In this document: piece after piece, positions 1-64,000 of the stretch
Numbering within the stretch: position 1 is the stretch's first letter
Layout of the letters: the number at the start of each line of letters is the position of its first letter
Source: Xylanimonas ulmi
GTDB taxonomy: Bacteria > Actinomycetota > Actinomycetes > Actinomycetales > Cellulomonadaceae
DNA length: 64,000 nucleotides
Direction: 5' to 3'
Assembly: GCF_004216535.1 (NCBI RefSeq)
Contig: NZ_SGWX01000001.1
Span: 1,550,001-1,614,000, forward strand
Translations under genes and position numbers: made by a program
The notes under the pieces: generated by a model
The model's database searches: none
Seen by the model: the letters and a program-made list of their open reading frames with translations, nothing else
Told to the model about the DNA's origin: nothing

Positions 1-1
1 C

Positions 2-697
2 GAGACGCACATCGAGATCCTCGTCGACCGGCTCAAGCGCGTCTTCGGGGTCAACGTCACCACGGCTCCCGCGCCCGTCGCCTTCCGCGAGACCATCAAA
101 CGCGAGGCCAAGGCCGAGGGACGCCTCAAGAAGCAGTCGGGCGGCCATGGGCAGTTCGCCGTCGTCCAACTCATCGTCTCGCCCCTCGGCCCCGGCGGAG
201 GCTTCGAGTTCGTGGACTCGGTGGTCGGCGGCGCCGTGCCACGGCAGTACATCCCGGCGGTCGAGAAGGGCGTGCGCGACGCGCTCGAACGCGGCGGCCC
301 GAGCGGGCACCCGGTCGTGGACGTGCGCGTCGAGCTCGTCGACGGCAAGTCGCACTCCGTCGACTCGTCCGACATGGCGTTCCGCACCGCGGGGTCGATG
401 GCGGTCCACGAGGCCCTGGCCGCGGCGGGAACCGTCGTGCTCGAGCCGGTCTCGGCGGTCACCGTCACGGTCCCGCAGGCCTACCAGGGCGCGGTCATGA
501 ACGACCTGTCGGGGCGGCGCGGCCGCGTGCACGACACCCGGATGACCGACTCCGGCGACGCCGTCGTGGTCGCGACAGCGCCCGAGGTCGAGCTCCAGCG
601 CTACGCGCTCGACCTGCGCTCGCTCACCCAGGGCTACGGACAGGTGACGATCACACCGGACCATTACGAGGTCGCACCCACCCCCACGCACGCCTGA
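2..697 (+). CDS. EF-G-like translation factor, C-terminal part (gene starts before the window)
   Basis: This is the last 231 residues of a translational GTPase of the elongation factor G family, which moves or remodels tRNA-ribosome complexes in the cytoplasm. The open frame runs from base 2. It shows domain IV (GGGFEFVDSVVGGAVPRQYI, followed by PAVEKGVRDAL) and the domain V ferredoxin-like fold ending in LTQGYGQVTITPDHYE. The domain IV start reads GGHGQFAVVQL rather than the canonical GGRGQYGHV, and the preceding TTAPAPVAFRETI fits the paralogous EF-G2 group of actinobacteria better than housekeeping FusA. The GTPase domain lies outside the window, so ribosome-protection proteins of the Tet(M) class cannot be fully excluded. 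A stem-loop follows the stop codon. Confidence 0.88.
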   Translation, partial: ETHIEILVDRLKRVFGVNVTTAPAPVAFRETIKREAKAEGRLKKQSGGHGQFAVVQLIVSPLGPGGGFEFVDSVVGGAVPRQYIPAVEKGVRDALERGGPSGHPVVDVRVELVDGKSHSVDSSDMAFRTAGSMAVHEALAAAGTVVLEPVSAVTVTVPQAYQGAVMNDLSGRRGRVHDTRMTDSGDAVVVATAPEVELQRYALDLRSLTQGYGQVTITPDHYEVAPTPTHA

Positions 698-710
698 GGC
701 CCAAAGGCAC

Positions 711-739
711 ACGGGCGGTCGCCGGCGGCGGCCGCCCGT
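711..739 (+). terminator. Stem-loop after the EF-G-like gene
   Basis: The arms ACGGGCGG (711-718) and CCGCCCGT (732-739) pair perfectly around a 13-base loop, 14 bases after the stop codon. No T-run follows, which is common in high-GC actinobacteria. It probably separates the EF-G-like gene from the HupE/UreJ gene. Confidence 0.6.
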
Positions 740-797
740 CGGCGCGTTCGCCTGCCGTTCGCATCGCGTTCACCCAGGTCAGGCAGGGTGACGCCAC

Positions 798-2018
798 GTG
801 AGACGACACCTGCTCACCGCGGCGCTCGCCGCGGTCGCCGCGATCCCCCTGTTCGCCGCCCCCGCCGCAGCGCACGGCTTCTCCTCGACCGTCTACGCCG
901 ACGTCACCACGCCGTCGGACGGCACGGTGCGCACGCAGCTCGGCCTGGAGTACGACCTGCTGGTCGTCTCGGTCGCCGAGCACGCGCAGGACCCGGCGCT
1001 GTTCGACGACGGCATGGCGGTGTGGCAGACGGGCGAGGAGCCCACCGCCCTCGCCGACCACGCCGCGTCCGTCCTGCGATACGTCGAGGCGCGCTACCGC
1101 GTGAGCGTCGACGGTGAGCGGTGCGTCGCGTCCCAGGTGGGGGCGTTCGGCGTCACCGAGCGTGACGGCGTCCCCTACGCCCTGCTGACGCTGGACCACA
1201 CATGCGCCCCGTCCGACGGCGACGGCCCGCGGCACACCGAGATCACCAGCACCCTGTTCGGCGACGACGAGGGCTATGTGACCGGGACGACGACCATCCT
1301 CGACTACGACCTGGCTGGGGCGGCGGGCAGCGCCGCGCTCACGGGCCAGCACCCCACCTTCGAGTCCGGGCAGCCCTGGTACGACCGCATGGGCGAGTTC
1401 TTCGTCCTGGGGGCCGAGCACCTGCTGACGGGCATCGACCACATCCTGTTCCTGCTCGCGCTCATCGTCGGCTCGCGGCGCCTGCGCGACGTCGTCCTGG
1501 CCGCCACGAGCTTCACGCTCGCGCACTCCGTGACATTCCTGCTGGCCGCGCTGGGCCTGGTCGACGCCCCTGCCGCGCTGGTCGAGCCGGTCATCGCGGC
1601 GTCGATCGCCATCGTCGCGCTCTGGCACCTGTGGGCCCTGCGGCGGCGAGGCGACGCGCTCGGGCGCGGCGCCGTCCACCGCCCCACGAGCGCCTCGCTT
1701 GCGGCCCGGCTGGAGCTCGACCGTGCCGACTGGCTCCGACTCGCCGTGGTGTTCGCGTTCGGGCTCATCCACGGCCTGGGGTTCGCCGGGGCGCTCGGCA
1801 TCGACGAGGCCTTCTCCTGGACGCTGCTGTGGTCGCTGCTGGTGTTCAACGTGGGCATCGAGGTGGTCCAGCTGTCGATCATCGCCGTGGTGTTCCCGCT
1901 GCTGACGCTGCTGCGGAGGCGGGCGCCGCGCACCGGCCGCTGGGTGGGCGCCGTCGTCGCCGCGGGCGTCGCAGTCATGGGCGTCATCTGGTTCGTCCAG
2001 CGCATCGGCGTCGGCTGA
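798..2018 (+). CDS. HupE/UreJ family membrane protein with secreted N-terminal domain
   Basis: A 406-residue protein. An N-terminal signal peptide (residues 1-25, ending PAAA before HGF) leads into an extracytoplasmic domain of about 180 residues. A HupE/UreJ-2 type membrane domain with about six or seven helices follows. The membrane part has the family's histidine motifs: HLLTGIDHILF, TLAHS and GLIHGLGFAG. Homologues are associated with nickel or cobalt handling, but this subgroup with a long secreted domain is uncharacterised, and no urease or hydrogenase genes are nearby. The start is the GTG at 798; two other frames across this gene are open but are shadows. It appears monocistronic. Confidence 0.8.
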   Translation: MRRHLLTAALAAVAAIPLFAAPAAAHGFSSTVYADVTTPSDGTVRTQLGLEYDLLVVSVAEHAQDPALFDDGMAVWQTGEEPTALADHAASVLRYVEARYRVSVDGERCVASQVGAFGVTERDGVPYALLTLDHTCAPSDGDGPRHTEITSTLFGDDEGYVTGTTTILDYDLAGAAGSAALTGQHPTFESGQPWYDRMGEFFVLGAEHLLTGIDHILFLLALIVGSRRLRDVVLAATSFTLAHSVTFLLAALGLVDAPAALVEPVIAASIAIVALWHLWALRRRGDALGRGAVHRPTSASLAARLELDRADWLRLAVVFAFGLIHGLGFAGALGIDEAFSWTLLWSLLVFNVGIEVVQLSIIAVVFPLLTLLRRRAPRTGRWVGAVVAAGVAVMGVIWFVQRIGVG

Positions 2019-2033
2019 CCAGACCCACCGAGC

Positions 2034-2088
2034 GTGCAAGCGCTGTTCAGCCCATGCTCATGCTTCTGTCAACGAACGTTCACCGAAG
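2034..2088 (+). promoter_or_regulatory. PHO box: five direct repeats with exact 11-bp spacing
   Basis: GTGCA (2034), GTTCA (2045), GCTCA (2056), TGTCA (2067) and GTTCA (2078) are spaced exactly 11 bases apart, 60-110 bases upstream of the phosphatase start. This is the layout of actinobacterial PhoP boxes, which are tandem 11-bp units with a GTTCA-type core. The binding protein is inferred; the periodicity is seen directly. Confidence 0.75.
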
Positions 2089-2140
2089 GCCGAGACGGTG
2101 GACGGTGGTGCCGTCCGGCACCACCATCCCTGGAGGATTG

Positions 2141-4567
2141 ATGCACACGAACACTCACGCCCCGACGCCGCGCCGGCGTCGGGCCCGTGCGGCCGTCGCG
2201 GGCGCGGGCTTGATCAGCCTCGTCGCCGCCGGCCTCGCGTTCGCCGCGTCGTCGGCGAGCGCCGCCGACCTGCCGGCGAGCTTCCTCGGCACCGGCTCAC
2301 AGTGGCGCTACTCGGACGACAACACCGACCCGGCGGCGGGCGGAGCCGACCGCCTGGTGTGGACCGGCGCCGGCTTCGACGACGCCGCGTGGAAGACGGG
2401 CGTCAGCCCGTTCGGCGCCAAGAACGGCAAGCCGACCGGGCTCGGCTCCGGCTTCCCCGTCACGACGCCGCTCAACCAGTACATCGACCCGACGGCGTCG
2501 CCCCAGGTCGACGTCCCCACGTTCCACCTGCGCTCGTCGTTCAACCTCACCGCCGCCCAGCTCGGCGAGCTGACGGGGCTGACGGGCACGGTCGTCTACG
2601 ACGACGCCCTGCAGGTCTTCGTCAACGGCGTCAAGGTCGCAGGGCTCCTCGACGACCGGGTCGAGGCCGCCGCCGAGGCCCAGCGCAACCTCACCTACGC
2701 AGGCGTCTCCAACGGCGACCCCGTGACCTCGACCTTCACCATCCCGGCCGAGGTGCTGCAGGCGGGGACCAACACCATCGCCGTCGGGCTGTACAACGAC
2801 CGCGAGAACAGCTCGGACGTGTACCTCGACCTCAAGTCACTGGTCCCGGTCGTCGAGGAGCCCGAGCCGGGCGCCGCCACGATCTCCGACCTGGTGCTCG
2901 GCGTCGGCGCGAGCGAGGCCGAGCGCAACCTCGCCTGGTACTCCGACCTCGACACCGAGCAGGTCGCGCAGATCGCGCCCGCCGGCGAGGTCGTGGACGG
3001 CCGGTTCCCGGCCGACGCCGTGTCGGTCGCGGCGACCGGTGGGGCGACGTCGAGCGGGGAGTACAACCGCTTCGCGACGCTCACGGGCCTGGAGCCCAAC
3101 ACCGCCTACTCCTACCGCGTGGGCGCCGAGGGCGCCTGGTCGGGCGTGTCCACGTTCCGCACGCAGTCCTTCGACGGCGGCTTCGACTTCCTGTTCTTCG
3201 GCGACCCGCAGTTGGGCTCCTCGGGCAACCTCGCCTCGGACACCCAGGGCTGGATCGACACGCTCGACGTCGCGACCACCGCCTACCCGAGCGCCGAGAT
3301 GCTGTTCTCGGGCGGCGACCAGGTCGAGCACGCCAACAACGAGACCGAGTACGGCTCGTTCCTGTCGACCGACTACCTGCGCCAGATCCCGTTCGTGGCC
3401 ACCAACGGCAACCACGACGTCGGCGACAAGGCCTACAACCAGCACTTCAACGTGCCGAACCTCGACGCCGCGGCCGGCCCCGGCACGTCGACGTCCTCAG
3501 GCGGCGACTACTGGTTCGTCTACAAGGACGTGCTGTTCCTCAACCTCAACTCCAACTCGCGCGACTACGCGTCGCACGAGCGGTTCGTGCGCGAGACCAT
3601 CGCGGCGCACGGGGACGAGGCGAAGTGGAAGGTCGTGGCCTTCCACCACTCGATCTACTCGACCGGCCCGCACGCGACCGACGCCGACGTCATCGACCGC
3701 CGCAACACGTGGCCCACGCTCTTCAGCGAGCTCGGCGTGGACCTGGTGCTGCAGGGCCACGACCACAGCTACGCGCGCTCCTACCTCATCCGCAACGGTG
3801 AGAAGGCCGACCCGAACGAGCAGGCGGGCGCCGACATCCTGACCCCGGGCCCAGGCGGCGTGCTGTACGTGACGGCGAACTCCGCGTCGGGCTCGAAGTA
3901 CTACGCGGCGTCCAACTCCTCGTCGTGGTGGCTGTCGGCCTCCAACCAGGAGAACGTGCGCAACTACACGGCCGTCGAGGTGAGCGACGACGCGATCAGC
4001 GTCAAGACCATCCGCTCGCAGGCCAAGGACGCCGCCCGTCCGGTGAACTCGGTCGTCGACCAGGTCACGATCGCCAAGCCGGTCGCGCCCGACACCCAGA
4101 AGCTCCAGGTCGTCGTGCCCGAGGGCGCGCCGGGCGAGCTCGTGTGGGCCATCGACGGCGCCAACCCCCTCGTGGACCTGGGCACCGCCACCCCGGCCGG
4201 CGACCACTTCGCCGCGACCGGCACGCTCAACCCGGTGCGCGTCACCGACACCCGCCGTGGCGGGCCGACGTGGTCCATCTCAGCGCAGGTCGGCGACTTC
4301 ACCGGCAGCAAGGGCGCGTTCTCGGGCAAGTACCTCGGCTGGACGCCGCAGGTGCTGACCGCCGGCGGCGGCGCCACCGCGGGCGCCCCGGTCGCCTCCG
4401 GGTTCGGCGGCGGTGACGGCCTGGCCTCCTCCTCGGTGCTCGGCGCGGCCGGCGTCGGCCACCCGACCGGCTCGGCGACCCTGGGCGCCGGGCTCGACCT
4501 CAAGATCCCCGTCGACGTCACCGACGGGACCTACCGGGCCACGCTCACGCTGACCGCGCTGAGCTGA
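2141..4567 (+). CDS. Secreted metallophosphoesterase, purple acid phosphatase-like
   Basis: An 808-residue exported phosphoesterase. A basic N-terminus and hydrophobic stretch end in the cleavage-like site ASSASAADLP (about residue 43). A beta-rich N-terminal region and a fibronectin-III-like purple-acid-phosphatase domain follow. The binuclear metal centre is encoded by FFGDPQLG (about residue 352), SGGDQVEHANN, TNGNHDVGD, FHHSIYS and LQGHDHSYARS (about 540). A C-terminal beta domain of about 180 residues ends the protein without a sortase signal. The ATG at 2141 has the ribosome site TGGAGG nearby; the frame is open far upstream but that part is the shadow of the HupE gene. It sits behind a PHO box, so it probably scavenges phosphate from organic esters during phosphate limitation. 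A strong stem-loop follows. Confidence 0.88.
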   Translation: MHTNTHAPTPRRRRARAAVAGAGLISLVAAGLAFAASSASAADLPASFLGTGSQWRYSDDNTDPAAGGADRLVWTGAGFDDAAWKTGVSPFGAKNGKPTGLGSGFPVTTPLNQYIDPTASPQVDVPTFHLRSSFNLTAAQLGELTGLTGTVVYDDALQVFVNGVKVAGLLDDRVEAAAEAQRNLTYAGVSNGDPVTSTFTIPAEVLQAGTNTIAVGLYNDRENSSDVYLDLKSLVPVVEEPEPGAATISDLVLGVGASEAERNLAWYSDLDTEQVAQIAPAGEVVDGRFPADAVSVAATGGATSSGEYNRFATLTGLEPNTAYSYRVGAEGAWSGVSTFRTQSFDGGFDFLFFGDPQLGSSGNLASDTQGWIDTLDVATTAYPSAEMLFSGGDQVEHANNETEYGSFLSTDYLRQIPFVATNGNHDVGDKAYNQHFNVPNLDAAAGPGTSTSSGGDYWFVYKDVLFLNLNSNSRDYASHERFVRETIAAHGDEAKWKVVAFHHSIYSTGPHATDADVIDRRNTWPTLFSELGVDLVLQGHDHSYARSYLIRNGEKADPNEQAGADILTPGPGGVLYVTANSASGSKYYAASNSSSWWLSASNQENVRNYTAVEVSDDAISVKTIRSQAKDAARPVNSVVDQVTIAKPVAPDTQKLQVVVPEGAPGELVWAIDGANPLVDLGTATPAGDHFAATGTLNPVRVTDTRRGGPTWSISAQVGDFTGSKGAFSGKYLGWTPQVLTAGGGATAGAPVASGFGGGDGLASSSVLGAAGVGHPTGSATLGAGLDLKIPVDVTDGTYRATLTLTALS

Positions 4568-4581
4568 GTCTCCACCCCCGC

Positions 4582-4621
4582 GGCTCGGTGGGGGGCGGCA
4601 TTCGCCTCCCCCCACCGAGCC
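4582..4621 (+). terminator. Strong stem-loop terminator
   Basis: The arms GGCTCGGTGGGGGG (4582-4595) and CCCCCCACCGAGCC (4608-4621) pair over 14 bases without mismatch around a 12-base loop, 15 bases after the phosphatase stop. It likely insulates the PHO-controlled gene from the DUF916 gene starting at 4650. Confidence 0.8.
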
Positions 4622-4649
4622 TCCCCCACCTGAGCCGCAAGGACCCCTG

Positions 4650-5699
4650 ATGCCTGTCACCCTCCGCACCGCGCGCGCCGCCCTGGCGTGCGTCCTGGCC
4701 GCGACCGGCCTGCTCCTGGCCGCGCCGGGCCCCGCCGTCGCCGACGACTCGACCACCTGGGGCGTGCGCACCGGATCAGGCGACCAGGGCGGTGACCGGG
4801 AGAACTTCTCCTACACCCTCGACCCCGGCGAACGCCTCGACGACGTGCTCGTCGTCGCCAACCACGGCGACGCGCCGCTCGACCTGGACGTGTACGCCGC
4901 CGACGGCTACACGACCGACGCCGGGCAGCTCGACGTGCGCACGCGCGACGAGGCCTCGGAGGAGGTCGGGGCATGGCTCACGCCCGGCGCCGCGAGCGTG
5001 CGCGTCGAGCCCGGCGCCTCGGCCGACGTCCCCTTCTCGATCACCGTCCCTGACAACGCGACGCCCGGCGACTATGCGGGCGCGATCGTCACCTCGCGCA
5101 CGCAGGCCGAGCAGTCCGCCGACGTCGAGACCCGCCTCGGCGTGCGCGTGTTCGCGCGCGTGGCGGGCGACCTGGCGCCGAGCCTCACCGTCACCGGCGC
5201 TCACCTCGACTACCACGACTCGCCTAATCCGTTCGCGGCCGGTGACGCGACGCTCACCTACACCGTGCGCAACACCGGCAACGTGCGCTTGGCCGCAGGC
5301 CAGCAGGTCCACGTGGCCGGACCGTTCGGCTGGTTCGGCCACGATGCGCAGGCCGCCGACGTGCCTGAGCTGCTGCCCGGGGAGACGTGGCAGGTCAGCG
5401 TGCCCGTCGACGGCGTGGCGCCCGCCTTCCGCGCGGCCGCGCACGTGGTGCTCACCGCGCAGTTGCCCGCGGTCGCGGGTCAGACTCCCGGGGTGGCCCC
5501 CGTCGAGTCGAGCGCGACGGCGGTGGCCGTCCCGTGGGCGCTGCTCGCCCTGATCCTCGCGCTCGCCGCCGCCGTCTGGGTCGCCCTCGGACGCCGTCGG
5601 GCCCGCGCCCGTCGTGAGGCGGCGCGCGTCAGCGCGGCCGTGGCGCAGGCGCTGCGCGAGCGCGACGAGGCCACCGACGGCACGCGGGTGACCGCGTGA
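4650..5699 (+). CDS. DUF916 (WxL-interacting-like) cell-surface protein
   Basis: A 349-residue membrane-anchored surface protein. Residues 1-31 form a signal peptide ending PAVADD. The next 120 residues match the DUF916 pattern: FSYTLDPGERLDDVLVVANH, then AWLTPGAASVRVEPG and TPGDYAGAIVTSRT. A second beta-sandwich region follows. A membrane helix at about residues 290-312 (VPWALLALILALAAAVWVAL) precedes a basic cytoplasmic tail. In Firmicutes this domain family contacts peptidoglycan and WxL proteins; no WxL-motif partner is visible here, so its ligand is unknown. The stop overlaps the start of the next gene by 4 bases, implying a two-gene operon with the lipoprotein. Confidence 0.75.
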   Translation: MPVTLRTARAALACVLAATGLLLAAPGPAVADDSTTWGVRTGSGDQGGDRENFSYTLDPGERLDDVLVVANHGDAPLDLDVYAADGYTTDAGQLDVRTRDEASEEVGAWLTPGAASVRVEPGASADVPFSITVPDNATPGDYAGAIVTSRTQAEQSADVETRLGVRVFARVAGDLAPSLTVTGAHLDYHDSPNPFAAGDATLTYTVRNTGNVRLAAGQQVHVAGPFGWFGHDAQAADVPELLPGETWQVSVPVDGVAPAFRAAAHVVLTAQLPAVAGQTPGVAPVESSATAVAVPWALLALILALAAAVWVALGRRRARARREAARVSAAVAQALRERDEATDGTRVTA

Positions 5700-6379
5700 G
5701 GCGGCGCGCCCGCGCGACCGCCGTCGTCGCGACCGCCGTCACCGCCGTCCTCGCGCTCACCGGCTGCGACGGGACGACGCCGACCGGCGCCCCGAGCCCG
5801 TCGGCCTCCTCTACGGGCGCCCCGCTGACCGGGTTCGCCGCCGCGTTCCTCGGCGCCACGACGACGCCGGCGCCCGAGGCGACCGTGACCCCCACCCCGG
5901 GAACGTGGGACGACGTGACCCCACCCGCCGGATACACGATGGCGCTCATCACCGCCGGCGACGACCCGGCGAGCGCCACCCTGTCCGACGCGGTGCGCGG
6001 CTTCGCCGTCGAGCACGGCGTCGCGCTCACCGTCCTGCCCACCGCGGACGACGACCAGGTCGAGGCCGCGGTCAACCGGGCCGTCGGGGCCCACCCCGAC
6101 CTCGTCGTCGGCGCCGGAGACGGCGTCGTCGACGTGTTCGCGCTGCTGACGGCACAGCACCTTGACACCCAGTTCCTGCTGGTCGGCTCGCAGCTTCCCG
6201 AGCCCACCGACAACGTCACCGCCGTCGTCTGGGAGGGCGCCGGATTCCGCGGCTCAGGCCTGGGCAGCGGCCACGCAAACCCGGCAGCCGTCACCCGGGC
6301 GCAGTCGCTCGAGGCGACGCGCGTCGGGGTGACCGCGGTGCTGTACGACCTGACGGGCATCGTGCTCGACCTGCGGTAG
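5696..6379 (+). CDS. BMP/sugar-binding-like lipoprotein
   Basis: A 227-residue exported lipoprotein. The lipobox ALTGC places the acylated cysteine at residue 24, followed by a Ser/Thr/Pro-rich linker. The rest resembles one lobe of a basic-membrane-protein or periplasmic-binding fold: MALITAGDDPASATLSDAVRGF, then PTADDDQVEAAVNRAV and HPDLVVGAGDGVVDVF. It is shorter than typical BMP proteins (about 330 residues), so it may keep only part of the fold. The GTG start at 5696 overlaps the DUF916 stop codon (GTGA), indicating translational coupling. No ABC transporter genes are adjacent, so a transport role is not supported and the pair may act at the cell surface. Confidence 0.6.
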   Translation: MRRRARATAVVATAVTAVLALTGCDGTTPTGAPSPSASSTGAPLTGFAAAFLGATTTPAPEATVTPTPGTWDDVTPPAGYTMALITAGDDPASATLSDAVRGFAVEHGVALTVLPTADDDQVEAAVNRAVGAHPDLVVGAGDGVVDVFALLTAQHLDTQFLLVGSQLPEPTDNVTAVVWEGAGFRGSGLGSGHANPAAVTRAQSLEATRVGVTAVLYDLTGIVLDLR

Positions 6380-6424
6380 CGGCGGGCCGGACGCCCGGCG
6401 GGGCATATGTGGGACGATCCGGGC

Positions 6425-7342
6425 ATGGCGCTCGCCGACCGAGTCTCCTTCGGCCTGTCGCTGCCGCACCGGATGGCCGAGGCGGAGCCCGCGGGGATCG
6501 TGGGGCGTGTCGCCCGACGGGCCGAGGCGCTCGGCTTCGACGACGTGTGGGTCAGCGACGGCGGTCTCGGCCTGTCCGGGACGCTCGAACCGTTCGCCGT
6601 CCTCAACCACGCCGCCGCGCTCACCACACGGGTGCGTCTGGGGGTCGCGGTGCTCGTGCTGCCCACCCACCACCCGGTGCGCGTGGCGCACGCCGTCACA
6701 TCGCTCGACCGGCTCAGCGGCGGACGCGCGGTGCTCGGCGTCGGCCTTGGAGGCCGACGGCACGACGACGTCTACCAGGTGCCGCCCGAGCGTCGAGTCA
6801 CGCGCTTCAGCGAGCAGATCCGCCTCGTGCGCGCGCTGCTCGCGGGTGGTCGGGTGAGCCTCGACAGCGACTTCTACTCCGGTGTGGTCGACGCCGCCGC
6901 ACCCACCGCCCCGCAGGCGGTCCCTCCCTTGTGGATCGGTGGGACACATCCGGACGCCGTCCGACGGGCGGCGCGGCTTGCTGACGGGTGGATCGGCGCG
7001 GGCAGCTCGAGCAGCGCGACGTTCACGGCACTCGTGCCGCGGCTGCGTGACGCGCTTGAGGAGTGCGGTAAGGATCCCGCCGCGTTCCCCATCTCCAAGC
7101 GCGTGTACGTCTCGGTGTCCGATGACAGGCGGTCCGCGCGCGCCGAGGCCGACTCACTGCTCGGCCCGACCTACGGCGACCCGCAGATGGCCGAGCGTGT
7201 CGCCGTCTGCGGCACGTCCGACGACGTCGCCGAGCACCTTGAGTCCCTGGCCGACGCCGGCGCGACCCACCTCTTGCTGCACCCCACGGCGAGGCTCGAG
7301 GAGCACGCCGACACGCTCGCGCGGATCGTCGGGCTCGCCTGA
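6425..7342 (+). CDS. LLM-class flavin/F420-dependent oxidoreductase
   Basis: A 305-residue luciferase-like TIM-barrel oxidoreductase; the substrate is unknown. Visible family features are FGLSLPHR near the N-terminus, LGFDDVWVSDG, RVRLGVAVLVLPTHHPVRVAHAVTSLDRLS, the glycine-rich GRAVLGVGLGG, and PPLWIGGTHPDAVRRAARLADGW. The last is the flavin or F420 phosphate-binding part of the family. An upstream in-frame ATG at 6407 would add six residues; neither start has a good ribosome site, and 6425 was preferred because it begins right at the conserved barrel. It converges on the YbaK-like gene with only 8 bases between stop codons. It is clearly intact, unlike the LLM monooxygenase near 50 kb. Confidence 0.82.
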   Translation: MALADRVSFGLSLPHRMAEAEPAGIVGRVARRAEALGFDDVWVSDGGLGLSGTLEPFAVLNHAAALTTRVRLGVAVLVLPTHHPVRVAHAVTSLDRLSGGRAVLGVGLGGRRHDDVYQVPPERRVTRFSEQIRLVRALLAGGRVSLDSDFYSGVVDAAAPTAPQAVPPLWIGGTHPDAVRRAARLADGWIGAGSSSSATFTALVPRLRDALEECGKDPAAFPISKRVYVSVSDDRRSARAEADSLLGPTYGDPQMAERVAVCGTSDDVAEHLESLADAGATHLLLHPTARLEEHADTLARIVGLA

Positions 7343-7350
7343 GCCCGCGT

Positions 7351-7848
7351 TCAGCCTCCGCTCGGGTCCGCGTCCGTGACGTCGGCCACCTGGGCGCCGA
7401 GCGCGCCCAGCAACGCGTCGGCGTCGACAGTCGCGGCGACGCCATGGGCGCCTGCGCCGATCGACACGTCGCCCGCGCCCACCACGCGCGCGTCCGCGAC
7501 CACGGGCCACGCGTGCAGCGAGCCGAAGGGCGTGATGGTTCCGCGCTCATACCCGGTCACGTCTCGGGCGACGTCCTTGTCGGGCAGCGACAGCCGTGAG
7601 ACGCCCAGCACGCGGCGCAGCCGAGGCCAGGAGATCTGGCGGCCACCGGGCACCAGGACGAACAGGAAGTCGCCCTCGGCGCGACGCACCACGATCGTCT
7701 TGAGGATCTGCGCCGGGTCCAGGCCGCGCGCCGCCGCGGCCTCGGCGAGCGAGCCGACCGGGCCGTGCTCGGTGATCGTGTGCGTGAGGCCCGACGCCGC
7801 GAGCGCCCGCTGGGCGCGGCCGCGAGCGTCGTCGGACGGTTGAGGCAT
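7351..7848 (-). CDS. YbaK/ProX-type aminoacyl-tRNA deacylase
   Basis: A 165-residue protein of the YbaK/EbsC/prolyl-tRNA editing family, which hydrolyses mischarged aminoacyl-tRNAs in trans in the cytoplasm. It shows the N-terminal helix with HTITEHGPVGSLAEAAAARG, the core ILKTIVVRRAEGDFLFVLVPGGRQIS (positions 40-66), the conserved lysine in that strand, and DVTGYERGTITPFG. The last motif is characteristic of the family's substrate loop. Length is normal. Which aminoacyl-tRNA it edits cannot be told from sequence. It stands alone, convergent with the LLM gene. Confidence 0.85.
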   Translation of the reverse strand: MPQPSDDARGRAQRALAASGLTHTITEHGPVGSLAEAAAARGLDPAQILKTIVVRRAEGDFLFVLVPGGRQISWPRLRRVLGVSRLSLPDKDVARDVTGYERGTITPFGSLHAWPVVADARVVGAGDVSIGAGAHGVAATVDADALLGALGAQVADVTDADPSGG

Positions 7849-7875
7849 CTGCCCAGCGTAGGCGCGGGGCGTGGA

Positions 7876-8310
7876 TCAGGCCCCGGAGCCGGGCCGCTTC
7901 AGGCTGAACCCGAAGATCGTCGTCTCCGGCACGGGCAGCTCGTCGTATCCCGCCGCCACCTCGGGGAAGCCGGCCGGCGGGCGCGGGCCGACCCAGACCC
8001 GCCAGAGGGCGCCGTCGGGGTAGACGTAGCCGTCGGCGCGGACCGTGGCCCTCCCCGCGGCCGCAATCTGCGCGGCGAGCGCGTCACGGTGCGCGGCGGG
8101 GACGAACCCGACATATCGGTTGCGCCACAGCACGGCGACGCGACCGCCCGCGCCCTCTTCGAGCGCCAACTCGGCGGGGATGGGCGACGGCTTGCCCTCC
8201 GCGGGCGCGAAGGCCTCACGGATCGGCACCTGGAGCGCCGGAGCCTCGGTCGCGACGAAGCCGTCACCCACCTCGGCGACGATCACGGGACGACGCGCAC
8301 GCAGACTCAC
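7876..8310 (-). CDS. Conserved hypothetical protein, HIRAN-like in outline
   Basis: A 144-residue soluble protein starting at the GTG on 8310 (VSLRARRPVIVAEVGDG). A longer frame upstream is open but enters noncoding sequence. The middle reads VAVLWRNRYVGFVPAAHRDAL followed by ADGYVYPDGALWRVWVG, two beta-strand pairs separated by a helix. This resembles the layout of HIRAN-type nucleic-acid-binding domains, but the match is by eye only and no function is claimed. It is the last intact chromosomal gene before the IS-rich island. Confidence 0.6.
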   Translation of the reverse strand: MSLRARRPVIVAEVGDGFVATEAPALQVPIREAFAPAEGKPSPIPAELALEEGAGGRVAVLWRNRYVGFVPAAHRDALAAQIAAAGRATVRADGYVYPDGALWRVWVGPRPPAGFPEVAAGYDELPVPETTIFGFSLKRPGSGA

Positions 8311-8393
8311 CCCGCGATCCTGGCACAGCCACGGCCCTCGGCGCCGCGTGGGCGCCCGCGCCGCTCCCGGACCCGGCGCGCGGCCGACGTGGG

Positions 8394-8580
8394 TCAGTCG
8401 AGCAGGTGGCGCAGGTATCGCCGCGGTGAGTCGAGGAACGACCGCCAATGCCCCACCAACTCCAGGTCCTCCCACGCGGTCTGCCGCAGGCCCCACGGGC
8501 CGACCTCCAGGATGGTCGCGCAGGTGCAGCGCCGCGGCGACCGCGCCGACCCGCAGGAGGGTCCGATCTCGGACGGCCAC
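8394..8580 (-). pseudogene. 3' remnant of a chromosomal gene cut by the IS256 insertion
   Basis: A minus-strand frame ends in a protein-like tail (ATILEVGPWGLRQTAWEDLE, then GHWRSFLDSPRRYLRHLLD) with a stop at 8394. Upstream, around 8580-8600, the frame runs into the left end of the IS256 element, so the gene's 5' part is missing. The original product is not recognised. It marks the left edge of the island, where ordinary chromosome stops. Confidence 0.45.
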
Positions 8581-8641
8581 AGTGGCATTTCGGTTGGGTC
8601 TGTCGGTCTTCGGTGTATCTCCTGACCTGGAGGTACATGGA

Positions 8642-9250
8642 ATGAGCACGCAGGTTGAGGCGGTCGCTGACGCGACCGCAGCAGAGGAACTGGACCCGAT
8701 GACGACGACACCGGTGGCGCCGCAGCTGGACAAAACGATGATCGCCGCACTTGTCAGGGAAGCACAGGCCAACGGGATGGGCATCAACGGGGAGAACGGG
8801 CTGCTGGCGCAGCTGACGAAGCTGGTCCTGGAGTCCGCGCTCGAGGGTGAGATCACCGCTCACTTGGGGAACGAGACGCACGAGAAGGGCGCCTCGGCGG
8901 ACGGCAACGCCCGCAACGGCATCCGTGCCAAGACGGTGCTGACCAAGGGCGGCCCGGTGCAGATCGAGGTCCCAAGAGACCGGGCGGGCACATTCGAGCC
9001 GGCGGTGGTCAAGAAGCTTCAGCGGCGGCTGGGCACAATCGAGGACATCGTGCTCTCACTATCCGCCCGAGGGATGACGCACGGAGACATCAGCGCGCAC
9101 CTCGCCGACGTCTACGGCTCCGAGGTGTCGAAGACGACGATCTTCACGATCACGGACAAAATCCTCGACGGCATGGCCGAATGGCAGAACCGGCCCCTCG
9201 ACCCGGGCGCCTGTGAAGAATGCTGGGCGACCGTGTTGACGCTCCTATAG
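8642..9250 (+). pseudogene. IS256-family transposase, truncated to its N-terminal half
   Basis: A Mutator-like transposase fragment of 202 codons starting at the ATG on 8642. Residues 1-180 are typical IS256: LTKLVLESALEGEITAHLG, NARNGIRAKTVLTKGGPVQI, VPRDRAGTFEPAVVKK and LSARGMTHGDISAHLADVYG. Homology stops after MAEWQNRPLDP, just before the first catalytic Asp (VFIDAIHVKIRDG in intact members). The remaining residues to the stop at 9250 are read from unrelated joining sequence. The catalytic DDE core is lost, so this copy is dead. It abuts the cut 3' end of the ISL3 transposase on the opposite strand. Confidence 0.9.
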
Positions 9251-10511
9251 TTGTCAACTCACCAAGGTTGCGGAAGCCGAGGGCGGAGCCGCGCAGGTGC
9301 TCGAGCCGGCCGTTGATCGCCTCTGTCGGGCCGTTGCTGGAGCCGGGGCGGTCGAAGTAGGCCAGCACGTCCGCTGCCCGCTTCTTCAGCGTTCGTCCGA
9401 GCGAGGTCAGCTCCTTCAGCCCGGCGGGCACGCTGCTGGAGACCGAGGCGATGACCGCGGCCATCTTGGCTTTTCCGGCGGCGCGGTCTTCGCACCGGTA
9501 GGCGGCGACCATGCGCTGGTAGATGCCCCAGGTGGCCTCGACGGGCACGTGCTCCTCGATCGCGAACAGTGCCTCGATCCGGGTCTTCTGCTTGTCGGTG
9601 AGCAGGTCGGCGCCGGAGTGCAGGGTGCGTCTGGCCTTGTAGAGCGGATCGTCGTTGCGGCCTCGGCGTCCGTGCAGCTCTTGCTGGACCCGGCGACGGA
9701 CCTCGTCCAGCGCGTCCCCGGCCAGGCGCACCACGTGGACGGGGTCCATCACGGTGGCGACCTGTTCGCCCAGGGCCTCCTCGGCAGCGGTCTTGAACCC
9801 GGTGAAACCGTCCATCGCCACGATCTCGATCCCGTTCTTCCAGTCCTCGGGGCGAGCTTCGAGCCACGCCTTGAACACGGGCTTGGAGCGGCCTTCGACC
9901 ATGTCGAGCAGCCGTGCCGGGCCGGTCCCGTCGCGCACCGGGGTCAGGTCGATGATCACCGTGACGTACTTGTCCCCGCGCCGGGTGTGCCGCCACACGT
10001 GCTCATCGACACCAATGACGGCGACGTCGTCGAAGCGGCGCGGGTCGTCGATCAGGACCCGGTGCCTCTCAGCCAGCACGGCGTCGTTCGCGGTCGTCCA
10101 GGACACCGCCAGCGACTCTGCGATGCGGGCGACGGTCAGGTGCTGGACCACCAGGCCTTCCAGTGCCCACCGCAGCCCGCCACGGGACACCTTGGCCCGC
10201 GGCTCGGCGGCCCGGCTGGTGTCCTGCCGCCACACCCGCTTGCACACGGCGCAGGCGTAGCGGCGGATGCGGACCAGCAGCGTGGTCGGGCGCCAGCCCA
10301 CCGGCGGGTGCGCCAGCCGGCGCGTGACCGTGTCCCGTGCCGAGCCCTGGGCACCGCACCGGCGGCAGAACTCGTCACCCGCTGTGGGCTCGATGCGGCG
10401 CTTCAGCACCGCCCGGTCGGGCTCGAGGCGTTGCCCGGTCACCACGAGGCCGAGCTCGTCCAGGCAGCAGAACGTCGTCAGGTCAGGAGAGTAGAAGGTA
10501 GCGTCAGGCAC
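9150..10511 (-). CDS. ISL3-family transposase with replaced C-terminus
   Basis: A 453-residue DDE transposase of the ISL3 group. The N-terminal zinc-binding region has CRRCGA and CAVCKRVW; an HTH-like region follows (VARIAESLAVSWTTANDAV). The catalytic residues lie in VIGVDEHVWRH, EIVAMDGFTGFK and GPTEAINGRLEHLRG. Family-like sequence ends at LGFRNL (about base 9259); the last 36 residues are read from joining DNA and the cut IS256 gene. The element's 3' inverted repeat is therefore missing and it can no longer move by itself. Its 5' end repeat survives at 12361-12380, split from the gene by an IS481 insertion. Confidence 0.85.
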   Translation of the reverse strand: MPDATFYSPDLTTFCCLDELGLVVTGQRLEPDRAVLKRRIEPTAGDEFCRRCGAQGSARDTVTRRLAHPPVGWRPTTLLVRIRRYACAVCKRVWRQDTSRAAEPRAKVSRGGLRWALEGLVVQHLTVARIAESLAVSWTTANDAVLAERHRVLIDDPRRFDDVAVIGVDEHVWRHTRRGDKYVTVIIDLTPVRDGTGPARLLDMVEGRSKPVFKAWLEARPEDWKNGIEIVAMDGFTGFKTAAEEALGEQVATVMDPVHVVRLAGDALDEVRRRVQQELHGRRGRNDDPLYKARRTLHSGADLLTDKQKTRIEALFAIEEHVPVEATWGIYQRMVAAYRCEDRAAGKAKMAAVIASVSSSVPAGLKELTSLGRTLKKRAADVLAYFDRPGSSNGPTEAINGRLEHLRGSALGFRNLGELTTIGASTRSPSILHRRPGRGAGSAIRPCRRGFCP

Positions 10512-10676
10512 GTCGGGGTCTTCCGGATGGACGGCGTAGGAACCTCCATCATCGGGGGACCTCGACCCCTACCCCGACACCGACGACGACGTCGGCGCTA
10601 TGTGAAGTCTCAGGACATCGTGGACGGTTCTGTCTCATGACATCGTGCACAGTCGGTCTCAGGACATCGTGGGCAC

Positions 10677-12023
10677 TTGGCCTGCGTGTTCGTCTCGGGC
10701 ATGGACTTCAACCACGTGCCCGCAGACGTTCGGTGGGCGATCGCGAACTGGCCCGAGGACGCCGAGCGGGGAGCCGTGTCGCGCTTCTGCGAGCGGCACG
10801 AGATCAGCCGGTCGGTGTTCTACAAGATCCGGCGGTTGGCCCCTGAGGTAGGGCCGGTCGGGGCGACAGAGCCGGGCTCACGGCGACCGCACGCGAGCCC
10901 GTCCCGCACCGAGGAGTCGGTGATCGAGCACGCGATCGCGGTGCGCGCCTGGCTCGTCGAGCAGGGCCTGGACGCCGGCCCGTTGTCGGTCCACGCCCGG
11001 ATGACCCGGCAGGGCCTGAACCCGCCGTCACGCGCCACGCTGGCTCGCGCGTTCGCTGCCGCCGGGCTCTCGAAGCCTGAGCCGCGCAAGCGGCCACGGG
11101 CAGCGAACCGCAGGTTCGTCTACCCGGCCCCGAACTGCTGCTGGCAGATCGACGCGTTCACCTGGTCCCTCGCCGACGGCACCACGGTCGCGATCCACCA
11201 GGTCATCGACGACCACTCCCGCATGGCTGTGGGAACCCTCGTCGCGGACGGGGAGACGGCGAAGGCCGCCGTGCAGGCCGTCGCGGCCGCGATCCGCCGC
11301 TGGGGCGTCCCGCAACGCCTACTCTCGGACAACGGGCTGGCGTTCAACCCCACCCGGCGCGGGTTCACCGGCAAGCTCGTCGACTACCTGATCGATCTCG
11401 GGGTCAAGCCGATCACCGGGAAGCCGGACAAGCCCACGACCCAGGGCAAGAACGAACGCTTCCACCAGACCCTGCAAAAGTGGCTCAACGCCCGCCCACC
11501 TGCCAAGACGATCGCCGACCTGCAAGCGTCAGTTGACCAGTTCGACCAGTACTACAACCACGAGCGCGTCCACCAAGCCCTCGACGGGAAGACTCCGGCC
11601 GAGGCGTGGGCCGCCACCGCCCCAGCACCAGAACCGACACCCGAGCCGCGCATGCCACAGATCCCGCCGTCCCTGCGAACCCTCACACCAGTAACCCCGG
11701 CCACGCCCGCGACCGGCGCGACCACCGCCACGGCCGCTGACGAGGCTGCGGCCCCGCCGGCCTCGAGGCGGACCAGGACGCCGCTCGCACTGCACGCCGC
11801 GACGGGCAACGTGACGTTGAACGTCAAGCAGAACGGACAGGTCAAGGTCCTCAGCTGCTTGTTCTACGTCGCGACCAGCAGGGCCGGACAGCCAGTCCAC
11901 GCCATCTGGGACGAGAACAACGTGGAGATCTTCACCCACGACGGCGAGCACCTCGTCACCTACCCGCGCCCCGTGACCACCGGCATGTACTACCGCGCAC
12001 CGCCCGCGGTGGCACCCCGATGA
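10677..12023 (+). CDS. IS481-family transposase
   Basis: A 448-residue DDE transposase. An N-terminal helix-turn-helix region (RFCERHEISRSVFYKIRRL) is followed by the rve integrase core with catalytic Asp in CWQIDAFTW, Asp in LLSDNGLAFNP and Glu in GKNERFHQTL, and the usual YNHERVHQALDGKTPAEAW. After a Pro/Thr/Ala-rich linker (about residues 320-365) there is an extra C-terminal beta domain (VTLNVKQNGQVKVLS, FYVATSRAGQPVHAIWDENN). The start used is TTG 10677; in-frame GTG 10686 and ATG 10701 are alternatives. The stop overlaps the next ORF (ATGA). All catalytic residues are intact and the ends are complete, so the copy may be active. Confidence 0.9.
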   Translation: MACVFVSGMDFNHVPADVRWAIANWPEDAERGAVSRFCERHEISRSVFYKIRRLAPEVGPVGATEPGSRRPHASPSRTEESVIEHAIAVRAWLVEQGLDAGPLSVHARMTRQGLNPPSRATLARAFAAAGLSKPEPRKRPRAANRRFVYPAPNCCWQIDAFTWSLADGTTVAIHQVIDDHSRMAVGTLVADGETAKAAVQAVAAAIRRWGVPQRLLSDNGLAFNPTRRGFTGKLVDYLIDLGVKPITGKPDKPTTQGKNERFHQTLQKWLNARPPAKTIADLQASVDQFDQYYNHERVHQALDGKTPAEAWAATAPAPEPTPEPRMPQIPPSLRTLTPVTPATPATGATTATAADEAAAPPASRRTRTPLALHAATGNVTLNVKQNGQVKVLSCLFYVATSRAGQPVHAIWDENNVEIFTHDGEHLVTYPRPVTTGMYYRAPPAVAPR

Positions 12024-12283
12024 AGACGACCAGCCAGAACCCCTCAGCCGGAGTCACCGGAACGGCGCTGCGCACCGTCTCGAAAGGCGGCTACGTCGGC
12101 GTCCTCGGCAGCAAGTTCTACGCCGGCTACAAGCGTGCCGGTCAGCACGTCACGATCACCTGGGACGCCACGACGGTCACCATCACCGACCCGACCAGCA
12201 CGCCGATCGCGAGCTACGACAAGCCGACCCGGCCGCGCGGCTGGCACGGCCCGACGGAGAACCGAATGACCACGAAGTCCTGA
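12020..12283 (+). CDS. Small accessory ORF of the IS481 element, repeat of the transposase C-terminal domain
   Basis: An 87-residue protein whose ATG overlaps the transposase stop by 4 bases, lying wholly inside the element. Its core (TVSKGGYVGVLGSKFYAGYK, then RAGQHVTITWDATTVTITD and IASYDKPTRP) follows, strand by strand, the C-terminal domain of the transposase just upstream (VKVLSCLFYVATSRAGQPVHAIWDENNVEIF, then LVTYPRPV). It therefore looks like a duplicated SH3-like end-binding or multimerisation domain expressed separately. Its job in transposition is inferred. Translational coupling suggests a fixed ratio to the transposase. Confidence 0.6.
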   Translation: MKTTSQNPSAGVTGTALRTVSKGGYVGVLGSKFYAGYKRAGQHVTITWDATTVTITDPTSTPIASYDKPTRPRGWHGPTENRMTTKS

Positions 12284-12380
12284 GACATGCCTGTGTCCAC
12301 GAAGTCCTGAGACATTTCCGTGCACGATGTCCTGAGACATCACAACGACGTCGGCGCTACACCCTCAACCGCGAAGAGCC

Positions 12381-12439
12381 GCATCACCCCAGGTCACACG
12401 CCCGCCAACCACTCACGCCCCGCGCCTTGTCGTAAGTCG
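12381..12439. repeat. Solo end fragment related to the IS1634-like element end
   Basis: GCATCACCCCAGGTCA at 12381, with a CGTAAGTCGGG ending at 12439, resembles in order and spacing the right end of the IS1634-like element (GCATCACCCCAGGTCA about 20008, GCAAGTCGGG ending 20065). The GCATCACCCCAGGTCA motif is also found at about 20189. It is best read as a left-behind IS end into which the ISL3 element inserted. Confidence 0.5.
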
Positions 12440-12670
12440 GGCCATCGAGACGGGCGCGATGCCGGCGAGTTTCCCGAGTGCGGCCTCGGACTTGATGCGC
12501 TCGGGGTTGTCGCGGGCCACGACGAGGATCTCGGCGGCGGTGTCTACGCCGACCCCGAACGACGCGAGCAGTTGGGGCGCGGCACAACGGACCACCTCAC
12601 CGATCTGCATGGTCAGGTCCGAGGCCTCCGTGGTGAGGTGCTGCTGTCGCTTGGCCAGTTTGCACAGCAC
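12413..12670 (-). pseudogene. IS110-family transposase, C-terminal fragment
   Basis: An 85-codon minus-strand frame carries the Transposase_20 signature of IS110 elements: PQLLASFGVGVDTAAEILVV, then ARDNPERIKSEAALGKLAGIAPV. Intact members continue with a conserved Ser-containing region and about 60 more residues; here homology stops after GIAPV and the frame ends. The N-terminal RuvC-like half is absent, because bases 12671-12719 only lead to the methyltransferase stop. This is a dead scrap next to the 3' end of the methyltransferase gene. Confidence 0.75.
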
Positions 12671-12719
12671 GTGCCGGCACCGCCATCACGCCGCACGGCA
12701 GACCGATGAAAGATCGAGG

Positions 12720-15700
12720 TTAGGACAGGCGCTTCTTCACTGCGCTGGCGAGGGCCTTCGTTACTTGGCCGCGGATGAGTTCAGCTGCGTACTCGTAGCC
12801 GATCGGGATCGTGCCGTCGTCGGTAAGCTGGATGAACTGCCGGAGGACATCGTCGTAGAGGGACCCGACGGCATCGACCGTGCGGTCATCCCATATGGGG
12901 GCCGCATCGAACCCCTCGCCGACGTGTGCGACTAGAGCGTTGCAGACACGTCGCTTGTTCGCCTCGTTGCTGAGGTCGAAGAGGGTCTGCTCGATAGCTT
13001 GCACCTTGAGGCGGAGCGTCTCATCGCCATCTGTGAGCGCGGCCACAGCCTCGCTGTAGCCACTCTCGGTGTAAGCCTTGATATCGCGCATTAGCTTGCC
13101 GCCACCCGAGGAGCCGGCTCGAGTGCGGCCGCTCGTCGCCACGACCTCGCGCTCCCGGCGACGGAACGTGGTGGCATGCGCCCTCTTGAGGGCCTCCTCG
13201 GCACGGGCGTCAGGGTTAGCGAGACCGGCTGCTCGTGCAACAGCGACGCTGAGTGTCCGCCAGGATGCCTTCGCCGCTGCAGTCATCTCATACACCTTGG
13301 AGAACTTGAGTTTCCGGAACTCGCGGTAGGCTTCCAGAACGGACTTCTTCTCGCTGACCGGAACCTTTGACCAGTCAAGGACGCGCCACTCGCCGAGGTT
13401 GTTCGTCGAGACCCAGCGAGCGCCTTCGCAGCCGACCTCGTTGCTGCGGTACAACGCGGCGAGATTGCCGTACACGCTCGCGAGGCTGGCCGCGACGAGC
13501 TCCTGATCAGTAGTTGCAACGCTGTTCGGGAGCGTGATCGCCTGGAAATTGTCAGTGGCGACAAACTCCTCGTCGCTCCACCAGACCTGGGGCTGGAAGT
13601 ATGGGTGCGCGCCGACGGCGATCCGCGAGAGTTTCCAGTCGACCGACCACCAACTCACGCCCTTGGCCTTCACGCTTGGTTTGTCAGCGGCACCAGCGCG
13701 TTTCACTGCGCGGACGTATGACTCCAACCCACCGCCGCCCGGCAGCTTGGCAGGCGCGGCGAGGATCCACCAGTTGACATACGAGGGATCGAACTGCCCC
13801 GTAGCCTCGTCCTTCGGTGAACGGAAGAGCGGCTTGAGGTACTTCTTGTGGAAGGTGGCCTGGATGTCGAATCCAACGAGAGAGCGAAGCACCCCTGAGT
13901 TCTTGGGGTCCCGGTCTTTCAGTCGGAAGAATGCGTGACCGAGCTTGTTACCACGATAAATCGAGACTCCTGACACCGCGCCGAGGCGAATGACGTTTGG
14001 CGCCGCCTCAAACGCAGTTAATTCAGCAGGTCGCGTGCCCGCAATGAGGGCATCCTCGGACGGCTCAATCGCACTGAGATCGCGAGTATCGTGGGCCTCA
14101 ACGGGTCGCGGGAAGCCGTTGAGGACCTCAATATCTCCGCTGACCGGAGCGAGCACGTTTACGAACTCGAACCGACCATACGAGCCATTCTGATCATCCC
14201 GCTCTTTGAGGAATAGCGCTATTGGCGCGACCCGTGCATCAGAGAACCACACGTCTGACTCGGTGTGCCAGACCGAGACGTCGAACTTTGAGCGCATCCA
14301 GCTCATGAGCGTCGCGTGCTTCTCGTTCTGAAGGATCGCGGCGGGGAGCACGAGGGCAATCCGGCCACCAGGCTTAAGCCACGCTGCCGCTAGAAGAACG
14401 AACCAGGCCGCGAGGTTGACATTGTCCGGCATGCCCTGCGGAAGCATGGCGAGGCCGCCGTTACCGGCGATCTGGGCGAGATCGTTTCGGTACACGCCGG
14501 GCCGGTCCGACTTCTCGTCGTAGGGCGGGTTGCCGAGCACAACCTCGAAACCATCGGGGTAATTGATCTGGTAAGGAGTGCCGACGAATGGTGTCACGTC
14601 GACTGCGGCGTCGCCGGGGCGGATCGCTAGACCGTCTTGGTTGGACACTGCGGGGAAGTTGTGACCCTTATAGACGTCACGCGTCGCGAGGTTGACCGTC
14701 GCGAGGTGCACGGCGAACGAGTCGAGGTCGTTCCCAAAGACTTGCTCGAGGACGGCCTCATGCGACTTCGACTCGCGCAACTTCGAGTAGGCCTCGACGA
14801 GGAAGGTGCCGCCGCCCGCACAGAAGTCCACAACCCGGTCGTCGGGCCCCTGCACCGCCCAAGCGGTCATCGCTCGGGCAAGACGGGATTGCGTGTAGTG
14901 CTGACCCATCTCTTGTCGCTGGTCGGACGAGATCAACCGCTCGAAGATGACGCCGATGATCTCCGAGTTGACCTCGTCGAACCGGACTCCGTCGAGTGCC
15001 GCGAACAACTCGAGCCACAGCCAGCGGAGCGTCTGACTCTCGATGCCAAGCAAGTACTGCGCGCCCGCGGAGAGCCCAAAGATCGTCTCGTAATCGCCCG
15101 TAACCCTCGTTGCCTCGGCGAGGTTCCTGAGCAGTACCTGGCGCATGTGATCGGACGTAGCCGGCGTCGTGCCGGATAGGATCGCTTTCAGCGAGAACGT
15201 AGGCCGAACCGTCTCGTAGAAGAGCCCCGAGGTGAGCACCTCGCCGATCGCCTGCGCGACGAAGTGGCGCACGACGTCGGACTTAGCCATGTCGAAGCCG
15301 CGTTGCCCTGCCGCCGCGGAGACTTCGGCAGGAAGTGTCAGCGTCGAGATCGCATTGAGAACCGACGGGAGCGCTTCCGCGAGCAACGCATCCGCCGAAG
15401 CCTTGAAGATTGCGAAATAGACCTCGTCCTTGCCCGCCTTCGGGACAGTCTTGTCTTGCAGGAGGAGCGCGCGCAACTGGCGGAAGAAGTCCTCGAGTCC
15501 GGGCCGCACGAGCGCCGTTCGACGCTCAGGGGTGAGCACCGACCACCAGTCGGCAACGCCTGTCTCCTTCTCTTCGATGACCTTAATTTCATCGCCGACC
15601 ATTGCTTCGAGATAACTCGCGTCGGTGTTGTAGGCACGAGAGTCGAACATTGCGGCGGAAAGGAAGTTGGTTGTGAAGGCGTAGCGAACCCCAAGAGCCT

Positions 15701-15977
15701 TCGCCTTTGCAATCGCTCCCGTCACCTCTCCCGGGACGTAAGGATGGACGCCCTGCGGCGTCTCCGGACGTTTGGCCTCGCCGGAGATCAGCAGTTCTCG
15801 ACTGCCCGTTGCGCGGCGTACCTCGACGTCGGGGCGCTTGCCGATTCTCTTGGCGGTCGTCTCGACAGCCCACTCGATGTCGAAACCTAGGATCTCGGCG
15901 CCAACCTTTTCGGCGATCTCTCGGATGTCGGAGAGCATGCCCACCTCGTTGCGGCCGGTGGAGAGACGCTTCGCCAT
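12720..15977 (-). CDS. Large N6-adenine DNA methyltransferase with nuclease-like N-terminus (type IIG-like)
   Basis: A 1085-residue cytoplasmic DNA-modifying protein. Near the N-terminus, PDVEVRRATGSRELLISGEA continuing into KRP (about residues 47-70) has the spacing of a PD-(D/E)xK nuclease core. The methylase core has the SAM motif VVDFCAGGGTFLVEAYSKL (about 380-398) and the catalytic motif GNPPYDEKSDR (about 480), the order of gamma-class N6-adenine enzymes. The following 350 residues (NWWILAAPAKLPGGGG, WWSVDWKL) resemble target-recognition regions of single-chain restriction-modification enzymes. It could modify and cut DNA alone, or serve as the methylase of the helicase operon upstream. 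The ATG at 15977 (MAKRLSTGRN) is preceded by AGGGGG; an in-frame start at 16019 exists. PglX of BREX was considered, but no PglZ or BrxC is present. Confidence 0.8.
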   Translation of the reverse strand: MAKRLSTGRNEVGMLSDIREIAEKVGAEILGFDIEWAVETTAKRIGKRPDVEVRRATGSRELLISGEAKRPETPQGVHPYVPGEVTGAIAKAKALGVRYAFTTNFLSAAMFDSRAYNTDASYLEAMVGDEIKVIEEKETGVADWWSVLTPERRTALVRPGLEDFFRQLRALLLQDKTVPKAGKDEVYFAIFKASADALLAEALPSVLNAISTLTLPAEVSAAAGQRGFDMAKSDVVRHFVAQAIGEVLTSGLFYETVRPTFSLKAILSGTTPATSDHMRQVLLRNLAEATRVTGDYETIFGLSAGAQYLLGIESQTLRWLWLELFAALDGVRFDEVNSEIIGVIFERLISSDQRQEMGQHYTQSRLARAMTAWAVQGPDDRVVDFCAGGGTFLVEAYSKLRESKSHEAVLEQVFGNDLDSFAVHLATVNLATRDVYKGHNFPAVSNQDGLAIRPGDAAVDVTPFVGTPYQINYPDGFEVVLGNPPYDEKSDRPGVYRNDLAQIAGNGGLAMLPQGMPDNVNLAAWFVLLAAAWLKPGGRIALVLPAAILQNEKHATLMSWMRSKFDVSVWHTESDVWFSDARVAPIALFLKERDDQNGSYGRFEFVNVLAPVSGDIEVLNGFPRPVEAHDTRDLSAIEPSEDALIAGTRPAELTAFEAAPNVIRLGAVSGVSIYRGNKLGHAFFRLKDRDPKNSGVLRSLVGFDIQATFHKKYLKPLFRSPKDEATGQFDPSYVNWWILAAPAKLPGGGGLESYVRAVKRAGAADKPSVKAKGVSWWSVDWKLSRIAVGAHPYFQPQVWWSDEEFVATDNFQAITLPNSVATTDQELVAASLASVYGNLAALYRSNEVGCEGARWVSTNNLGEWRVLDWSKVPVSEKKSVLEAYREFRKLKFSKVYEMTAAAKASWRTLSVAVARAAGLANPDARAEEALKRAHATTFRRREREVVATSGRTRAGSSGGGKLMRDIKAYTESGYSEAVAALTDGDETLRLKVQAIEQTLFDLSNEANKRRVCNALVAHVGEGFDAAPIWDDRTVDAVGSLYDDVLRQFIQLTDDGTIPIGYEYAAELIRGQVTKALASAVKKRLS

Positions 15978-16057
15978 TGACTGGAACCCCCTGCTGGAAC
16001 TGACTTGGTTGCCGACCAACCTTAGGATACATGTCAGGGTGATCGCGGGACCGACAC

Positions 16058-16207
16058 CTACGGTGGCGCGAGGTGCGCGCCTGGCTCGGTCAGGGGCGGT
16101 GGATCCGCGTTCGCCGGGTGGCGGCGCCAGATGATCCCAGGACTGGACTCGACGAGCCCAACCTGCCGTGTGCTATCCGCACGCTTCAGAACCCGTGGGA
16201 CGGCCAT
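16058..16207 (-). pseudogene. 5' fragment of an IS1634/IS1549-like transposase
   Basis: From the ATG at 16207 the minus strand reads MAVPRVLKRADSTRQVGLVE, matching the start of the intact relative at 19953 (MASARVLKRANGTRQVQIVW). Homology stops after about 24 codons (near 16135) where it joins other DNA. On the plus strand, bases 16055-16128 read LRWREVRAWLGQGRWIRVRR, which looks like the N-terminal end of an AbiEi-type antitoxin or similar small wHTH gene, also cut. Both are remnants. Confidence 0.5.
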
Positions 16208-16211
16208 CCGA
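16135..16211. repeat. Left copy of a 77-79-bp direct repeat flanking the IS1634-like element
   Basis: Bases 16135-16213 are identical to 20066-20144. The repeat abuts the left terminal motif CCTGACTTG (16212) of the IS1634-like element, the two bases CC being shared. The matching right copy abuts the other terminal motif. The arrangement is that of a very long target-site duplication. Confidence 0.75.
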
Positions 16212-16238
16212 CCTGACTTGGGCCAATGTGGTGTCCCC

Positions 16239-17190
16239 TCAGCGGGCGGCCTGACTGATCTTGTCGAGGGCTTCGCGCAGGTCGTCGGGCAGGGGCTTCC
16301 TGATCGGCACGGTCTGGGTGCCAATCTTGGCCCAGGTGGTGCGGTAGCGGCGGGCAGTCGTCACGAACTTCTTGATCGACCACCCGGTCGTGGTCTCGAT
16401 CCAGTGGGACACGGCCATCGCCGCGAATGCGATGGTCAGGTGAGCCTCGATCGACTCACGCAGTCGGTGATAGACGGGGCGCACGGCGAGGTCGGACTTC
16501 GCCATTCGGAACGTCTTCTCGATCTTGTAGAGCCGCTGGTAGGCGCCGATCACCTGCTCCGGGGTGGCGTCGGGGATGTTGCTCAGGTAGGCCTTGAACC
16601 CGGCCAGTGACCTGGCCTTGGCCTCCAGGTCCCGGTTGATCGACTTCGTCGCGCCGTCGAGCTTGATGAACCGGTTCCGCTTCACAGCGGCGTGCCCGTC
16701 GACCTGCACCTGCGCCTTGGCGACCTGCGCGTCGATCCCGCGCAACGTCCGCGCCGCCCGCCCGCGTTTGAACTGGTAGTAGGTGACGTGGTCGGCCAGG
16801 TTCTTCTTCCCCGTGCCCACCGGCTCCTTTGCGACCCACACCTGCCCGTCCTCGTACTCGGTGTCCGGGTGGTCGGCGCGCCACTTCTCGATGACGTAGG
16901 GCAGGTGCGGCATCTTCGCCCCGAGGACGAAGGAGAACCCCTCGGCCTCGATCGCCTTCCAGTTCGCCTCCGAGATCATGCCCGCGTCCGCGACGACCAC
17001 CACGTCGTGCAGGCGGTGCGCGGCCAGGAACGCCTTGAGCGTCGGGATCATCGTCTTCGTCTCGGCGGTGTTGCCCTCCCACGCCGTGACCATCAGCGGC
17101 AGCCCGGACGCGTCAGCGAGCAGCCCGATCTGAATGAGTGGCTCCACCCGCCGCTCCTTGCTGAAGCCTGGGACCCGGAACTCGTCCTCT
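16239..17190 (-). pseudogene. IS1634-family transposase, C-terminal two thirds (interrupted gene)
   Basis: This stretch continues the transposase begun at 19953. It shows VEPLIQIGLLADASGLPLMV, the catalytic Asp region VVVADAGMISEANWKAIEAE, and the C-terminal Glu region YQRLYKIEKTFRMAKSDLAVRPVYHR, with the usual TWAKIGTQTVPIRKPLPDDL before the stop at 16239. Joined to the 5' part with one copy of the CCTCT duplication removed, the coding length is 1506 bases (501 residues plus stop) and the junction reads ETDKEDEFRVPGFSK in frame. Only the IS21 insertion disables it; no other damage is seen. Confidence 0.88.
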
Positions 17191-17260
17191 TGTCAACGAC
17201 GGCCCAAGACTGACCCCTTATCGTCGTCTGAAAGTTGACCCCTCCGGTGGTGGTTGTGTC

Positions 17261-18031
17261 CTACTTGTCGGTTTTTGTGGTGAGTAGTTCGCGGCGCGCT
17301 CGGGTGCGGTAGGAGTCGCCGGTCAGGGTGACGACCTCGGCGTGGTGCACGAGGCGGTCGATCATCGCGGCGGCGACGACCTCGTCGCCGAAGACCTCAC
17401 CCCAGCGCCCGAAGGGCAGGTTCGAGGTGATGATCAGCGAGCCTTGTTCGTAGCGTGCTGCGACGAGCTGGAAGAAGAGGTTCGCGGCGTCATGGTCGAA
17501 CGGGATGTAGCCGACCTCGTCGATGATCAAGACCTTGTAGCGGCGCAGGCGTCGCAGCTCGGCGTCCAGGAGGCCGGCGGCGTGCGCTGTGGCGAGGCGG
17601 TCGAGCCATCCGGTCGCGGTGTTGAACAGGGCGAGGTTCCCGGCGTGGATCGTCTTGATGCCCAGCGCGATCGCTAGGTGGGTCTTGCCGGTCCCGGGCG
17701 GGCCGAGCAGGATCACGTTCTCGGCCTTCGGCACGAACGCGCACGAGGCCAGGTGCGCGAGTTGATCGCGGCGAAGCCCGGGCTGGTGGGTGGTGTTGAA
17801 GTCCTCGAGCGTCTTCAGCGCAGGGAGGTGCGCCTGGCCCATGCGGGTGACGATCCCGGCGGCTTCCCGGTCGGCGAGTTGGCGGTCCAGGACCGCGGCG
17901 AGGTACTCCTCGTGGGACCAGCCCTCGGCGCGGGCCCGATCGCCGAGCTCGGCGAACACCCGCCCGATCGTCGGCGTCTTGAGAGCCCGGGCCTGGTAGG
18001 CGATCCGGGACGTCGTCTGCTCGGCGTTCAT
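17261..18031 (-). CDS. istB: IS21 helper ATPase IstB (copy 1)
   Basis: A 256-residue AAA+ protein that assembles on target DNA and stimulates the IstA transposase. Walker A is LLGPPGTGKTHLAIALG (about residues 107-123), Walker B is KVLIIDEVGYIPF, and the sensor region is YEQGSLIITSNLPFGRWGEVFGD, followed by the arginine-containing MIDRLVHHAEVVTLTGDSYR. Length is normal for the family. Its ATG overlaps the istA stop by 4 bases (ATGA), the standard coupling in IS21. The gene is closely related to the copy at 62431, sharing most motifs exactly but differing throughout, so the two elements are related and not recent duplicates. Confidence 0.95.
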   Translation of the reverse strand: MNAEQTTSRIAYQARALKTPTIGRVFAELGDRARAEGWSHEEYLAAVLDRQLADREAAGIVTRMGQAHLPALKTLEDFNTTHQPGLRRDQLAHLASCAFVPKAENVILLGPPGTGKTHLAIALGIKTIHAGNLALFNTATGWLDRLATAHAAGLLDAELRRLRRYKVLIIDEVGYIPFDHDAANLFFQLVAARYEQGSLIITSNLPFGRWGEVFGDEVVAAAMIDRLVHHAEVVTLTGDSYRTRARRELLTTKTDK

Positions 18032-19323
18032 CCGGCCACCCCCTGCCCGTCCTCGGCGGCCGCGTGGCCGATGGCGGGGTCGACGCCGAACAGGGTGTCG
18101 TAGTCAGACAAGGCGCGCAGCGGCACGATCGTGCCGTCCGCGTGCGTCCTGGCGCCGGCCAGTCGAGCCTGCTCGGCGCGGGCGTCGATGGTCTGCTGGT
18201 ACTGCTTGCGCAGGACCGCCGCGGTGGCCACATGCGCGGGATCGGTGATCGTGGCGTGGTCGGCCCAGCAGCGGGCATGGGAGGCCACCTGCCGGTCCTC
18301 GCACGTGACCCATACCCTCGTCAGGTCCGCGTGCACCTCGACCATCCGCCCGATGACGGACGGGTCGACGGAGTAGTCGTTGGAGTCCAGGCGCACGTAG
18401 TAGTCCCGGCCCAGGCGCACCCGGTGATGCCAGCCCGTCGTCGGGGCCACCGGCGGCAGCGGCAGCATCAGGGGCCGTTCCCGATCGAAGACCTCCGCGG
18501 GCCGGGCGCCGAGCGCCCGCACGACGCGCTGGTTGGCGTCCTGCGCCAGCCACCCGCCGAGCTGGGTGTTGAAGTCGCCCGGTCCCGCGAACCGGCGCCC
18601 CGGCAAGAACGACGACTCCAGGTACCGGTTGTGGCGCTCGACGCCGCCCTTGAACTCCGGGTCCGCGGCCGGAGCGATCACCGCACGGGCGCCCAGCGAA
18701 CCGACGAACGCGCGCATCGACTGCGTCGGCACCCCGCGCGTGGTGGCGATCGCTGACTCCCTGTCCCACCACAACCGGTGCGGGACCGCGTTCATCTGCC
18801 CCAGCAGCTGCCACATCGCCGCGGTCAGGTCCCCGCTGCGCCGCGAGGGCACCATGACCGCGCACATGTACCGCGAGTACGTCGCGACCATCACCAGGAC
18901 CGGCAACATCATCGCCTGCCCATGCCCCACCGCGATCCGCGGCTCGGGGAACCACAGGTCGCACTGCACCGTGTCTCCGGGCTCGTGCACGACCCGGTCG
19001 GCCGGATCGATCCCGCGATACTCCGGACGGATGTCGCGGATCCTGTCCTTGAGGATCGTCAACGAGCGCGTCCACCCGATCCGCTTGGCGATCACCGTCG
19101 CCGGCATCGTCGGGTCCAGCCGCAACTGCTCACGCACCAGCGGCTCGACCTCGTCGACCAGCGAACCCTTCGCCGGCCGCGAGTACCGCGGCGGATCGCT
19201 CGCCGCCAACGCCGCCCGCACCGTGTTCCGCGCGACACCCAGCCTCCGCGCGATCGCCTTGATCGGCACGCCCTCAGACCTGTGCAACCGGCGGATCTCC
19301 GCCCAGTCCTCCATCGAGATCAT
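18028..19323 (-). CDS. istA: IS21 transposase IstA (copy 1)
   Basis: A 431-residue DDE transposase. The N-terminal helix-turn-helix is WAEIRRLHRSEGVPIKAIAR followed by RLGVARNTVRAAL. The rve core has catalytic Asp in GDTVQCDLWFPEP, Asp in RLWWDRESAI, and Glu in DPEFKGGVERHNRYLESSF, then LPGRRFAGPGDFNTQLGGW. The start used is the ATG at 19323, which aligns with the GTG start of the second copy (MISVENWAE); a GGAGGG directly abuts it, so the ATG at 19314 is an alternative. The protein binds the multiple terminal repeats and cooperates with IstB. All catalytic residues are intact. Confidence 0.93.
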   Translation of the reverse strand: MISMEDWAEIRRLHRSEGVPIKAIARRLGVARNTVRAALAASDPPRYSRPAKGSLVDEVEPLVREQLRLDPTMPATVIAKRIGWTRSLTILKDRIRDIRPEYRGIDPADRVVHEPGDTVQCDLWFPEPRIAVGHGQAMMLPVLVMVATYSRYMCAVMVPSRRSGDLTAAMWQLLGQMNAVPHRLWWDRESAIATTRGVPTQSMRAFVGSLGARAVIAPAADPEFKGGVERHNRYLESSFLPGRRFAGPGDFNTQLGGWLAQDANQRVVRALGARPAEVFDRERPLMLPLPPVAPTTGWHHRVRLGRDYYVRLDSNDYSVDPSVIGRMVEVHADLTRVWVTCEDRQVASHARCWADHATITDPAHVATAAVLRKQYQQTIDARAEQARLAGARTHADGTIVPLRALSDYDTLFGVDPAIGHAAAEDGQGVAG

Positions 19324-19394
19324 CCCTCCAGACTCAGCCAAAGGGGTCAAGATTCATCCGTCGCCACAGGGTCAGTTTTCAGGCGTCGTCAACA

Positions 19395-19953
19395 CCTCTT
19401 TGTCGGTTTCAAACCATAAGTTCGTCACGTCGAAAAGTAGTAAGCTCGCAGGTCCTAGCCTCGCGGCACGCGCGCACGCCGCGGAGAGGGAATCGCGGAA
19501 CCCCTCAGCCGAGTACAGGCGAAGTCGGCGCTGCATCGTCCGATACGACGCGTGCGGCACCCCGACCTCGGGCAGCACCCGCTCGATCGCCGCCTGCTTC
19601 GACGTCGGCTCGACGATCCTGGCAAGGACGAGATCACGGAACACGTCATCGCCGGCCGCCTCGTCGAACCCCAGCGCCCGGAACCCGGCGTTGAGGGCGT
19701 CCCACAGGGCCGCCATCTGCGAGGCGACCTCCTCGAGCGGCTCGCCAGCGCGCCGAGGACCGTCAAGACCAAGCTCAAGGACACCCTGGCCTGCGTTGAT
19801 GCGCTCACGAGCCTCGACAAGCAACAACTGGACGTCCTCGTCGGTGCGGCCCGAGCCGACGTACTCGACCTTCCGCTTCCCGCCGACCTTGCCCCACACG
19901 ATCTGGACCTGACGCGTGCCATTCGCACGCTTCAGAACCCGCGCGGACGCCAT
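19395..19953 (-). pseudogene. IS1634-family transposase, N-terminal third (interrupted gene)
   Basis: The transposase begins at the ATG on 19953 (MASARVLKRANGTRQVQIVW). It continues through LWDALNAGFRALGFDEAAGD and the RMLRL-type region SYRTMQRRLRLYSAEGFRDS to LGPASLLLFDVTNLWFETDK, where the first catalytic Asp (FDVTNLWFE) lies. The IS21 inserts within the next codons, at the CCTCT duplication. The remainder of the protein is at 16239-17190 in the same orientation. Confidence 0.88.
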
Positions 19954-20065
19954 CCCGTCAGCCTAGAGCGCCGCCGTGGTGTCCCCCTCGGGCGACCACG
20001 CTACGCATCACCCCAGGTCACGCGCCGTCAGCAGCTCGAAGCCCCGCCGCGTGTCGCAAGTCGGG

Positions 20066-20142
20066 TCCCAGGACTGGACTCGACGAGCCCAACCTGCCGT
20101 GTGCTATCCGCACGCTTCAGAACCCGTGGGACGGCCATCCGA
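20066..20142. repeat. Right copy of the 77-79-bp direct repeat, with second IS1634-like 5' fragment
   Basis: Identical to 16135-16213 over 79 bases. Within it the minus strand encodes the same MAVPRVLKRADSTRQVGLVE start as at 16207. Downstream bases 20145-20205 look like the leader and end of that older element (GCCGTGGTGCCCCC, then GCATCACCCCAGGTCA at about 20189). Thus the IS1634-like element inserted into an older, already truncated relative. Bases 20206-20286 hold nothing recognisable. Confidence 0.7.
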
Positions 20143-20286
20143 CCAGCCTAAGGCGCAGCCGTGGTGCCCCCTTCAGCGGCTCACACCCCGCATCACCCCA
20201 GGTCAGGAAGTCGCGGGTCGCTCAAGCTCGGCAATGTGGCCCGAGTCGGGTCGTACTTGATGCCCACTATCCCGGACCTCCGAGGG

Positions 20287-23200
20287 TCACGTCCTGACGA
20301 GGTTCATGAGGTCGTCGTAGCTCGTGACCACGTTGTACTCGACGTTGTCAGCGTTCTTGGGGTTGAGCGCCGCGAAGAACTTGCGGGCGCAGTCGATCTT
20401 GACCTCTTCAACGCCTCGGAGCTGAAGCGTTGAGAGCGAGCCCTTGGTCTCGGCGACGAAGTAGACGTGCTTGACCTTGCCGTCATGGAACGCGATGGCC
20501 CAATCGGGGTTGTAGTCGCCGACCGGGGTCGGGATGAAGAAGCCCCGCGGGAGCTTCGCGTAGACCTTGACCTCGCTGCTGACATCGAGCGACTCGACGA
20601 ACGAGCGTTCGCCGCCCGAGTCGGTGACCACGTAGTCGTAGATGTGCTTGTCGAGCTTCTTGGCCTTGGCGAAGTCTTCCTTCGTCTGGTTGGCCGTGAA
20701 GATGCTCGAGTCGAAGCGGTCGTCCAGTGCGTCGTAGGTCAGGTGCTCGACGATCACCGTGGCCTTCTGCTCGTTGACTATCCGCGCTGTCTCGGTGATG
20801 AATCGCTCGGGGTTGAGGCGGAACTTTGCGAACGTCGCCGGCTGCACGGCGCTTAGGATCGCGGCGCAGGTGCGGCGCGTGAGCTGCGTCTTCTCTGCGA
20901 TCTCGCCAAGTAGGTCGTAAGCCACTGTCGAGCCGGCCGTAACGGCTTCGCTGACCGTCTCGGTGCTCTTTGTCTCGAAGCTCTCGCCGTCAGTGAGTTC
21001 GTCGGCCTCGATCCGTTCGAGCTGCCGGCCGGCCGTGACGACGTACTGCATCGCTGCGACCTTGAGCTCCTTGTCAAGTGCCTTGATGCACTTGCCGATC
21101 AGCTCGTCCGAGTCGAACTCGACTTGGTAGACCGCCTTGTGGTTGATCTGACCCCACAGGTCCTGGAACGCCTTGAAGTTGGCGTCGTTAAGCGGGATCT
21201 TCTTCGGCTTTCGGCCGTCGGTGATCGGGACGTCGAGGTACAGCATGTCGACCAAGGGCCAGAGCCCATCAATCACCGGCGCCAAGAGCGGGTTCGTCGG
21301 CGTTACGAATGCCTCAGCCGTTTTGGCGTCTTGGTAGGTCTGCGTCACAGCCCCCGAGTCGTCGATGTAGTCGGCCTTGACGAGGTAGTTATAGAACGCG
21401 GTCGCAAGCTGCTCCGCGACGACGGTTTCAACACCGTCGGCATTGGTAAAGGTCTTGCCTGTAAAGAACTTGACCGACGCCTTCTTCGGGCGGGAGGCCA
21501 GGGTTGCCGCGATCTCCTTCTGGAGGCCGTCAACAAATGACGTGTAGGACTCGTCCGTGACGACGGTGAGCTCGTTGATCTCGTGGACCGTCGACGGGTG
21601 GTCCTGACGTTCACCGGTGCGATCGACGGAGAGACGCAAGCCGCGGCCGATCTCCTGGCGCCGCGAGACGGTGTTGTCTGAGCGCTTGAGCATGCCCATC
21701 ACGAACACGTTGGGGCTGTCCCAGCCCTCGCGCAGCGCGGAGTGCGAGAACAGGAACCGCACCGGCTCCTCGGGCGAGAGCAAGCGCTCCTTGTCCTTAA
21801 GGATCAGGTCGTAGGCGTCGGTGTCCTTCGACTCGCCCTTCTCGTCGCCCGTCTTGTTGATCGCACCGTCGACCTCGCGCCCTGACCGCTTGTCGATTGA
21901 GAAGTAGCCAGCGTGGATGTCACCTACAGCGTCGCGGCGGAGGTACTCCTGGTAGCCGGGCTCCAGGTCCATCTCTGAGAGTGCCGCTTCGCGGGCGAGC
22001 GCGTACTCCTCTTCGAAGATGCGGGCATACTCGCCCTTGGTGTCCTCGCGGTCGTAGTCGCGGTACTTGGCGACCTCGTCGATGAAGAACAGCGACAGCA
22101 CCTTTATGCCTCGCGCAAACAGTTCGCGCTCCTTGGACACGTGTGCGCCGATGACTTCGCGGATCTGGATGCGCCGCTTCGTCTCCTCTGAGACGTCCTG
22201 CGTGATCTGGCCCGCGAGGATCAGGTCGCCGTTCGAGAGTTCGACAACGTCGCGGGTGGCGTCGATGTCGATAACCACGAGGTCCTTGTACGCCTCGATG
22301 CCGTTCGACAGGGCGTGCAGGTTGGTGCCCTTGTCCACGCGCTTCGGTTGCCGCTTTATCCCACTTGCAGTCTCGACCTCAAGCTCTATCCGGGCGCGCG
22401 GGAGTGAGCCTTTCGCCACCTCGATGGAGTCGACGTACAGGTACGCCGTCGAGCCCGCGAGGCCCTTCACTGTGATGCCGCGCACCGCGATCCGCTTGAC
22501 GAGCTTCTCGTTGAAGGCGTCGAGGGCGTCGAGGCGGTGCACCTTGTTGTGTTCCACCCGGTGCGTCGCCGAGTATCGCAGGACCATCAAGGGGTTGAAC
22601 CGCGACAGCGACTCCTGTGACCTCGCCGCGCTGATGCGCTGTGGCTCGTCGATGATCAGGATGGGTCTGTTGGCCGCGATGACATCGATCGGCTTGCGCG
22701 AACCGAAGTCGTCGAGGCCAACCAACTCCTCGACGCCGCGAGCGTTCACCTTGCGCGTGCCGTAGATGCGACGGTTGTCCGCTCCAGTCGAGTTGAACGC
22801 CTGGATGTTGATGATCATCACCTGCACGCCCGCGTTGGACGAGAACGCCTCGAGCTCGTGGAGCTGCGACGAGTTATAGACGAACGAACGCGGCTTCGTG
22901 CCGTAGGTCTGCTGGAAGTGCTCGGCGGTGATGTCGAACGACTTCTTGACACCCTCACGGATAGCGACCGACGGCACGACGACGATGAACTTCGACCAGC
23001 CGTAGCGCCGGTTCAGCTCCATGATCGTCTTGATGTAGACGTAGGTCTTTCCCGTACCCGTCTCCATCTCGACGTCGAGGTTCGGCACACCCGCGGGCGC
23101 CGCGGGTGACGTGGCGAGGGACGTCGACAGCGGCAGACCCCGTGCCCGCTGAACGGACCGGATCTGCTCCAGGACTTGCTCCGGAGAAAGCGCGATCTCC

Positions 23201-23454
23201 CGATTTCGGAGTCCGGAGTCAACGCGCTCAGGCTCAGCGAGCTTGCTCTGGACACCACCCAGCACAAGTTCGCCCTGCCCGCCGGAAGCGATCGGTACGT
23301 ACGAGGAGCCATCGGTCGTCGCACGAGGTGCCCCGCGTCGGCCAGGATCGATGGTGTACTTCTCGCCGGAGGCCTTTGGCTGGCCAGCGAAGACGTCGAC
23401 AACTGCGTCGACGGCATCGGTCTGGTACTGCTGGACCTTGAACTGGAGCCGCAT
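20287..23454 (-). CDS. Type III restriction Res-like DEAD/DEAH helicase-nuclease
   Basis: A 1055-residue SF2 helicase fused to a nuclease, the translocating and cutting subunit of type III restriction systems. Walker A is METGTGKTYVYIKTI (about residue 127-141), the DExx box is LIIDEPQRIS, and the RecA2 motifs are RFLFSHSALREGWDSPNVFV, continuing to RRQEIGRGLRL. Near the C-terminus PDWAIAFHDGK followed by FVAETKGSL gives a PD-(D/E)xK nuclease signature. It starts at the ATG on 23454, which overlaps the last base of the mod stop (TGATG); GTG 23457 is also possible. It is the last gene of the four-gene operon; its partner Mod supplies DNA specificity. No frameshift seen. Confidence 0.88.
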   Translation of the reverse strand: MRLQFKVQQYQTDAVDAVVDVFAGQPKASGEKYTIDPGRRGAPRATTDGSSYVPIASGGQGELVLGGVQSKLAEPERVDSGLRNREIALSPEQVLEQIRSVQRARGLPLSTSLATSPAAPAGVPNLDVEMETGTGKTYVYIKTIMELNRRYGWSKFIVVVPSVAIREGVKKSFDITAEHFQQTYGTKPRSFVYNSSQLHELEAFSSNAGVQVMIINIQAFNSTGADNRRIYGTRKVNARGVEELVGLDDFGSRKPIDVIAANRPILIIDEPQRISAARSQESLSRFNPLMVLRYSATHRVEHNKVHRLDALDAFNEKLVKRIAVRGITVKGLAGSTAYLYVDSIEVAKGSLPRARIELEVETASGIKRQPKRVDKGTNLHALSNGIEAYKDLVVIDIDATRDVVELSNGDLILAGQITQDVSEETKRRIQIREVIGAHVSKERELFARGIKVLSLFFIDEVAKYRDYDREDTKGEYARIFEEEYALAREAALSEMDLEPGYQEYLRRDAVGDIHAGYFSIDKRSGREVDGAINKTGDEKGESKDTDAYDLILKDKERLLSPEEPVRFLFSHSALREGWDSPNVFVMGMLKRSDNTVSRRQEIGRGLRLSVDRTGERQDHPSTVHEINELTVVTDESYTSFVDGLQKEIAATLASRPKKASVKFFTGKTFTNADGVETVVAEQLATAFYNYLVKADYIDDSGAVTQTYQDAKTAEAFVTPTNPLLAPVIDGLWPLVDMLYLDVPITDGRKPKKIPLNDANFKAFQDLWGQINHKAVYQVEFDSDELIGKCIKALDKELKVAAMQYVVTAGRQLERIEADELTDGESFETKSTETVSEAVTAGSTVAYDLLGEIAEKTQLTRRTCAAILSAVQPATFAKFRLNPERFITETARIVNEQKATVIVEHLTYDALDDRFDSSIFTANQTKEDFAKAKKLDKHIYDYVVTDSGGERSFVESLDVSSEVKVYAKLPRGFFIPTPVGDYNPDWAIAFHDGKVKHVYFVAETKGSLSTLQLRGVEEVKIDCARKFFAALNPKNADNVEYNVVTSYDDLMNLVRT

Positions 23455-25319
23455 CACAGGGCCTTGAGTTCGGTCGCCGGGGACAGCTCGCGGAAGACCT
23501 GCTCAGCGTTGATCCGGTCCGCGTCTGACGCGAACGCGGAGTCGCGGAACACTGCGCGCAGCGGCGTACGTTCGGCTATGGCGCGGACCAGGTTGCCGTC
23601 GACGATCGTGTCGAAGCACGCGATGAGGGCACCCTCGTCGACAACGTGCACGGTGTGGTCGCCCCACCGTTCCTCGGACAGTTTCACGTCCAGCGGCAGG
23701 CCCCAATCGAGGAGCACCTGGAACAAGAGATCGTCACCTGTGCGATCGGCCTTGGTAGAGGAGGTCAAGCCGGCAAGTGCGCCCTGCTCGTACTTGTCCG
23801 GGGTCATCGCGACGTCCGCCATGCTCGTGGTGTCGACGCGCAGCAGGCGGTAGCCAACGTCAGGCGGGTTGATCTGGCCCGAGAGCTCCGCCCCGACGTT
23901 TTCAATGCGCTTGAGGCTCATCCCAAGGATGGAATCGAAGTCGGGCTCCGGCGCAGAGAGTGGCTCGTGGACCTGAACTGCGATGAACCGCCGGTTCCCG
24001 CCATCGAGCGCGTTTTGGGCCAGCACGGCGTGGGCGGTGGTTCCGCTGCCGCTGAAGAAGTCCAGCACGATGTGCTCATCGGTCGGGTTGGTGGCCAGTG
24101 TGAGGATCCGCTGGATCAGCTCGACGGGCTTTACGGAGTTCAGGACGTTCTCGGTGTGCCTGAACGGTACGTACTTCAGGAGCGTCTTCTTGGCGTCCTG
24201 CGTGTGCCCGACCTCGCTGTACGGCCAGAGTGTCTGCGGAGTCCTCCCGGCCGAAACTTCCGAAATGAACCGCTTTACCGCGGGAGCGTTGTCGCCATCC
24301 GCGCCCCACCAGATGCGGTTGTCGGCGTCCAACTCACGGAACCGGCTCTTCGAGATCCGCCAGTAAGTACCACGCGGCGGGCCGTCGATCACGCGTCCGC
24401 TTGGTGTGGTGATCGAATACAGACCCGCACTGTACGGGTTCCGTGCGGTCATGTTCTCCGCCTTCCACGGCCCCCGCGGATCACCGTCCGGGTTCTTGTA
24501 TCGAGCCTCCTGCTCCGCCGTACGAGGAAGCGGGTTTGGTGTCCATGCTGGCTTATTTCGGGCGTAGATGAGAATGTAGTCGTGGTCTTCGGAGAACCAC
24601 TGCGCCGAGTTTTTCGGCGCGTACACCTTCTGCCAGATAATCTGAGCGACGAAGTTCCGTGCGCCAAATACCTCGGTCGCGAGCTTGCGGAGGTTGTCCA
24701 CCTCGTTGTCGTCGATCGAGATGAAGAGCACGCCGTCGTCGGTCAGGAGGTTCTTGGCGAGCCTGAGACGTGGGTACATCATGCTCAGCCAGTCCGAGTG
24801 GTAACGACCATCGGTCTCTGCGAGGGCGACGAGTCTTGAGCCCTCGGAGTCTGCCTGGCCCGACCGCTTCAGGTACTCGTCGCGCGTCGACGAGAAGTCG
24901 TCGTCGTAGATGAAGTCCCGGCCCGTGTTGTAAGGTGGGTCGATGTAGATGAGCTTGACCTTGCCGAGGTAGCTCTCCTGGAGGAGCTTGAGCGCTTCGA
25001 GGTTGTCGCCTTCGATGAAAAGGTTCTTCGTGCTCTCGAACTCGACGGAAGCATCCATGTCAGGGCGGAGTGTCTTTGCGATCGGAGCACTGGCGGCATA
25101 CTCCGCCTCGCGCTTACCTGGCCAGTCGAGCTGATAGCGCTCTACCGGGCCCTCGACCACGTGGTTGCTGAGCTCCTGGCGAAGCGCGTCGAAGTCGATC
25201 GCACGGGTGGGGTTGCCGACGGCGTCGAGAGTCTCGGTCACGACGGACGGAAAGAGTTCTGCGACCTTGTCGATGTTGGCCCGGGTCAGGTCAGGCGAGG
25301 TCATGCGGAGCTTCTCCAT
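23454..25319 (-). CDS. Type III Mod-like DNA methyltransferase
   Basis: A 621-residue beta-class amino-methyltransferase, the modification and recognition subunit of a type III system. The catalytic motif IYIDPPYNTGRDFIYDDDF (about residue 121) precedes the SAM-binding motif VLDFFSGSGTTAHAV (about residue 412), the beta-class order. The region between carries the target-recognition domain (YAPKNSAQWFSEDHDYILIYARN is the usual family core). The N-terminal LFIEGDNLEALKLLQESYLGKVKLI is typical of Mod proteins. It starts 6 bases after the DUF4391 stop and overlaps the Res gene, so modification and restriction subunits are made from one message. An earlier methionine (MEKLRMTS) was used as start. 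Confidence 0.9.
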   Translation of the reverse strand: MEKLRMTSPDLTRANIDKVAELFPSVVTETLDAVGNPTRAIDFDALRQELSNHVVEGPVERYQLDWPGKREAEYAASAPIAKTLRPDMDASVEFESTKNLFIEGDNLEALKLLQESYLGKVKLIYIDPPYNTGRDFIYDDDFSSTRDEYLKRSGQADSEGSRLVALAETDGRYHSDWLSMMYPRLRLAKNLLTDDGVLFISIDDNEVDNLRKLATEVFGARNFVAQIIWQKVYAPKNSAQWFSEDHDYILIYARNKPAWTPNPLPRTAEQEARYKNPDGDPRGPWKAENMTARNPYSAGLYSITTPSGRVIDGPPRGTYWRISKSRFRELDADNRIWWGADGDNAPAVKRFISEVSAGRTPQTLWPYSEVGHTQDAKKTLLKYVPFRHTENVLNSVKPVELIQRILTLATNPTDEHIVLDFFSGSGTTAHAVLAQNALDGGNRRFIAVQVHEPLSAPEPDFDSILGMSLKRIENVGAELSGQINPPDVGYRLLRVDTTSMADVAMTPDKYEQGALAGLTSSTKADRTGDDLLFQVLLDWGLPLDVKLSEERWGDHTVHVVDEGALIACFDTIVDGNLVRAIAERTPLRAVFRDSAFASDADRINAEQVFRELSPATELKAL

Positions 25320-25325
25320 CGATCC

Positions 25326-25985
25326 CTACTTCGTCGTGTTGAGTTCGTGCTGCTTGGCCAAGAGGGCGCGCCGGAGTTCGACCCTGCGGTTGAACTGCCG
25401 TTCGGTGCGGATCTTGCGTTCGAGCGCAGCGACCTCACGCTCGAGTCGGCGCACGTCGCTCAACCTATCGGCGACCTCTGACAGCGACTCGCCGGGACGC
25501 GCCGTGACCGGCATGAGCGGCTCGAGGAGCGCCGCGTACAGGGCGGCGAGCGTGATCGCCGTAGGCAACGGTGCGCGGCGGGAGTCAGCCGGCATCCATG
25601 CCGACGAGTAGTAGGAGGCGACCTTCGGGGCGCCCGAGCCAATGATCTTGTGGGCCGCAACCATGCGCGTCTCGTCGGTTCGGTTGATCTCAAAGATGAT
25701 CGGTTGCGGGATCGCTGCGTCGATCGCTGTCAGGACGGAGTCGGTGACGTCGTCGGCGCGTGCGTCGAGGACTAGAACCTGGACCTCGGGCATGCCCGGA
25801 TCGGCGGGCAGACGGAGCGTCGACTCGGCGAGCTTGTACGCCCAGGTGATCCGCTCGACGTCATCGACGAAACGCTGCTTCACCGCGGCGTGGACGGCCC
25901 CGTGGTTGTAGATCGCGTTCTTGGGGACGACACGGCCGAACGCTGCGGCGGTCGGCCACCGGAAGAGGATGCGGGCGTCAGGCAT
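25326..25985 (-). CDS. DUF4391 protein of the helicase/Mod/Res operon
   Basis: A 219-residue protein matching the DUF4391 pattern: N-terminal LFRWPTAAAFGRVVPKNAIY, a central ITWAYKLAESTLRLP with PEVQVLVLDAR, then PIIFEINRTDETRMVAAHK. The C-terminal 50 residues form a charged coiled coil (REVAALERKIRTERQFNRRV). The function is unknown, but such proteins recur between SNF2-type helicases and Mod/Res genes, so an adaptor or regulator role in the complex is inferred. The start at ATG 25985 overlaps the helicase gene by 8 bases. The longer upstream frame lies inside the helicase gene and is rejected. Confidence 0.75.
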   Translation of the reverse strand: MPDARILFRWPTAAAFGRVVPKNAIYNHGAVHAAVKQRFVDDVERITWAYKLAESTLRLPADPGMPEVQVLVLDARADDVTDSVLTAIDAAIPQPIIFEINRTDETRMVAAHKIIGSGAPKVASYYSSAWMPADSRRAPLPTAITLAALYAALLEPLMPVTARPGESLSEVADRLSDVRRLEREVAALERKIRTERQFNRRVELRRALLAKQHELNTTK

Positions 25986-28900
25986 CGCGGTCGACCACGG
26001 CGATGAAGGCGATGAGTTCGAAGTCGTCGAGGCCGGCGATCTGCTGGGTGAGTGCGGTCGTCGGGCCGGCGGAGAAGAGAGAATCGATATCGCGTTCGTC
26101 GGTGACATCGATCATCGAACCGATTGCATCGGTCAGAAGACCGGAGTACTTGCCCATCTTCGCGCCGTCCTTCGTATCTGCGTTGAACCGCGCGACGACG
26201 TCGGCGACGGGCTCGTCGAAGGGGCGGCAGCCGGCACGCAGTAGATCGAGGAGTCGCTTGGCTTCGGTGTGGTCGGCGATCACCTCGCCGTCGTCAGACA
26301 GGTAGACGAGGTAGTGCGGGTGGAGCCGGTTGCCGCGGTTCATCGCTTCGTCGGCCTCGAGGTTGTGCAGGGCGAAGATGACGCCCGGGACCAGTCCCTT
26401 GTCGGGGTCGGCAGGGGCGACAGCGTGCAGGCCCTTAGGCAGAGCCACTGTGTTGCCGGCGTCGTCCATATAGCCGAGTAGGTCCATGCGGAAGTCGTTC
26501 AGCCCGAGATCAGTGATGGACACACCGGTGCGCACATCCTCAAGTTCTATGACCTCGTCCTGGAGACGGCGCAGTTGCTCCTTGCGGAACGGGGCGTCGC
26601 TGGACTCGTGGGTCAGGACGTTGTCGTCGGCCGTACCGGCGACGTCGGCGATGACCATGCGGTTCTCGACGCGTTCCTTGAGGTTGATGTAGGCGTCGAG
26701 GGTGATGTCGGGCCAGAAGTTGACGAGCTGGATCTCGGTGTTGATCGAGCCGATGCGGTCGATGCGGCCGAACCGCTGAATGATCCGCACGGGGTTCCAG
26801 TGGATGTCGTAGTTAACGAGATAGTCGCAGTCCTGGAGGTTCTGGCCCTCGGAGATGACGTCGGTGCCGACGAGGAGGTCCACCTCCCTGTCCTGCTTCT
26901 CGGCCTCAGGCATCGTCAGGTGGCGTTGTTTGGAGCGCGGCGAGAAGAGGGTCATGACCTCCTGGACATCATAGCCGCGACCCCTCGACCTCGCGGGGAG
27001 CGTCGTCTTCGCGCCGGCCGCGCCGCCTGTGACGAGGGCGGCTTCCGAGCCTAGCAACGCGGCCGCTGGAGCGAGGTGCTCATAGAGGTAGCGGGCGGTG
27101 TCGGCGAAGGCCGAGAAGATGAGGACCTTCTTGTTGCCCGGGTTGATCGGGTGGGCCACCTTGTCGCGGACGATCTGGAGCAGGCGCCGGAGCTTGAGGT
27201 CGTGCTCGGGCCGAATGGCGGTCATCAGGCGCAGCAGCTCGCGGAGCTCGGAGCGGTCCTGGCGTAGGTCTCGGCTGTAGGTCTCGATGTCGATGTCTCG
27301 GATGTCGATGGTGATCTTCGCGCCGATCGTCAACGCCTCGACGTTGGCGTCGTCCTCATCGTCGGCGTCGAAGTCCATGCCGGCGACGTCGTTCGCGACG
27401 TCGTGCGTGATCGAACCAGCCGCGAGGGTGTCCAGCATGCCAGTGACGGACTGCTCGATACGTGCGAGGGTGAGGCGGAACGCCTCGACCGAGCTCTCGA
27501 GACGCTTGAGGAGGTTCACAGTCATAAGCACCTTGAGGCCCTGCTCGCGGCCGGCCTGGCCAAGGTTCTCCCTGGCGGTCCCGCCCGCGACGTTGTACTT
27601 GTCCTCGTACTTGGGCAGCCGTGACGGGAACACGTATGCGAGCGGGGTGTAGACCGCGAGGTTCAGACGCTGGAGGGACTCGAGGATCTCGTCGAAGGTC
27701 GGGGCACCGTCAAGATCCGTGATCGGGGTTCGGTACGAAAGCGGCGTGCGGCGCTGCGGGAACGCGCCGATGGCCCTGGTGTCGTAGAACGTCTGGATGT
27801 GGCGGCGCGACCGCGCGATCGTGACCGCGTCCAGGAGCTCGAAGAAGTCGAAGTCGAGCATCTGGAGGATGCGGTCGGTCGTCCGGTCTGCTGGCTCAAG
27901 CTTCGACCACTCATTGAAGACGCGTTGGGCGTCTCGGAAGACGGCGTCGATCGTCGTCGTCAAGCCAAGGTCCTTCTCGAGGTTCTCGGACTCGCCCTCG
28001 TAGGCGAGCTGGAGCTGATTCTTCAGATCGTTGAACCGGTTGTTGACCGGCGTTGCGCTCAGCATCAGCACCTTGGTCTTCACGCCCTCGCGGATGACCT
28101 GCCGCATAAGCCGCTGGTAGCGCGACTCCTTCTCCTCGGCGTAGTCCGCGTTGCGGAAGTTGTGCGACTCGTCGATCACGACCAGGTCGTAATTGCCCCA
28201 GTTGATCCGGTCCAGCCGCAGGCCGAGGCTCTCGCCGCCCGTGCGCGAGAGGTCAGTGTGGGCGAGGACGTCGTAGTTGAACCGGTCCTTCGCAAAGATG
28301 TTGGTCGTCAGGTTCGCGTTGTAGTTGGTCCAGTTCTCCGCGAGCTTCTTCGGGCACAGGACCAGGACGGACTTGTTGCGCAGTTCGTAGTACTTGATGA
28401 CCGCCAAGGCCGTGAACGTCTTTCCGAGGCCGACGCTGTCGGCAAGGATGCAGCCGTTGTAGTGCTCGAGCTTGTTGATGATGCCCGTCGCTGCGTCCTT
28501 CTGGAAGTCGTACAGCGCGTTCCATACCGCCGTCTCCTGGTAGCCCGTGCGGTCGTTCGGGAGAACGTCCTCGCTGATGTCGTCGAGGAACTCACTGAAG
28601 ATGTTGTAGAGGATCAGGAAGTAGATCCGAGCAGGAGCGTTCTCGGCGTACACGCCGACGATCTGCTCGTGGACAGCGTCGGTGACGTCGCGGAGCTGGC
28701 CGGGGCTGTTCCAGACTTGGTCGAAGAGAGCAAGGTACGTGGTCGTCATCGCCGGCTCGTCGAACCGGTTGACGAGGTTGGACACGGCGTTGCCGCGTCC
28801 CAGGCCCAGGTCGGCAGTAGTGAAGCCCTGGAGCGGCATGTAGGTGACGTCGTCGTCGACCATCGCGAACTGCTGCATCGGGTTGCCTGTTGCGTTCGCC

Positions 28901-29271
28901 CTGAAGGTCACTTTCTTGCGGACCCACTCTGCGCACTCCCGCGCGATCGCGCGCTGGGTCATGCGGTTGCGCAACCGGATCTCGAACTGGGAGCCGTACA
29001 GGCTGCCCTCCGCGGCCGCACCCCCGTGGGGCGGCGCGATGAAGAACTGCCGGCGCTCCTTCGGTGACGACGCGCCCATCGCCGAAGGGGGCGGGAAGGC
29101 CGGCTGCGTGAAGACGAACTGGAGTTCCTCGATCTGCTCCAACTCCTGGCGCAGCGCCTCGAAGGCAAAGATCGAGAACGTCGAGGCGGCGATCCTGAGC
29201 TTCGACCCTGGCTTCAGCTCGCCCCTCAAATCGTCCCCAACGAGGTCGTTGACGTTGTCGATGAGTCGCAC
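25978..29271 (-). CDS. SNF2/RapA-like helicase with PLD-like N-terminal domain
   Basis: A 1097-residue DNA-dependent ATPase. The first 150 residues (LIDNVNDLVGDDLRGELKPG, then SKLRIAASTFSIFAFEALRQ) resemble the phospholipase-D-like module in front of related defence helicases, although no HxK catalytic pair was found. The motor has Walker A ILADSVGLGKTFTAL (about residue 270-284), DESHNFRN, LMLSATPVNNRF, and the C-terminal lobe EGQNLQDCDYLVNYDIHWNP followed by RIIQRFGRIDRIGS. The chosen start is GTG 29271 (VRLIDNV), where family similarity begins; the frame is open to an ATG at 29370. It is the first gene of the operon, overlapping DUF4391 by 8 bases. A chromatin-like DNA translocase role in phage recognition or restriction is inferred. 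Confidence 0.82.
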   Translation of the reverse strand: MRLIDNVNDLVGDDLRGELKPGSKLRIAASTFSIFAFEALRQELEQIEELQFVFTQPAFPPPSAMGASSPKERRQFFIAPPHGGAAAEGSLYGSQFEIRLRNRMTQRAIARECAEWVRKKVTFRANATGNPMQQFAMVDDDVTYMPLQGFTTADLGLGRGNAVSNLVNRFDEPAMTTTYLALFDQVWNSPGQLRDVTDAVHEQIVGVYAENAPARIYFLILYNIFSEFLDDISEDVLPNDRTGYQETAVWNALYDFQKDAATGIINKLEHYNGCILADSVGLGKTFTALAVIKYYELRNKSVLVLCPKKLAENWTNYNANLTTNIFAKDRFNYDVLAHTDLSRTGGESLGLRLDRINWGNYDLVVIDESHNFRNADYAEEKESRYQRLMRQVIREGVKTKVLMLSATPVNNRFNDLKNQLQLAYEGESENLEKDLGLTTTIDAVFRDAQRVFNEWSKLEPADRTTDRILQMLDFDFFELLDAVTIARSRRHIQTFYDTRAIGAFPQRRTPLSYRTPITDLDGAPTFDEILESLQRLNLAVYTPLAYVFPSRLPKYEDKYNVAGGTARENLGQAGREQGLKVLMTVNLLKRLESSVEAFRLTLARIEQSVTGMLDTLAAGSITHDVANDVAGMDFDADDEDDANVEALTIGAKITIDIRDIDIETYSRDLRQDRSELRELLRLMTAIRPEHDLKLRRLLQIVRDKVAHPINPGNKKVLIFSAFADTARYLYEHLAPAAALLGSEAALVTGGAAGAKTTLPARSRGRGYDVQEVMTLFSPRSKQRHLTMPEAEKQDREVDLLVGTDVISEGQNLQDCDYLVNYDIHWNPVRIIQRFGRIDRIGSINTEIQLVNFWPDITLDAYINLKERVENRMVIADVAGTADDNVLTHESSDAPFRKEQLRRLQDEVIELEDVRTGVSITDLGLNDFRMDLLGYMDDAGNTVALPKGLHAVAPADPDKGLVPGVIFALHNLEADEAMNRGNRLHPHYLVYLSDDGEVIADHTEAKRLLDLLRAGCRPFDEPVADVVARFNADTKDGAKMGKYSGLLTDAIGSMIDVTDERDIDSLFSAGPTTALTQQIAGLDDFELIAFIAVVDRDA

Positions 29272-29354
29272 GGCTCCATCGTCGCCGACGGACCGGCAAG
29301 TGACCCAACCGACAGACGCAGCACAGCGATTGGAGTGTCGTGCGTAGCAGGCAT
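29226..29354 (-). CDS. Possible 42-aa leader peptide upstream of and overlapping the helicase gene
   Basis: An ATG at 29354 has the best ribosome site of the region (GGGAGGAG, 3 bases upstream) and opens a 42-codon frame (MPATHDTPIAVLRLSVG...) that ends inside the helicase gene, 45 bases after its GTG start. It is in another frame than the helicase. It may be a coupled leader, or a sign that the helicase is reached by a frameshift, or chance. No similarity recognised. Confidence 0.25.
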   Translation of the reverse strand: MPATHDTPIAVLRLSVGSLAGPSATMEPCDSSTTSTTSLGTI

Positions 29355-29416
29355 CGACTCCTCCCGACATCGGGCAATACGTGACATATCACATATCACC
29401 GCCTACGATGACGCTC

Positions 29417-29476
29417 ATGTCCGATGTGCTCTCCGGCCTCACGCTCGTCGACGGCCGTCAAGCCCGAAGCCGTTGA
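29417..29476 (+). pseudogene. Truncated gene start facing the island scar
   Basis: An ATG at 29417 opens MSDVLSGLTLVDGR, which resembles the opening of an amidohydrolase-like protein. It runs only 19 codons because it meets the GAPDH start coming from the opposite strand at about 29455-29463. Upstream lies an AT-rich stretch unlike its surroundings (TGACATATCACATATCACC, about 29381-29399), probably a promoter or operator. Only the 5' end of the gene survives. Confidence 0.35.
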
Positions 29477-29495
29477 TGCCGATGCGAACCGTCAT
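29463..29495 (-). pseudogene. First 11 codons of a glyceraldehyde-3-phosphate dehydrogenase gene
   Basis: From the ATG at 29495 the minus strand reads MTVRIGINGFG, the nearly invariant GAPDH start (normally continuing RIGR), preceded by the ribosome site AGGAGAAG. After the last Gly codon (29463) the sequence turns into the truncated plus-strand gene. The rest of the gap gene is absent, so this is a deletion or insertion junction at the island's right edge. Confidence 0.7.
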
Positions 29496-29540
29496 GGTCT
29501 TCTCCTGTGTCGGGATGGGTCGGGGTTGGGTCGGGATGGG

Positions 29541-30128
29541 TCAGGCCGAGGTCGCCGCGCGCGCGGCCGCGCTGGCGGCGTCGAGCAGCGCGACGGCGCC
29601 GCGGATCGCCGCGTCCATGGGCTCCTGTGCGCCTTGGGCGCGCGCCAGGACGTAGCCGCCCTGGATGACGGCGGCGAGCGTGCGCGCGAGATCGTCCGGC
29701 ACGGTGCTCGCGGGCAGCTCTCCCGCGGCGACGGCGTCCGCGATCGCGTCGCTCCAGCGCCCGAGCATGGTGTCGAAGGCGCCGGCCACGATGCCGAGCA
29801 GCTCCGCGTCGGCGACCACTTGGGGGTCCTGGGTCATGCGTCCGACGCGGCACCCGCGCGTGCCGGCGCGTGGCAGCGACAGGTACCGCTTGAGGCGGTC
29901 GAGCGGCGAGCCGTCGCCGTCGGCGAGCAGCGCCGAGGGGGCCAGGAGGTCTGCGACCACGCGTTCCATCGCCTCGACGGCCAGCCCGTGCTTGCCGTCG
30001 AAGTGGTGGTACATGGACCCCTGGCCCACGCCCGCGCGGGCCAGCACGTCGCGCGGGCTGGTCGCCGCGTACCCGCGCTCCCAGAGCAGCTCCGCCATGG
30101 CCGTCGTCAGGCGCTCTCGCGTCTCCAT
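29541..30128 (-). CDS. TetR/AcrR family transcriptional regulator
   Basis: A 195-residue repressor. The N-terminal helix-turn-helix reads TAMAELLWERGYAATSPRDV, then LARAGVGQGSMYHHFDGKHG, the canonical TetR recognition helix. The C-terminal helical domain, with TRGCRVGRMTQDPQVVADAE, resembles regulators that sense electrophiles or small lipophilic ligands, including a single Cys in that loop. The start is ATG 30128; the frame is open further but crosses the operator. A 22-bp palindrome lies 8 bases upstream, suggesting autoregulation. The divergent neighbour is a carbonic anhydrase; the native target may have been lost with the truncated genes downstream. Confidence 0.85.
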   Translation of the reverse strand: METRERLTTAMAELLWERGYAATSPRDVLARAGVGQGSMYHHFDGKHGLAVEAMERVVADLLAPSALLADGDGSPLDRLKRYLSLPRAGTRGCRVGRMTQDPQVVADAELLGIVAGAFDTMLGRWSDAIADAVAAGELPASTVPDDLARTLAAVIQGGYVLARAQGAQEPMDAAIRGAVALLDAASAAARAATSA

Positions 30129-30135
30129 GGCTCGA

Positions 30136-30157
30136 CTGTAACTACTAGTATGTACAG
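30136..30157. promoter_or_regulatory. Palindromic operator of the TetR regulator
   Basis: CTGTA (30136-30140) and TACAG (30153-30157) flank the central palindrome TACTAGTA (30143-30150), a 22-bp dyad centred at 30146.5. It sits directly in front of the TetR start in the divergent intergenic region and is AT-rich against the background. Binding by the TetR protein is inferred. Confidence 0.65.
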
Positions 30158-30349
30158 CGTCAAGAAGTCCCGGCCCGTCTCGGCCGCTCGCCCGGAGCGG
30201 CCCTGCGCCCCGACCGGGTGCGTCCAGATCGCGAGACGGCGCCCTGCTGCCGGCGCGGCGCGGCGCACGCGCGCGTAGCGTCACCGGCGCGTGCCGCAGC
30301 GCGCGAGATGTGCGCGCGAAACACCGGACGCCGTACCGAAGGGCTGAAG

Positions 30350-30928
30350 ATGTCAGTGCTCAACGAAGTGCTCGCCGCCAATGCCGCCTACGCCGCGGAC
30401 TTCGGCGAGAAGGGCGCGCTCGCCCTGCCCCCTGCGCGCGGGTTCGCGATCCTCACGTGCATGGACGCCCGGCTCGACCCGGCCAAGTACGCGGGGCTGG
30501 CCGAGGGCGACGCGCACGTCATCCGCAACGCCGGGGGACGTGCGTCCGACGACGCGATCCGCTCCCTGGTCATCTCCTACAAGCTGCTCGGAACGCGCGA
30601 GTGGTTCGTGGTCCACCACACCAACTGCGGCATGGAGTTCTTCACGGACGACGTCATGCGCGGTCTGCTGGCCAGCAGCTTCGAGACCGCCGAGCTGCGC
30701 CCGGACGGCTTCCACGACGTGGGCGCCGAGCCGGGATCCGCCGAGGCGCAGTACATCGACTGGCTGACCATCTCGGACCAGGCGCGCAGCGTCACCGACG
30801 ATGTGCGGCGGATCAAGTCGCATCCCCTGGTGCCCGCGCGCATCCCCGTCTACGGCTACGTGTACGACGTCGCCACGGGTCGTCTCGTCGAGGTCCCGGA
30901 GGCGACCGCCGCCGGCGCGGCGGCCTGA
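30350..30928 (+). CDS. Beta-class carbonic anhydrase
   Basis: A 192-residue zinc enzyme interconverting CO2 and bicarbonate in the cytoplasm. The zinc ligands are visible: Cys in [11 protein letters not shown] (with the Asp-Arg dyad) and His plus Cys in [14 protein letters not shown]. The connecting [20 protein letters not shown] is the family core. Length fits the short beta-CA subgroup common in actinobacteria. The ATG at 30350 follows GGGCTGAAG; an in-frame start at 30218 is open but not coding-like. A perfect palindrome follows the stop and is shared with the convergent ABC operon. Confidence 0.93.
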
Positions 30929-30935
30929 GGTCCCC

Positions 30936-30963
30936 GTCGGCGCCGGCCGCGGCCGGCGCCGAC
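30936..30963. terminator. Perfect 28-bp palindrome, bidirectional terminator
   Basis: The arms GTCGGCGCCGGCCG (30936-30949) and CGGCCGGCGCCGAC (30950-30963) are exact reverse complements with no loop. It lies 7 bases after the carbonic anhydrase stop and 35 bases from the stop of the convergent ABC permease, so it can end both transcripts. Confidence 0.65.
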
Positions 30964-30998
30964 GCGCCGGACGACCACCGCGCCGACGGGCAGCGTGC

Positions 30999-31763
30999 TC
31001 AGGAGGTCCGGCGGCGGTAGGCGAGCGTCGCGCAGGCGTACCCGACGATGAGGACTGCGCCGAGCCAGCCGAGGGCGATCCAGATCGCGGCGCCGACGGG
31101 CTCCCCCGCGAAGATCGCCCGAAGGGCGTCGACGATCGCGGTGACCGGCTGGTGCTGCGCGAACCAGCGCACCGGGCCGGGCATCGTGCCGGTCGGGACG
31201 AACGCCGAGCTGAGGAAGGGCAGGAAGATCAGGGGGTAGCTGAACGCGGTCGCCCCGTCGATCGACTTCGCGGTGAGGCCGGCGAGGACGGCGAGCCAGG
31301 TCAGCGCGAGCGTGAACACCACCATGACCCCGAACACCGCGAGCCACCCACCCACGCCGGCGCCGCTGCGAAAGCCCATGAGCGTCGCGACGGCGACCAC
31401 GATCGCCAGGGACAGGACGTTGGCCACCAGCGAGGTGAGCACGTGCGCCCACAGCACGGCCGGTGGCGCGATGGGCATCGAGCGGAACCGCTCGACGATT
31501 CCGCCTTGCAGGTCCTGGAAGAGTCGGTAGCCGGTGTAGGAGACGCCCGAGGCGACCGTGATCACCAGGATCCCCGGCAACAGGTAGGTGACGTAGGGGA
31601 CGGAGGCGCCCGTCTCGATCGCCCCGCCCAGCACGTACACGAACAGCAGCAGGAACGCGATCGGCATGAGCGCGGTCGTGATGATGGTGTCCGGGCTGCG
31701 CGCGATGTGCCGCAGCGATCGGCCGGTCAGCGTGGCGGCGTCGGTGGCGAAGTGCGTGCTCAT
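30999..31763 (-). CDS. ABC-2 type exporter permease (DrrB-like)
   Basis: A 254-residue membrane protein with six predicted helices, for example TALMPIAFLLLFVYVLGGAI, GILVITVASGVSYTGYRLFQ and AIWIALGWLGAVLIVGYACA. The cytoplasmic motif LFQDLQGGIVERFRSMPIAPPAVLWAHVL is the ABC-2 family EAA-like coupling region. Together with the ATPase just upstream (start overlapping its stop by 4 bases) it forms a drug- or lipid-exporting half-transporter pair of the DrrAB type. It is the last gene of a PadR-controlled operon; the exported substrate is unknown. Confidence 0.87.
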   Translation of the reverse strand: MSTHFATDAATLTGRSLRHIARSPDTIITTALMPIAFLLLFVYVLGGAIETGASVPYVTYLLPGILVITVASGVSYTGYRLFQDLQGGIVERFRSMPIAPPAVLWAHVLTSLVANVLSLAIVVAVATLMGFRSGAGVGGWLAVFGVMVVFTLALTWLAVLAGLTAKSIDGATAFSYPLIFLPFLSSAFVPTGTMPGPVRWFAQHQPVTAIVDALRAIFAGEPVGAAIWIALGWLGAVLIVGYACATLAYRRRTS

Positions 31764-32512
31764 GGTCGCTCCGTGGTCAGCGCGAGGAAGACCTCCTCGA
31801 GGGTCGGCTGTCTCTCGACGTACTCGACGGTGGCCTGGGGCAGCAGCGCCTTGAGCTCGTCGATCGTGCCGTGGACGAGGATCCGGCCCTCGTGCAGGAT
31901 CGCTGCGCGATCGGCGAGCTCCTCGGCCTCGTTGAGGTACTGGGTGGTCAGCAGCACCGTCGTGCCCGCGGCGGCAAGCCGGCGCACGGCGTCCCAGACG
32001 TCGCGTCGCGCCTGCGGGTCGAGTCCGGTCGTCGGCTCGTCGAGGAACACGACGGGCGGGTCGCCGATCAGGCTCATCGCCAGGTCGAGCCGACGGCGCA
32101 TGCCACCGGAGTAGGTCGCCACGCGGCGGTCGGCCGCGTCGGACAGCGCGAACCTGTCGAGCAGGTCGGCGGCGGTCGCGCGGGGGTCGGCGAGGTGGCG
32201 AAGCCGGGCGACGAGCACGAGGTTCTCGCGGCCGGTGAGGACCTCGTCGACGGCGGCGAACTGTCCGGCCATGCTGATCGACTCACGCACCTTCGCGCCC
32301 TGCGTCGCGACGTCGAAGCCGTTGACCGACGCCTCGCCGCCATCAGCGGGCAGCAGCGTCGACAGGATCCGCACGAGGGTGGTCTTGCCCGCGCCGTTCG
32401 ACCCGAGCAGCGCGACGACGCTGCCGGACTCGACGTCGAGGTCGACGCCGCGCAGCACGCTCAGTTCTCCGTAGCGCTTCTCGACGCCGCGCACGGCGAC
32501 CGCGGCGGTCAT
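31760..32512 (-). CDS. ABC exporter ATPase (DrrA-like)
   Basis: A 250-residue ATP-binding subunit. Walker A is LLGSNGAGKTTLVRIL (about residues 35-50), the signature is TYSGGMRRRLDLAMSLI, Walker B is PVVFLDEPTTGLDPQARRD, and the switch region is TTVLLTTQYLNEAEELADR. The short C-terminal tail (VEYVERQPTLEEVFLALT) is typical of daunorubicin-resistance-type ATPases. The start is ATG 32512, overlapping the DUF1048 stop by 4 bases; the longer frame upstream is a shadow. It energises the permease at 30999. Confidence 0.92.
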   Translation of the reverse strand: MTAAVAVRGVEKRYGELSVLRGVDLDVESGSVVALLGSNGAGKTTLVRILSTLLPADGGEASVNGFDVATQGAKVRESISMAGQFAAVDEVLTGRENLVLVARLRHLADPRATAADLLDRFALSDAADRRVATYSGGMRRRLDLAMSLIGDPPVVFLDEPTTGLDPQARRDVWDAVRRLAAAGTTVLLTTQYLNEAEELADRAAILHEGRILVHGTIDELKALLPQATVEYVERQPTLEEVFLALTTERP

Positions 32513-32877
32513 GCCCGTTCGCCCCGCTCGGCTCGGTCGATCGCCGCGACCAGGCGTTCGCGCTCCTTGTCGATCCACTGACGCCCGTCGTAGGCCCGGG
32601 CCAACGTCTCGGCGAACTCGACCGGGTCGTCGCCCACGATGTCGGCGATGGGCGTGCCGTCGGCGGCCGCGCGCTCCCAGAGGTCGGCGAGGTCGGCGGT
32701 CATGGCCACGAGCGTCTCGCCGTCGGTCACCCCGGCGTAGTACATGAGGTACCGGCTCACCGCGCCCGCCGCCGCGGCGTAGGGCCCGGGAAGCGCGTCG
32801 ATGCGGGCCTTCGCCCGCTTGTACTGCCTTTTCTGCGCCAGGGAGCCGGTCACCGACTCGATCCACTTCGCAGCCAT
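32509..32877 (-). CDS. DUF1048 family protein
   Basis: A 122-residue helical protein of the DUF1048 family: WIESVTGSLAQKRQYKRAKA, then IDALPGPYAAAAGAVSRYLM and LADLWERAAADG. Family members are small all-alpha proteins encoded between PadR regulators and ABC-2 exporters; their molecular role is unknown. The ATG at 32877 was chosen; the GTG at 32883 overlaps the PadR stop (GTGA) and is an equally good coupled start. Its stop overlaps the ATPase start. Confidence 0.8.
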   Translation of the reverse strand: MAAKWIESVTGSLAQKRQYKRAKARIDALPGPYAAAAGAVSRYLMYYAGVTDGETLVAMTADLADLWERAAADGTPIADIVGDDPVEFAETLARAYDGRQWIDKERERLVAAIDRAERGERA

Positions 32878-32879
32878 CG

Positions 32880-33209
32880 TCACTGCCCTCCCTCTCGGAG
32901 CCTCTCCAGCCGGTCGGCGAGGAAGCCCCAGGTGTTCCAGAACTCGTCGAGGCTGGCGCGCCCCTCCGCGTTGAGCGAGTAGACCTTGCGCGGCGGGCCC
33001 TTCTCGGAGGCGACCTTCTCGACGTCGACGAGCCTGCGCTGCTCGACGCGCACCAGCAGCGCGTAGACCGTGCCCTCGGCGATGTCGGCGAACCCCTGCT
33101 CGCGCAGCCACGCGGTGATCTCATAGCCGTAGGCGGGGCGCCGGGCGAGGACCGCGAGGACGACGCCCTCCAGGATGCCCTTGAGCATCTCGGTCATCTG
33201 CTTGCCCAC
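32880..33209 (-). CDS. PadR family transcriptional regulator
   Basis: A 109-residue winged-helix repressor: TEMLKGILEGVVLAVLARRP, AYGYEITAWLREQGFADIAE, then GTVYALLVRVEQRRLVDVEK and RKVYSLNAEGRASLDEFW. These are the characteristic PadR N-terminal domain and a short dimerisation helix. It starts at the GTG on 33209 with GGGAGGG just upstream. It heads the operon PadR-DUF1048-ATPase-permease, so it probably represses the exporter until a toxic compound binds. A 15-bp inverted repeat lies immediately upstream. Confidence 0.9.
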   Translation of the reverse strand: MGKQMTEMLKGILEGVVLAVLARRPAYGYEITAWLREQGFADIAEGTVYALLVRVEQRRLVDVEKVASEKGPPRKVYSLNAEGRASLDEFWNTWGFLADRLERLREGGQ

Positions 33210-33221
33210 ATGCCCTCCCGC

Positions 33222-33263
33222 TACTCGGTGTCACTGACTACCGCTACACAGTAACACTGAGTA
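33222..33263. promoter_or_regulatory. Inverted repeat operator upstream of padR
   Basis: TACTCGGTGTCACTG (33222-33236) and CAGTAACACTGAGTA (33249-33263) are inverted repeats matching at 13 of 15 positions, 13-54 bases before the PadR start. The 12-base spacer and AT-richer composition fit a PadR autoregulatory operator overlapping the promoter. Confidence 0.7.
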
Positions 33264-33355
33264 CCGCAGTTCAACAGCGCGCCGTGACGTAGCAGAGTCT
33301 CCTCGCCGACCCGGGCCGGGTTGATCGTGAGGGCGAGCGGCGACGCTGTCTCAGG

Positions 33356-33937
33356 TCAGCGCTTGCGCATCGAGATCGCCTCGCGATACCCGGCGAGCCG
33401 CGGGAACCGTGCCCTCTTGCGCGCGAACTCCTGATAGCCCAGGTGGGCGTACAGCCGGTGAGCGCCGGCGTTGGCGTCGGTCACCTCGAGCACCAGCTCC
33501 TCGAACGGGAGCCCTTCGATGTGGCGCATGAGCGCCGTCGCCACCCCGCGGCCCCGGGCGCTCGGGGTGGTCGCGACACACTCGACGTATCCCGTCGTCT
33601 CCGGGTACGGCAGGGTCCGGTGGAATGTGCGACGCAGCACCAGGTGGGCGACGGCGCCGCGCAGCACGCCGAGGTGACGGCGCAGGGCGGCGCCGTCGAG
33701 CCGAATGGCGCGCCGCGCGCCGTGTGACGCGGCCGCGATGCCGAGGATCTTCCCGTCCTCGACCGCGACGTAGAAGACGTCCGGCGCGAAGCAGCCGTCG
33801 AGCGCGGACGCCCAGCGGTCCTGATCGGCGCACAGCGCCGCGAGGTCCTGCGCGTACGCCTCGACGAACACGCGCGCCACCTGCCCGTGGAGCCGCTCGT
33901 CAACCTCGGACATCCGCGCGACCGTGACACCCGTCAT
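33356..33937 (-). CDS. GNAT family N-acetyltransferase
   Basis: A 193-residue acetyl-CoA-dependent transferase. The pantetheine-binding motif A reads VECVATTPSARGRGVATALM (R-G-x-G-V-A), followed by HIEGLPFEELVLEVTDANAG and AHRLYAHLGYQEFARKRARF, the C-terminal GNAT motif B. The acceptor substrate is unknown. The ATG at 33937 is preceded by GAGGAG at ideal spacing. It lies alone between the PadR operator and the NarL-type response regulator. Confidence 0.85.
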   Translation of the reverse strand: MTGVTVARMSEVDERLHGQVARVFVEAYAQDLAALCADQDRWASALDGCFAPDVFYVAVEDGKILGIAAASHGARRAIRLDGAALRRHLGVLRGAVAHLVLRRTFHRTLPYPETTGYVECVATTPSARGRGVATALMRHIEGLPFEELVLEVTDANAGAHRLYAHLGYQEFARKRARFPRLAGYREAISMRKR

Positions 33938-34022
33938 GAGGGCTCCTCTCGCCTCGGGCCGGACCGCCCACCCGGGACGAGCATCCCCGCTCCCCCGCCC
34001 TCGGACCAGTCAGACTCGTCGG

Positions 34023-34691
34023 TCACGCGCCCTGGGCGCGGACCAGCCCGTTCTCGTAGGCGGCGATGACGAGCTGGGCGCGGTCGTGCGCGTGGAGCTT
34101 GGTCATGACCCGGTTGACGTGGGTCTTGGCCGTGTGGGGCGAGATGACCAGGTCCGCCGCGATCTGCGCGTTGGACAGCCCGCGGCCGACGAGGGTGAGG
34201 ATCTCGACCTCGCGCTCGGTCAGCGCGGCGAGCGCGGCGGGCGTCTCCCCCGGGGCCGTGTCGGTGGGCCGCACATACCGGTCGATGAGGGTTCGGGTCG
34301 CCGTCGGCGACAGCAGGGCGTCGCCCGCGCGCACCGCGCGCACGGCGGCCACGATCTGATCGGGGTCCGAGCCCTTGCCGAGGAACCCGCTCGCTCCGGC
34401 CCGCAGCGCCCCGACGATGTAGGCGTCGTCCTCGAACGTGGTCAGCACGAGCACGCGCACGTCCGCGAGCGCCGGGTCGTCGCAGATCTCCCGGGTGGCG
34501 GCGATGCCGTCCATTCCGGGCATGCGCACGTCCATGAGGACGACGTCGGGCCGTAGCCGGCGGGCGAGCTCGACGGCGCGCCGGCCGTCGCCGGCCTGGC
34601 CGACGACGTCGAGCCCGTCGGCGTGGCTGACGAGGTCGACGACCGCCGAGCGCACGAGCGCCTGGTCGTCCGCGACGAGGACCGAGATCAC
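34023..34691 (-). CDS. NarL/LuxR-type response regulator (system 1)
   Basis: A 222-residue regulator. The receiver domain has the acidic pair in VLVADDQALVR, the phospho-acceptor Asp in PDVVLMDVRMPGMDG, and Lys in GASGFLGKGSDP. The C-terminal LuxR helix-turn-helix is LTEREVEILTLVGRGLSNAQ, IAADLVISPHTAKTHVNRVM. The GTG at 34691 overlaps the kinase stop by 4 bases, so kinase and regulator are translated together. The divergent MacB-like transporter at 36057 is the likely target. Confidence 0.92.
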   Translation of the reverse strand: MISVLVADDQALVRSAVVDLVSHADGLDVVGQAGDGRRAVELARRLRPDVVLMDVRMPGMDGIAATREICDDPALADVRVLVLTTFEDDAYIVGALRAGASGFLGKGSDPDQIVAAVRAVRAGDALLSPTATRTLIDRYVRPTDTAPGETPAALAALTEREVEILTLVGRGLSNAQIAADLVISPHTAKTHVNRVMTKLHAHDRAQLVIAAYENGLVRAQGA

Positions 34692-35896
34692 GGCTGGTCT
34701 CCCTGGGTGTCGGTGGGCAGGTCGACGACGACGCGCCACACGCCGGCGCCGTCGTCGCCCGAGGTCATGGAGCCGCGGACGGACTCGACCCGCTCGGTCA
34801 TGCCGACGACGCCGAGCCCCGTGCCGACGCTCAACGCCGCGGCGTCGGCGCCGATCCGGTTGGTGACGGTGATGCGCAGGCTCGCCGGCAGGTACTCGAC
34901 GAGCAGGTGGGCGCGGGCGTCGGCGCCGTGCTTGTGCGCGTTGGTCAGGGCCTCCTGGACGACGCGCAGCGCGGTCGCGTCGACGGCGCCCGGCAGGTCG
35001 CGCGGCTCGCCCTCGGTGCGGCGGCGCACCGCGAGCCCCAGGACCCCGAAGTCGCGCACCACGTCGTCGAGCCGGGCGAGCCCGGCGGGTCCGACGTCGG
35101 ACGCGGCGGGGTCGCGCAGCGCGGCCATGAGGTCGCCGATCTCCGTGAGGACGTCGCGCGAGGACGTGCGGATGACGGCCAGGGAGCGCGCGGCGTCGTC
35201 GGGCCGTGCGGCGAGGGCGGCGGAGGCGACGCCCGCATGCAGGTTGATGACGGCGATCTGGTGGCCGACGACGTCATGCAGGTCACGGGCGATCGACAGG
35301 CGCGCCTCGGCGACGCGCCGCCGCGCGATGGCGTCGCGCGTGGCCTCGGCGCGCTCGGCGCGTTCGCGCGCCTCGGTGAGCTGCTCGCGCTGCGAGCGCG
35401 CGGCCTCGCCGAGCGCGGCGCCGAGCAGGACGACCAGGACGTGCTGGGTCTGCCACCGACCGCCCACGAAGGCGCACGCGGCCACCGTCAGCGCGACGCC
35501 GACGACGGCCACCGTGGAGACCCGGCGCGGGAGGTGCTGAACGGCCGTGAACACGGCGACCGCGACCGCGACGACCGTGCTGGCGTCGAACTCCCCGACG
35601 GCGGTGCCCGCGACCACCAGGGCGAGGGTCGCGGCCAGCGCGGCGCGCGGGAAGCGGCGCCGGACCAGGAGCACCAGGACTGCCGCGGCGGCGAAGCCCA
35701 TCACGGGGCCGGACCAGCGCAGGCCGACGGCGTGGTGCGCCCGTCCCGGGTCGAAGTCCGTTGCGGCCGAGAGCAGCACGGCGAGGGTGGCCATGACATG
35801 CCCGAACCACGGCCAGGTCCAGGGCGGTCGCGTCGAGACAGGGGTCAGCGGCGTGACACCCCGCCCGCGGATCGCTTCCCTCATGGCGACCAGCAT
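34688..35896 (-). CDS. Sensor histidine kinase, HisKA_3 type (system 1)
   Basis: A 402-residue membrane kinase. Four or five N-terminal helices (HVMATLAVLLSAATDF, MGFAAAAVLVLLVRRR, AALAATLALVVAGTAV and others) with almost no outer loops suggest sensing in the membrane. The phospho-acceptor motif is ARLSIARDLHDVVGHQIAVI, and the ATPase part has VVQEALTNAHKHGADA and GTGLGVVGMTERV. The start at ATG 35896 has GGGAG 8 bases upstream; ATG 35884 is an alternative, and the longer frame is a shadow. It is the first gene of the kinase-regulator pair. Confidence 0.9.
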   Translation of the reverse strand: MLVAMREAIRGRGVTPLTPVSTRPPWTWPWFGHVMATLAVLLSAATDFDPGRAHHAVGLRWSGPVMGFAAAAVLVLLVRRRFPRAALAATLALVVAGTAVGEFDASTVVAVAVAVFTAVQHLPRRVSTVAVVGVALTVAACAFVGGRWQTQHVLVVLLGAALGEAARSQREQLTEARERAERAEATRDAIARRRVAEARLSIARDLHDVVGHQIAVINLHAGVASAALAARPDDAARSLAVIRTSSRDVLTEIGDLMAALRDPAASDVGPAGLARLDDVVRDFGVLGLAVRRRTEGEPRDLPGAVDATALRVVQEALTNAHKHGADARAHLLVEYLPASLRITVTNRIGADAAALSVGTGLGVVGMTERVESVRGSMTSGDDGAGVWRVVVDLPTDTQGDQP

Positions 35897-36056
35897 CACC
35901 CATGCTCCCGCGCCGGGCGTCGCACCGGCGCGGTACCACGCGTACCGCGGACGCGGTACGCGAGTGCCTGCGGCTGCGGGATTCCCCGGCGCCGCCCGTC
36001 GCGGACAGTGGTGCTCAGACCGCATGGCACAGGAATCACCACACGGAAGGGACTCC

Positions 36057-36773
36057 ATGTCCGCACCACTGATCTCGGTGAGGGATCTGCACAAGACGTA
36101 CGGGGCGGGGGCCAACGCGTTCCACGCGCTGCGCGGCGTCGACCTCGACATCCAGGCCGGGGAGTCGCTCGCGATCGTCGGCAAGTCCGGCTCGGGCAAG
36201 TCGACGCTCATGCACCTGCTCGCCCTGCTGGACCGCCCGACCGCGGGGTCGATCACGCTGCACGGCACCGAGACCTCGGGACTCGGCGAGCGGGAGCTCA
36301 ACCGGACGCGGAACGCCGAGTTCGGGTTCGTCTTCCAGCAGTTCTTCCTCAACGCGCAGAACTCGGTGCTCGACAACGTGACGATGCCGCTGACCATCGC
36401 GGGCGTCCCTGCGCGCGAGCGCAAGGAGCGCGGGCTGGCGGCGCTGGCCCAGCTGGGCATCGAGGACAAGGCCGGGAACAAGGCCAACGACCTGTCGGGC
36501 GGTCAGAAGCAGCGCGTGGTCATCTCGCGCGCCCTCATCAACCGGCCGTCGGTGATCTTCGCCGACGAGCCGACGGGCAACCTCGACTCGAACACGGGCG
36601 CGACGGTCGAGTCGATCCTCTTCGACCTCAACCGCACGCAGGGCATCACGCTCGTCGTCGTCACCCACGACGAGGAGCTGGCCGCCCGCTGCGACCGCGC
36701 CGTGACCATCGCCGACGGGCTCATCGTGTCCGCGACCGACAAGCCTGCGACCGACCAGGAGGTGGCCGCGTGA
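36057..36773 (+). CDS. MacB/LolD-like ABC transporter ATPase
   Basis: A 238-residue ATPase with Walker A IVGKSGSGKSTLMHLL (about residues 41-56), signature NDLSGGQKQRVVISRAL, Walker B SVIFADEPTGNLDSNTGATV, and the FVFQQFFLNAQNSVLDNVTM Q-loop region typical of the MacB/LolD/BceA group. These act with an FtsX-type permease as mechanotransmission systems for antibiotic resistance or envelope stress. The ATG at 36057 follows GGAAGGGA. It is divergent from two-component system 1 and coupled (GTGA) to the permease. Confidence 0.92.
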   Translation: MSAPLISVRDLHKTYGAGANAFHALRGVDLDIQAGESLAIVGKSGSGKSTLMHLLALLDRPTAGSITLHGTETSGLGERELNRTRNAEFGFVFQQFFLNAQNSVLDNVTMPLTIAGVPARERKERGLAALAQLGIEDKAGNKANDLSGGQKQRVVISRALINRPSVIFADEPTGNLDSNTGATVESILFDLNRTQGITLVVVTHDEELAARCDRAVTIADGLIVSATDKPATDQEVAA

Positions 36774-38068
36774 AGGCCCTCGACGTCATCAAGCGCGCGA
36801 ACGCCAACGCGTTCCGCTCCCGGCTGCGCACCACCCTGACGGCGCTGGCCATCGTCATCGGGGCGTTCGCCCTGACCCTGACCAACGCGCTCGGCGCGGG
36901 CGTGAACTCCTTCATGGCGGACACCGTCGCGACCATCGGCGTCAACGACGTGCTGACCGTCACGCCGCTCGACGATGACGCTCCCGCGAGCGACGGGCCC
37001 ACGGTCTTCGACCCCGACCGCGCGACGATGTCCGGTGGCCCCATGGCCGGCGCCATGGGCCCGACGCTCGCGCTGACCGCCGCCGACCTCGACACGATCG
37101 CCGCCACCCCCGGCGTGCTCGACGTGTCCCCGCTGCGCATGGTCGCCCTCGACTTCGTCCAGGCCGACGGCTCCTCGCCGTATGAGATCTCGCTCGGGAT
37201 GGCGCTGCCGGGCATGCACGTCGAGCTCGCCGCCGGATCGAACGTCGACCTCACGACCGACGAGCCGCAGGTCATCCTGCCGACGTCCTACGTCACGCCG
37301 CTCGGCTTCGACTCCCCCGCCGACGCCGTGGGCGCCATGGTCGACCTCGGGCTCACCGACGCCACCGGCACGATCGTCACGCAGCCCGTCACGGTCGTCG
37401 GCATCGCCGAGCCGGGACTCCTGGGCTCCGCGGGCGCCGTCCCCAACCCTGCGCTCACGGACGCCCTCGTCGACCTCGCGAGCGTCGGCCGCGACCCGGG
37501 CGCCCCGGTGCTGCACATGGCCGCGTTCGTCACCTACGACCCGGACGCCGGCCAGGACGCGACCGCCGACCTGCAGGCGGCCCTGGCCGCCGAGGGCTTC
37601 GAGTCGATGACGGTCGACGACCAGCTCGGGATGTTCACCTCCGTGATCGACACGGTCGTGTTCGTGCTGTCGTCGTTCGCCGTCATCGCCCTGATCGCGG
37701 CGTCGATCGGCATCATCAACACCCTGTTCATGGCGGTGCAGGAGCGCACCCGCGAGGTCGGCCTCATGAAGGCCATGGGTCTGTCGTCGGCCAAGGTGTT
37801 CGCCCTGTTCTCGGTCGAGGCCACCGTCATCGGCCTGCTCGGCTCCGCGGTCGGCGTGCTGGCCGCCATGGTCACCGGGCGCGTCATCTCGTCCGCGCTC
37901 TCGGGCGGCATCCTCGCCGACCTTCCCGGCCTCGACCTGTTCGTGTTCGAGCCGCTGACGGTTCTCGGCGTGATCGCCGGCGTCATGCTGGTGGCGTTCC
38001 TCGCCGGCACCCTGCCCGCCCTGCGGGCGGCCAAGGCAGACCCGATCTCCTCGCTGCGCTACGAGTGA
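36770..38068 (+). CDS. MacB/FtsX-type ABC permease
   Basis: A 432-residue permease. A first membrane helix (TALAIVIGAFALTLTNALGA) is followed by a MacB-like extracytoplasmic domain of about 230 residues rich in Asp and Thr. The C-terminal three-helix FtsX domain (VVFVLSSFAVIALIAASIGI, TVIGLLGSAVGVLAAMVTGR, VLGVIAGVMLVAFLAGTLPA) includes the TREVGLMKAMGLSSAKVFAL coupling helix. It ends PISSLRYE, as in many family members. The GTG start at 36770 overlaps the ATPase stop. A long hairpin follows. Confidence 0.9.
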   Translation: MKALDVIKRANANAFRSRLRTTLTALAIVIGAFALTLTNALGAGVNSFMADTVATIGVNDVLTVTPLDDDAPASDGPTVFDPDRATMSGGPMAGAMGPTLALTAADLDTIAATPGVLDVSPLRMVALDFVQADGSSPYEISLGMALPGMHVELAAGSNVDLTTDEPQVILPTSYVTPLGFDSPADAVGAMVDLGLTDATGTIVTQPVTVVGIAEPGLLGSAGAVPNPALTDALVDLASVGRDPGAPVLHMAAFVTYDPDAGQDATADLQAALAAEGFESMTVDDQLGMFTSVIDTVVFVLSSFAVIALIAASIGIINTLFMAVQERTREVGLMKAMGLSSAKVFALFSVEATVIGLLGSAVGVLAAMVTGRVISSALSGGILADLPGLDLFVFEPLTVLGVIAGVMLVAFLAGTLPALRAAKADPISSLRYE

Positions 38069-38097
38069 GGTCGCGTCCCGGCCGCTGAACGTGGCAT

Positions 38098-38139
38098 GGC
38101 TGCGACGGCCTGACCTCCACCGGTCGGGCCGTCACAGCC
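38098..38139. terminator. Long stem-loop between converging operons
   Basis: GGCTGCGACGGCCTGACC (38098-38115) pairs with GGTCGGGCCGTCACAGCC (38122-38139) with few mismatches around a 6-base loop. It serves the MacB-like operon (plus) and overlaps the stop codon of the minus-strand response regulator, so it may terminate both. Confidence 0.7.
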
Positions 38140-38737
38140 AGCCGCGCTCGCGCGCCACGCGCGCGGCCTCATGTCTGTTGGCGGCGCCGAGCTTGGCGAC
38201 GGCGCTCGACAGGTAGTTGCGCACGGTCCCGGGCGCCAGCGCGGCTCGGCGGGCGATCTCCTCGACCGGGGCGCCGTCGGCCGCGAGCTCGAGGACGTCG
38301 GCCTCACGGCCGGTCAGCGGGGAGTCGCCGGCGGCGATGGCGTCGGCGGCCAGCTCCGGGTCGACGTACCGGCCGCCCGCGGCGACCTGACGGATCGCCG
38401 CCGCGAGCACGGCGGCCGAGGCCGTCTTGGGAAGGAACGCGCGGACGCCGACGGCGAGCGCCCGCTTGAGGTGGCCGGGCCGCCCGTGGCTGGTGACGAC
38501 GACGACGGCGACGGCGGGCGCCGAGCGCGCGAGCTCCTCCGCGACCGCGATGCCGTCGAGGCCGGGCATCTGCAGGTCGACGACGGCGACGTCCGGCTGG
38601 TGTCTGTGCACGAGCGCGACCGCCTCGGTCCCGGACGCGGCGGCGCCGACGACGGTGAGGTCCGCCTCCAGGCCCAGCAGCGTGGCGACGGCGTCGCGCA
38701 CGAGGCCCTCGTCGTCGGCCAGCACGATCCGGATCAC
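38132..38737 (-). CDS. NarL/DesR-type response regulator (system 2)
   Basis: A 201-residue regulator. The receiver has VLADDEGLVRDAV, the phospho-acceptor Asp in PDVAVVDLQMPGLDG, and Lys in VRAFLPKTASAAVL. The LuxR helix-turn-helix is LTGREADVLELAADGAPVEE, IARRAALAPGTVRNYLSSAV, with the arrangement of DesR-like regulators. The GTG start at 38737 overlaps the kinase stop (GTGA). It is the last of four co-directional genes that begin with an ABC-2 exporter, so it probably regulates its own operon. Confidence 0.92.
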   Translation of the reverse strand: MIRIVLADDEGLVRDAVATLLGLEADLTVVGAAASGTEAVALVHRHQPDVAVVDLQMPGLDGIAVAEELARSAPAVAVVVVTSHGRPGHLKRALAVGVRAFLPKTASAAVLAAAIRQVAAGGRYVDPELAADAIAAGDSPLTGREADVLELAADGAPVEEIARRAALAPGTVRNYLSSAVAKLGAANRHEAARVARERGWL

Positions 38738-40011
38738 GCCGCCACCTGCGCCCCTGGGCCACGCGGGGCGTGCGCCTCGAGGACGAACCGGGCGCCGTCG
38801 CGCCCCGCCGTCAGCGTGCCGCCGACGGCGGCGAGCCGCTCGCGCAGTCCGGCCAGGCCGGACCCGCCGGAGCCATCGGCGCCGCGGTCGGCGGCGACCC
38901 GGGCCAGTCCGTCGTTGACCACGCGCAGCCGCACCTGGTCGTCGTCGACCGCCACGTCGAGTGTGCAGGTGCGCGCCTCGGAGTGCCGCACCACGTTGGT
39001 GACGGCCTCGCGCACCACCCAGGCCAGCGCCTCCTGCACCGGGGCCGGCAGCCGGCCCACGTCTCCGACGATCCGGGTGGCGATCCCGGCGGACGCCAGC
39101 AGCGAGCGCGCCCCCGCGAGCTCGGCGTCCAGGTCGACGGCGCGGTATCCGGCCACGACACCGCGCGCCTCGCGCAGCGAGTCCTGGGCGAGCGATCGCA
39201 CGGCGAGCATCTCGCCGACGGCGCGCGGGTCGTCGCGCCGGGCGAGCTCGGCGGCGAGCTCGCTCTTGACGGCGACGGCGGACAGGGCGCGCCCGACGAC
39301 GTCGTGCAGGTCGCGCGAGAAGCGCAGCCGCTCCTCGGCGACGGCGAGACGCGCCTCGGCGGCCCGTGCGGAGTCGAGCGCGCGGACGACGTCGAGGATC
39401 CACACGGTCAGCCGGATCGAGCCGGCGTAGGCGAGCGTGACGGTGAACCCGATGCCGACCAGCGCGGCGGCCTCGCCGGCCGTGCGGTCGAGCAGCGCGC
39501 CCGCGCCCGCCAGCGCGCCCGTGCCGACGGCGCCGAGCAGCAGCCCGCGCAGGCGTGCCGTGACGGCCAGCGCCCCGCAGGAGAACTGCCCGACGGCGAT
39601 GATCATCGCGGACCGCGGGTCCTGCGAGAAGTACGGCATCCCGCCGGTCGGGAGCAGCACGAGCGCGACCGCGACGCCCGCGCCGCCCGTCACCGCGAGC
39701 GCGCCCAGCGCCCGGCGCCGCCAGCGGCCGGTGCGCCGGGTCAGTCCCGCGCGCGTGGTGGCGAGGCAAGCGACCAGGTGCGCCAGCCCGACCGCGAGCA
39801 CGACGAGCGCCAGGGGCCGCGCCGAGGTGGGCTCGGCCGGATCGGTCGCGAGCGCCCCCACCATCGCCAGCAGCATCAGCGGCTCGAGGAACGCGAAGCA
39901 GTACAGCGTCACCCGGGTGTACGCCTCGACCCCTGTCGCGCCGCCGCGCACGCGCAGCGTCGGCGCGCCTCCCCTGGCGCCGCCGGCCCCGCTGGTGATG
40001 GCCCCGCTCAT
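38734..40011 (-). CDS. DesK-like sensor histidine kinase (system 2)
   Basis: A 425-residue membrane kinase. Five or six helices lie in the first 190 residues (FAFLEPLMLLAMVGALATD, LALVVLAVGLAHLVACLATT, GVAVALVLLPTGGM and others). The HisKA_3 box is ERLRFSRDLHDVVGRALSAV, with the His in the DesK-type DLHD context, and the ATPase core has WVVREAVTNVVRHSEARTC and GGSGLAGLRERLAAVGG. It starts 48 bases after the ABC permease stop. DesK kinases sense membrane thickness or fluidity; the ligand here is unknown. Confidence 0.9.
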   Translation of the reverse strand: MSGAITSGAGGARGGAPTLRVRGGATGVEAYTRVTLYCFAFLEPLMLLAMVGALATDPAEPTSARPLALVVLAVGLAHLVACLATTRAGLTRRTGRWRRRALGALAVTGGAGVAVALVLLPTGGMPYFSQDPRSAMIIAVGQFSCGALAVTARLRGLLLGAVGTGALAGAGALLDRTAGEAAALVGIGFTVTLAYAGSIRLTVWILDVVRALDSARAAEARLAVAEERLRFSRDLHDVVGRALSAVAVKSELAAELARRDDPRAVGEMLAVRSLAQDSLREARGVVAGYRAVDLDAELAGARSLLASAGIATRIVGDVGRLPAPVQEALAWVVREAVTNVVRHSEARTCTLDVAVDDDQVRLRVVNDGLARVAADRGADGSGGSGLAGLRERLAAVGGTLTAGRDGARFVLEAHAPRGPGAQVAA

Positions 40012-40059
40012 GATGGCCAGGGTGTCACGCGCGCAGCCCGAACGTCGCCGCGCGCGCCC

Positions 40060-40905
40060 TCACCGCCGCGGCTGCCAGCGCATCCACCGGCGCGCGGCGA
40101 AGGCCGCGGCGACGAGCCATACGGCCAGCACGGCGGCGGGGAACCCCGCGGCCTGGAACGTCTCGGCGAAGGTCAGCGCCGCGCCGTCGTCGCCCGTGCC
40201 CGCGACGCCCAGGCGCATGAGCTCGAACACCGGCTGCAGCGGCGTCAACCTCCCGATGCGCTCCATGGCCTCAGGTGAGGCGCTCAGGGGCGCCACGGTG
40301 CCCGACAGGGCGAGCGCGCCCACGAGGATCGGCAGGGTGGTCAGCTGCGCCGACTCGACGGACTTCGTGAGGCCCGCGCTCGCCGCGGCCAGCAGCGCGA
40401 ACAGCGCCATGCCTCCCGCGAGCGCGACGAGCGCCAGCAGCGGGTTGGTGAGCGGCGGCGTCCCGAACATGGCGACGACGGCGATCGCGCCGAGCGCGCC
40501 CTGGGCGAGCACGATCGCGACGGCTGGCGCCGCGGTCGCCGCGAGCACCTCGCCGGGCGAGGACTCGCCGGTCAGCAGCCTCTTGAGCACCAGGTCCTCA
40601 CGGCGCGCGACCAGCGTCGTCGTCAGGTTGTAGTAGACGACGAACATCAGCGCGTACGCGAGCAGCATCGGAAGCAGCCGAGCGCCGAGCGCCGCGCGGG
40701 CGCCGGCGTCGGGATCGTTCGCCAGTGCGATCGAGCCGAAGATGACCACGGTCATCACCGGCAGCAGCAGGGCGTTGAACAGCGCCGTGCGGTTGCGCAG
40801 CAGCAGGAGCAGCTCGGCGCGCGCCAGGGACGTGACCCGGGCTCGCGCCGGGCGACGTGCGGGGCCCGCTGGGCGGGCCGTGGGCGGTGCGGTTGAGGCG
40901 CTCAT
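40060..40905 (-). CDS. ABC-2 type permease of the system 2 operon
   Basis: A 281-residue membrane protein with six predicted helices, including ALFNALLLPVMTVVIFGSIA, LPMLLAYALMFVVYYNLTTT and LPILVGALALSGTVAPLSAS. The cytoplasmic VARREDLVLKRLLTGESSPG is the ABC-2 coupling motif. Its ATG overlaps the ATPase stop by 4 bases, and the kinase gene follows closely. A Pro/Ala/Arg-rich N-terminal extension of about 25 residues precedes the first helix. Exporters linked to DesKR- or LiaRS-type systems commonly remove membrane-active compounds. Confidence 0.85.
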   Translation of the reverse strand: MSASTAPPTARPAGPARRPARARVTSLARAELLLLLRNRTALFNALLLPVMTVVIFGSIALANDPDAGARAALGARLLPMLLAYALMFVVYYNLTTTLVARREDLVLKRLLTGESSPGEVLAATAAPAVAIVLAQGALGAIAVVAMFGTPPLTNPLLALVALAGGMALFALLAAASAGLTKSVESAQLTTLPILVGALALSGTVAPLSASPEAMERIGRLTPLQPVFELMRLGVAGTGDDGAALTFAETFQAAGFPAAVLAVWLVAAAFAARRWMRWQPRR

Positions 40906-41897
40906 GCGGCGGTCTCGCTTCCGAGGGTTTTGTCGGGGTGGGTGTGCTGGGCGCGATCAGCGCCCTCGACGCCGTCGCCCGACATCGCGGCGATGGCGAG
41001 GAAGGCCTGTTCGAGGGAGGCCGATCGCGCGTCGAGATCGCCCAGACGCAGCGCATGGGCGCTCGCCCAGCCGAGCAGCGTCCCCAGGTCGTCCTGCAGA
41101 CGCTCGGTGCGGACGCTCACCCGGCCGCGGTCGATGGCGACGGCGCCGTGGAGCGTCGGTACGTCCACCGGGCGCAGGGGCACGACGGCGCCTGCGGCGT
41201 CGTGCGGCACGAAGGAGATGCGTGACGGCTCGGCCGCCACGATGTCGGCGACGGCGCCCTCGGTGACGATCCGCCCGGCGTGCATGATCGCGATTCGGTC
41301 GGCGAGCGCCTCAGCCTCCTCAAGGTAGTGCGTGGTCAGCAGCACCGTGACGCCCTCCTCAAGCAGGCCGCGCACAAGCCCCCAGGTCGCGCGGCGCGAC
41401 TCCGGGTCCAGCCCGGTGGTGGGCTCGTCGAGGAACAGCACCTGCGGGCGTCCCATGACCGCCAACGCCAGGTCGAGGCGACGGCGCTCCCCGCCCGAGA
41501 GGGAGGCGACCCGCAGGTCGGCGCGGTGGGCCAGGCCGACGACGTCGAGCGCCTCGGCGACGGGACGCGGCGCCGAGAGCGTGCCCGCCCACATGCGGGC
41601 GGTCTCGGCGACCGTGAGGTCGGCGGAGAATCCCGCCTCCTGGAGCATGATGCCCATGCGCCCGACGACGTCGCGCCGACGACGTCGCGGATCCAGGCCC
41701 AGCACGCGAATCTCGCCCGCGCTGGGTGGGGCCAGGCCCTCGACGAGCTCGACCAGCGACGTCTTGCCGGCGCCGTTGGTGCCCAGGAGCGCGACGAGCT
41801 CGCCGCGCCGCACGGCGAGGTCCACCCCACGCACCGCCTCGAACGCCCCATAGCGTCGGCGGGCCCCGCTGACGGTGATCACTGCCTGTGAAGTCAT
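40902..41897 (-). CDS. ABC exporter ATPase of the system 2 operon
   Basis: A 331-residue ATPase with Walker A LLGTNGAGKTSLVELVEG (about residues 37-54), signature ASLSGGERRRLDLALAVMG, Walker B QVLFLDEPTTGLDPESRRAT, and the H-loop VTVLLTTHYLEEAEALADRI. A C-terminal accessory domain of about 100 residues (SVRTERLQDDLGTLLGW, SLEQAFLAI) is typical of ABC-2 exporters. It is the first gene of the operon ATPase-permease-kinase-regulator. Two GCGGCCGC-type palindromes occur about 25-45 bases upstream, but their meaning is unclear in this GC-rich DNA. Confidence 0.92.
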   Translation of the reverse strand: MTSQAVITVSGARRRYGAFEAVRGVDLAVRRGELVALLGTNGAGKTSLVELVEGLAPPSAGEIRVLGLDPRRRRRDVVGRMGIMLQEAGFSADLTVAETARMWAGTLSAPRPVAEALDVVGLAHRADLRVASLSGGERRRLDLALAVMGRPQVLFLDEPTTGLDPESRRATWGLVRGLLEEGVTVLLTTHYLEEAEALADRIAIMHAGRIVTEGAVADIVAAEPSRISFVPHDAAGAVVPLRPVDVPTLHGAVAIDRGRVSVRTERLQDDLGTLLGWASAHALRLGDLDARSASLEQAFLAIAAMSGDGVEGADRAQHTHPDKTLGSETAA

Positions 41898-42018
41898 GTC
41901 ACAAGCCTCAGCGCCGATGGCGGCCGCCGGTAGTGCGGCCGCTCACCGATTCGGGTGCGAGACTCCCGGGTCGGGCATGACAGACGTCACGGACCGGGGC
42001 CGCACGGCGCCGCGTCGC

Positions 42019-42618
42019 TCAGTGCAGTGAGTCGTCGGGCGCGCCTGTCCGCCAGGCGTAGAACGGGACCTGCAGGCCGGCGCGCGTGGGAGCGCACAGG
42101 AACGGCCCCGCGCTGACGCCATCGCGGGCGTCGAAGGGAACGACGCGCACGAGCTGCCATCTCCGCTCCCCCTGGCGGGCGCGGATCGTCAGGGCGTCAC
42201 CCGACCAGCTGACGCGGAACGTCACGCGGGCGTCGCCCCTTTCGGGGGCCGGCGACGCCGACCAGTCCGACCGACCGTCGGTCACGACGGCGCCGATCTG
42301 GGGGACGCCGTCGGCGAACTCGACGCCCGCCTTGACCCAGTGCTCGTGCGACGCGCGCACGAACACCCCGGCCTGGTCGAACTGCTGGGAGAACGGCGTG
42401 CCGAACTCGACCTCGACGCCGGAGTCGGGGGCGAACGGCGCGACGAGCGCGTGCTCGCTGTCGTGCACGAACCCGTACGAGGTGTGCCGCCACGCGTCGC
42501 TGCCCTCCACCGCAGTCGCGCGCAGGACTCCCTCAGGAGAGATGTGCGTCGCAGCCGGCTCATGGGTCCACCGGCCCTCGGACCAGTCGACGCGCCGCCC
42601 GGAGACCTGCGCGGTCAC
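42019..42618 (-). CDS. DUF1349 protein (concanavalin-like fold)
   Basis: A 199-residue cytoplasmic protein of the DUF1349 family, a concanavalin-A-like beta-sandwich group. Key stretches are TDFW-like WRHTSYGFVHDSEHALVAPF, FSQQFDQAGVFVRASHEHWV, KAGVEFADGVPQIGAVVTDG and the closing GPFLCAPTRAGLQVPFYAWR. No catalytic residues are known for the family. The ATG overlaps the stop of nothing downstream but its own 5' end overlaps the DUF1304 stop by 4 bases, so the two genes are co-translated. Confidence 0.82.
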   Translation of the reverse strand: MTAQVSGRRVDWSEGRWTHEPAATHISPEGVLRATAVEGSDAWRHTSYGFVHDSEHALVAPFAPDSGVEVEFGTPFSQQFDQAGVFVRASHEHWVKAGVEFADGVPQIGAVVTDGRSDWSASPAPERGDARVTFRVSWSGDALTIRARQGERRWQLVRVVPFDARDGVSAGPFLCAPTRAGLQVPFYAWRTGAPDDSLH

Positions 42619-43004
42619 AGGGTCAGGCCGAGCGCCAGGGCGATGACGCCGAGCGCGGGGATCACGCCCTGCTTCAGCGCGGCCGCCGCCTTGTCGGGGC
42701 TCGACAGCAGCAGGACGAGGCTGGCGGCGACCATCGACCCGGCCCCGGTGAACACCATCGTCACCCCGGCCGTCTGGGCGCCCACGGCGTAGAGCACGAT
42801 GCCGAGCGCCACGACGACGGCGAGGAACAGGTTGTAGAAGCCCTGGTTGAACGCGAGGTCCCGCTGCGCCTGCGCCTGTTCGACCGTGCCGGTGCCGAAC
42901 GTCCTGCGGGCGCGCTCACCGGTCCACGCGATCGACTCCAGATAGAAGATGAACACGTGAGTCAACGCGGCGACGGCGGCCAGCACAAGCCCTGCGACGA
43001 TCAT
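42615..43004 (-). CDS. DUF1304 small membrane protein
   Basis: A 129-residue integral membrane protein with four helices: MIVAGLVLAAVAALTHVFIF, LFLAVVVALGIVLYAV, VTMVFTGAGSMVAASLVLLL and ALGVIALALGLTL. The FYLESIAWTGERARRTFG loop and QRDLAFNQGFYNLFLA are the family hallmarks of DUF1304. Function unknown. The ATG at 43004 has GAGAGGACCC upstream; a longer frame to 43244 is a shadow. It is coupled to the DUF1349 gene. Confidence 0.85.
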   Translation of the reverse strand: MIVAGLVLAAVAALTHVFIFYLESIAWTGERARRTFGTGTVEQAQAQRDLAFNQGFYNLFLAVVVALGIVLYAVGAQTAGVTMVFTGAGSMVAASLVLLLSSPDKAAAALKQGVIPALGVIALALGLTL

Positions 43005-43102
43005 GACCGGGGGTCCTCTCCTGGGAGCGCGCGCCACCTGGGCGAGCCGACCACCCCAAACTAGGCGGGACGGATCGGCGCGCAATCCGAGAGCGCACGC
43101 CG

Positions 43103-44434
43103 TCAGCGCACCTCGCGCAGAACCGTGGCGAGGTCCTTGGCGAACGCCGCTGAGCGTTCGCCGTCCAACGCCGCCACGGTGCACCGCAGCCCGAGGTGTT
43201 TGGCGCCGCTGGAGCTGAACACGCTGCCAGGCCGCACGATCCATCCGAGGGCCTGAAGGCCGGCGGCGATGGTCTCGGCGTCAGCGGGCACGGGGACCCA
43301 GACGTTCATCGAGTCGGTGGGTCCTGGCACCTCGACGCCCACGGCGGCGAGGTCTGCGACGAATTGCCTGCGCCGTTGCGCGTACGTGTCCCGCGCCGTC
43401 GCCAGGAAGCCGACCGGTGCGCCGTCAGCCCCGGCGCCCACCTCAAGAAGCCGCAGCACCGCGCGCTGCAGCAGGTGGCTCACCCACGCGTTGCTGGCGG
43501 CGAAGCGGGCGCCCAGGCGCTGGGCGGTGTCGGCGTCGGACAGGACGAGCGCCACGCGCAGGTCGGGGCCGAGAAACTTGGACACGGAGCGCACCAGGGC
43601 CCAGTTCGCGGCCTCCGGCGGGGTCGCGCGGTGATACGGCGCCACCGACAGCGCCGAGTAGTAGTCGTCCTCGATCACGAGCACGTGGGGGTGCCGCTCG
43701 AGCACCTCCTGAAGCGCTTGGGCGCGCGCGGCGGAGAGCGCCGCGCCCGTGGGGTTGTGGGCCCGCGGGGTCAGCAGCACCGCTCGCGCGCCGTCGCGCA
43801 GCGCCGACTCGAGCCCCTGCGGCGTCATGCCCTCGTCATCCACGGGGACCGGCGCGCTGCGGTATCCGGAGAGCTGGACGGCGCCGATGCTCGCGATGAA
43901 GCACGGGTCTTCGAGCGCGATCGCGTCGCCGCGGGCCAGATGCGCGGCGAGCAGGCGCTCGACGGCGTCCATCGCCCCGTGGGTGACGGTGACCTGGAAC
44001 GGGGCCCCGATCTCGTCGGCCGCGTGCTCGCGCACCCACCGGCCGAGCGCGGGCTCCACCGGCGCGGAGCCGTACAGGGAGGGCTCGTAGTCAAGGTCGC
44101 GCAGCGCGGCCAGCACGTCGGGCAGAAGTCGCGGATCGGGGTTGCCGCTGCCGAGATCCCGCGACCGGTCGGGCTGGGAGAAGCCCTCGCGGACGATGTC
44201 GGGCGCCGAGGCGATGAAGGTTCCCCGGCGCCCCGCGGTCTGCGCGGCGCCGCTGGCCACGAGTTGCTGGTAGGCCGCGGCCACCGTGTTGCGGTTGACG
44301 CCCAACTCCGCGGCCAGCGCGCGGATCGTCGGGAGTTCGTCGCCTGGGCGCAGCACTGTCGCGGCGACCAGGTCGCGGACGCTCGCGACGATCGTCGCGG
44401 CGCTGTCCCCGCGGATGCGGATGTCGTCCCCCAT
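43103..44434 (-). CDS. MocR/GntR-type regulator with aminotransferase domain
   Basis: A 443-residue chimera. Residues 1-75 form a GntR winged helix (TIRALAAELGVNRNTVAAAY, QQLVASGAAQTAGRRGTF). The rest is a fold-type I PLP-binding aminotransferase-like domain: TVTHGAMDAVERLLAAHLAR, LLTPRAHNPTGAALS, VIEDDYYSALS, and the Schiff-base lysine in ALVRSVSKFLGPDLRVAL. MocR proteins sense PLP or amino-acid adducts and usually activate a divergent gene. Two identical palindromes lie between this gene and ctaD, so the regulator probably controls itself and perhaps the oxidase-hemQ pair. Confidence 0.9.
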   Translation of the reverse strand: MGDDIRIRGDSAATIVASVRDLVAATVLRPGDELPTIRALAAELGVNRNTVAAAYQQLVASGAAQTAGRRGTFIASAPDIVREGFSQPDRSRDLGSGNPDPRLLPDVLAALRDLDYEPSLYGSAPVEPALGRWVREHAADEIGAPFQVTVTHGAMDAVERLLAAHLARGDAIALEDPCFIASIGAVQLSGYRSAPVPVDDEGMTPQGLESALRDGARAVLLTPRAHNPTGAALSAARAQALQEVLERHPHVLVIEDDYYSALSVAPYHRATPPEAANWALVRSVSKFLGPDLRVALVLSDADTAQRLGARFAASNAWVSHLLQRAVLRLLEVGAGADGAPVGFLATARDTYAQRRRQFVADLAAVGVEVPGPTDSMNVWVPVPADAETIAAGLQALGWIVRPGSVFSSSGAKHLGLRCTVAALDGERSAAFAKDLATVLREVR

Positions 44435-44457
44435 GGGCTCCCCGGTGTACTCTCCGT

Positions 44458-44488
44458 TTGTCCTAGGACAACAATCTGTCCTAGGACA
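44458..44488. promoter_or_regulatory. Tandem palindromic operator in the mocR-ctaD intergenic region
   Basis: TTGTCCTAGGACAA (44458-44471) and TGTCCTAGGACA (44477-44488) are two copies of one perfect dyad whose centres are exactly 18 bases apart, a spacing that suits cooperative binding by a dimeric GntR/MocR protein. The site is 24 bases before the MocR start and about 42 bases before ctaD. Confidence 0.75.
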
Positions 44489-44529
44489 AGGGTATCGCGT
44501 GGCTCCGGCCCGCGCGGAGAGGGACAGTC

Positions 44530-46257
44530 ATGCAGCTCGACCACACGGCCGTAACCCGGCTCAGTCCGACGGACGCCACACCCACCTTGCGCGCCCGGCG
44601 GCGTCCGGGACGGGCCGTGGTGCGGTGGATCACGTCGACCGACCACAAGACGATCGGGTACATGTACCTGGCCGCCTCACTCGTCTTCTTCTGCGTCGGC
44701 GGCATCATGGCGCTCGCCATCCGCGCGGAGCTGTTCGAGCCGGGCCTCCAGGTCGTGCAGAGCAAGGAGCAGTACAACCAGCTCTTCACGATGCACGGCA
44801 CCATCATGCTGTTCCTCTTCGGCACCCCAGTTTTCGCGGGATTCGCCAATATCCTCACCCCGCTGCAGATCGGCGCCCCCGATGTCGCCTTCCCGCGGCT
44901 CAACATGTTCGCGTTCTGGCTCTTCCTCTTCGGCGGTCTCCTCACGTGTGGTGGCGTGCTCACCCCGCAGGGCGCCGCGTCCTTTGGGTGGTTCGCGTAC
45001 GCGCCGCTGTCGAACACGACGTTCAGCCCTGGCCTGGGCGGAGACCTGTGGGTCTTCGGCCTCGCGCTCACCGGTTTTGGCACCATCCTCGGCGCGGTCA
45101 ACTTCATCACCACGATCATCACGATGCGCGCGCCCGGCATGACGATGTTCCGCATGCCGATCTTCACCTGGAACACGCTCATCACGAGCATCCTGGTGCT
45201 GATGGCCTTCCCGCCGCTGGCTTCGGCGCTGTTCGCGCTCGGCGCCGACCGCCGCCTCGGCGCACAGGTGTTCAACCCGGACAACGGCGGCGCCATCCTG
45301 TGGCAGCACCTGTTCTGGTTCTTCGGCCACCCCGAGGTGTACATCTTGGCGCTGCCGTTCTTCGGCATCGTCTCGGAGATCCTGCCGGTCTTCTCCCGCA
45401 AGCCGATCTTCGGCTACAAGGGCCTGATCTACGCGACGATCTCGATCGCCGCCCTGTCGGTGACCGTCTGGGCCCACCACATGTACGTGACCGGCGCGAT
45501 CACACTGCCGTTCTTCGCGTTCATGACGATGCTCATCTCCGTGCCGACGGGCGTGAAGTTCTTCAACTGGATCGGCACGATGTGGCGCGGGAAACTCACG
45601 TTCGAGACGCCGATGCTCTGGTCCATCGGGTTCCTCGTGACGTTCCTGTTCGGCGGTCTGACGGGCGTCATCCTGTCGAGTCCTGCCATGGACTTCCAGG
45701 TCACCGACACCTACTTCGTCGTGGCGCACTTCCACTACGTCGTCTTCGGCGCGACCGTGTTCGGGATGTTCGCCGGCTTCTACTTCTGGTGGCCGAAGTT
45801 CACGGGCCGCATGCTCAACGAGCGGCTCGGCAAGGTCCACTTCTGGATCATGTTCACCGGCTTCCAGGCCACCTTCCTGGTGCAGCACTGGCTGGGCGTC
45901 CGCGGCATGCCGCGCCGCTACGCGGACTACATGCCCACCGACGGGTTCACGTGGATGAACCAGGTCTCGACGGTCGGCGCGTTCCTCACCGCGATCTCGA
46001 TGCTGCCGTTCTTCTGGAACGTGTACACCACGTGGCGCCACGCGCCACGGGTGACGGTCGACGACCCGTGGGGCTATGGGCGTTCGCTTGAGTGGGCGAC
46101 GTCGTGCCCGCCGCCGCGGCACAACTTCGCCTCGTTGCCGCGCATCCGCAGCGAGTCCCCCGCGTTCGACCTGCACCACCCCGAGGTCGCCGCGATGGAG
46201 CAGGCCCCAGACCGCACCGCGCTGGCGCCGTCCGACCACCGAAGGAGAAGGCCATGA
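44530..46257 (+). CDS. ctaD: Cytochrome c oxidase subunit I (aa3 type)
   Basis: A 575-residue heme-copper oxidase subunit that reduces oxygen at the heme a3-CuB centre in the membrane. Visible ligands are the low-spin heme His in [17 protein letters not shown], the CuB ligands in [20 protein letters not shown] and [11 protein letters not shown], and the two heme His in [16 protein letters not shown]. Twelve helices are present and the length is usual for actinobacteria. No subunit II, III or IV gene is nearby, so this looks like a second, stand-alone copy. Its stop overlaps the hemQ start by 4 bases. Likely regulated by the MocR operator. Confidence 0.95.
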
Positions 46258-46973
46258 CCACCGCACCCGTGCCGGCGAGAGAGCCGAGGGCAGCCGACAG
46301 CGAGCTCCTGGATCCGCCGCTGTACACGATGTGGTCGGCCTTCCAACACCAGCCGGGCGTTCTTCCCGGCAGGCGCGAACCGATCGCGAGCGAGGCGACG
46401 GCGTTCCTGGACGACGTCGCCGCCCACGACGTCGTCGTGCGCGGGGTCTACCGCCTATCGGGCATCCGCGCCGACGCCGACTGGCTCGTCTGGTGGCACG
46501 CCCCCACGCTGCCAGTGCTCCAGGACGCCTACGACCAGTTGCGCCGAACCCGCTGGGGCGCCGCGGCCAGACCGCAGTGGTCCGTCGTGGGCGCACACCG
46601 CCCGGCGGAGTTCAACGCGGACCACCAACCTGCCTACCTCCGCGGACAGGCGCCCGGCCGTTACCTGACGGTGTACCCCTTCGTCAGATCCCTGGAGTGG
46701 TACTTGCTCGACAGCGGCGTCAGGGCCCGCCTCCTGGCCGAACACGGCGCGGCCGCCCGTCCCTTCCCCGACGTCCTGTCGAGCACCGTCGCGTCCTTCG
46801 GGCTCAGCGACTACGAGTGGATCCTGGCCCTCGAAGCGGCCGAGCCGCACCGGATCATCGACCTCATGCGGGCCTTCCGCGCCACACGCGCGCGGCGTCA
46901 TGTCCGGCTCGAGACGCCCTTCTATGCCGGCGAGCGGGTGACCGTCCCCGCCTTGATCGCCACCCTCCCCTGA
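46254..46973 (+). CDS. hemQ: Coproheme decarboxylase HemQ (chlorite-dismutase family)
   Basis: A 239-residue protein of the chlorite dismutase-like family. In Gram-positives it converts coproheme to heme b in the last step of heme synthesis. Family features are [20 protein letters not shown], the core [38 protein letters not shown] and [34 protein letters not shown]. The ATG at 46254 follows GAAGGAGAAG and overlaps the ctaD stop, so heme supply and a heme-protein are co-expressed. The housekeeping heme genes (hemE, hemY, hemH) are not in the window. Length is normal. Confidence 0.88.
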
Positions 46974-47065
46974 GCGGTCGCGCGGCGAGCGGTTCTGCCA
47001 GCGCGCGACGCCGCAGGGGTGCGACGCTCCCGCGGCCCTTGACGCGCACACGTTATCTCAGTCAC

Positions 47066-47078
47066 CATTGAGTCAATG
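47066..47078. promoter_or_regulatory. Palindrome in front of the ArsR-phosphatase fusion gene
   Basis: CATTGAGTCAATG is a perfect 13-bp odd-centred dyad at 47066-47078, flanked by ATCTCA (47055) and TGAGAT (47079). It lies 31-43 bases before the start codon in AT-richer sequence, where an ArsR-family repressor would bind to control its own gene. The binding protein is inferred. Confidence 0.6.
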
Positions 47079-47108
47079 TGAGATGACTGAACTGACGGAG
47101 GAGGCGCG

Positions 47109-47765
47109 ATGAGCCTCGGGGGGCGTGTGGCCCGCTACGCGGCGCTGGCCGACCCGATCCGGCTGCGGATCGTCGACCTGCTCACGCTGGGCGACGTCGC
47201 CCCCGTCGAGCTGCGGCGCGAGCTCGGCGTCGCCTCGAACCTCCTCGCCCACCACATCGCGGTGTTGGAGCGCGCGGGCTTCGTGACGCGCACCCGCTCC
47301 GAGGCCGACCGGCGTCGCGCCTATCTCCACTTGGCCCCCGGAGCCCTCGACGGGCTGCTCCCGACTCCGTCGTTCGCCGCCCGCCGCGTCGTGTTCGTCT
47401 GCACCGGCAACTCGGCCCGCTCCCAGCTCGCCGAAGCCCTGTGGGCGCAGGCCTCTGCCGTGCCCGGCGCCTCGGCGGGCACGCACCCTGCGCAGCGGGT
47501 GGATCCCGGCGCCGTCGCCGCCGCCGAGCGCCATGGTTTGGCCCTGCGCGCCCACACCCCGCGCGCGTTACCCGACGTCGTCGAGGCGGACGACGTGATC
47601 GTCACCGTCTGCGACTCCGCGCATGAGGAGTTGGGCGCCAACGGCCACGTCCACTGGTCTGTCCCCGACCCGGTCGCCACCGGGACGCCGGCCGCGTTCG
47701 ACACCGCCTATGACGACCTGGCGGCACGCGTGAGCGCGCTCGCCACGCGCGTCACCGCCACCTGA
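47109..47765 (+). CDS. ArsR regulator fused to a low-molecular-weight phosphatase / arsenate reductase domain
   Basis: A 218-residue two-domain protein. Residues 1-90 are an ArsR winged helix: YAALADPIRLRIVDLLTLGD, VAPVELRRELGVASNLLAHH. Residues 95-218 are an LMW-PTPase/arsenate-reductase domain with the P-loop VVFVCTGNSARSQLAEALW (C-x5-R) and the acid loop HWSVPDPVATGTP (Asp-Pro). It could both sense and act on oxyanions, or the enzymatic domain may be a sensor. Cysteines for As(III) binding by the ArsR domain are not evident in the helix region. No arsenite pump gene is near. The start has the ribosome site GGAGGAGG. Confidence 0.88.
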   Translation: MSLGGRVARYAALADPIRLRIVDLLTLGDVAPVELRRELGVASNLLAHHIAVLERAGFVTRTRSEADRRRAYLHLAPGALDGLLPTPSFAARRVVFVCTGNSARSQLAEALWAQASAVPGASAGTHPAQRVDPGAVAAAERHGLALRAHTPRALPDVVEADDVIVTVCDSAHEELGANGHVHWSVPDPVATGTPAAFDTAYDDLAARVSALATRVTAT

Positions 47766-47844
47766 TCGAAGCGACGGCGATGCCTGCTCAGGCTGCCCGC
47801 CGACCTCTTGCCCCACTGCCCGAACCACGAGCGGAACTGGACCT

Positions 47845-49518
47845 ATGAACCCGTTGAAGATCGTCGTTGTCGGCTCCGTCGCGGCCGGCACGTCTGTGGC
47901 CGCCAAGGCGCGCCGGAACACCGAGACCGCGCAGATCACCGTCTACGAGCGCGGCGACGAGATCTCCTACTCCGGCTGCGGGCTGCCGTACTACGTGGGC
48001 GGCGACGTCGAGCAGATCAGAGCGCTGACGCCCCGTAGTCCGGCCTGGTTCAAGGCGCGCTACGACGTCGACATCCGCACCGGCCACGAGGTCGTCTCGG
48101 TCGACGCCCGCGCCCGTCGCGTGACCGTCAAGGACCTGGCCGGCGGCGAGACGTTCCAGGACACCTACGACGAACTGGTGCTCGCCACCGGCGTCGCCCC
48201 GGTCGTCCCGCCGATCCCGGGCGTGGGCCTGCCCGGGGTGTTCACGGTGCGCACACCGTCCGACGCCGCGGCGATCCGCGGTTGGATCGAGGAGCGCAAG
48301 GTCACCAGGGCCGTCGTCGTCGGGGCGGGGTACATCGGCCTGGAGATGGCCGAACAGCTCGCCCACCGCGGCCTGGCCGTCACGGTGGTCGAGGCGCTCG
48401 ACCACGCCATGGCCCGCATGGACGCCGACATGTCCGCCCGCGTCGACGCCGAGCTGCGCAAGCACGACGTCGACCTGCGCCTGGCCACCCGAGTGACCGC
48501 CATCAACGGCGCGCCCCGCGCCGTCACCGGCGTCACCGTCGCGGGCCCGGACGGCGAGGCCTCGGTCGAGGCCGGACTCGTCATCGCCGCGGTCGGTGTG
48601 CGCCCGAACGTCGACCTGGCCCTCCAGGCGGGCGCGCGCGTCGGGCAGACCGGAGCGGTCGCCGTCGACCGCGTCGGGCGGACGTCTGTCGATCACGTGT
48701 GGGCGGTGGGCGACGTCGCCGAGTCGTTCCACCTCATCACCGGGCGGCCGACCTGGGTGCCGCTGGGCTCGACCGCGAACAAGACGGGCCGCGTCGCCGG
48801 CGACGCGATCACCGGCGGGCGCCTGGAGCACCGTGGCATCCTCGGCACCTCGATCGTGCGGGTCTTCGACCTCGCCGTCGCCCAGACCGGGCTCACCCAG
48901 ACCCAGGCCGAGGCGGCCGGGTACGACGTCGAGGTGCTGCACAACATCAAGCCCGACCGCCCCGAGTACCTCGGTGGGAAGTCCATGGTCATCAAGGCCG
49001 TCGCCGACCGAGCCACCGGCCGACTGCTCGGCGCGCAGGCCATCGGCCCCTCCGGCGTCGACAAGCGCATCGACGTCCTGGCCACCGCGATCACCTTCGG
49101 CGCCGACGTCGCCGACCTGTTCCACCTCGACCTGGCCTACTCCCCCACCTACGCCACCACCAAGGACCCGGTCCACTACACCGGCATGGCCCTGGACGGC
49201 GCGATCCACGGCCACGCCCCCCTCATGACGCCCGCCGACCTGGCGGCCCGCCGCGCCGCCGGCGAGAGGATCCAGGTCGTCGACGTGCGCTCGGCCAAGG
49301 ACCGCGCCAAGTCCCGCGTCGCCGACTCCGTCCACATCCCGCTCGACCAACTGCGCGAACGCTCCGGCGAACTCGACCCGGCCCTGGTCACGGTCACCTA
49401 CTGCAACAAGGGCGTCACCGGCAACGCCGGACAGAACGTGCTGCGCAACCTCGGCTTTGAGCGCGTCTACAACCTGTCCGGCGGCAACCAGAACTGGCAG
49501 GCATACACCAACGCCTGA
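47845..49518 (+). CDS. CoA-disulfide reductase-like flavoenzyme fused to rhodanese
   Basis: A 557-residue FAD/NAD(P)H-dependent oxidoreductase. The N-terminal FAD motif is KIVVVGSVAAGTSVAAKARR; the active Cys lies in YSGCGLPYYVGGDV; NAD(P) binds at AVVVGAGYIGLEMAEQLAHR; the second FAD motif is DHVWAVGDVAE. A dimerisation domain (residues about 320-440) precedes a C-terminal rhodanese domain with the loop VTYCNKGVTGNAGQNVL, so its Cys is present. Such fusions reduce CoA-disulfides, CoA-persulfides or polysulfides. The ATG at 47845 was chosen; it is preceded by a GAACTGGA-type weak site. It may act with the ArsR-phosphatase upstream in thiol or metalloid stress. Confidence 0.88.
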   Translation: MNPLKIVVVGSVAAGTSVAAKARRNTETAQITVYERGDEISYSGCGLPYYVGGDVEQIRALTPRSPAWFKARYDVDIRTGHEVVSVDARARRVTVKDLAGGETFQDTYDELVLATGVAPVVPPIPGVGLPGVFTVRTPSDAAAIRGWIEERKVTRAVVVGAGYIGLEMAEQLAHRGLAVTVVEALDHAMARMDADMSARVDAELRKHDVDLRLATRVTAINGAPRAVTGVTVAGPDGEASVEAGLVIAAVGVRPNVDLALQAGARVGQTGAVAVDRVGRTSVDHVWAVGDVAESFHLITGRPTWVPLGSTANKTGRVAGDAITGGRLEHRGILGTSIVRVFDLAVAQTGLTQTQAEAAGYDVEVLHNIKPDRPEYLGGKSMVIKAVADRATGRLLGAQAIGPSGVDKRIDVLATAITFGADVADLFHLDLAYSPTYATTKDPVHYTGMALDGAIHGHAPLMTPADLAARRAAGERIQVVDVRSAKDRAKSRVADSVHIPLDQLRERSGELDPALVTVTYCNKGVTGNAGQNVLRNLGFERVYNLSGGNQNWQAYTNA

Positions 49519-49571
49519 GGCGACCCGGCCTCGACGCGACGCTCGTCGACGCCGCATCGGGCCGCCCCGGG

Positions 49572-50973
49572 CTACACGCCCGCGGGCACGGCCTCGGGGA
49601 CCGGCTCGTACGGCGCCTCGAGGTGGGCGCCACCACGGTAGCGAGCCCCGACGTGCTCGGCAGGCAGACGCGGATGGCCGAAGACCCGTTCGCGCAGCGT
49701 GCCGGGCTCGGCCCCGGCCTCCGGGAGGCGCCCGCGTCGGCGCAGTTCGGGCACCACCAGCTCGGCGAAATCCCGGGCAGTGCCGAACGAGTGATACTGG
49801 CGCAGGTTGATGCCGTCGATCCCGTCGACGTCAAGCCAGCGCTCGATCTCGTCCGCCACGACCCGAGGGGTGCCGACCACAAAGAACCGCTCCTGACGGC
49901 CGGTGCGAATCTGCTCGAGCACCTCGCCCACCGTGCGGTCGAGCGGCAGGCGGACCGCGTCCGGGCTCGTGCCGCTGCGCGCGAGCGCCTGCGCGACGGT
50001 GAGGTCACGCGGGAATGCCGTGAGATCGACCGGCAGGCCTTGGTGGGCAAGGATCCCGTCGAGGCTCGCGTGCTGCTGGTAGGTGCGCCACTTGTCCTCG
50101 GCCTCCTCCTGCGTGCGGCCCACGATCACTCCTGCCTGCACAACGAATCGGACCGCGTCCTGCCCGCGGCCTTGGGCGACGGCGGCGTCCAGGACCGAGC
50201 GCTTGACCGCCTGGAACTGCTCAGTCGTCCGGCCCCCGGTGAACAGCACCTCGGCGTGCCGACCCGCGAACGCTGAACCCGCAGGCGAGCCGGTGGCTTG
50301 GAAGAGCACCGGGGTCCGCTGCGGTGAGGGGTGCACCAGGTGCGGGCCGGCGACGCGGTGGGCCGGGCCCACATGGTTGACGTACCGCACCTTGGAAGGC
50401 TCCGTGGCGGCGCCGCTCGCCCGGTCGAGCACCACCGCGTCGTCGTCCCAGGATCCCTCCCACAGCTTGTAGAGCACGTGCAGGTACTCGTCAGCGAGCT
50501 GGTAGCGGCGGTCATGCGGGATCTGGTCGTCGAGCCCGAAGTTGCGGGCCGCGTTGGGTAGGTAGGACGTGACGATGTTCCAGCCGACGCGACCGCGGGT
50601 GAGGTGGTCGAGTGTCGACATGCGCCGGGCGAATGCGAACGGCGGCTCGTACGTGGTCGAGAAGGTCACGCCGAATCCGAGGCGCCGCGTGACCACCGCC
50701 ATGGCCGAGCAGCACGGGGTCGAGGTTCGGGCTCTGCAGCCCCTCGCGCAGCGACGTCTCGGGCCCGCCGCGGAACACGTCGTAGTGGCCGACGACGTCC
50801 GCGAGGAGGACCGCGTCGAACCCGCCGTCCTCCAGGAGCTCCGCGAGATCGGTCCAGTACCCGATGTCCGCCCCGTCGAGTGACGCGCGTGCTGCGGCGT
50901 CAGACCGCGGGTGCCGTTCCACCTCCACCACCATGTGCGATACCGACGCCATGCTCGGCGACATTGTCGGCAT
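49572..50973 (-). pseudogene. NtaA/SnaA/DszA-type flavin monooxygenase, frameshifted
   Basis: The gene is split between two frames. From ATG 50973 one frame reads ADIGYWTDLAELLEDGGFDA, VLLADVVGHYDVFRGG up to NLDPVLLGH. From about 50715 the protein continues in another frame: MAVVTRRLGFGVTFSTTYEP, ARRMSTLDHLTRGRVGWNIV, and so on to the stop at 49572. In intact relatives these segments are joined by a short Val-Ser-Ala-type stretch, so a small indel sits at about 50705-50718. The N-terminal start (MASVSHMVVEVERHP) also looks eroded. These FMNH2-dependent enzymes oxidise sulfur compounds or chelators. Unless the indel is a sequencing error the gene is dead. Confidence 0.8.
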
Positions 50974-51160
50974 GCAGCTTTTCGCAGCCTCGCGGCGCCG
51001 CCCATGACGCGCTCTCAACCTCGCCGGTGAGCGCGCCGGGTGGGCTGCTACAGCGGGCGCGGCTCGCGGGTTCCCACGACGGGCTGTCGTGCTACACGGG
51101 GCGCGTGCTCACGCGTCAGTCGCTCAAGCGCTGCGGGTGATGTGTGTGCGCCACCGGAGA

Positions 51161-51661
51161 CTAGCCCGGGACCGGTGCGCGGACGATCAGCCAGGACAAG
51201 GAGTGCTCAACCACGCGACCCCCAATATCGGCCACGGCGCCAGCGACCTCTTCGACCTCGTCCCGGGTTCGGTCGCCGAGCGTGCTGAAGAGCCGGTGCA
51301 TTGCTCCGCGTCCAGTTCGACACTCCAGCGGTACTCGCCAGTGCCCTCGACGGCGAACAGCCCCAGTGGCGGTCAGCCGCGCCGACGTCGGGCCAACGTC
51401 CTCCGGGTCTCCCACGCGAGGCGGCTGACTCCTTCGCGCGACGACCTGTGCGACTCGGTCGCGGAACGCGGTGGGCTCCTCCAAGGGCTCGCCGAAGACG
51501 TGCCGCCTGACGAGGAACCGCCCCGCGGGCACCAGAGCCCGGTTAAGCCGGGGCCGCAGCACGTCGAGGCTCATCCGGTGGACCGAGGCCGCCGCGACGG
51601 CCAGGTCGAATGCGGTGACCGGCCCGGTCGCAGGAGGCTCGTCACCCGGGTCCGACAGCAC
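51161..51661 (-). pseudogene. Class I SAM-dependent methyltransferase, N-terminally truncated
   Basis: A 166-codon frame holds only the second half of a Methyltransf_11-like enzyme: FDLAVAAASVHRMSLDVLRP (the motif after the SAM site), NRALVPAGRFLVRRHVFGEP, then TAFRDRVAQVV and a C-terminal MHRLFSTLGDRTRDEVEEVA. The glycine-rich SAM-binding motif I expected about 60 residues earlier is missing: bases 51662-51893 contain no continuation in any frame. The substrate is unknown. It lies at the junction between chromosomal genes and the accessory series starting at 51894. Confidence 0.6.
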
Positions 51662-51893
51662 GCGGGATCAGCGCGCCACCCCATCCCACAAAGGGACCGA
51701 AGGGGACGCCGGTCCCCTTGAGGAGGAACCGGTGTGGAGCGACCGCGCACCCCGTCCCACACAGGTGGCAGGAAGACACCACTCCACTCGACCCGACATC
51801 TCTGGAGGACACCGCCGCCACCGCACATCCGTGTGACGGCGCATACGGAACGCGGCCGGTCACCGGTCCCCAGGTGATTCGAAGGAGGAACCC

Positions 51894-52418
51894 ATGACAA
51901 CAACGACCCCTGACCTTCTGCTAGACCTCACCACGTCCACCGCGACAGTCACGGTCACCGAGCCCGCACCCGAGCCGTTCGACGTCGTGTACGCGTTCAC
52001 CGACTCGACCGAGCGGCCGCTCGCGTCGTGGGCGCACCTGCTCACCGTCCTCGCGCAGGTCGGTCAGGACCGCGCCCACGGCTACCTGTTCGTCCGCGAG
52101 CGGCGCGGACCGCGCAGCGCCCAGTGCATCGGCAGCGCCTGCGAGGACCGCCTCGTGGTCGAGGTCCGCACGGGTGGCGACGGCTACGACGCCGTCGTTC
52201 GTCCAGCCGAGACGAGTTCACCCCTGGTCACGGCCACCTGTGCCGTCGACAGCATCATCCGCCAGGAGGGGCGGTTCACGAGCCTGCGCTCCTACGTGCT
52301 CACCGCCCCGAGCACCTACCTGCTCACGGTGCTTGACGCCGCACGCGCCATCCAGTACTGGCTCGAGCGGGGCACCGCCCCGACGGGCCTGTCCATCACC
52401 CCCGACACGCTCCCCTGA
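51894..52418 (+). CDS. Hypothetical protein with Imm1-like C-terminal outline
   Basis: A 174-residue protein with a strong ribosome site (GAAGGAGGAACCC). The first 40 residues are Thr/Pro-rich. The remainder is alpha/beta, ending TYLLTVLDAARAIQYWLERG, TAPTGLSI, which recalls the closing helix and Trp/Pro-containing strand of Imm1-type immunity proteins; this is a visual hint only. Two Cys occur in QCIGSACEDRLV. It starts a run of short co-directional genes (51894-54209), each with its own good ribosome site. The 230 bases upstream hold no gene and may carry the promoter. Confidence 0.55.
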   Translation: MTTTTPDLLLDLTTSTATVTVTEPAPEPFDVVYAFTDSTERPLASWAHLLTVLAQVGQDRAHGYLFVRERRGPRSAQCIGSACEDRLVVEVRTGGDGYDAVVRPAETSSPLVTATCAVDSIIRQEGRFTSLRSYVLTAPSTYLLTVLDAARAIQYWLERGTAPTGLSITPDTLP

Positions 52419-52435
52419 CCCGAAAGGCAACACCC

Positions 52436-53041
52436 ATGGCCATCACCGTCCGCACCCCCGGGGTGCTCGTGCGTCACCTGTCCGCCGACGTCGTCGAGCT
52501 GGACCTCGACGCCCGCCGCTCCACGCACTCCTTCCACTCCGCGCTGAGTCGCATGCGGCAAAACCTCGACGACATCCCGGTCCGCATCTTCAACGAGGTG
52601 CCCACGTGGTGGGACGCACCGAGCGACCGCGACGACGTCGTCTGCCCCGAAGCGGGCGTCCGGCGGTGCATGCATCGCGTCATCATCGCCGCGGCCGACG
52701 CACCGCGGGCGGCCACTCTGCTGCACCACGCAGGCTACTCGGTGCTCACCTTGGACCTCCCCCAGCCTGCGCCCGTCGTGGCGTTCGACGACGGCGCCGC
52801 CGTGCCGCCCGGGCCGCAGGAGGCCGACGACGACGTTCCCGACTATCCGCCCGTCACCCTGCCGGAGGTCGACCTGCACGCGCGCTGTGCGGTCTGCGGG
52901 TTTCGCGCCTACGTCGCCACCGCCCACTCCGCAGACGGCATGACGCTCGAATGGTGCAACCACCACTTCAACCGCTGCGTTCGCGACACGGACCCGTTCA
53001 TCGTCGCCGACTCCCGCCACCTGCTCACCGCCACCGCCTGA
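52436..53041 (+). CDS. Hypothetical zinc-finger-like protein (DUF7455-like C-terminus)
   Basis: A 201-residue protein starting 17 bases after the previous gene. The N-terminal part (GVLVRHLSADVVELDLDARR, STHSFHSALSRMRQNLDDIP) is unrecognised and contains CPEAGVRRCMHRV. The C-terminal 60 residues have ARCAVCGFRAYVATAHSADG, MTLEWCNHHFNRC, the spacing of the small actinobacterial zinc-ribbon family DUF7455 (CxxC...CxHH). The metal ligands appear complete. Function unknown; likely part of the same transcript as its neighbours. Confidence 0.55.
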   Translation: MAITVRTPGVLVRHLSADVVELDLDARRSTHSFHSALSRMRQNLDDIPVRIFNEVPTWWDAPSDRDDVVCPEAGVRRCMHRVIIAAADAPRAATLLHHAGYSVLTLDLPQPAPVVAFDDGAAVPPGPQEADDDVPDYPPVTLPEVDLHARCAVCGFRAYVATAHSADGMTLEWCNHHFNRCVRDTDPFIVADSRHLLTATA

Positions 53042-53047
53042 CTCCGG

Positions 53048-53356
53048 ATGGAGGCAATGCCCACGACGGCCTGCACCACCGCGCAATCGCTCGACGTTGA
53101 CATGTCCGCCGATGTCGCGTGCGAGTGCATGCTCGTCGGCCTCGAGGTCGATGCCCACTCACCGGACGCGTGCCGGCGGCCGGCGCGGTGGGTCATCCGG
53201 TCGACCTGCTGCACCCAGACCATTCTGCTCTGCGACGACTGCCTGACCGCCGCGCGAAAGACGGTCGCGGACATCGTCTCCCGGCAGGCAACGAACGAGT
53301 ACCGGTGCTGGACCTGCGATGGCCCATTCGCCGCCGGCACCGTCCGACGCCTGTGA
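53048..53356 (+). CDS. Small Cys-rich hypothetical protein
   Basis: A 102-residue protein containing ten or more cysteines arranged in pairs (ACECMLVG, RSTCCTQTILLCDDCL, YRCWTCDGPF), the look of two zinc ribbons. An alternative ATG at 53057 has GGAGG only 2 bases upstream, so the start is uncertain. It lies 6 bases after the previous stop. No family is recognised. The HSPDACRRPARWVI segment followed by CCxxxxxLCDDC resembles Cys-rich proteins found in actinobacterial plasmids and phages. Confidence 0.5.
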   Translation: MEAMPTTACTTAQSLDVDMSADVACECMLVGLEVDAHSPDACRRPARWVIRSTCCTQTILLCDDCLTAARKTVADIVSRQATNEYRCWTCDGPFAAGTVRRL

Positions 53357-53378
53357 ACACCCAGGAGGAACACCTCAC

Positions 53379-53738
53379 ATGACCACCCCGCTCATACTCA
53401 ACACCCTGCCGCCACTCAGTGCGGAGCCCGCACCCGACGTCGACCTCGACAAGCCCATCGCTTGCTGGTGCTGCGAGAACCACCCGTCATTCGGGCCCCG
53501 TGAGCACGATCTGTGGGACGACGAGACGCAGGCGTGGATCTACCACTGCGACTGCCCGCGCCATCATGTGGCGGTCAGCCATGACCCCGCCCGATGGGTA
53601 GCCAGACAGGAGGTCGGTCGCCTGGAGGACGGGAACGTCGTCGACCGGAGCACCCTGACCTGGCCGTTGTGCGACCTGTGCGCGCAGAACTGGAAGGACG
53701 AGACCTCCTTCGGCGGCGTCGACATCTTCCCGCTGTAG
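53379..53738 (+). CDS. Small Cys/His/Trp-rich hypothetical protein
   Basis: A 119-residue protein with a near-perfect ribosome site (AGGAGGAACACC). It contains two Cys-rich clusters: IACWCCENHPSFGPREHDLW and YHCDCPRHHVAVSHDPARWV, then TWPLCDLCAQNWKDETSFGG. These resemble paired zinc-binding knuckles. It belongs to the co-directional series and its C-terminus (SFGGVDIFPL) is followed by 108 bases without a gene. No function is assigned. Confidence 0.55.
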   Translation: MTTPLILNTLPPLSAEPAPDVDLDKPIACWCCENHPSFGPREHDLWDDETQAWIYHCDCPRHHVAVSHDPARWVARQEVGRLEDGNVVDRSTLTWPLCDLCAQNWKDETSFGGVDIFPL

Positions 53739-53846
53739 CCGACGCCGAAAGAGGTGCGGACCGAGGACCTCGGCGACGAAGTCACGCGTCGCTCGATGAG
53801 CACACCACGAGTCCCTTGAACGCCGCCGGTGATGAGAGGTGTGACC

Positions 53847-54209
53847 ATGACCAGAGCTGACCACGCTTCAGCGGACACGGCTACGGCCGAGCACACTTCG
53901 CCAGCGATGCGGGCAGAAGACGGTGCGAGTGAGATGCTCAGCATGGCCAGAGACATCCTCGCTGCCAACGAGCTCGCGGCCACCGGCATGAGCCAGCGAC
54001 AGTTCAGTCAGGCGCTCGGCCTCTCCGTCGCGACCGTGAACCGCTACCTGAACCGCGACGAGCGAGGCCTGTCGATCGCCAAGGCACGCAGCATCATCCT
54101 TGGTGCCAACCTCGACGGAACCGATCGCAGTCAGATGGTCAACGCGCTTGCCACGATGCGACACTGGACGCAGGTCAGCGACCGTGTCGGACGAGGCCGC
54201 TTTGACTGA
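53847..54209 (+). CDS. Helix-turn-helix protein of the accessory series
   Basis: A 120-residue DNA-binding protein. The central part is ILAANELAATGMSQRQFSQA, LGLSVATVNRYLNRDERGLS, IAKARSIILGANL, a Cro/C1 or Fis-like helix-turn-helix with a clear recognition helix (SVATVNRYL). The N-terminal 35 residues are low-complexity. The ATG at 53847 has GAGAGG upstream; the frame starts earlier at 53829. It probably regulates the preceding Cys-rich genes or the element they belong to. Confidence 0.65.
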   Translation: MTRADHASADTATAEHTSPAMRAEDGASEMLSMARDILAANELAATGMSQRQFSQALGLSVATVNRYLNRDERGLSIAKARSIILGANLDGTDRSQMVNALATMRHWTQVSDRVGRGRFD

Positions 54210-54241
54210 TCGCGGCCGCATCCTCGGAGGAGAGATGCGGC

Positions 54242-54376
54242 ATGACGACGCCTCCTGACGAAATCCCGGCGCGCACCGCCGCCGCTGGGGACACTCGCAG
54301 GTGGCGACGAGTCGCCTCCTATGGCCGCCGGATCGTGATCGGCCCGGCAGTTGCGAGGTTGCTGCCCGCCGAGCTG
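54242..54376 (+). other. Possible truncated gene start
   Basis: An ATG at 54242 with the ribosome site GGAGGAG opens MTTPPDEIPARTAAAGDTRR, RWRRVASYGRRIVIGPAVAR and reads on into the antisense of the DUF2130 gene. The first 45 codons could be the start of a gene whose remainder was replaced when the DUF2130 gene arrived. Equally it may be chance. Confidence 0.25.
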
Positions 54377-55798
54377 TCAGCCGGTCGGTTCGTCGGCCTC
54401 AAGGGCGAGTGCCGCAAAGCGGGCCGTCATCGTCGGGTTGCCGCGGGTGAGCTTGCGAATCGTGACCTCGTCGAGCCCGCGGTCGGCGAGGTCGAGGTGC
54501 TGGCTCCACAGGCGCATCGCCTCCTTGATCTTCTCGAGGTCCTTGATGGCGTTGTCGATCGCCTTGATCGCTGACTCGTACTGGCTGCGCGCGTTGCCGA
54601 CCCGCTTCTTGAACTGGTCCTGAAAGCTCTTGAGCGACTCCTCGAAGTTCGTGATGTCGACGTTCTGCTGCTGGATGCGCTCCAGTTCGGTGCGCACCTT
54701 GATGGAGTCCTGTGCCGCGTTGCGCAGGAGGGTGATCATCGGAATGAAGAACTGCGGGCGGATCACGTACATCTTCTCGTACTCGTGCGAGACGTCGACG
54801 ATGCCGCGGTTGAACAGGTCGGACTCGGGCTCGAGCATCGACACGAGGACGGCATGCTCGCAACCCTTCTCGCGGCGATCCTTGTCGAGCTCGCGGTAGA
54901 AGTCAGCGTTGCGCTTCTTCGTGGCCGTCGTGTCGGCCTCGTTCTTCATCTCGAACATGATCGAGACGAACTCCACGCCGTCCGCGAAGTCGCGGAAGAT
55001 GTAGTCGCCCTTCGACCCGGACGACGCGTCGTTGTCCTTGCCGAACGTCGCGGTCTGGAACGCGGTCGCGCGCAGCTCCTCGAACGACATCTCGCAGTGC
55101 TGCTCAAGAGTCTCGCCCAACATCTTCGTCGAGAGGCGAGCTTTGAAGTCCTTGTGCATCTGGATGGTCTCGTTGAGCAGCGCGACCTCCTTGGCATGAG
55201 CGTCGCGCGCAGCGGTCGCATGAAGGGCCGCTTCGGCGGCGGCGGCGTCCAGCTTCGCCTGCAGCGCGTCGCGTTCCCTCTCGGCAGCGGAGACGGCCTC
55301 GACGACGGCGAGGCTCTGCTTCGTGGCCGCCTCGTTGACGGCGGCGGTCAGCTCGGCGATGCGGGCGTCCTTCTGCGCGATCGTCTCTTGAACCGCGAGG
55401 CGCTTGCCCGTCTCGGCTGCGTCAAGCTCGGCCTTGAGCCGCGCGATCTGCGCGTCCTTGTCCGCCGTCTGGCTGCGCAGGGTCGCGGCAGCCTGCGCTT
55501 CGGCGGTCTCGAGCCGCTGCTTCTCGCGCACGGCTGCGGCGTCGAGCGCCGTCTTGAGCTCGGCGATGCGCGCCGCGCTGCCCGCCTCGGCCTGCTGCAA
55601 AGCGGCGGCGGCCTGCGCGGTCGCGACGGCGAGGGCGTTGTCCTTGTCGGCCGCGGCCGCGGACTCGGCCGCTGCGAGGCGCTCGTGGACTTCCGCCTGG
55701 AACTCGGCGCTCCGGACCTGCGCGACGATGCTGGCGTAACCGGCCTCGTCGACGGTGAAGGCCTTCTTGCAGTGCGGGCAGGTGATCTCATGCGTCAT
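54377..55798 (-). CDS. DUF2130 coiled-coil protein
   Basis: A 473-residue cytoplasmic protein. Residues 1-25 (HEITCPHCKKAFTVDEAGYA) form a CxxC zinc knuckle. Residues 35-210 are an uninterrupted Ala/Glu/Lys-rich coiled coil. The C-terminal DUF2130 domain contains GETLEQHCEMSFEELRATAF, GSKGDYIFRDFADGVEFVSI, MFEMKNEADTTATKKRNADF and CEHAVLVSMLEPESDLFNRG. The E-x-K-N core (FEMKNE) recalls a nuclease-like PD-(D/E)xK fold. The role is unknown; relatives are scattered among mobile islands of many bacteria. ATG 55798 begins at the zinc knuckle; the frame upstream is not coding-like. Confidence 0.82.
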   Translation of the reverse strand: MTHEITCPHCKKAFTVDEAGYASIVAQVRSAEFQAEVHERLAAAESAAAADKDNALAVATAQAAAALQQAEAGSAARIAELKTALDAAAVREKQRLETAEAQAAATLRSQTADKDAQIARLKAELDAAETGKRLAVQETIAQKDARIAELTAAVNEAATKQSLAVVEAVSAAERERDALQAKLDAAAAEAALHATAARDAHAKEVALLNETIQMHKDFKARLSTKMLGETLEQHCEMSFEELRATAFQTATFGKDNDASSGSKGDYIFRDFADGVEFVSIMFEMKNEADTTATKKRNADFYRELDKDRREKGCEHAVLVSMLEPESDLFNRGIVDVSHEYEKMYVIRPQFFIPMITLLRNAAQDSIKVRTELERIQQQNVDITNFEESLKSFQDQFKKRVGNARSQYESAIKAIDNAIKDLEKIKEAMRLWSQHLDLADRGLDEVTIRKLTRGNPTMTARFAALALEADEPTG

Positions 55799-56127
55799 CG
55801 CAAGTCTTTCGCCGGCTGGACGTGGGGCTCCCACGAAACCACGTCGCACCACCGCCCCTGACGGCCCTGTCGCGTCGTGCCGGTCCTGGTGGTGCCGAAT
55901 CCCGCGCGCCCCGACCCGCCACGCCCGGGAAGGGCGGTGGCCACGCCCGCTGACCGCACGAGTGCCTGACGGCACTGACAACCCGGCGGGTCTGGCGCCC
56001 ATCGCGACACCGCCTGGCGGAACAAGACAGGGAGAGGCCGCAGTGCGGCTCAGGTCGCGCCCGAAGGGGACGCCGAGGAAGCTAACCAGCGAGGATCGGC
56101 CCCGTCAGCTGTCACAAGGAAGGGCCC
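55799..56127. other. Intergenic region without recognised gene
   Basis: No coding frame, RNA gene or clear repeat could be recognised between the divergent DUF2130 gene and the zincin-like gene. The last 20 bases carry the ribosome site AAGGAAGGG for the latter, so the region probably holds both promoters. Confidence 0.5.
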
Positions 56128-57900
56128 ATGAGCACCGGAGCTGAACAGCAACCCTCGGAATACGAGATGACCGAAGAAGGCGCCGACGAACTTGAGCAAA
56201 GGACGCAGCTCGCGGCGCGCATTGGCGTCATCACGACGCGGACCGTCGATCTCATGCCCGCGTCCGTACGCGACGAGCACGCAGACGCGACCGCGGAGTA
56301 CACGGCCGCGGTCGAAGCCGCCACGGTGTCGCAGTTCGCCACAAAAGATGCGCTGCAAGCCCAGTTCGGCTCAATCGAGCAATCTGTCATCCACCTGGGG
56401 CACCTTGTCGCCCGCCGAGCAGAGCAGCTCGCGGGGATCACCGCCGAGCAGGCGCTGGCCGCATGGTGGACTCGCTTACGTGGTGCCCGCCGGACGGCTC
56501 GGATCGCCCGTGAGACACGCGAGGCCGTTCCGACCGAGGTTCAGCGGCAGCGCGACGCAGTTCGCACCGTGCTTCTCAAGGCAGGGAGACGTCACCGTCT
56601 CGGCATACTCGACTTTGTGTATCAGGCGGCGATCGACCAGACGAGAATCTGTGAGTGTGAGGGGCATCGCTCCTCTCGCGAGTCCGCCCGGCGCCGACTG
56701 ATAGCGGCCAGGGTGGCATACGTCACGGACCCCGAGGTCATCGACGCAACGTCCCGCGTGCACGATGCCCCCCCACTCCCACCGGATGACCGGGCGCTCG
56801 CCGTTCAGCGTGCCGAGCGTCGGCTCGCTGCCGTCGAGGTCGGCGATGACGTCGAGACCCGAGCGGACCTCGCGCGGCTGGCTGCTGGTTATCTCGGCGC
56901 TCTTGTCGAGATCCGCCCCATGGGCGGTGACCACGTCTTCCACCCCGATTCGGAGCCGGACGCCATCGATGCCTACAGCGCCGCGACCGCGGTGTTCCCC
57001 GAAGCGTGGGTCGAGGCGTCCAACCGACTGTCCCGTGCACCATCGGCAGTGGATACAGAATCCAGCACGATCATCGAGACCAGCGAGCCTCTCCGAGTCT
57101 CGATCAGTGCCGATCGTGCTCGGTACTCGAGCGGGACTCCGATCGATCTCGAACGTGAGGTCCGCGGATCCGAAGTTCGCGCGGGGACGCACTGGGAGAA
57201 GGACCTCATCCCTGGGCAGAACCTGTCCACCCTGCGCGGTGACTACATCTGGATCCCCGAGGGCGACGCGATGCGCCTGTCGGAACAAGAGCCGACGGCG
57301 CCCGCGTGGGAGTACTGGCCACATGACGTCGCCACCACGGACGACGCGGGGCTGCGCCCCCTCGGATCGGGATGGACCCTGCACGGAGTGGCGAACGGAC
57401 AGGCGATGTGGCGCCGCCCGCGCCACGGTCCCCGTCGGATCGAACGGACGAGGCAACCGTCCAGCCGCACGAACGCGCAAGACGACCGCATGCCCCTCCC
57501 CGCGTTCACCGCAACGGGAGGCGGTCCAGCCGGGGAGACCTTCGCGGTCTGCGTGCATGAGCTGGCGCACCGGTTCGAGGAGGCCGTCTACGGCGTCAGG
57601 GGACTTGAGGGGCTCTTCACAGCGAGGCGGGCAACCAAGGCGGACGGGGACGTCGCAGCGCTGACTCCGATCTACGCCGACGACGGCGAGGTCGCGCGCG
57701 ACGGCGGCTACGTAGACCCCTACTTCGGCCGCGAGTACTCGCACGGCAACTTCGAGGTGCTCTCGTGCGGGATGCAGGCCCTGTTCGGCGGGGAGTCCGG
57801 TGGACTCGTGGGTGTCGGCGGCCTGAGGACTGACCTTGACCATCGGGCATTCGTGCTCGGAACTCTCGCTGGAACTGGACGCACCCGTGACCTCTCCTGA
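56128..57900 (+). CDS. Zincin-like metalloprotease-domain protein of unknown role
   Basis: A 590-residue soluble protein. The N-terminal half is helical and highly charged (ELEQRTQLAARIGVITTRTV, ARRTARIARETREAVPTEVQ). A middle region contains YSSGTPIDLEREVRGSEVRA, GTHWEKDLIPGQNL and repeated Trp residues. At residues 472-490 FAVCVHELAHRFEEAVYGV holds an HExxH zinc motif (His477, Glu478, His481), and YGREYSHGNFEVLSCGMQAL near the end has the EVLS-G signature of zincin domains of phage-type MuF/head-morphogenesis proteins. No signal peptide. It may be a protease or toxin of a mobile element. The ribosome site AAGGAAGGG precedes the ATG. Confidence 0.6.
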   Translation: MSTGAEQQPSEYEMTEEGADELEQRTQLAARIGVITTRTVDLMPASVRDEHADATAEYTAAVEAATVSQFATKDALQAQFGSIEQSVIHLGHLVARRAEQLAGITAEQALAAWWTRLRGARRTARIARETREAVPTEVQRQRDAVRTVLLKAGRRHRLGILDFVYQAAIDQTRICECEGHRSSRESARRRLIAARVAYVTDPEVIDATSRVHDAPPLPPDDRALAVQRAERRLAAVEVGDDVETRADLARLAAGYLGALVEIRPMGGDHVFHPDSEPDAIDAYSAATAVFPEAWVEASNRLSRAPSAVDTESSTIIETSEPLRVSISADRARYSSGTPIDLEREVRGSEVRAGTHWEKDLIPGQNLSTLRGDYIWIPEGDAMRLSEQEPTAPAWEYWPHDVATTDDAGLRPLGSGWTLHGVANGQAMWRRPRHGPRRIERTRQPSSRTNAQDDRMPLPAFTATGGGPAGETFAVCVHELAHRFEEAVYGVRGLEGLFTARRATKADGDVAALTPIYADDGEVARDGGYVDPYFGREYSHGNFEVLSCGMQALFGGESGGLVGVGGLRTDLDHRAFVLGTLAGTGRTRDLS

Positions 57901-58615
57901 CAACGTCATCTCTGTCATCAGCCGCTTGTTCGACCCCGGGAGCGTCGCGCTCGGCGGGCACCACGGCGCCGCCTGGCACGGCAACGACGGTTTTGACTAC
58001 GACCGCGTGGCACGCACGCTGACACTGGGCCGAATGCACTGCCCGGCCTGCGACCGCTGGCTCTACCCCGGCTTCCGCCCCAAGACCGGCCGCTGCGGAG
58101 CGTGCGCCGGGACCGGCGTCGGTCCGAGTGGTGACCACTACTCGTGTTCGTTGTGCGACGGCCGAGGCCGCGAGCGGCGTGACGGCGTCGTCGTTTGCCG
58201 CGTGTGCGGTGGAGCCTCCGGCTTCACGGTCCCGGCCACCTGGGACGCGCCGGCGCCCGCTCGGGTGCTCACTGACCTGCCTGTGGGGATCACCCGTCTG
58301 CCCGAAGATGAAGCTGCCGAGCACTGCGCACGAAGCACCGTGCTCGCAGTTGTCGATGACGACCAGTGGTGGCTCTGCACCGATGAGGACGCTCTCGTCG
58401 CGGATGCCCGCCGCACGCTGGCGGATGGCATACCCGCACGCGACATCGTCCTGCTCGGCGGGCCAGCGGCAGAGAGCGCAACGCTCATCGCTGGCTTGCG
58501 TGTGGTTGTGACCAGCGCCGGCTACACGATCGTCGTCGACCGAGACCCTCGCGGCGAGGCGCCTCAGTCAGCGTCTGGCAAGCGTCCGAACGTCCCCGCG
58601 TCCCAATCGGCCTGA
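57887..58615 (+). CDS. DnaJ-zinc-finger-like hypothetical protein
   Basis: A 242-residue protein starting at GTG 57887, 14 bases inside the previous gene; an in-frame TTG at 57836 is less likely. Residues about 45-115 contain four Cys pairs (MHCPACDRW, GRCGACAGTG, YSCSLCDGRG, VVCRVCGGASG) of the CxxCxGxG type found in DnaJ and related zinc-binding chaperones. The C-terminal part (ARSTVLAVVDDDQWWLCTDE, DALVADARRTLADGIPARDI) is alpha/beta. It overlaps the convergent small zinc protein by 52 bases. Function unknown; probably co-translated with the zincin-like protein. Confidence 0.6.
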   Translation: MTSPDNVISVISRLFDPGSVALGGHHGAAWHGNDGFDYDRVARTLTLGRMHCPACDRWLYPGFRPKTGRCGACAGTGVGPSGDHYSCSLCDGRGRERRDGVVVCRVCGGASGFTVPATWDAPAPARVLTDLPVGITRLPEDEAAEHCARSTVLAVVDDDQWWLCTDEDALVADARRTLADGIPARDIVLLGGPAAESATLIAGLRVVVTSAGYTIVVDRDPRGEAPQSASGKRPNVPASQSA

Positions 58616-58788
58616 CAGGCAGGACACAGCGCGCGCCACAAGGCGTTGGGCGTCATCTCCAATCTCCAGCTCACTCGCCCGCATCCTCCGCAGGCGCCAG
58701 TGGCGACAAGGCGCTGCAGCGCGCGGTCGACGAGCAAGAGATCGTCCTGGTCCAGTACGACAGGGGTCGGACCGTCGTCGTGGCTCAT
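58564..58788 (-). CDS. Small zinc-ribbon-like hypothetical protein
   Basis: A 74-residue protein starting at ATG 58788 with GGAGGG upstream. It reads LDQDDLLLVDRALQRLVATG, ACGGCGRVSWRLEMTPNALW, RALCPACQADWD, with two CxxC pairs 24 residues apart, a classic single zinc ribbon. Its stop lies inside the end of the convergent DnaJ-zinc-like gene. The longer frame to 58998 is not coding-like. Confidence 0.5.
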   Translation of the reverse strand: MSHDDGPTPVVLDQDDLLLVDRALQRLVATGACGGCGRVSWRLEMTPNALWRALCPACQADWDAGTFGRLPDAD

Positions 58789-58888
58789 CGTCTCGCTGTT
58801 TCCCTCCGACAGGGTGGCGGGCACTTCCGCCCTGAGGCTAGTTCGGCACGCGGGGACGCGCGTGCTCGGCGGTCCACGCCGCCTTGTC

Positions 58889-59050
58889 ATGTGGCACGGT
58901 GCGGCCCGGGTCCGATTCCTAGGGCTCACCCAGCGGGAGGTCGCCCTCGCACTCGGGCTAACCATCGCGCGCGTCCGGCAGCTCACGGCCGCGCCCACCG
59001 AGAAGCCGGAGCCGGACCGGGCAGGTATCGCCGCTCTGTGTCGGCGATGA
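58889..59050 (+). CDS. Possible 53-aa helix-turn-helix peptide
   Basis: From ATG 58889: MWHGAARVRFLGLTQREVAL, ALGLTIARVRQLTAAPTEKP. LTQREVALALGLTIARVRQL has the spacing of a helix-turn-helix, but no ribosome site is evident. After the stop, another plus frame reads DPRSELLRPFHTVSDPWSRR, ALNDGQTILHVTDRRG, so the whole stretch 58800-59229 may be a decayed gene. Nothing else was recognised in it. Confidence 0.3.
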   Translation: MWHGAARVRFLGLTQREVALALGLTIARVRQLTAAPTEKPEPDRAGIAALCRR

Positions 59051-59229
59051 CCCGCGGTCGGAGCTGCTCCGCCCGTTCCACACCGTCAGCGACCCCTGGT
59101 CGCGGCGCGCCCTCAACGACGGGCAGACGATCTTGCACGTCACCGATCGCCGCGGAGCGGCGGGTGGCCAGTGGACTCGCACGGACCGTGTCGAGATCAC
59201 ATCATCGGCGGCCACCCGATCGGCGTCGC

Positions 59230-60336
59230 TCAACGGTCCGTCGCCTCTTCGACATCCATCTGCGCCGCGGCGTCCGCCACCTCCTCCGACGTGATGGTGT
59301 GATCGCTCGGCGGTCGAACACCGAGCATGTCGCGCGCCCAGGCGCGGTGATCCTCGTTGACGCCCGCTTCCGGGACCATCTCGTCCACGGCCCCCCGGCA
59401 CTCCGCCCAGTCAATGTCCCCGTTCCGGGTCAGCCAGTCGCGCAGGGCGTCGTCGTCACAGTCCACGACGATCCGGACGAAGCGTCGATTGCCAACGTGG
59501 TTGGGCGCGTGGCGCAGGTGGCTGTTCCAGTCGAACGCGTACTCGCGGGCGGCTGAGACCAGGTCGCTCATCGCCTCATCGCGTGTGCCGCCCGTGCCGA
59601 CGACCGAGGGAATGGCCTTGACGACAGCGGTCCACTCGCCCTCGCAGAACACCGCGACACCGGGGTCGTACTCGTCGCGGTCGCAGCCGGTCATCTGTGC
59701 CGCCATCTCCGGGTCATCGTCTCCGTGCATGGCCTCGCACACGTCGTCCTCATCGACCCCGCCAGGCGGACCGGGGTGGACGACGCGCCCCGACTGTCGC
59801 GTCGAGTCATCAGTGACTGCCTGCGCGATGCCCTCGTCCATCTGCTCGACGGTCAGCGGTTCGTTGTCGTATGACACCGCCCCGAACAGCGCCTCGACCG
59901 GCAGTCCTTCGATGATCGCCCTCACGGCTGGCGGGATCGGACCGACCGGCTCGGCACGGTAGTAGAGGTGGGCGATGTGCCCGTCCGTGTCGTACTGGTC
60001 CTGCTGCCGCTCGACCCATACGTACCTGACCATGACGATGTCACCGGTCTGCGTCAGGCACGGGAGCGTCATGCCGACGTCGACGTCTGCGGTCGACGGT
60101 GAGGACAGCAGGTGCGCGCCTCCGGGCTGAAGGCCAGGCGCGCCGTACTCGGGCCCCGCGACCCATGGGCCGGTGATCTGCGCGAGATAGAGGCCGTCGT
60201 CACCCCACCCGGTCTGGTCGAACTGGTCGGCGGCGTGCCGGTCGCACAGGTCCGCGTCGAACGGCGCCCAACGCTGACCAGGACGCCCGCACACCTCGCA
60301 GTAGGGGTCGGTACCGATGGTGCAATCGTCCACCAT
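59230..60336 (-). CDS. Acidic hypothetical protein with N-terminal zinc-finger-like Cys
   Basis: A 368-residue, strongly acidic soluble protein. The ATG at 60336 is preceded by GGGGAGG at good spacing; the frame is open to 60525. The N-terminus DPYCEVCGRPGQRWAPFDAD, LCDRHAADQFDQTGWGDDG holds CxxC...C-x2-H, a zinc knuckle. A middle beta region (VMVRYVWVERQQDQYDTDGH) is followed by GVAVFCEGEWTAVVKAIPSV, GTGGTRDEAMSDLVSAAREY, which resembles a HicB-like type II antitoxin fold in outline. The C-terminus (DHTITSEEVADAAAQMDVEE) is helical. No family is assigned. Confidence 0.5.
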   Translation of the reverse strand: MVDDCTIGTDPYCEVCGRPGQRWAPFDADLCDRHAADQFDQTGWGDDGLYLAQITGPWVAGPEYGAPGLQPGGAHLLSSPSTADVDVGMTLPCLTQTGDIVMVRYVWVERQQDQYDTDGHIAHLYYRAEPVGPIPPAVRAIIEGLPVEALFGAVSYDNEPLTVEQMDEGIAQAVTDDSTRQSGRVVHPGPPGGVDEDDVCEAMHGDDDPEMAAQMTGCDRDEYDPGVAVFCEGEWTAVVKAIPSVVGTGGTRDEAMSDLVSAAREYAFDWNSHLRHAPNHVGNRRFVRIVVDCDDDALRDWLTRNGDIDWAECRGAVDEMVPEAGVNEDHRAWARDMLGVRPPSDHTITSEEVADAAAQMDVEEATDR

Positions 60337-60442
60337 CCCATCCTCCCCGAAGCCTCGACACAGCGCCTGCATCACCAGGCAACGGTCCGGCCGAAAACGC
60401 GCTTCGCCGGCCGATGTCGGACGCCCGTGGGGGGCTCCACGG

Positions 60443-60814
60443 ATGCATGCAGATCTGCCGCCCGATCCCGCGCCCGTGACGTCGCTCGATCCGGTCACCG
60501 AGCCGGGACGGTGGCTCGTGACCACCGCGTCCGGTTCCCGTCATCTGCTCGACACCAGCGCCCCCGACGACGCGCCGCAGGTGTGCAGGCTCGCCGCCGC
60601 CCAGTCGGAGCCGGGCAGCAGGTTTCTCGCGGGCGGCCCGTGGTTCGACGAGATGACCGGTGAGCGTCACTCGGGCCTGAGGGTCGGGAAGGACGCGATC
60701 CTGACGCTGAACCTTCGCGGCGACGGCGCGGCGACCATACGGCGAACGACACCCGTCGTCCTGATCGAGCCGATCGAGCAGGGGCGGCTGGCCGAACTCG
60801 GGCAGGAGTCGTAG
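60443..60814 (+). CDS. Hypothetical protein, last of the accessory series
   Basis: A 123-residue protein from ATG 60443 (MHADLPPDPAPVTSLDPVTE). It is Gly/Arg-rich with GRWLVTTASGSRHLLDTSAP, GSRFLAGGPWFDEMTGERHS and LRVGKDAILTLNLRGDGAAT, a beta-rich pattern. No clear ribosome site and no known family. It is followed by 151 bases with no recognised gene before the interrupted HAD gene, and its Arg-rich style could also reflect a GC-rich random frame, hence the modest confidence. Confidence 0.4.
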   Translation: MHADLPPDPAPVTSLDPVTEPGRWLVTTASGSRHLLDTSAPDDAPQVCRLAAAQSEPGSRFLAGGPWFDEMTGERHSGLRVGKDAILTLNLRGDGAATIRRTTPVVLIEPIEQGRLAELGQES

Positions 60815-60965
60815 GAACGCCGGTGGCCGTCGCGTGTCGGAACGGCGCGAGCCCGTGGTCGCGCCACGTGACCGCCCGCCGGGCGGGTGAGTCAGCCACG
60901 GACGGCGTCATCGCAGGCGACCCGCGTCGACCGGGCCGGCCGAGAGCCGAGACAGGTGCGCCGGC

Positions 60966-61086
60966 ATGCTGATACCTCATCGCCCGGTCCTGGCCCTCGA
61001 CGTCGATGGCGTGGTCCGCGTGTCGGGCCCGGCGAAGGTGCGCGACTACCTGCGGGAGAACGTGATCGCCGACGGTCCGGTCCGCG
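60966..61086 (+). pseudogene. HAD-domain protein (RNA-repair HAD_SAK-like), 5' part cut by IS21
   Basis: From ATG 60966 the frame reads MLIPHRPVLALDVDGVVRVS, GPAKVRDYLRENVIADGPVR. LALDVDGVV is HAD motif I with both Asp. The reading frame meets the left end of the IS21 at 61087 and would stop at 61109 inside it. Sequence resuming after the element at 63734 (EAASLLDAQEPDIARFEVRF) continues the same frame once one CCGCG is removed. The family resembles HAD domains linked to RNA-repair proteins. Confidence 0.7.
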
Positions 61087-61156
61087 TGTTGACGCCTCGC
61101 GAAAACTGACCCCTTGAGGGGCTGGGAAGTCTGACCCCCTGGTTGATGCTTCGGGG

Positions 61157-62434
61157 GTGATCAGCGTGGAGAACTGGGCGGAGATCCGCCGGTTGCACAG
61201 GTCGGAGGGCGTGGCGATCAAGGAGATCGCGCGCCGGCTCGGGATCGCACGCAACACGGTGCGCGCGGCGTTGGCCTCTGATCGTCCGCCGCAGTACGAG
61301 CGGGCCAAGACCGGGTCGGTCGTCGACGCGTACGAGCCGGCGATCCGGTCGCTGCTGCTGAATGCGCCGCGGATGAGTGCACCGGAGATCGCGTCGCGGA
61401 TCAACTGGCCGCACTCGATGTCTCCGCTCAAGAAGCGGTTGACGACGTTGCGGCCGCAGTACGTCGGGTTGGATCCGTCGGACCGCACCGAGTACGAGGC
61501 CGGGGACATCGCCCAGTGCGACCTGTGGTTCCCGGACTACAAGATCCCCGTCGGCCCCGGCCAGGAGGAGATCCTGCCCGTGCTCGCGATGACGCTCGGG
61601 TTCTCGAAGATGACCGCCGCCGTGATGATCCCGACCCGCAAGGGCGGAGACATCCTGGCCGGGATGTGGAACCTGATCAGGGGGTGGGGCAAGGCTCCCC
61701 GGCAGCTGGTCTGGGACCGGGAGGCCGCGATCGGCGGGCGCGGCAAGCCGACCGTGGAGGCGGCCTCGTTCGCCGGGACCCTCGGGGTGAGCATCACGCT
61801 GGCCCCGGCGGTGGATCCGGAGTTCAAGGGCGGGATCGAGCGGCGCAACAAGTACTTCGAGACCTCGTTCCTGCCGGGGCGCACGTTCACCAGCCCGCAG
61901 GACTTCAACACCCAGTTCGCCCACTGGCTTGAGACCACAGCGAACGTGCGCCGCATGCGCGTGATCCGCGCCCGCCCCATCGACCTGTTCCAGCAGGACC
62001 TCGCCGCCATGGTCGACCTGCCGCCGATCGCGCCGATGATCGGGCTCACGCACCGGGTTCGGCTCGGGCGGGACTACTACGTGCGGATCGACTCCAACGA
62101 CTACTCCGTGGACCCGCGCGCGATCGGCAGGTTCGTCGACATCCGCGCCACCGCCGACCAGGTGATCGTCACGTGTGACGGGCAGGTCGTGGCCGACCAC
62201 ACCCGCTCCTGGGCGCGCGAGCTGACGATCACCGACCCGGAGCACCGGGAGATCGCCAAGGCGCTGCGCCACGACCTCGCCGAACGCCGTAAGGCGTCCC
62301 GGGCGACCCGCACCCACGCCGACGGGCACGTCGTGGCGATCCGGGCGCTGCCCGAGTACGACGCCCTGTTCGGCGTGGACTTCGACCCCCGCCCCGACTC
62401 CGGGGCGGGTTCTACCGCTGAAGGGACGAGATGA
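61157..62434 (+). CDS. istA: IS21 transposase IstA (copy 2)
   Basis: A 425-residue DDE transposase beginning at GTG 61157 (MISVENWAEIRRLHRSEGVA). The helix-turn-helix is IKEIARRLGIARNTVRAALA. The catalytic residues are Asp in AGDIAQCDLWFPDYK, Asp in QLVWDREAAIGGRG and Glu in DPEFKGGIERRNKYFETSFL. Its closest visible relative here is the copy at 18028, with similar order but many differences. It overlaps istB by 4 bases. Intact residues and ends suggest a functional element. Confidence 0.95.
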   Translation: MISVENWAEIRRLHRSEGVAIKEIARRLGIARNTVRAALASDRPPQYERAKTGSVVDAYEPAIRSLLLNAPRMSAPEIASRINWPHSMSPLKKRLTTLRPQYVGLDPSDRTEYEAGDIAQCDLWFPDYKIPVGPGQEEILPVLAMTLGFSKMTAAVMIPTRKGGDILAGMWNLIRGWGKAPRQLVWDREAAIGGRGKPTVEAASFAGTLGVSITLAPAVDPEFKGGIERRNKYFETSFLPGRTFTSPQDFNTQFAHWLETTANVRRMRVIRARPIDLFQQDLAAMVDLPPIAPMIGLTHRVRLGRDYYVRIDSNDYSVDPRAIGRFVDIRATADQVIVTCDGQVVADHTRSWARELTITDPEHREIAKALRHDLAERRKASRATRTHADGHVVAIRALPEYDALFGVDFDPRPDSGAGSTAEGTR

Positions 62435-63219
62435 CCACCACCACGACCACGAGACCTGACGGGCTGGCCTCGAAGCTGGCCTACCTGACGAGGGTCCTGA
62501 AGACGCCCACGATCTCACGCACCTGGGAAACGCTGGCTGACCAGGCACGGGAGGCGAACTGGTCCCACGAGGAGTACCTCGCCGCGGTCCTCGAACGGCA
62601 AGTCGCCGACCGGGAAGCCTCCGGGGCGACCATGCGGATCCGCACCGCGCACTTCCCGGCGATCAAGACACTCGAGGACTTCAACCTCGACCACCTGCCG
62701 TCCTTGCGCAAGGACGTCCTCGCGCACCTGGCCACCGCGACGTTCGTGCCCAAGGCGGGGAACGTGATCCTGCTCGGCCCGCCCGGCATCGGGAAGACGC
62801 ACCTCGCGGTGGGCCTGGGCATCAAGGCCGCCCAGTCTGGCTACTCGGTCCTGTTCGATACCGCGACGAACTGGATCGACCGCCTCGCCCGTGCCCACCA
62901 CGCCGGGCACCTGGAGGCCGAGCTGAAGAAGATCCGCCGCTACAAGCTGATCATCGTCGACGAGGTCGGCTACATCCCGTTCGATACCGACGCGGCGAAC
63001 CTGTTCTTCCAGCTCGTCGCCTCCCGCTACGAACAGGGCTCGATCATGGTCACCTCGAACCTGCCGTTCGGCCGGTGGGGCGAGGTCTTCGGCGACGAAG
63101 TCGTCGCCGCCGCCATGATCGATCGCCTCGTTCACCACGCCGAGGTCCTCACCCTCGCCGGCGAGTCCTACCGCACCCGAGCCCGCCGCGAACTCCTCGC
63201 CAAGGACCGCGAGAAATGA
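62431..63219 (+). CDS. istB: IS21 helper ATPase IstB (copy 2)
   Basis: A 262-residue AAA+ ATPase: Walker A LLGPPGIGKTHLAVGLG, Walker B KLIIVDEVGYIPFD, and SIMVTSNLPFGRWGEVFGDE. It starts with ATGACCACC overlapping the istA stop (ATGA). Length and motifs match copy 1 (17261). Its stop is 12 bases before the stop of the convergent passenger gene. Confidence 0.95.
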   Translation: MTTTTTTRPDGLASKLAYLTRVLKTPTISRTWETLADQAREANWSHEEYLAAVLERQVADREASGATMRIRTAHFPAIKTLEDFNLDHLPSLRKDVLAHLATATFVPKAGNVILLGPPGIGKTHLAVGLGIKAAQSGYSVLFDTATNWIDRLARAHHAGHLEAELKKIRRYKLIIVDEVGYIPFDTDAANLFFQLVASRYEQGSIMVTSNLPFGRWGEVFGDEVVAAAMIDRLVHHAEVLTLAGESYRTRARRELLAKDREK

Positions 63220-63231
63220 GCGGAAGCTTTC

Positions 63232-63651
63232 TCAGCGCTCAGGTGAGCTCCCAGCCGCATCCATGGCGCGCTGGATCGCGGTTCGATAGCCCCACACGAG
63301 ATGCCGAGTTCCGACCGGTGCGTCCTGGTCGTAGCGCGGTGCTGAGTCGCCTTCGACCGGCGCCCAGCCCGTCACAGCCAGGCCCGCCTTGCGGAACAGG
63401 TCAATGTGGGTCAGTCCGTGTTCGGTGGGCACCACCCCGGCGACCGTGGCCTCGACCGGCGGTGACTGGCCGCGCCACGGCAACGGCGTGACGACGAACG
63501 ACGACGCAGACCCCGGTCCTGAAGGCAGAAGCACGGTGACCTGAAGACACGCCCAGGAGCCGTCTTCCAGGGGAACCCCGATCAGGTCACCAACCCGGAG
63601 GCTGCGCGACGATCGAGGCGAGAACGGGAACACACGCTCGACCTCAGCCAC
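63232..63651 (-). CDS. Passenger gene inside IS21 copy 2, Imm26-like protein
   Basis: A 139-residue protein lying between istB and the right terminal repeats, read opposite to the transposase genes. The N-terminal FPFSPRSSRSLRVGDLIGVP, LEDGSWACLQVTVLLPSG follows the opening of Imm26-type immunity domains (GDxxxxPLxDGxxxxxxV). The central part is beta-rich and the C-terminus helical (HLVWGYRTAIQRAMDAAG). No toxin gene lies next to it. Imm26-like identity is by eye. IS21 elements normally carry only istAB, so this is cargo captured by the element or recruited by its insertion of flanking DNA. GGGTCAGTTTTC repeats bound it on the right. Confidence 0.6.
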   Translation of the reverse strand: MAEVERVFPFSPRSSRSLRVGDLIGVPLEDGSWACLQVTVLLPSGPGSASSFVVTPLPWRGQSPPVEATVAGVVPTEHGLTHIDLFRKAGLAVTGWAPVEGDSAPRYDQDAPVGTRHLVWGYRTAIQRAMDAAGSSPER

Positions 63652-63733
63652 GCACCAAGCCTGCCCGAGTCGCAGCCGAGAGGGGTCAGTTTTCGGGAAC
63701 CCGGAGGGGGTCAGTTTTCAGAGACCGTTGACA

Positions 63734-64000
63734 CCGCGAGGCGGCGTCACTGCTGGACGCGCAGGAGCCGGACATCGCACGGTTCGAGGTCCGGTTCGCG
63801 CGGGCGGCGTGGCCCACGCGGTTTCACACCCCCGTGGTCGCGGGCGTTCGAGCGCGACGGCGTGCAACGCGACGAGGTGCGCGAGGACACGTTCTTGCTG
63901 ACGCCGGTCGGCGCGTGGGTGCGCGGCCTGCTCGACGCGGGCGTGGAGGCGGTGTGGGCGACCACCTGGCAGGAGCACGCCAACCGCTACTTCGCGCCGC
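63734..64000 (+). pseudogene. HAD-domain protein, 3' part after IS21 (continues beyond the window)
   Basis: The frame from the upstream part continues EAASLLDAQEPDIARFEVRF, ARAAWPTRFHTP to a run of five C at 63829-63833. Beyond it, protein-like sequence resumes in another frame: WSRAFERDGVQRDEVREDTF, LLTPVGAWVRGLLDAGVEAV, WATTWQEHANRYFAP. The WATTWQEHANRY motif is typical of HAD_SAK-like proteins. A +/-1 error in the C-run would explain the break, so besides the IS21 insertion the gene may carry a frameshift. Confidence 0.55.

Follow-up and report, generated by a model that had tools for sequence, protein, structure and literature searches.

A widely conserved four-gene cassette in which an SNF2 helicase and a DUF4391 protein accompany type III restriction-modification genes

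In the present study, a four-gene set of Xylanimonas ulmi encoding an SNF2/RapA-like helicase, a DUF4391 protein, a type III Mod methyltransferase and a type III Res helicase-nuclease, in this order, is revealed to be real, old and widely conserved, and its ATPase, methyltransferase and nuclease motifs are intact. The genes lie on the minus strand at 20287-29271 of the window, i.e. the whole 64,000-nucleotide stretch of DNA analysed (Table 1), and no stop codon interrupts any of the four reading frames at the coordinates given in the initial annotation. The coupling into one operon, also claimed there, was confirmed: the helicase and DUF4391 genes overlap by 8 bases, a gap of 6 bases separates DUF4391 from Mod, and Mod and Res overlap by 4 bases if Res starts at GTG or by 1 base if it starts at the ATG at 23454. 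The GTG start of the helicase at 29271 agrees with its relatives, the consensus of which starts with m..IDN.

Table 1. Features of the cassette in the window
Feature	Coordinates	Strand	Length	Motifs and description
SNF2/RapA-like helicase	29271-25978	-	1097 aa	Walker A GLGKT at 281; DESH at 367; QRFGR at 832
Helicase N-terminal domain			about 240 aa	Degenerate PLD/HKD-like domain without HKD motif
DUF4391 protein	25985-25326	-	219 aa	Alpha/beta part and C-terminal helices; conserved E..QfNRKV motif in the helices
Type III Mod methyltransferase	25319-23454	-	621 aa	DPPY at 127; FSGSGTT at 422
Type III Res helicase-nuclease	23457-20287	-	1056 aa	Walker A TGTGKT at 133; DEP at 270; PD at 984-985; ETK at 1003-1005
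Insertion zone	23454-25985	-		DUF4391-Mod interval and neighbouring Mod-Res interval; extra ORFs in many relatives, none in the window

The gene identities originally assigned were borne out by the domain matches. Res matches REase_III (1034 bits), RE_endonuc and ResIII, Mod matches MTase_III (674 bits) and N6_N4_Mtase, the helicase consists of SNF2 and Helicase_C, and the DUF4391 protein matches PF14335 (E 5.9e-48). Among the scanned PADLOC models, a check that had been suggested at the outset, Mod and Res are labelled type III and the helicase obtains merely the generic 'HKD+Snf2' as its top model (379 bits), while no protein model matched DUF4391 in the scan of stretch 25326-26000. The catalytic motif residues of the helicase, Mod and Res are kept in at least 95% of aligned rows. 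In the EcoP15I family, it is Mod that recognises an asymmetric site and methylates it; type III systems are defined by methylation of one strand of such a site and by cutting that requires ATP and two inverted sites. Against the EcoP15I chains, Res scores 243 bits over residues 83-785 and Mod 176 bits with its best stretch at 54-257; Mod also matches the solved Mod 6k0w over 50-463, and the catalytic motifs are likewise present. As in type III systems generally, Mod carries DPPY and FxGxG with a variable recognition region between them, and Res carries an SF2 motor and a C-terminal PD-(D/E)XK nuclease. The cassette differs from EcoP15I by two additional conserved genes, those for the helicase and DUF4391.

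The arrangement is not due to chance, because the complete set is found in 92 of the 94 DUF4391 loci with sufficient flank; the co-occurrence anticipated in the initial annotation is thus observed, and the notion of a set peculiar to the X. ulmi genome was rejected, as relatives were found in many other genomes. The genome-contig loci comprise the best 80 of 155 relatives, picked by peptide pattern; relatives were also found in 38 plasmid records and on 16 predicted-viral contigs, an archaeal plasmid carries all four genes as well, and a plasmid of Leuconostoc kimchii (L184) has a small natural cassette. Two phylum samples were evenly drawn, and the protein searches in them scored at most two candidates per genome. 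All 12 helicases of at least 45% identity in 396 Actinomycetota genomes adjoin DUF4391, and in the sample of the second phylum (398 genomes) all 20 such helicases occur in DUF4391 genomes (32/32 for both samples pooled), as does every one of the 12 best Res matches in the Actinomycetota sample.

The helicase, DUF4391 and Res also diverge in step. Over 100 rows, the identities of the helicase, DUF4391 and Res are correlated at 0.95-0.98 (helicase-Res 0.98, helicase-DUF4391 0.96), compared with 0.85 for the helicase and the catalytic part of Mod and 0.09 for the helicase and the Mod recognition domain, taken by assumption as roughly residues 205-395. Correlated divergence is also expected of co-inherited genes whose products are not in contact. 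In six E. coli cassettes, the helicase (at least 99.3% identity), Res (at least 99.6%) and DUF4391 (at least 91.7%) are conserved, whereas the recognition-region blocks of Mod reach a mean identity of only 22-56%; in other words, the recognition domain is swapped between otherwise near-identical cassettes. Therefore, the set behaves as a restriction-modification system in which the additional helicase and DUF4391 are independent of the target sequence, and such swaps on a fixed core offer natural specificity sets on one scaffold.

The PLD-like N-terminus described for the helicase was only partly upheld. Its homology to PLD/HKD nuclease domains is clear (hhalign probability 98.8 vs 0.3 for the reversed control), but the HKD pattern, defined as HxK followed by a GSxN-type motif within the N-terminal domain, was found in 0 of 122 family rows. 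The proposal of a second, HKD-type nuclease was rejected on this account, and the AlphaFold model of residues 1-295 is of low confidence (pLDDT 41.9). The sister (outgroup) helicases, HKD-SNF2 proteins near PADLOC C3a139 that are homologous including the N-terminal domain, keep the HKD pattern in 21 of 25 loci and have an adjacent NPPx methyltransferase-like gene, recognised by the NPP[YFW] motif and length only, in 16 of 25, instead of Mod, Res and DUF4391. Judging from its sequence, the nuclease site of the helicase appears to be lost, and since the PLD-like domain is devoid of the nuclease motif, a role as a translocase is more likely than one as a second cutting enzyme.

We consider it fairly probable that the cassette is a type III restriction system whose helicase is tied in via DUF4391 and drives or clears the complex up to the point of cleavage by Res. 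Mod would recognise and methylate an asymmetric site, and on unmethylated foreign DNA Mod and Res would assemble there. The SNF2 helicase, presumably a double-strand DNA translocase or remodeller tethered to the restriction complex through DUF4391 as an adaptor, would then move or clear the complex until cleavage by Res, and would make no cut itself, the nuclease motif being gone from its PLD domain. The extended mechanism suggested in the initial annotation, the physical complex, the adaptor role of DUF4391, translocation during restriction and the antiphage effect are all parts that we infer. A defence role is supported indirectly by the carriage on plasmids and predicted-viral contigs and by the extra ORFs in the operon, the scanned representatives of which include defence-type families. 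EcoP15I-type Res is reported to use ATP for a switch into passive sliding, so that directed movement would be an addition brought by a true motor. Communication of type III enzymes along DNA is attributed to such sliding, two inverted sites being needed (PMC4490356).

EcoP15I and other known type III enzymes are described as consisting of Mod and Res only (PMC4490356), which favours another explanation, namely that Mod and Res suffice as an ordinary type III system and that the helicase and DUF4391 constitute a control or safety unit, restraining or licensing Res on host DNA (during replication or new-host entry) or acting on transcription in a RapA-like manner. RapA is indeed the best match of the helicase among bacterial PDB chains, and one cassette (L115 in genome G380) consists of DUF4391-Mod-Res without the helicase, which may therefore be dispensable. 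The helicase-like protein of Eco86II, discussed below, points in the same direction. Nevertheless, the N-terminal domain is homologous to that of defence-type HKD-nuclease helicases and not to RapA, the mean pairwise identity of the helicase (64.3) exceeds that of Res (59.1), which is unusual for a mere regulator, and at several loci the upstream annotation includes separate HTH or WYL genes. We regard a control unit as rather unlikely.

The initial annotation considered the exact set not equatable with any characterised system. A helicase beside a type III mod has already been published: BspHIV and Eco86II, reported in 2021, are m4C type III systems with an additional helicase-like ATPase, an SF2 helicase 5' of mod and res without PD-ExK or any other endonuclease motif, which is said to be encoded close to these two genes in over 500 genomes (PMC8259958). 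The association is thus not wholly unprecedented, although the text of that report contains no mention of DUF, and hence none of DUF4391. In these systems, the helicase gene lies immediately 5' of mod, with about 140 bp of non-coding DNA between them in BspHIV, and for Eco86II, methylation did not need the helicase-like protein, none of whose peptides was found in the partly purified preparation used for cutting (PMC8259958). By description, the present cassette is alike in having an SF2 helicase 5' of mod and res, but DUF4391 intervenes. Two loci (L159 and L160) have a DrmD-like helicase directly before Mod and may be of the BspHIV/Eco86II kind; a further candidate for helicase-Mod-Res (L188) was left uncounted, its third gene being without a Res match and its methyltransferase scoring just 158 bits.

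DISARM comprises DrmA, DrmB (DUF1998) and DrmC together with DrmD or a class-specific methyltransferase. Despite weak similarity of the helicase to the DrmD, HmaA and BrxH models, an identity with DISARM or an Hma/BREX-related system was rejected on gene content, as the initial annotation had held, and is highly improbable: the NCBIfam DrmD match (159 bits) is far under the cut-off of 610, none of the four proteins is DrmA, DrmB or DrmC by its best models, and Mod is a type III enzyme. BR/Hma systems are defined by a DUF499 ATPase, accompanied by an N6-methyltransferase and a helicase, and in Type-2 also by DUF3780 (PMC12839542). Type-2 shares an HKD-SNF2 helicase and a methyltransferase as restriction logic with the present cassette, but DUF499, DUF3780, PglZ and BrxC are missing among the four proteins of the window.

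The AlphaFold2 model of DUF4391 has a pLDDT of 94.3 and found no match at E <= 0.001 by Foldseek in PDB and BFVD, and its sequence profile gave 0 matches in PDB at E <= 1. A weak similarity was observed to the N-terminal part of the methyltransferase-like gene of L163 (probability 74.5, P 2.7e-5); L163 and L187 are the loci closest to the helicase family in the tree. Weak values were also obtained against L163 and L187 combined (probability 14.9, score 28.6; maximum of 40 column shuffles 19.1) and a ten-sequence outgroup profile (probability 21.1), L187 alone gave no significance, and nine other single outgroup sequences reached at most 0.7; the highest probability among 13 control segments of the helicase, Res and Mod was 2.3. 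A scan of viral contigs with the L163 helicase found none. In a text search of the literature, DUF4391 was mentioned once, in an enrichment table, and PF14335 and C3a139 were not found. In view of the missing HKD motif and of the sister helicases, we interpret the helicase as a translocase with a dead nuclease that a type III enzyme acquired on a single occasion. It is possible, if doubtful, that the cassettes form a type III class of single origin, in which an HKD-helicase/methyltransferase pair was rebuilt, the nuclease died, Mod-Res replaced the methyltransferase, a domain of the latter survives as free-standing DUF4391, and the helicase serves as a directional or one-site motor. If true, a dead-nuclease helicase would make a passively sliding type III complex directional or one-site-cutting. 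The classic type III scheme seems to exist also in an enlarged form that has received little study, and a common subtype that brings an SNF2 motor of its own would put to the test whether directed translocation can be added to that scheme.

Extra ORFs are frequent in the operon, with at least one between DUF4391 and Res in 62 of 120 complete cassettes. These ORFs were called mechanically, and the 20 representatives scanned from 47 clusters include the defence-type families Schlafen AlbA_2, YhcG, OLD and GmrSD. Such extra ORFs would suit a helicase-DUF4391 pair that is an independent defence module travelling with type III genes, as the inserted Schlafen, YhcG or OLD genes may be. This explanation is quite improbable, as other partners were hardly found (among 100 loci with at least 9 kb downstream, Mod is present in 99 and Res in 98), the inserts vary while the pair is constant, and the helicase is so tightly correlated with Res. 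A UvrD-like insert cluster occurs in three loci (L072, L076 and L086, with L076 as the representative), which possibly overlap with the UvrD-Cas4 loci of PMC5704561; section 8 of that article describes the same kinds of neighbours, i.e. type III Mod/Res, WYL/HTH and Schlafen genes, and leaves the helicase-DUF4391 core unmentioned. Finally, at least two Mods are present in 17 of 120 complete cassettes, a count that includes L005, L037, L067 and L133, where an insertion sequence or a frameshift has probably divided the gene.

The system in the window is type III by its Mod and Res, both of which score highly as type III enzymes in PADLOC and Pfam and match the EcoP15I chains in the PDB. The open reading frames and these calls agree with the initial annotation on the four gene identities, their minus-strand coupling and their spacing (an 8-base overlap between helicase and DUF4391, a 6-base gap between DUF4391 and Mod, and a 4-base overlap between Mod and Res). 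In the PADLOC run, the top model for the helicase was 'HKD+Snf2', and the DUF4391 protein matched no model. All expected motifs are intact in the helicase, Mod and Res of the window, and the main motif residues are retained in at least 95% of the aligned relatives (121 helicase, 69 Mod and 109 Res rows).

Features of the window and of the compared loci (L-numbers)
Feature	Locus and place	Position	Strand	Basis
SNF2/RapA-like helicase, 1097 aa	window, first gene of operon	starts 29271	-	translation and domain searches
DUF4391 protein, 219 aa	window, second gene, between helicase and Mod		-	Pfam
Type III Mod, 621 aa	window, third gene		-	PADLOC, Pfam, EcoP15I chain match
Type III Res, 1056 aa	window, last gene	ends 20287	-	PADLOC, Pfam, EcoP15I chain match
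N6_Mtase/Eco57I protein, 1099 aa	window	12720-16019	-	
Two ORFs flanking IS21 pair	window	16239-19953	-	Pfam, for 16239-17147 alone
IS21 pair	window	18028-19350 and 17261-18031		
Direct repeats, 185-base spacing	window, just downstream of Res	19898-20252		
89-base copy (96%) of these repeats	window, across the transposase block	16135-16223		
GAPDH-like gene remnant	window, just upstream of operon	~29464-29496	-	by eye
DrmD-like helicase-Mod-Res	L159	4187-12098		
DrmD-like helicase-Mod-Res	L160	3367-11191		
HKD-intact sister helicase adjoining methyltransferase-type gene	L163	8929-16233		
HKD-intact sister helicase adjoining methyltransferase-type gene	L187	3290-8872		

Several findings have been obtained in the present analysis. 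First, the four genes are a conserved unit; the initial annotation had made its reading depend on the same gene set recurring in other genomes, and this recurrence was observed. The comparison set comprised, besides the window, 138 DUF4391 loci. Plasmids contributed 6, genome matches 80 (the best of 155), predicted-viral contigs 16, an Actinomycetota sample 12 and a sample of a second phylum 23; 1 more came from a genome reached through a locus. In 94 loci, the sequence around DUF4391 extends over at least 3.6 kb on the upstream side and at least 9 kb on the downstream side; in 92 of these, the helicase precedes DUF4391 and Mod and Res follow it, all on one strand. The exceptions are L114, where the Res of the genome lies approximately 130 kb away, and L115, which has no helicase and carries a RecR-like ORF (by eye) upstream. 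A further locus, L135, begins at a contig edge, and neither Mod nor Res appears within 9.6 kb. The two evenly drawn samples gave the same picture. Of 396 Actinomycetota genomes, 13 have DUF4391 and 12 have a helicase at 45% identity or more, every one adjoining DUF4391; the other 23 helicase matches (at most 40% identity) were all in genomes without DUF4391. Res matches occurred in 23 of these 396 genomes, the best 12 all with DUF4391 and the other 11 without. The second sample represented the phylum to which a Pseudomonas locus belongs; 23 of its 398 genomes have DUF4391 and 20 have a close helicase, all 20 with DUF4391; the 3 DUF4391 genomes without a helicase match have DUF4391 at a contig end, and two weaker helicase matches (40% and 32%) were in genomes without DUF4391. 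The set is also present in Leuconostoc and Listeria innocua plasmids and, with one additional gene between DUF4391 and Mod, in an archaeal plasmid; the record of an Acetobacter plasmid lists no Res and has an IS following Mod.

Second, the nuclease motif of the helicase appears to have been lost. The PLD-like N-terminus of the initial annotation holds as homology, since hhalign pairs approximately 240 N-terminal residues with the HKD domain found in other SNF2 helicases (probability 98.8, E 4e-17, against 0.3 for the reversed control), but not as a motif, the HxK...GSxN pattern occurring in the N-terminus of 0 of 122 family rows (helicases of DUF4391 cassettes). In this alignment, the HSK stretch of the outgroup (these other SNF2 helicases) falls into a gap of the family profile; Pfam PLDc_2 was matched by all 3 HKD relatives scanned and not by the window helicase N-terminus. 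Within the aligned segment, HxK is found in L067 alone, as NHTK (relatives, N[RK]TK); a GSSxF-like remnant is kept in two deep-branch rows, L128 and L137, and unrelated HxK triplets occur elsewhere in the N-terminus in 14 rows. A tree of 33 helicases separates the 22 family rows from the rest by one branch (99/97), and L163, then L187, both HKD-intact, are nearest to them, the finer order being less sure with a midpoint root and several long outgroup branches. The HKD pattern is kept in 21 of 25 outgroup loci, and in 16 of the 25 an NPPx methyltransferase-like gene accompanies the helicase on its strand at a distance of no more than 1.5 kb; in 7 of the other 9, the available sequence ends no more than 400 bases from the helicase. 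Thus, from motif loss, tree and outgroup neighbours, the helicase was most likely derived from a helicase-nuclease/methyltransferase pair and then taken over by a type III system. The DUF4391 protein carries an E..QfNRKV motif, and its predicted structure (pLDDT 94.3) has an alpha/beta part and, after it, two long helices; this model matched no solved or viral structure at E ≤ 0.001. Only suggestive evidence links DUF4391 to the N-terminal domain of the sister methyltransferases. In L163, an ORF beside the helicase weakly resembles DUF4391.

Third, the helicase-DUF4391 pair goes with Res and is independent of the target specificity. Across the window and 99 loci, pairwise identities were correlated at 0.98 for helicase-Res, 0.96 for helicase-DUF4391, 0.95 for Res-DUF4391, 0.85 for helicase-Mod catalytic part, and 0.09 for helicase-Mod recognition domain; restricting the comparison to the subfamily of the window (85 rows, only pairs below 98% helicase identity) gave 0.93, 0.94, 0.92, 0.62 and 0.03, respectively. 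The correlation supports a complex without proving one, because co-inheritance alone would yield part of it. A near relative of the E. coli cassette L003 was found in 10 of 5,426 E. coli genomes, 9 of which cover at least 80% of the cassette. Among L003 and 5 of those 10, identities were at least 99.3% for the helicase, 99.6% for Res and 91.7% for DUF4391, and Mod identity was 66-74% in 14 of 15 pairs (96.7% in the remaining pair) because the middle of Mod is replaced, with 40-column blocks there averaging 22-56%. This pattern is characteristic of a restriction system switching specificity with helicase, DUF4391 and Res fixed. On plasmid pJH51-3 (L003/L153), the cassette lies near repA; the plasmid has a resistance region as well as genes for DnaE, a RecA-like protein and an exonuclease.

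Herein, we propose that Mod marks and finds sites, and that the SNF2 helicase, joined via DUF4391, would contribute active translocation or remodelling when Res acts. For EcoP15I, passages of PMC4490356 describe that ATP switches the enzyme into passive one-dimensional sliding and that it cuts on encountering a complex at a second, inverted site. Alternatively, the helicase-DUF4391 pair might control or license Res. In Eco86II, a published type III system with an extra helicase-like ATPase, peptides of this helicase were absent from the partly purified enzyme, and the helicase was not needed for methylation (passages of PMC8259958), which speaks against an essential cutting role of the helicase. 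However, Eco86II differs from the window system in that those passages mention no DUF4391 and place the helicase directly 5' of mod. In L159 and L160 (Actinomycetota), a DrmD-like SNF2 helicase directly precedes type III Mod and Res without DUF4391; because this helicase is different, the pairing of an SNF2 helicase with a type III enzyme seems to have arisen more than once, and the BspHIV/Eco86II helicase may be of the DrmD-like kind. Gene content rules out DISARM and, as described in passages of PMC12839542, Hma/BREX-related systems, in keeping with the initial annotation, which had equated the operon with neither. No description of the four-gene set was found in the literature searched, which excluded most subscription papers and REBASE; one paper there mentions DUF4391, and this operon is absent from the passage concerned. 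A passage of PMC5704561 describes type III loci that carry UvrD-Cas4, WYL and Schlafen genes, and these loci may overlap with the DUF4391 cassettes.

Extra ORFs are lacking in 58 of 120 complete cassettes; they lie between DUF4391 and Mod in 32 and between Mod and Res in 44. The helicase-DUF4391 junction is tight in nearly all cases (median 6 nt; at most 100 nt in 128 of 133). Based on a scan of 20 of 47 cluster representatives, the biggest insert cluster, of 23 ORFs, has a Schlafen AlbA_2 protein as its representative; those of further clusters are a YhcG nuclease (9 ORFs), DUF2130 (6) and an OLD-type ATPase (5), and those of rare ones are Bro-N, ORF6N, UvrD-like, AAA plus subtilase, Fic, GmrSD and HerA-like proteins. 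Some of the scanned representatives matched no family. Schlafen and OLD proteins are among the auxiliary effectors of BREX loci in passages of PMC12839542. Two Mod genes per cassette were observed in L008-L013, L030, L033, L061, L079, L099 and L113, and 9 of these 12 carry an ORF of the Schlafen-like cluster.

The setting of the operon is consistent with a mobile defence island, because the operon lies where G+C is lower, from 12 to 30 kb (0.61-0.70, against 0.65-0.78 in bins outside), and this stretch also holds transposase genes and a second putative methyltransferase. The N6_Mtase/Eco57I protein, with a PD...EAK-like N-terminal stretch (by eye), is possibly a single-chain type IIG restriction-modification enzyme; its nearest NCBIfam model, MAD2, scored 53 bits, far below the model cut-off. 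The two ORFs flanking the IS21 pair may be the two parts of a single DDE transposase. A GAPDH-like gene just upstream of the operon is represented by its first 11 codons, after which the sequence is unrelated, possibly marking the island edge; the single Gp_dh_N match in the genome is located elsewhere.
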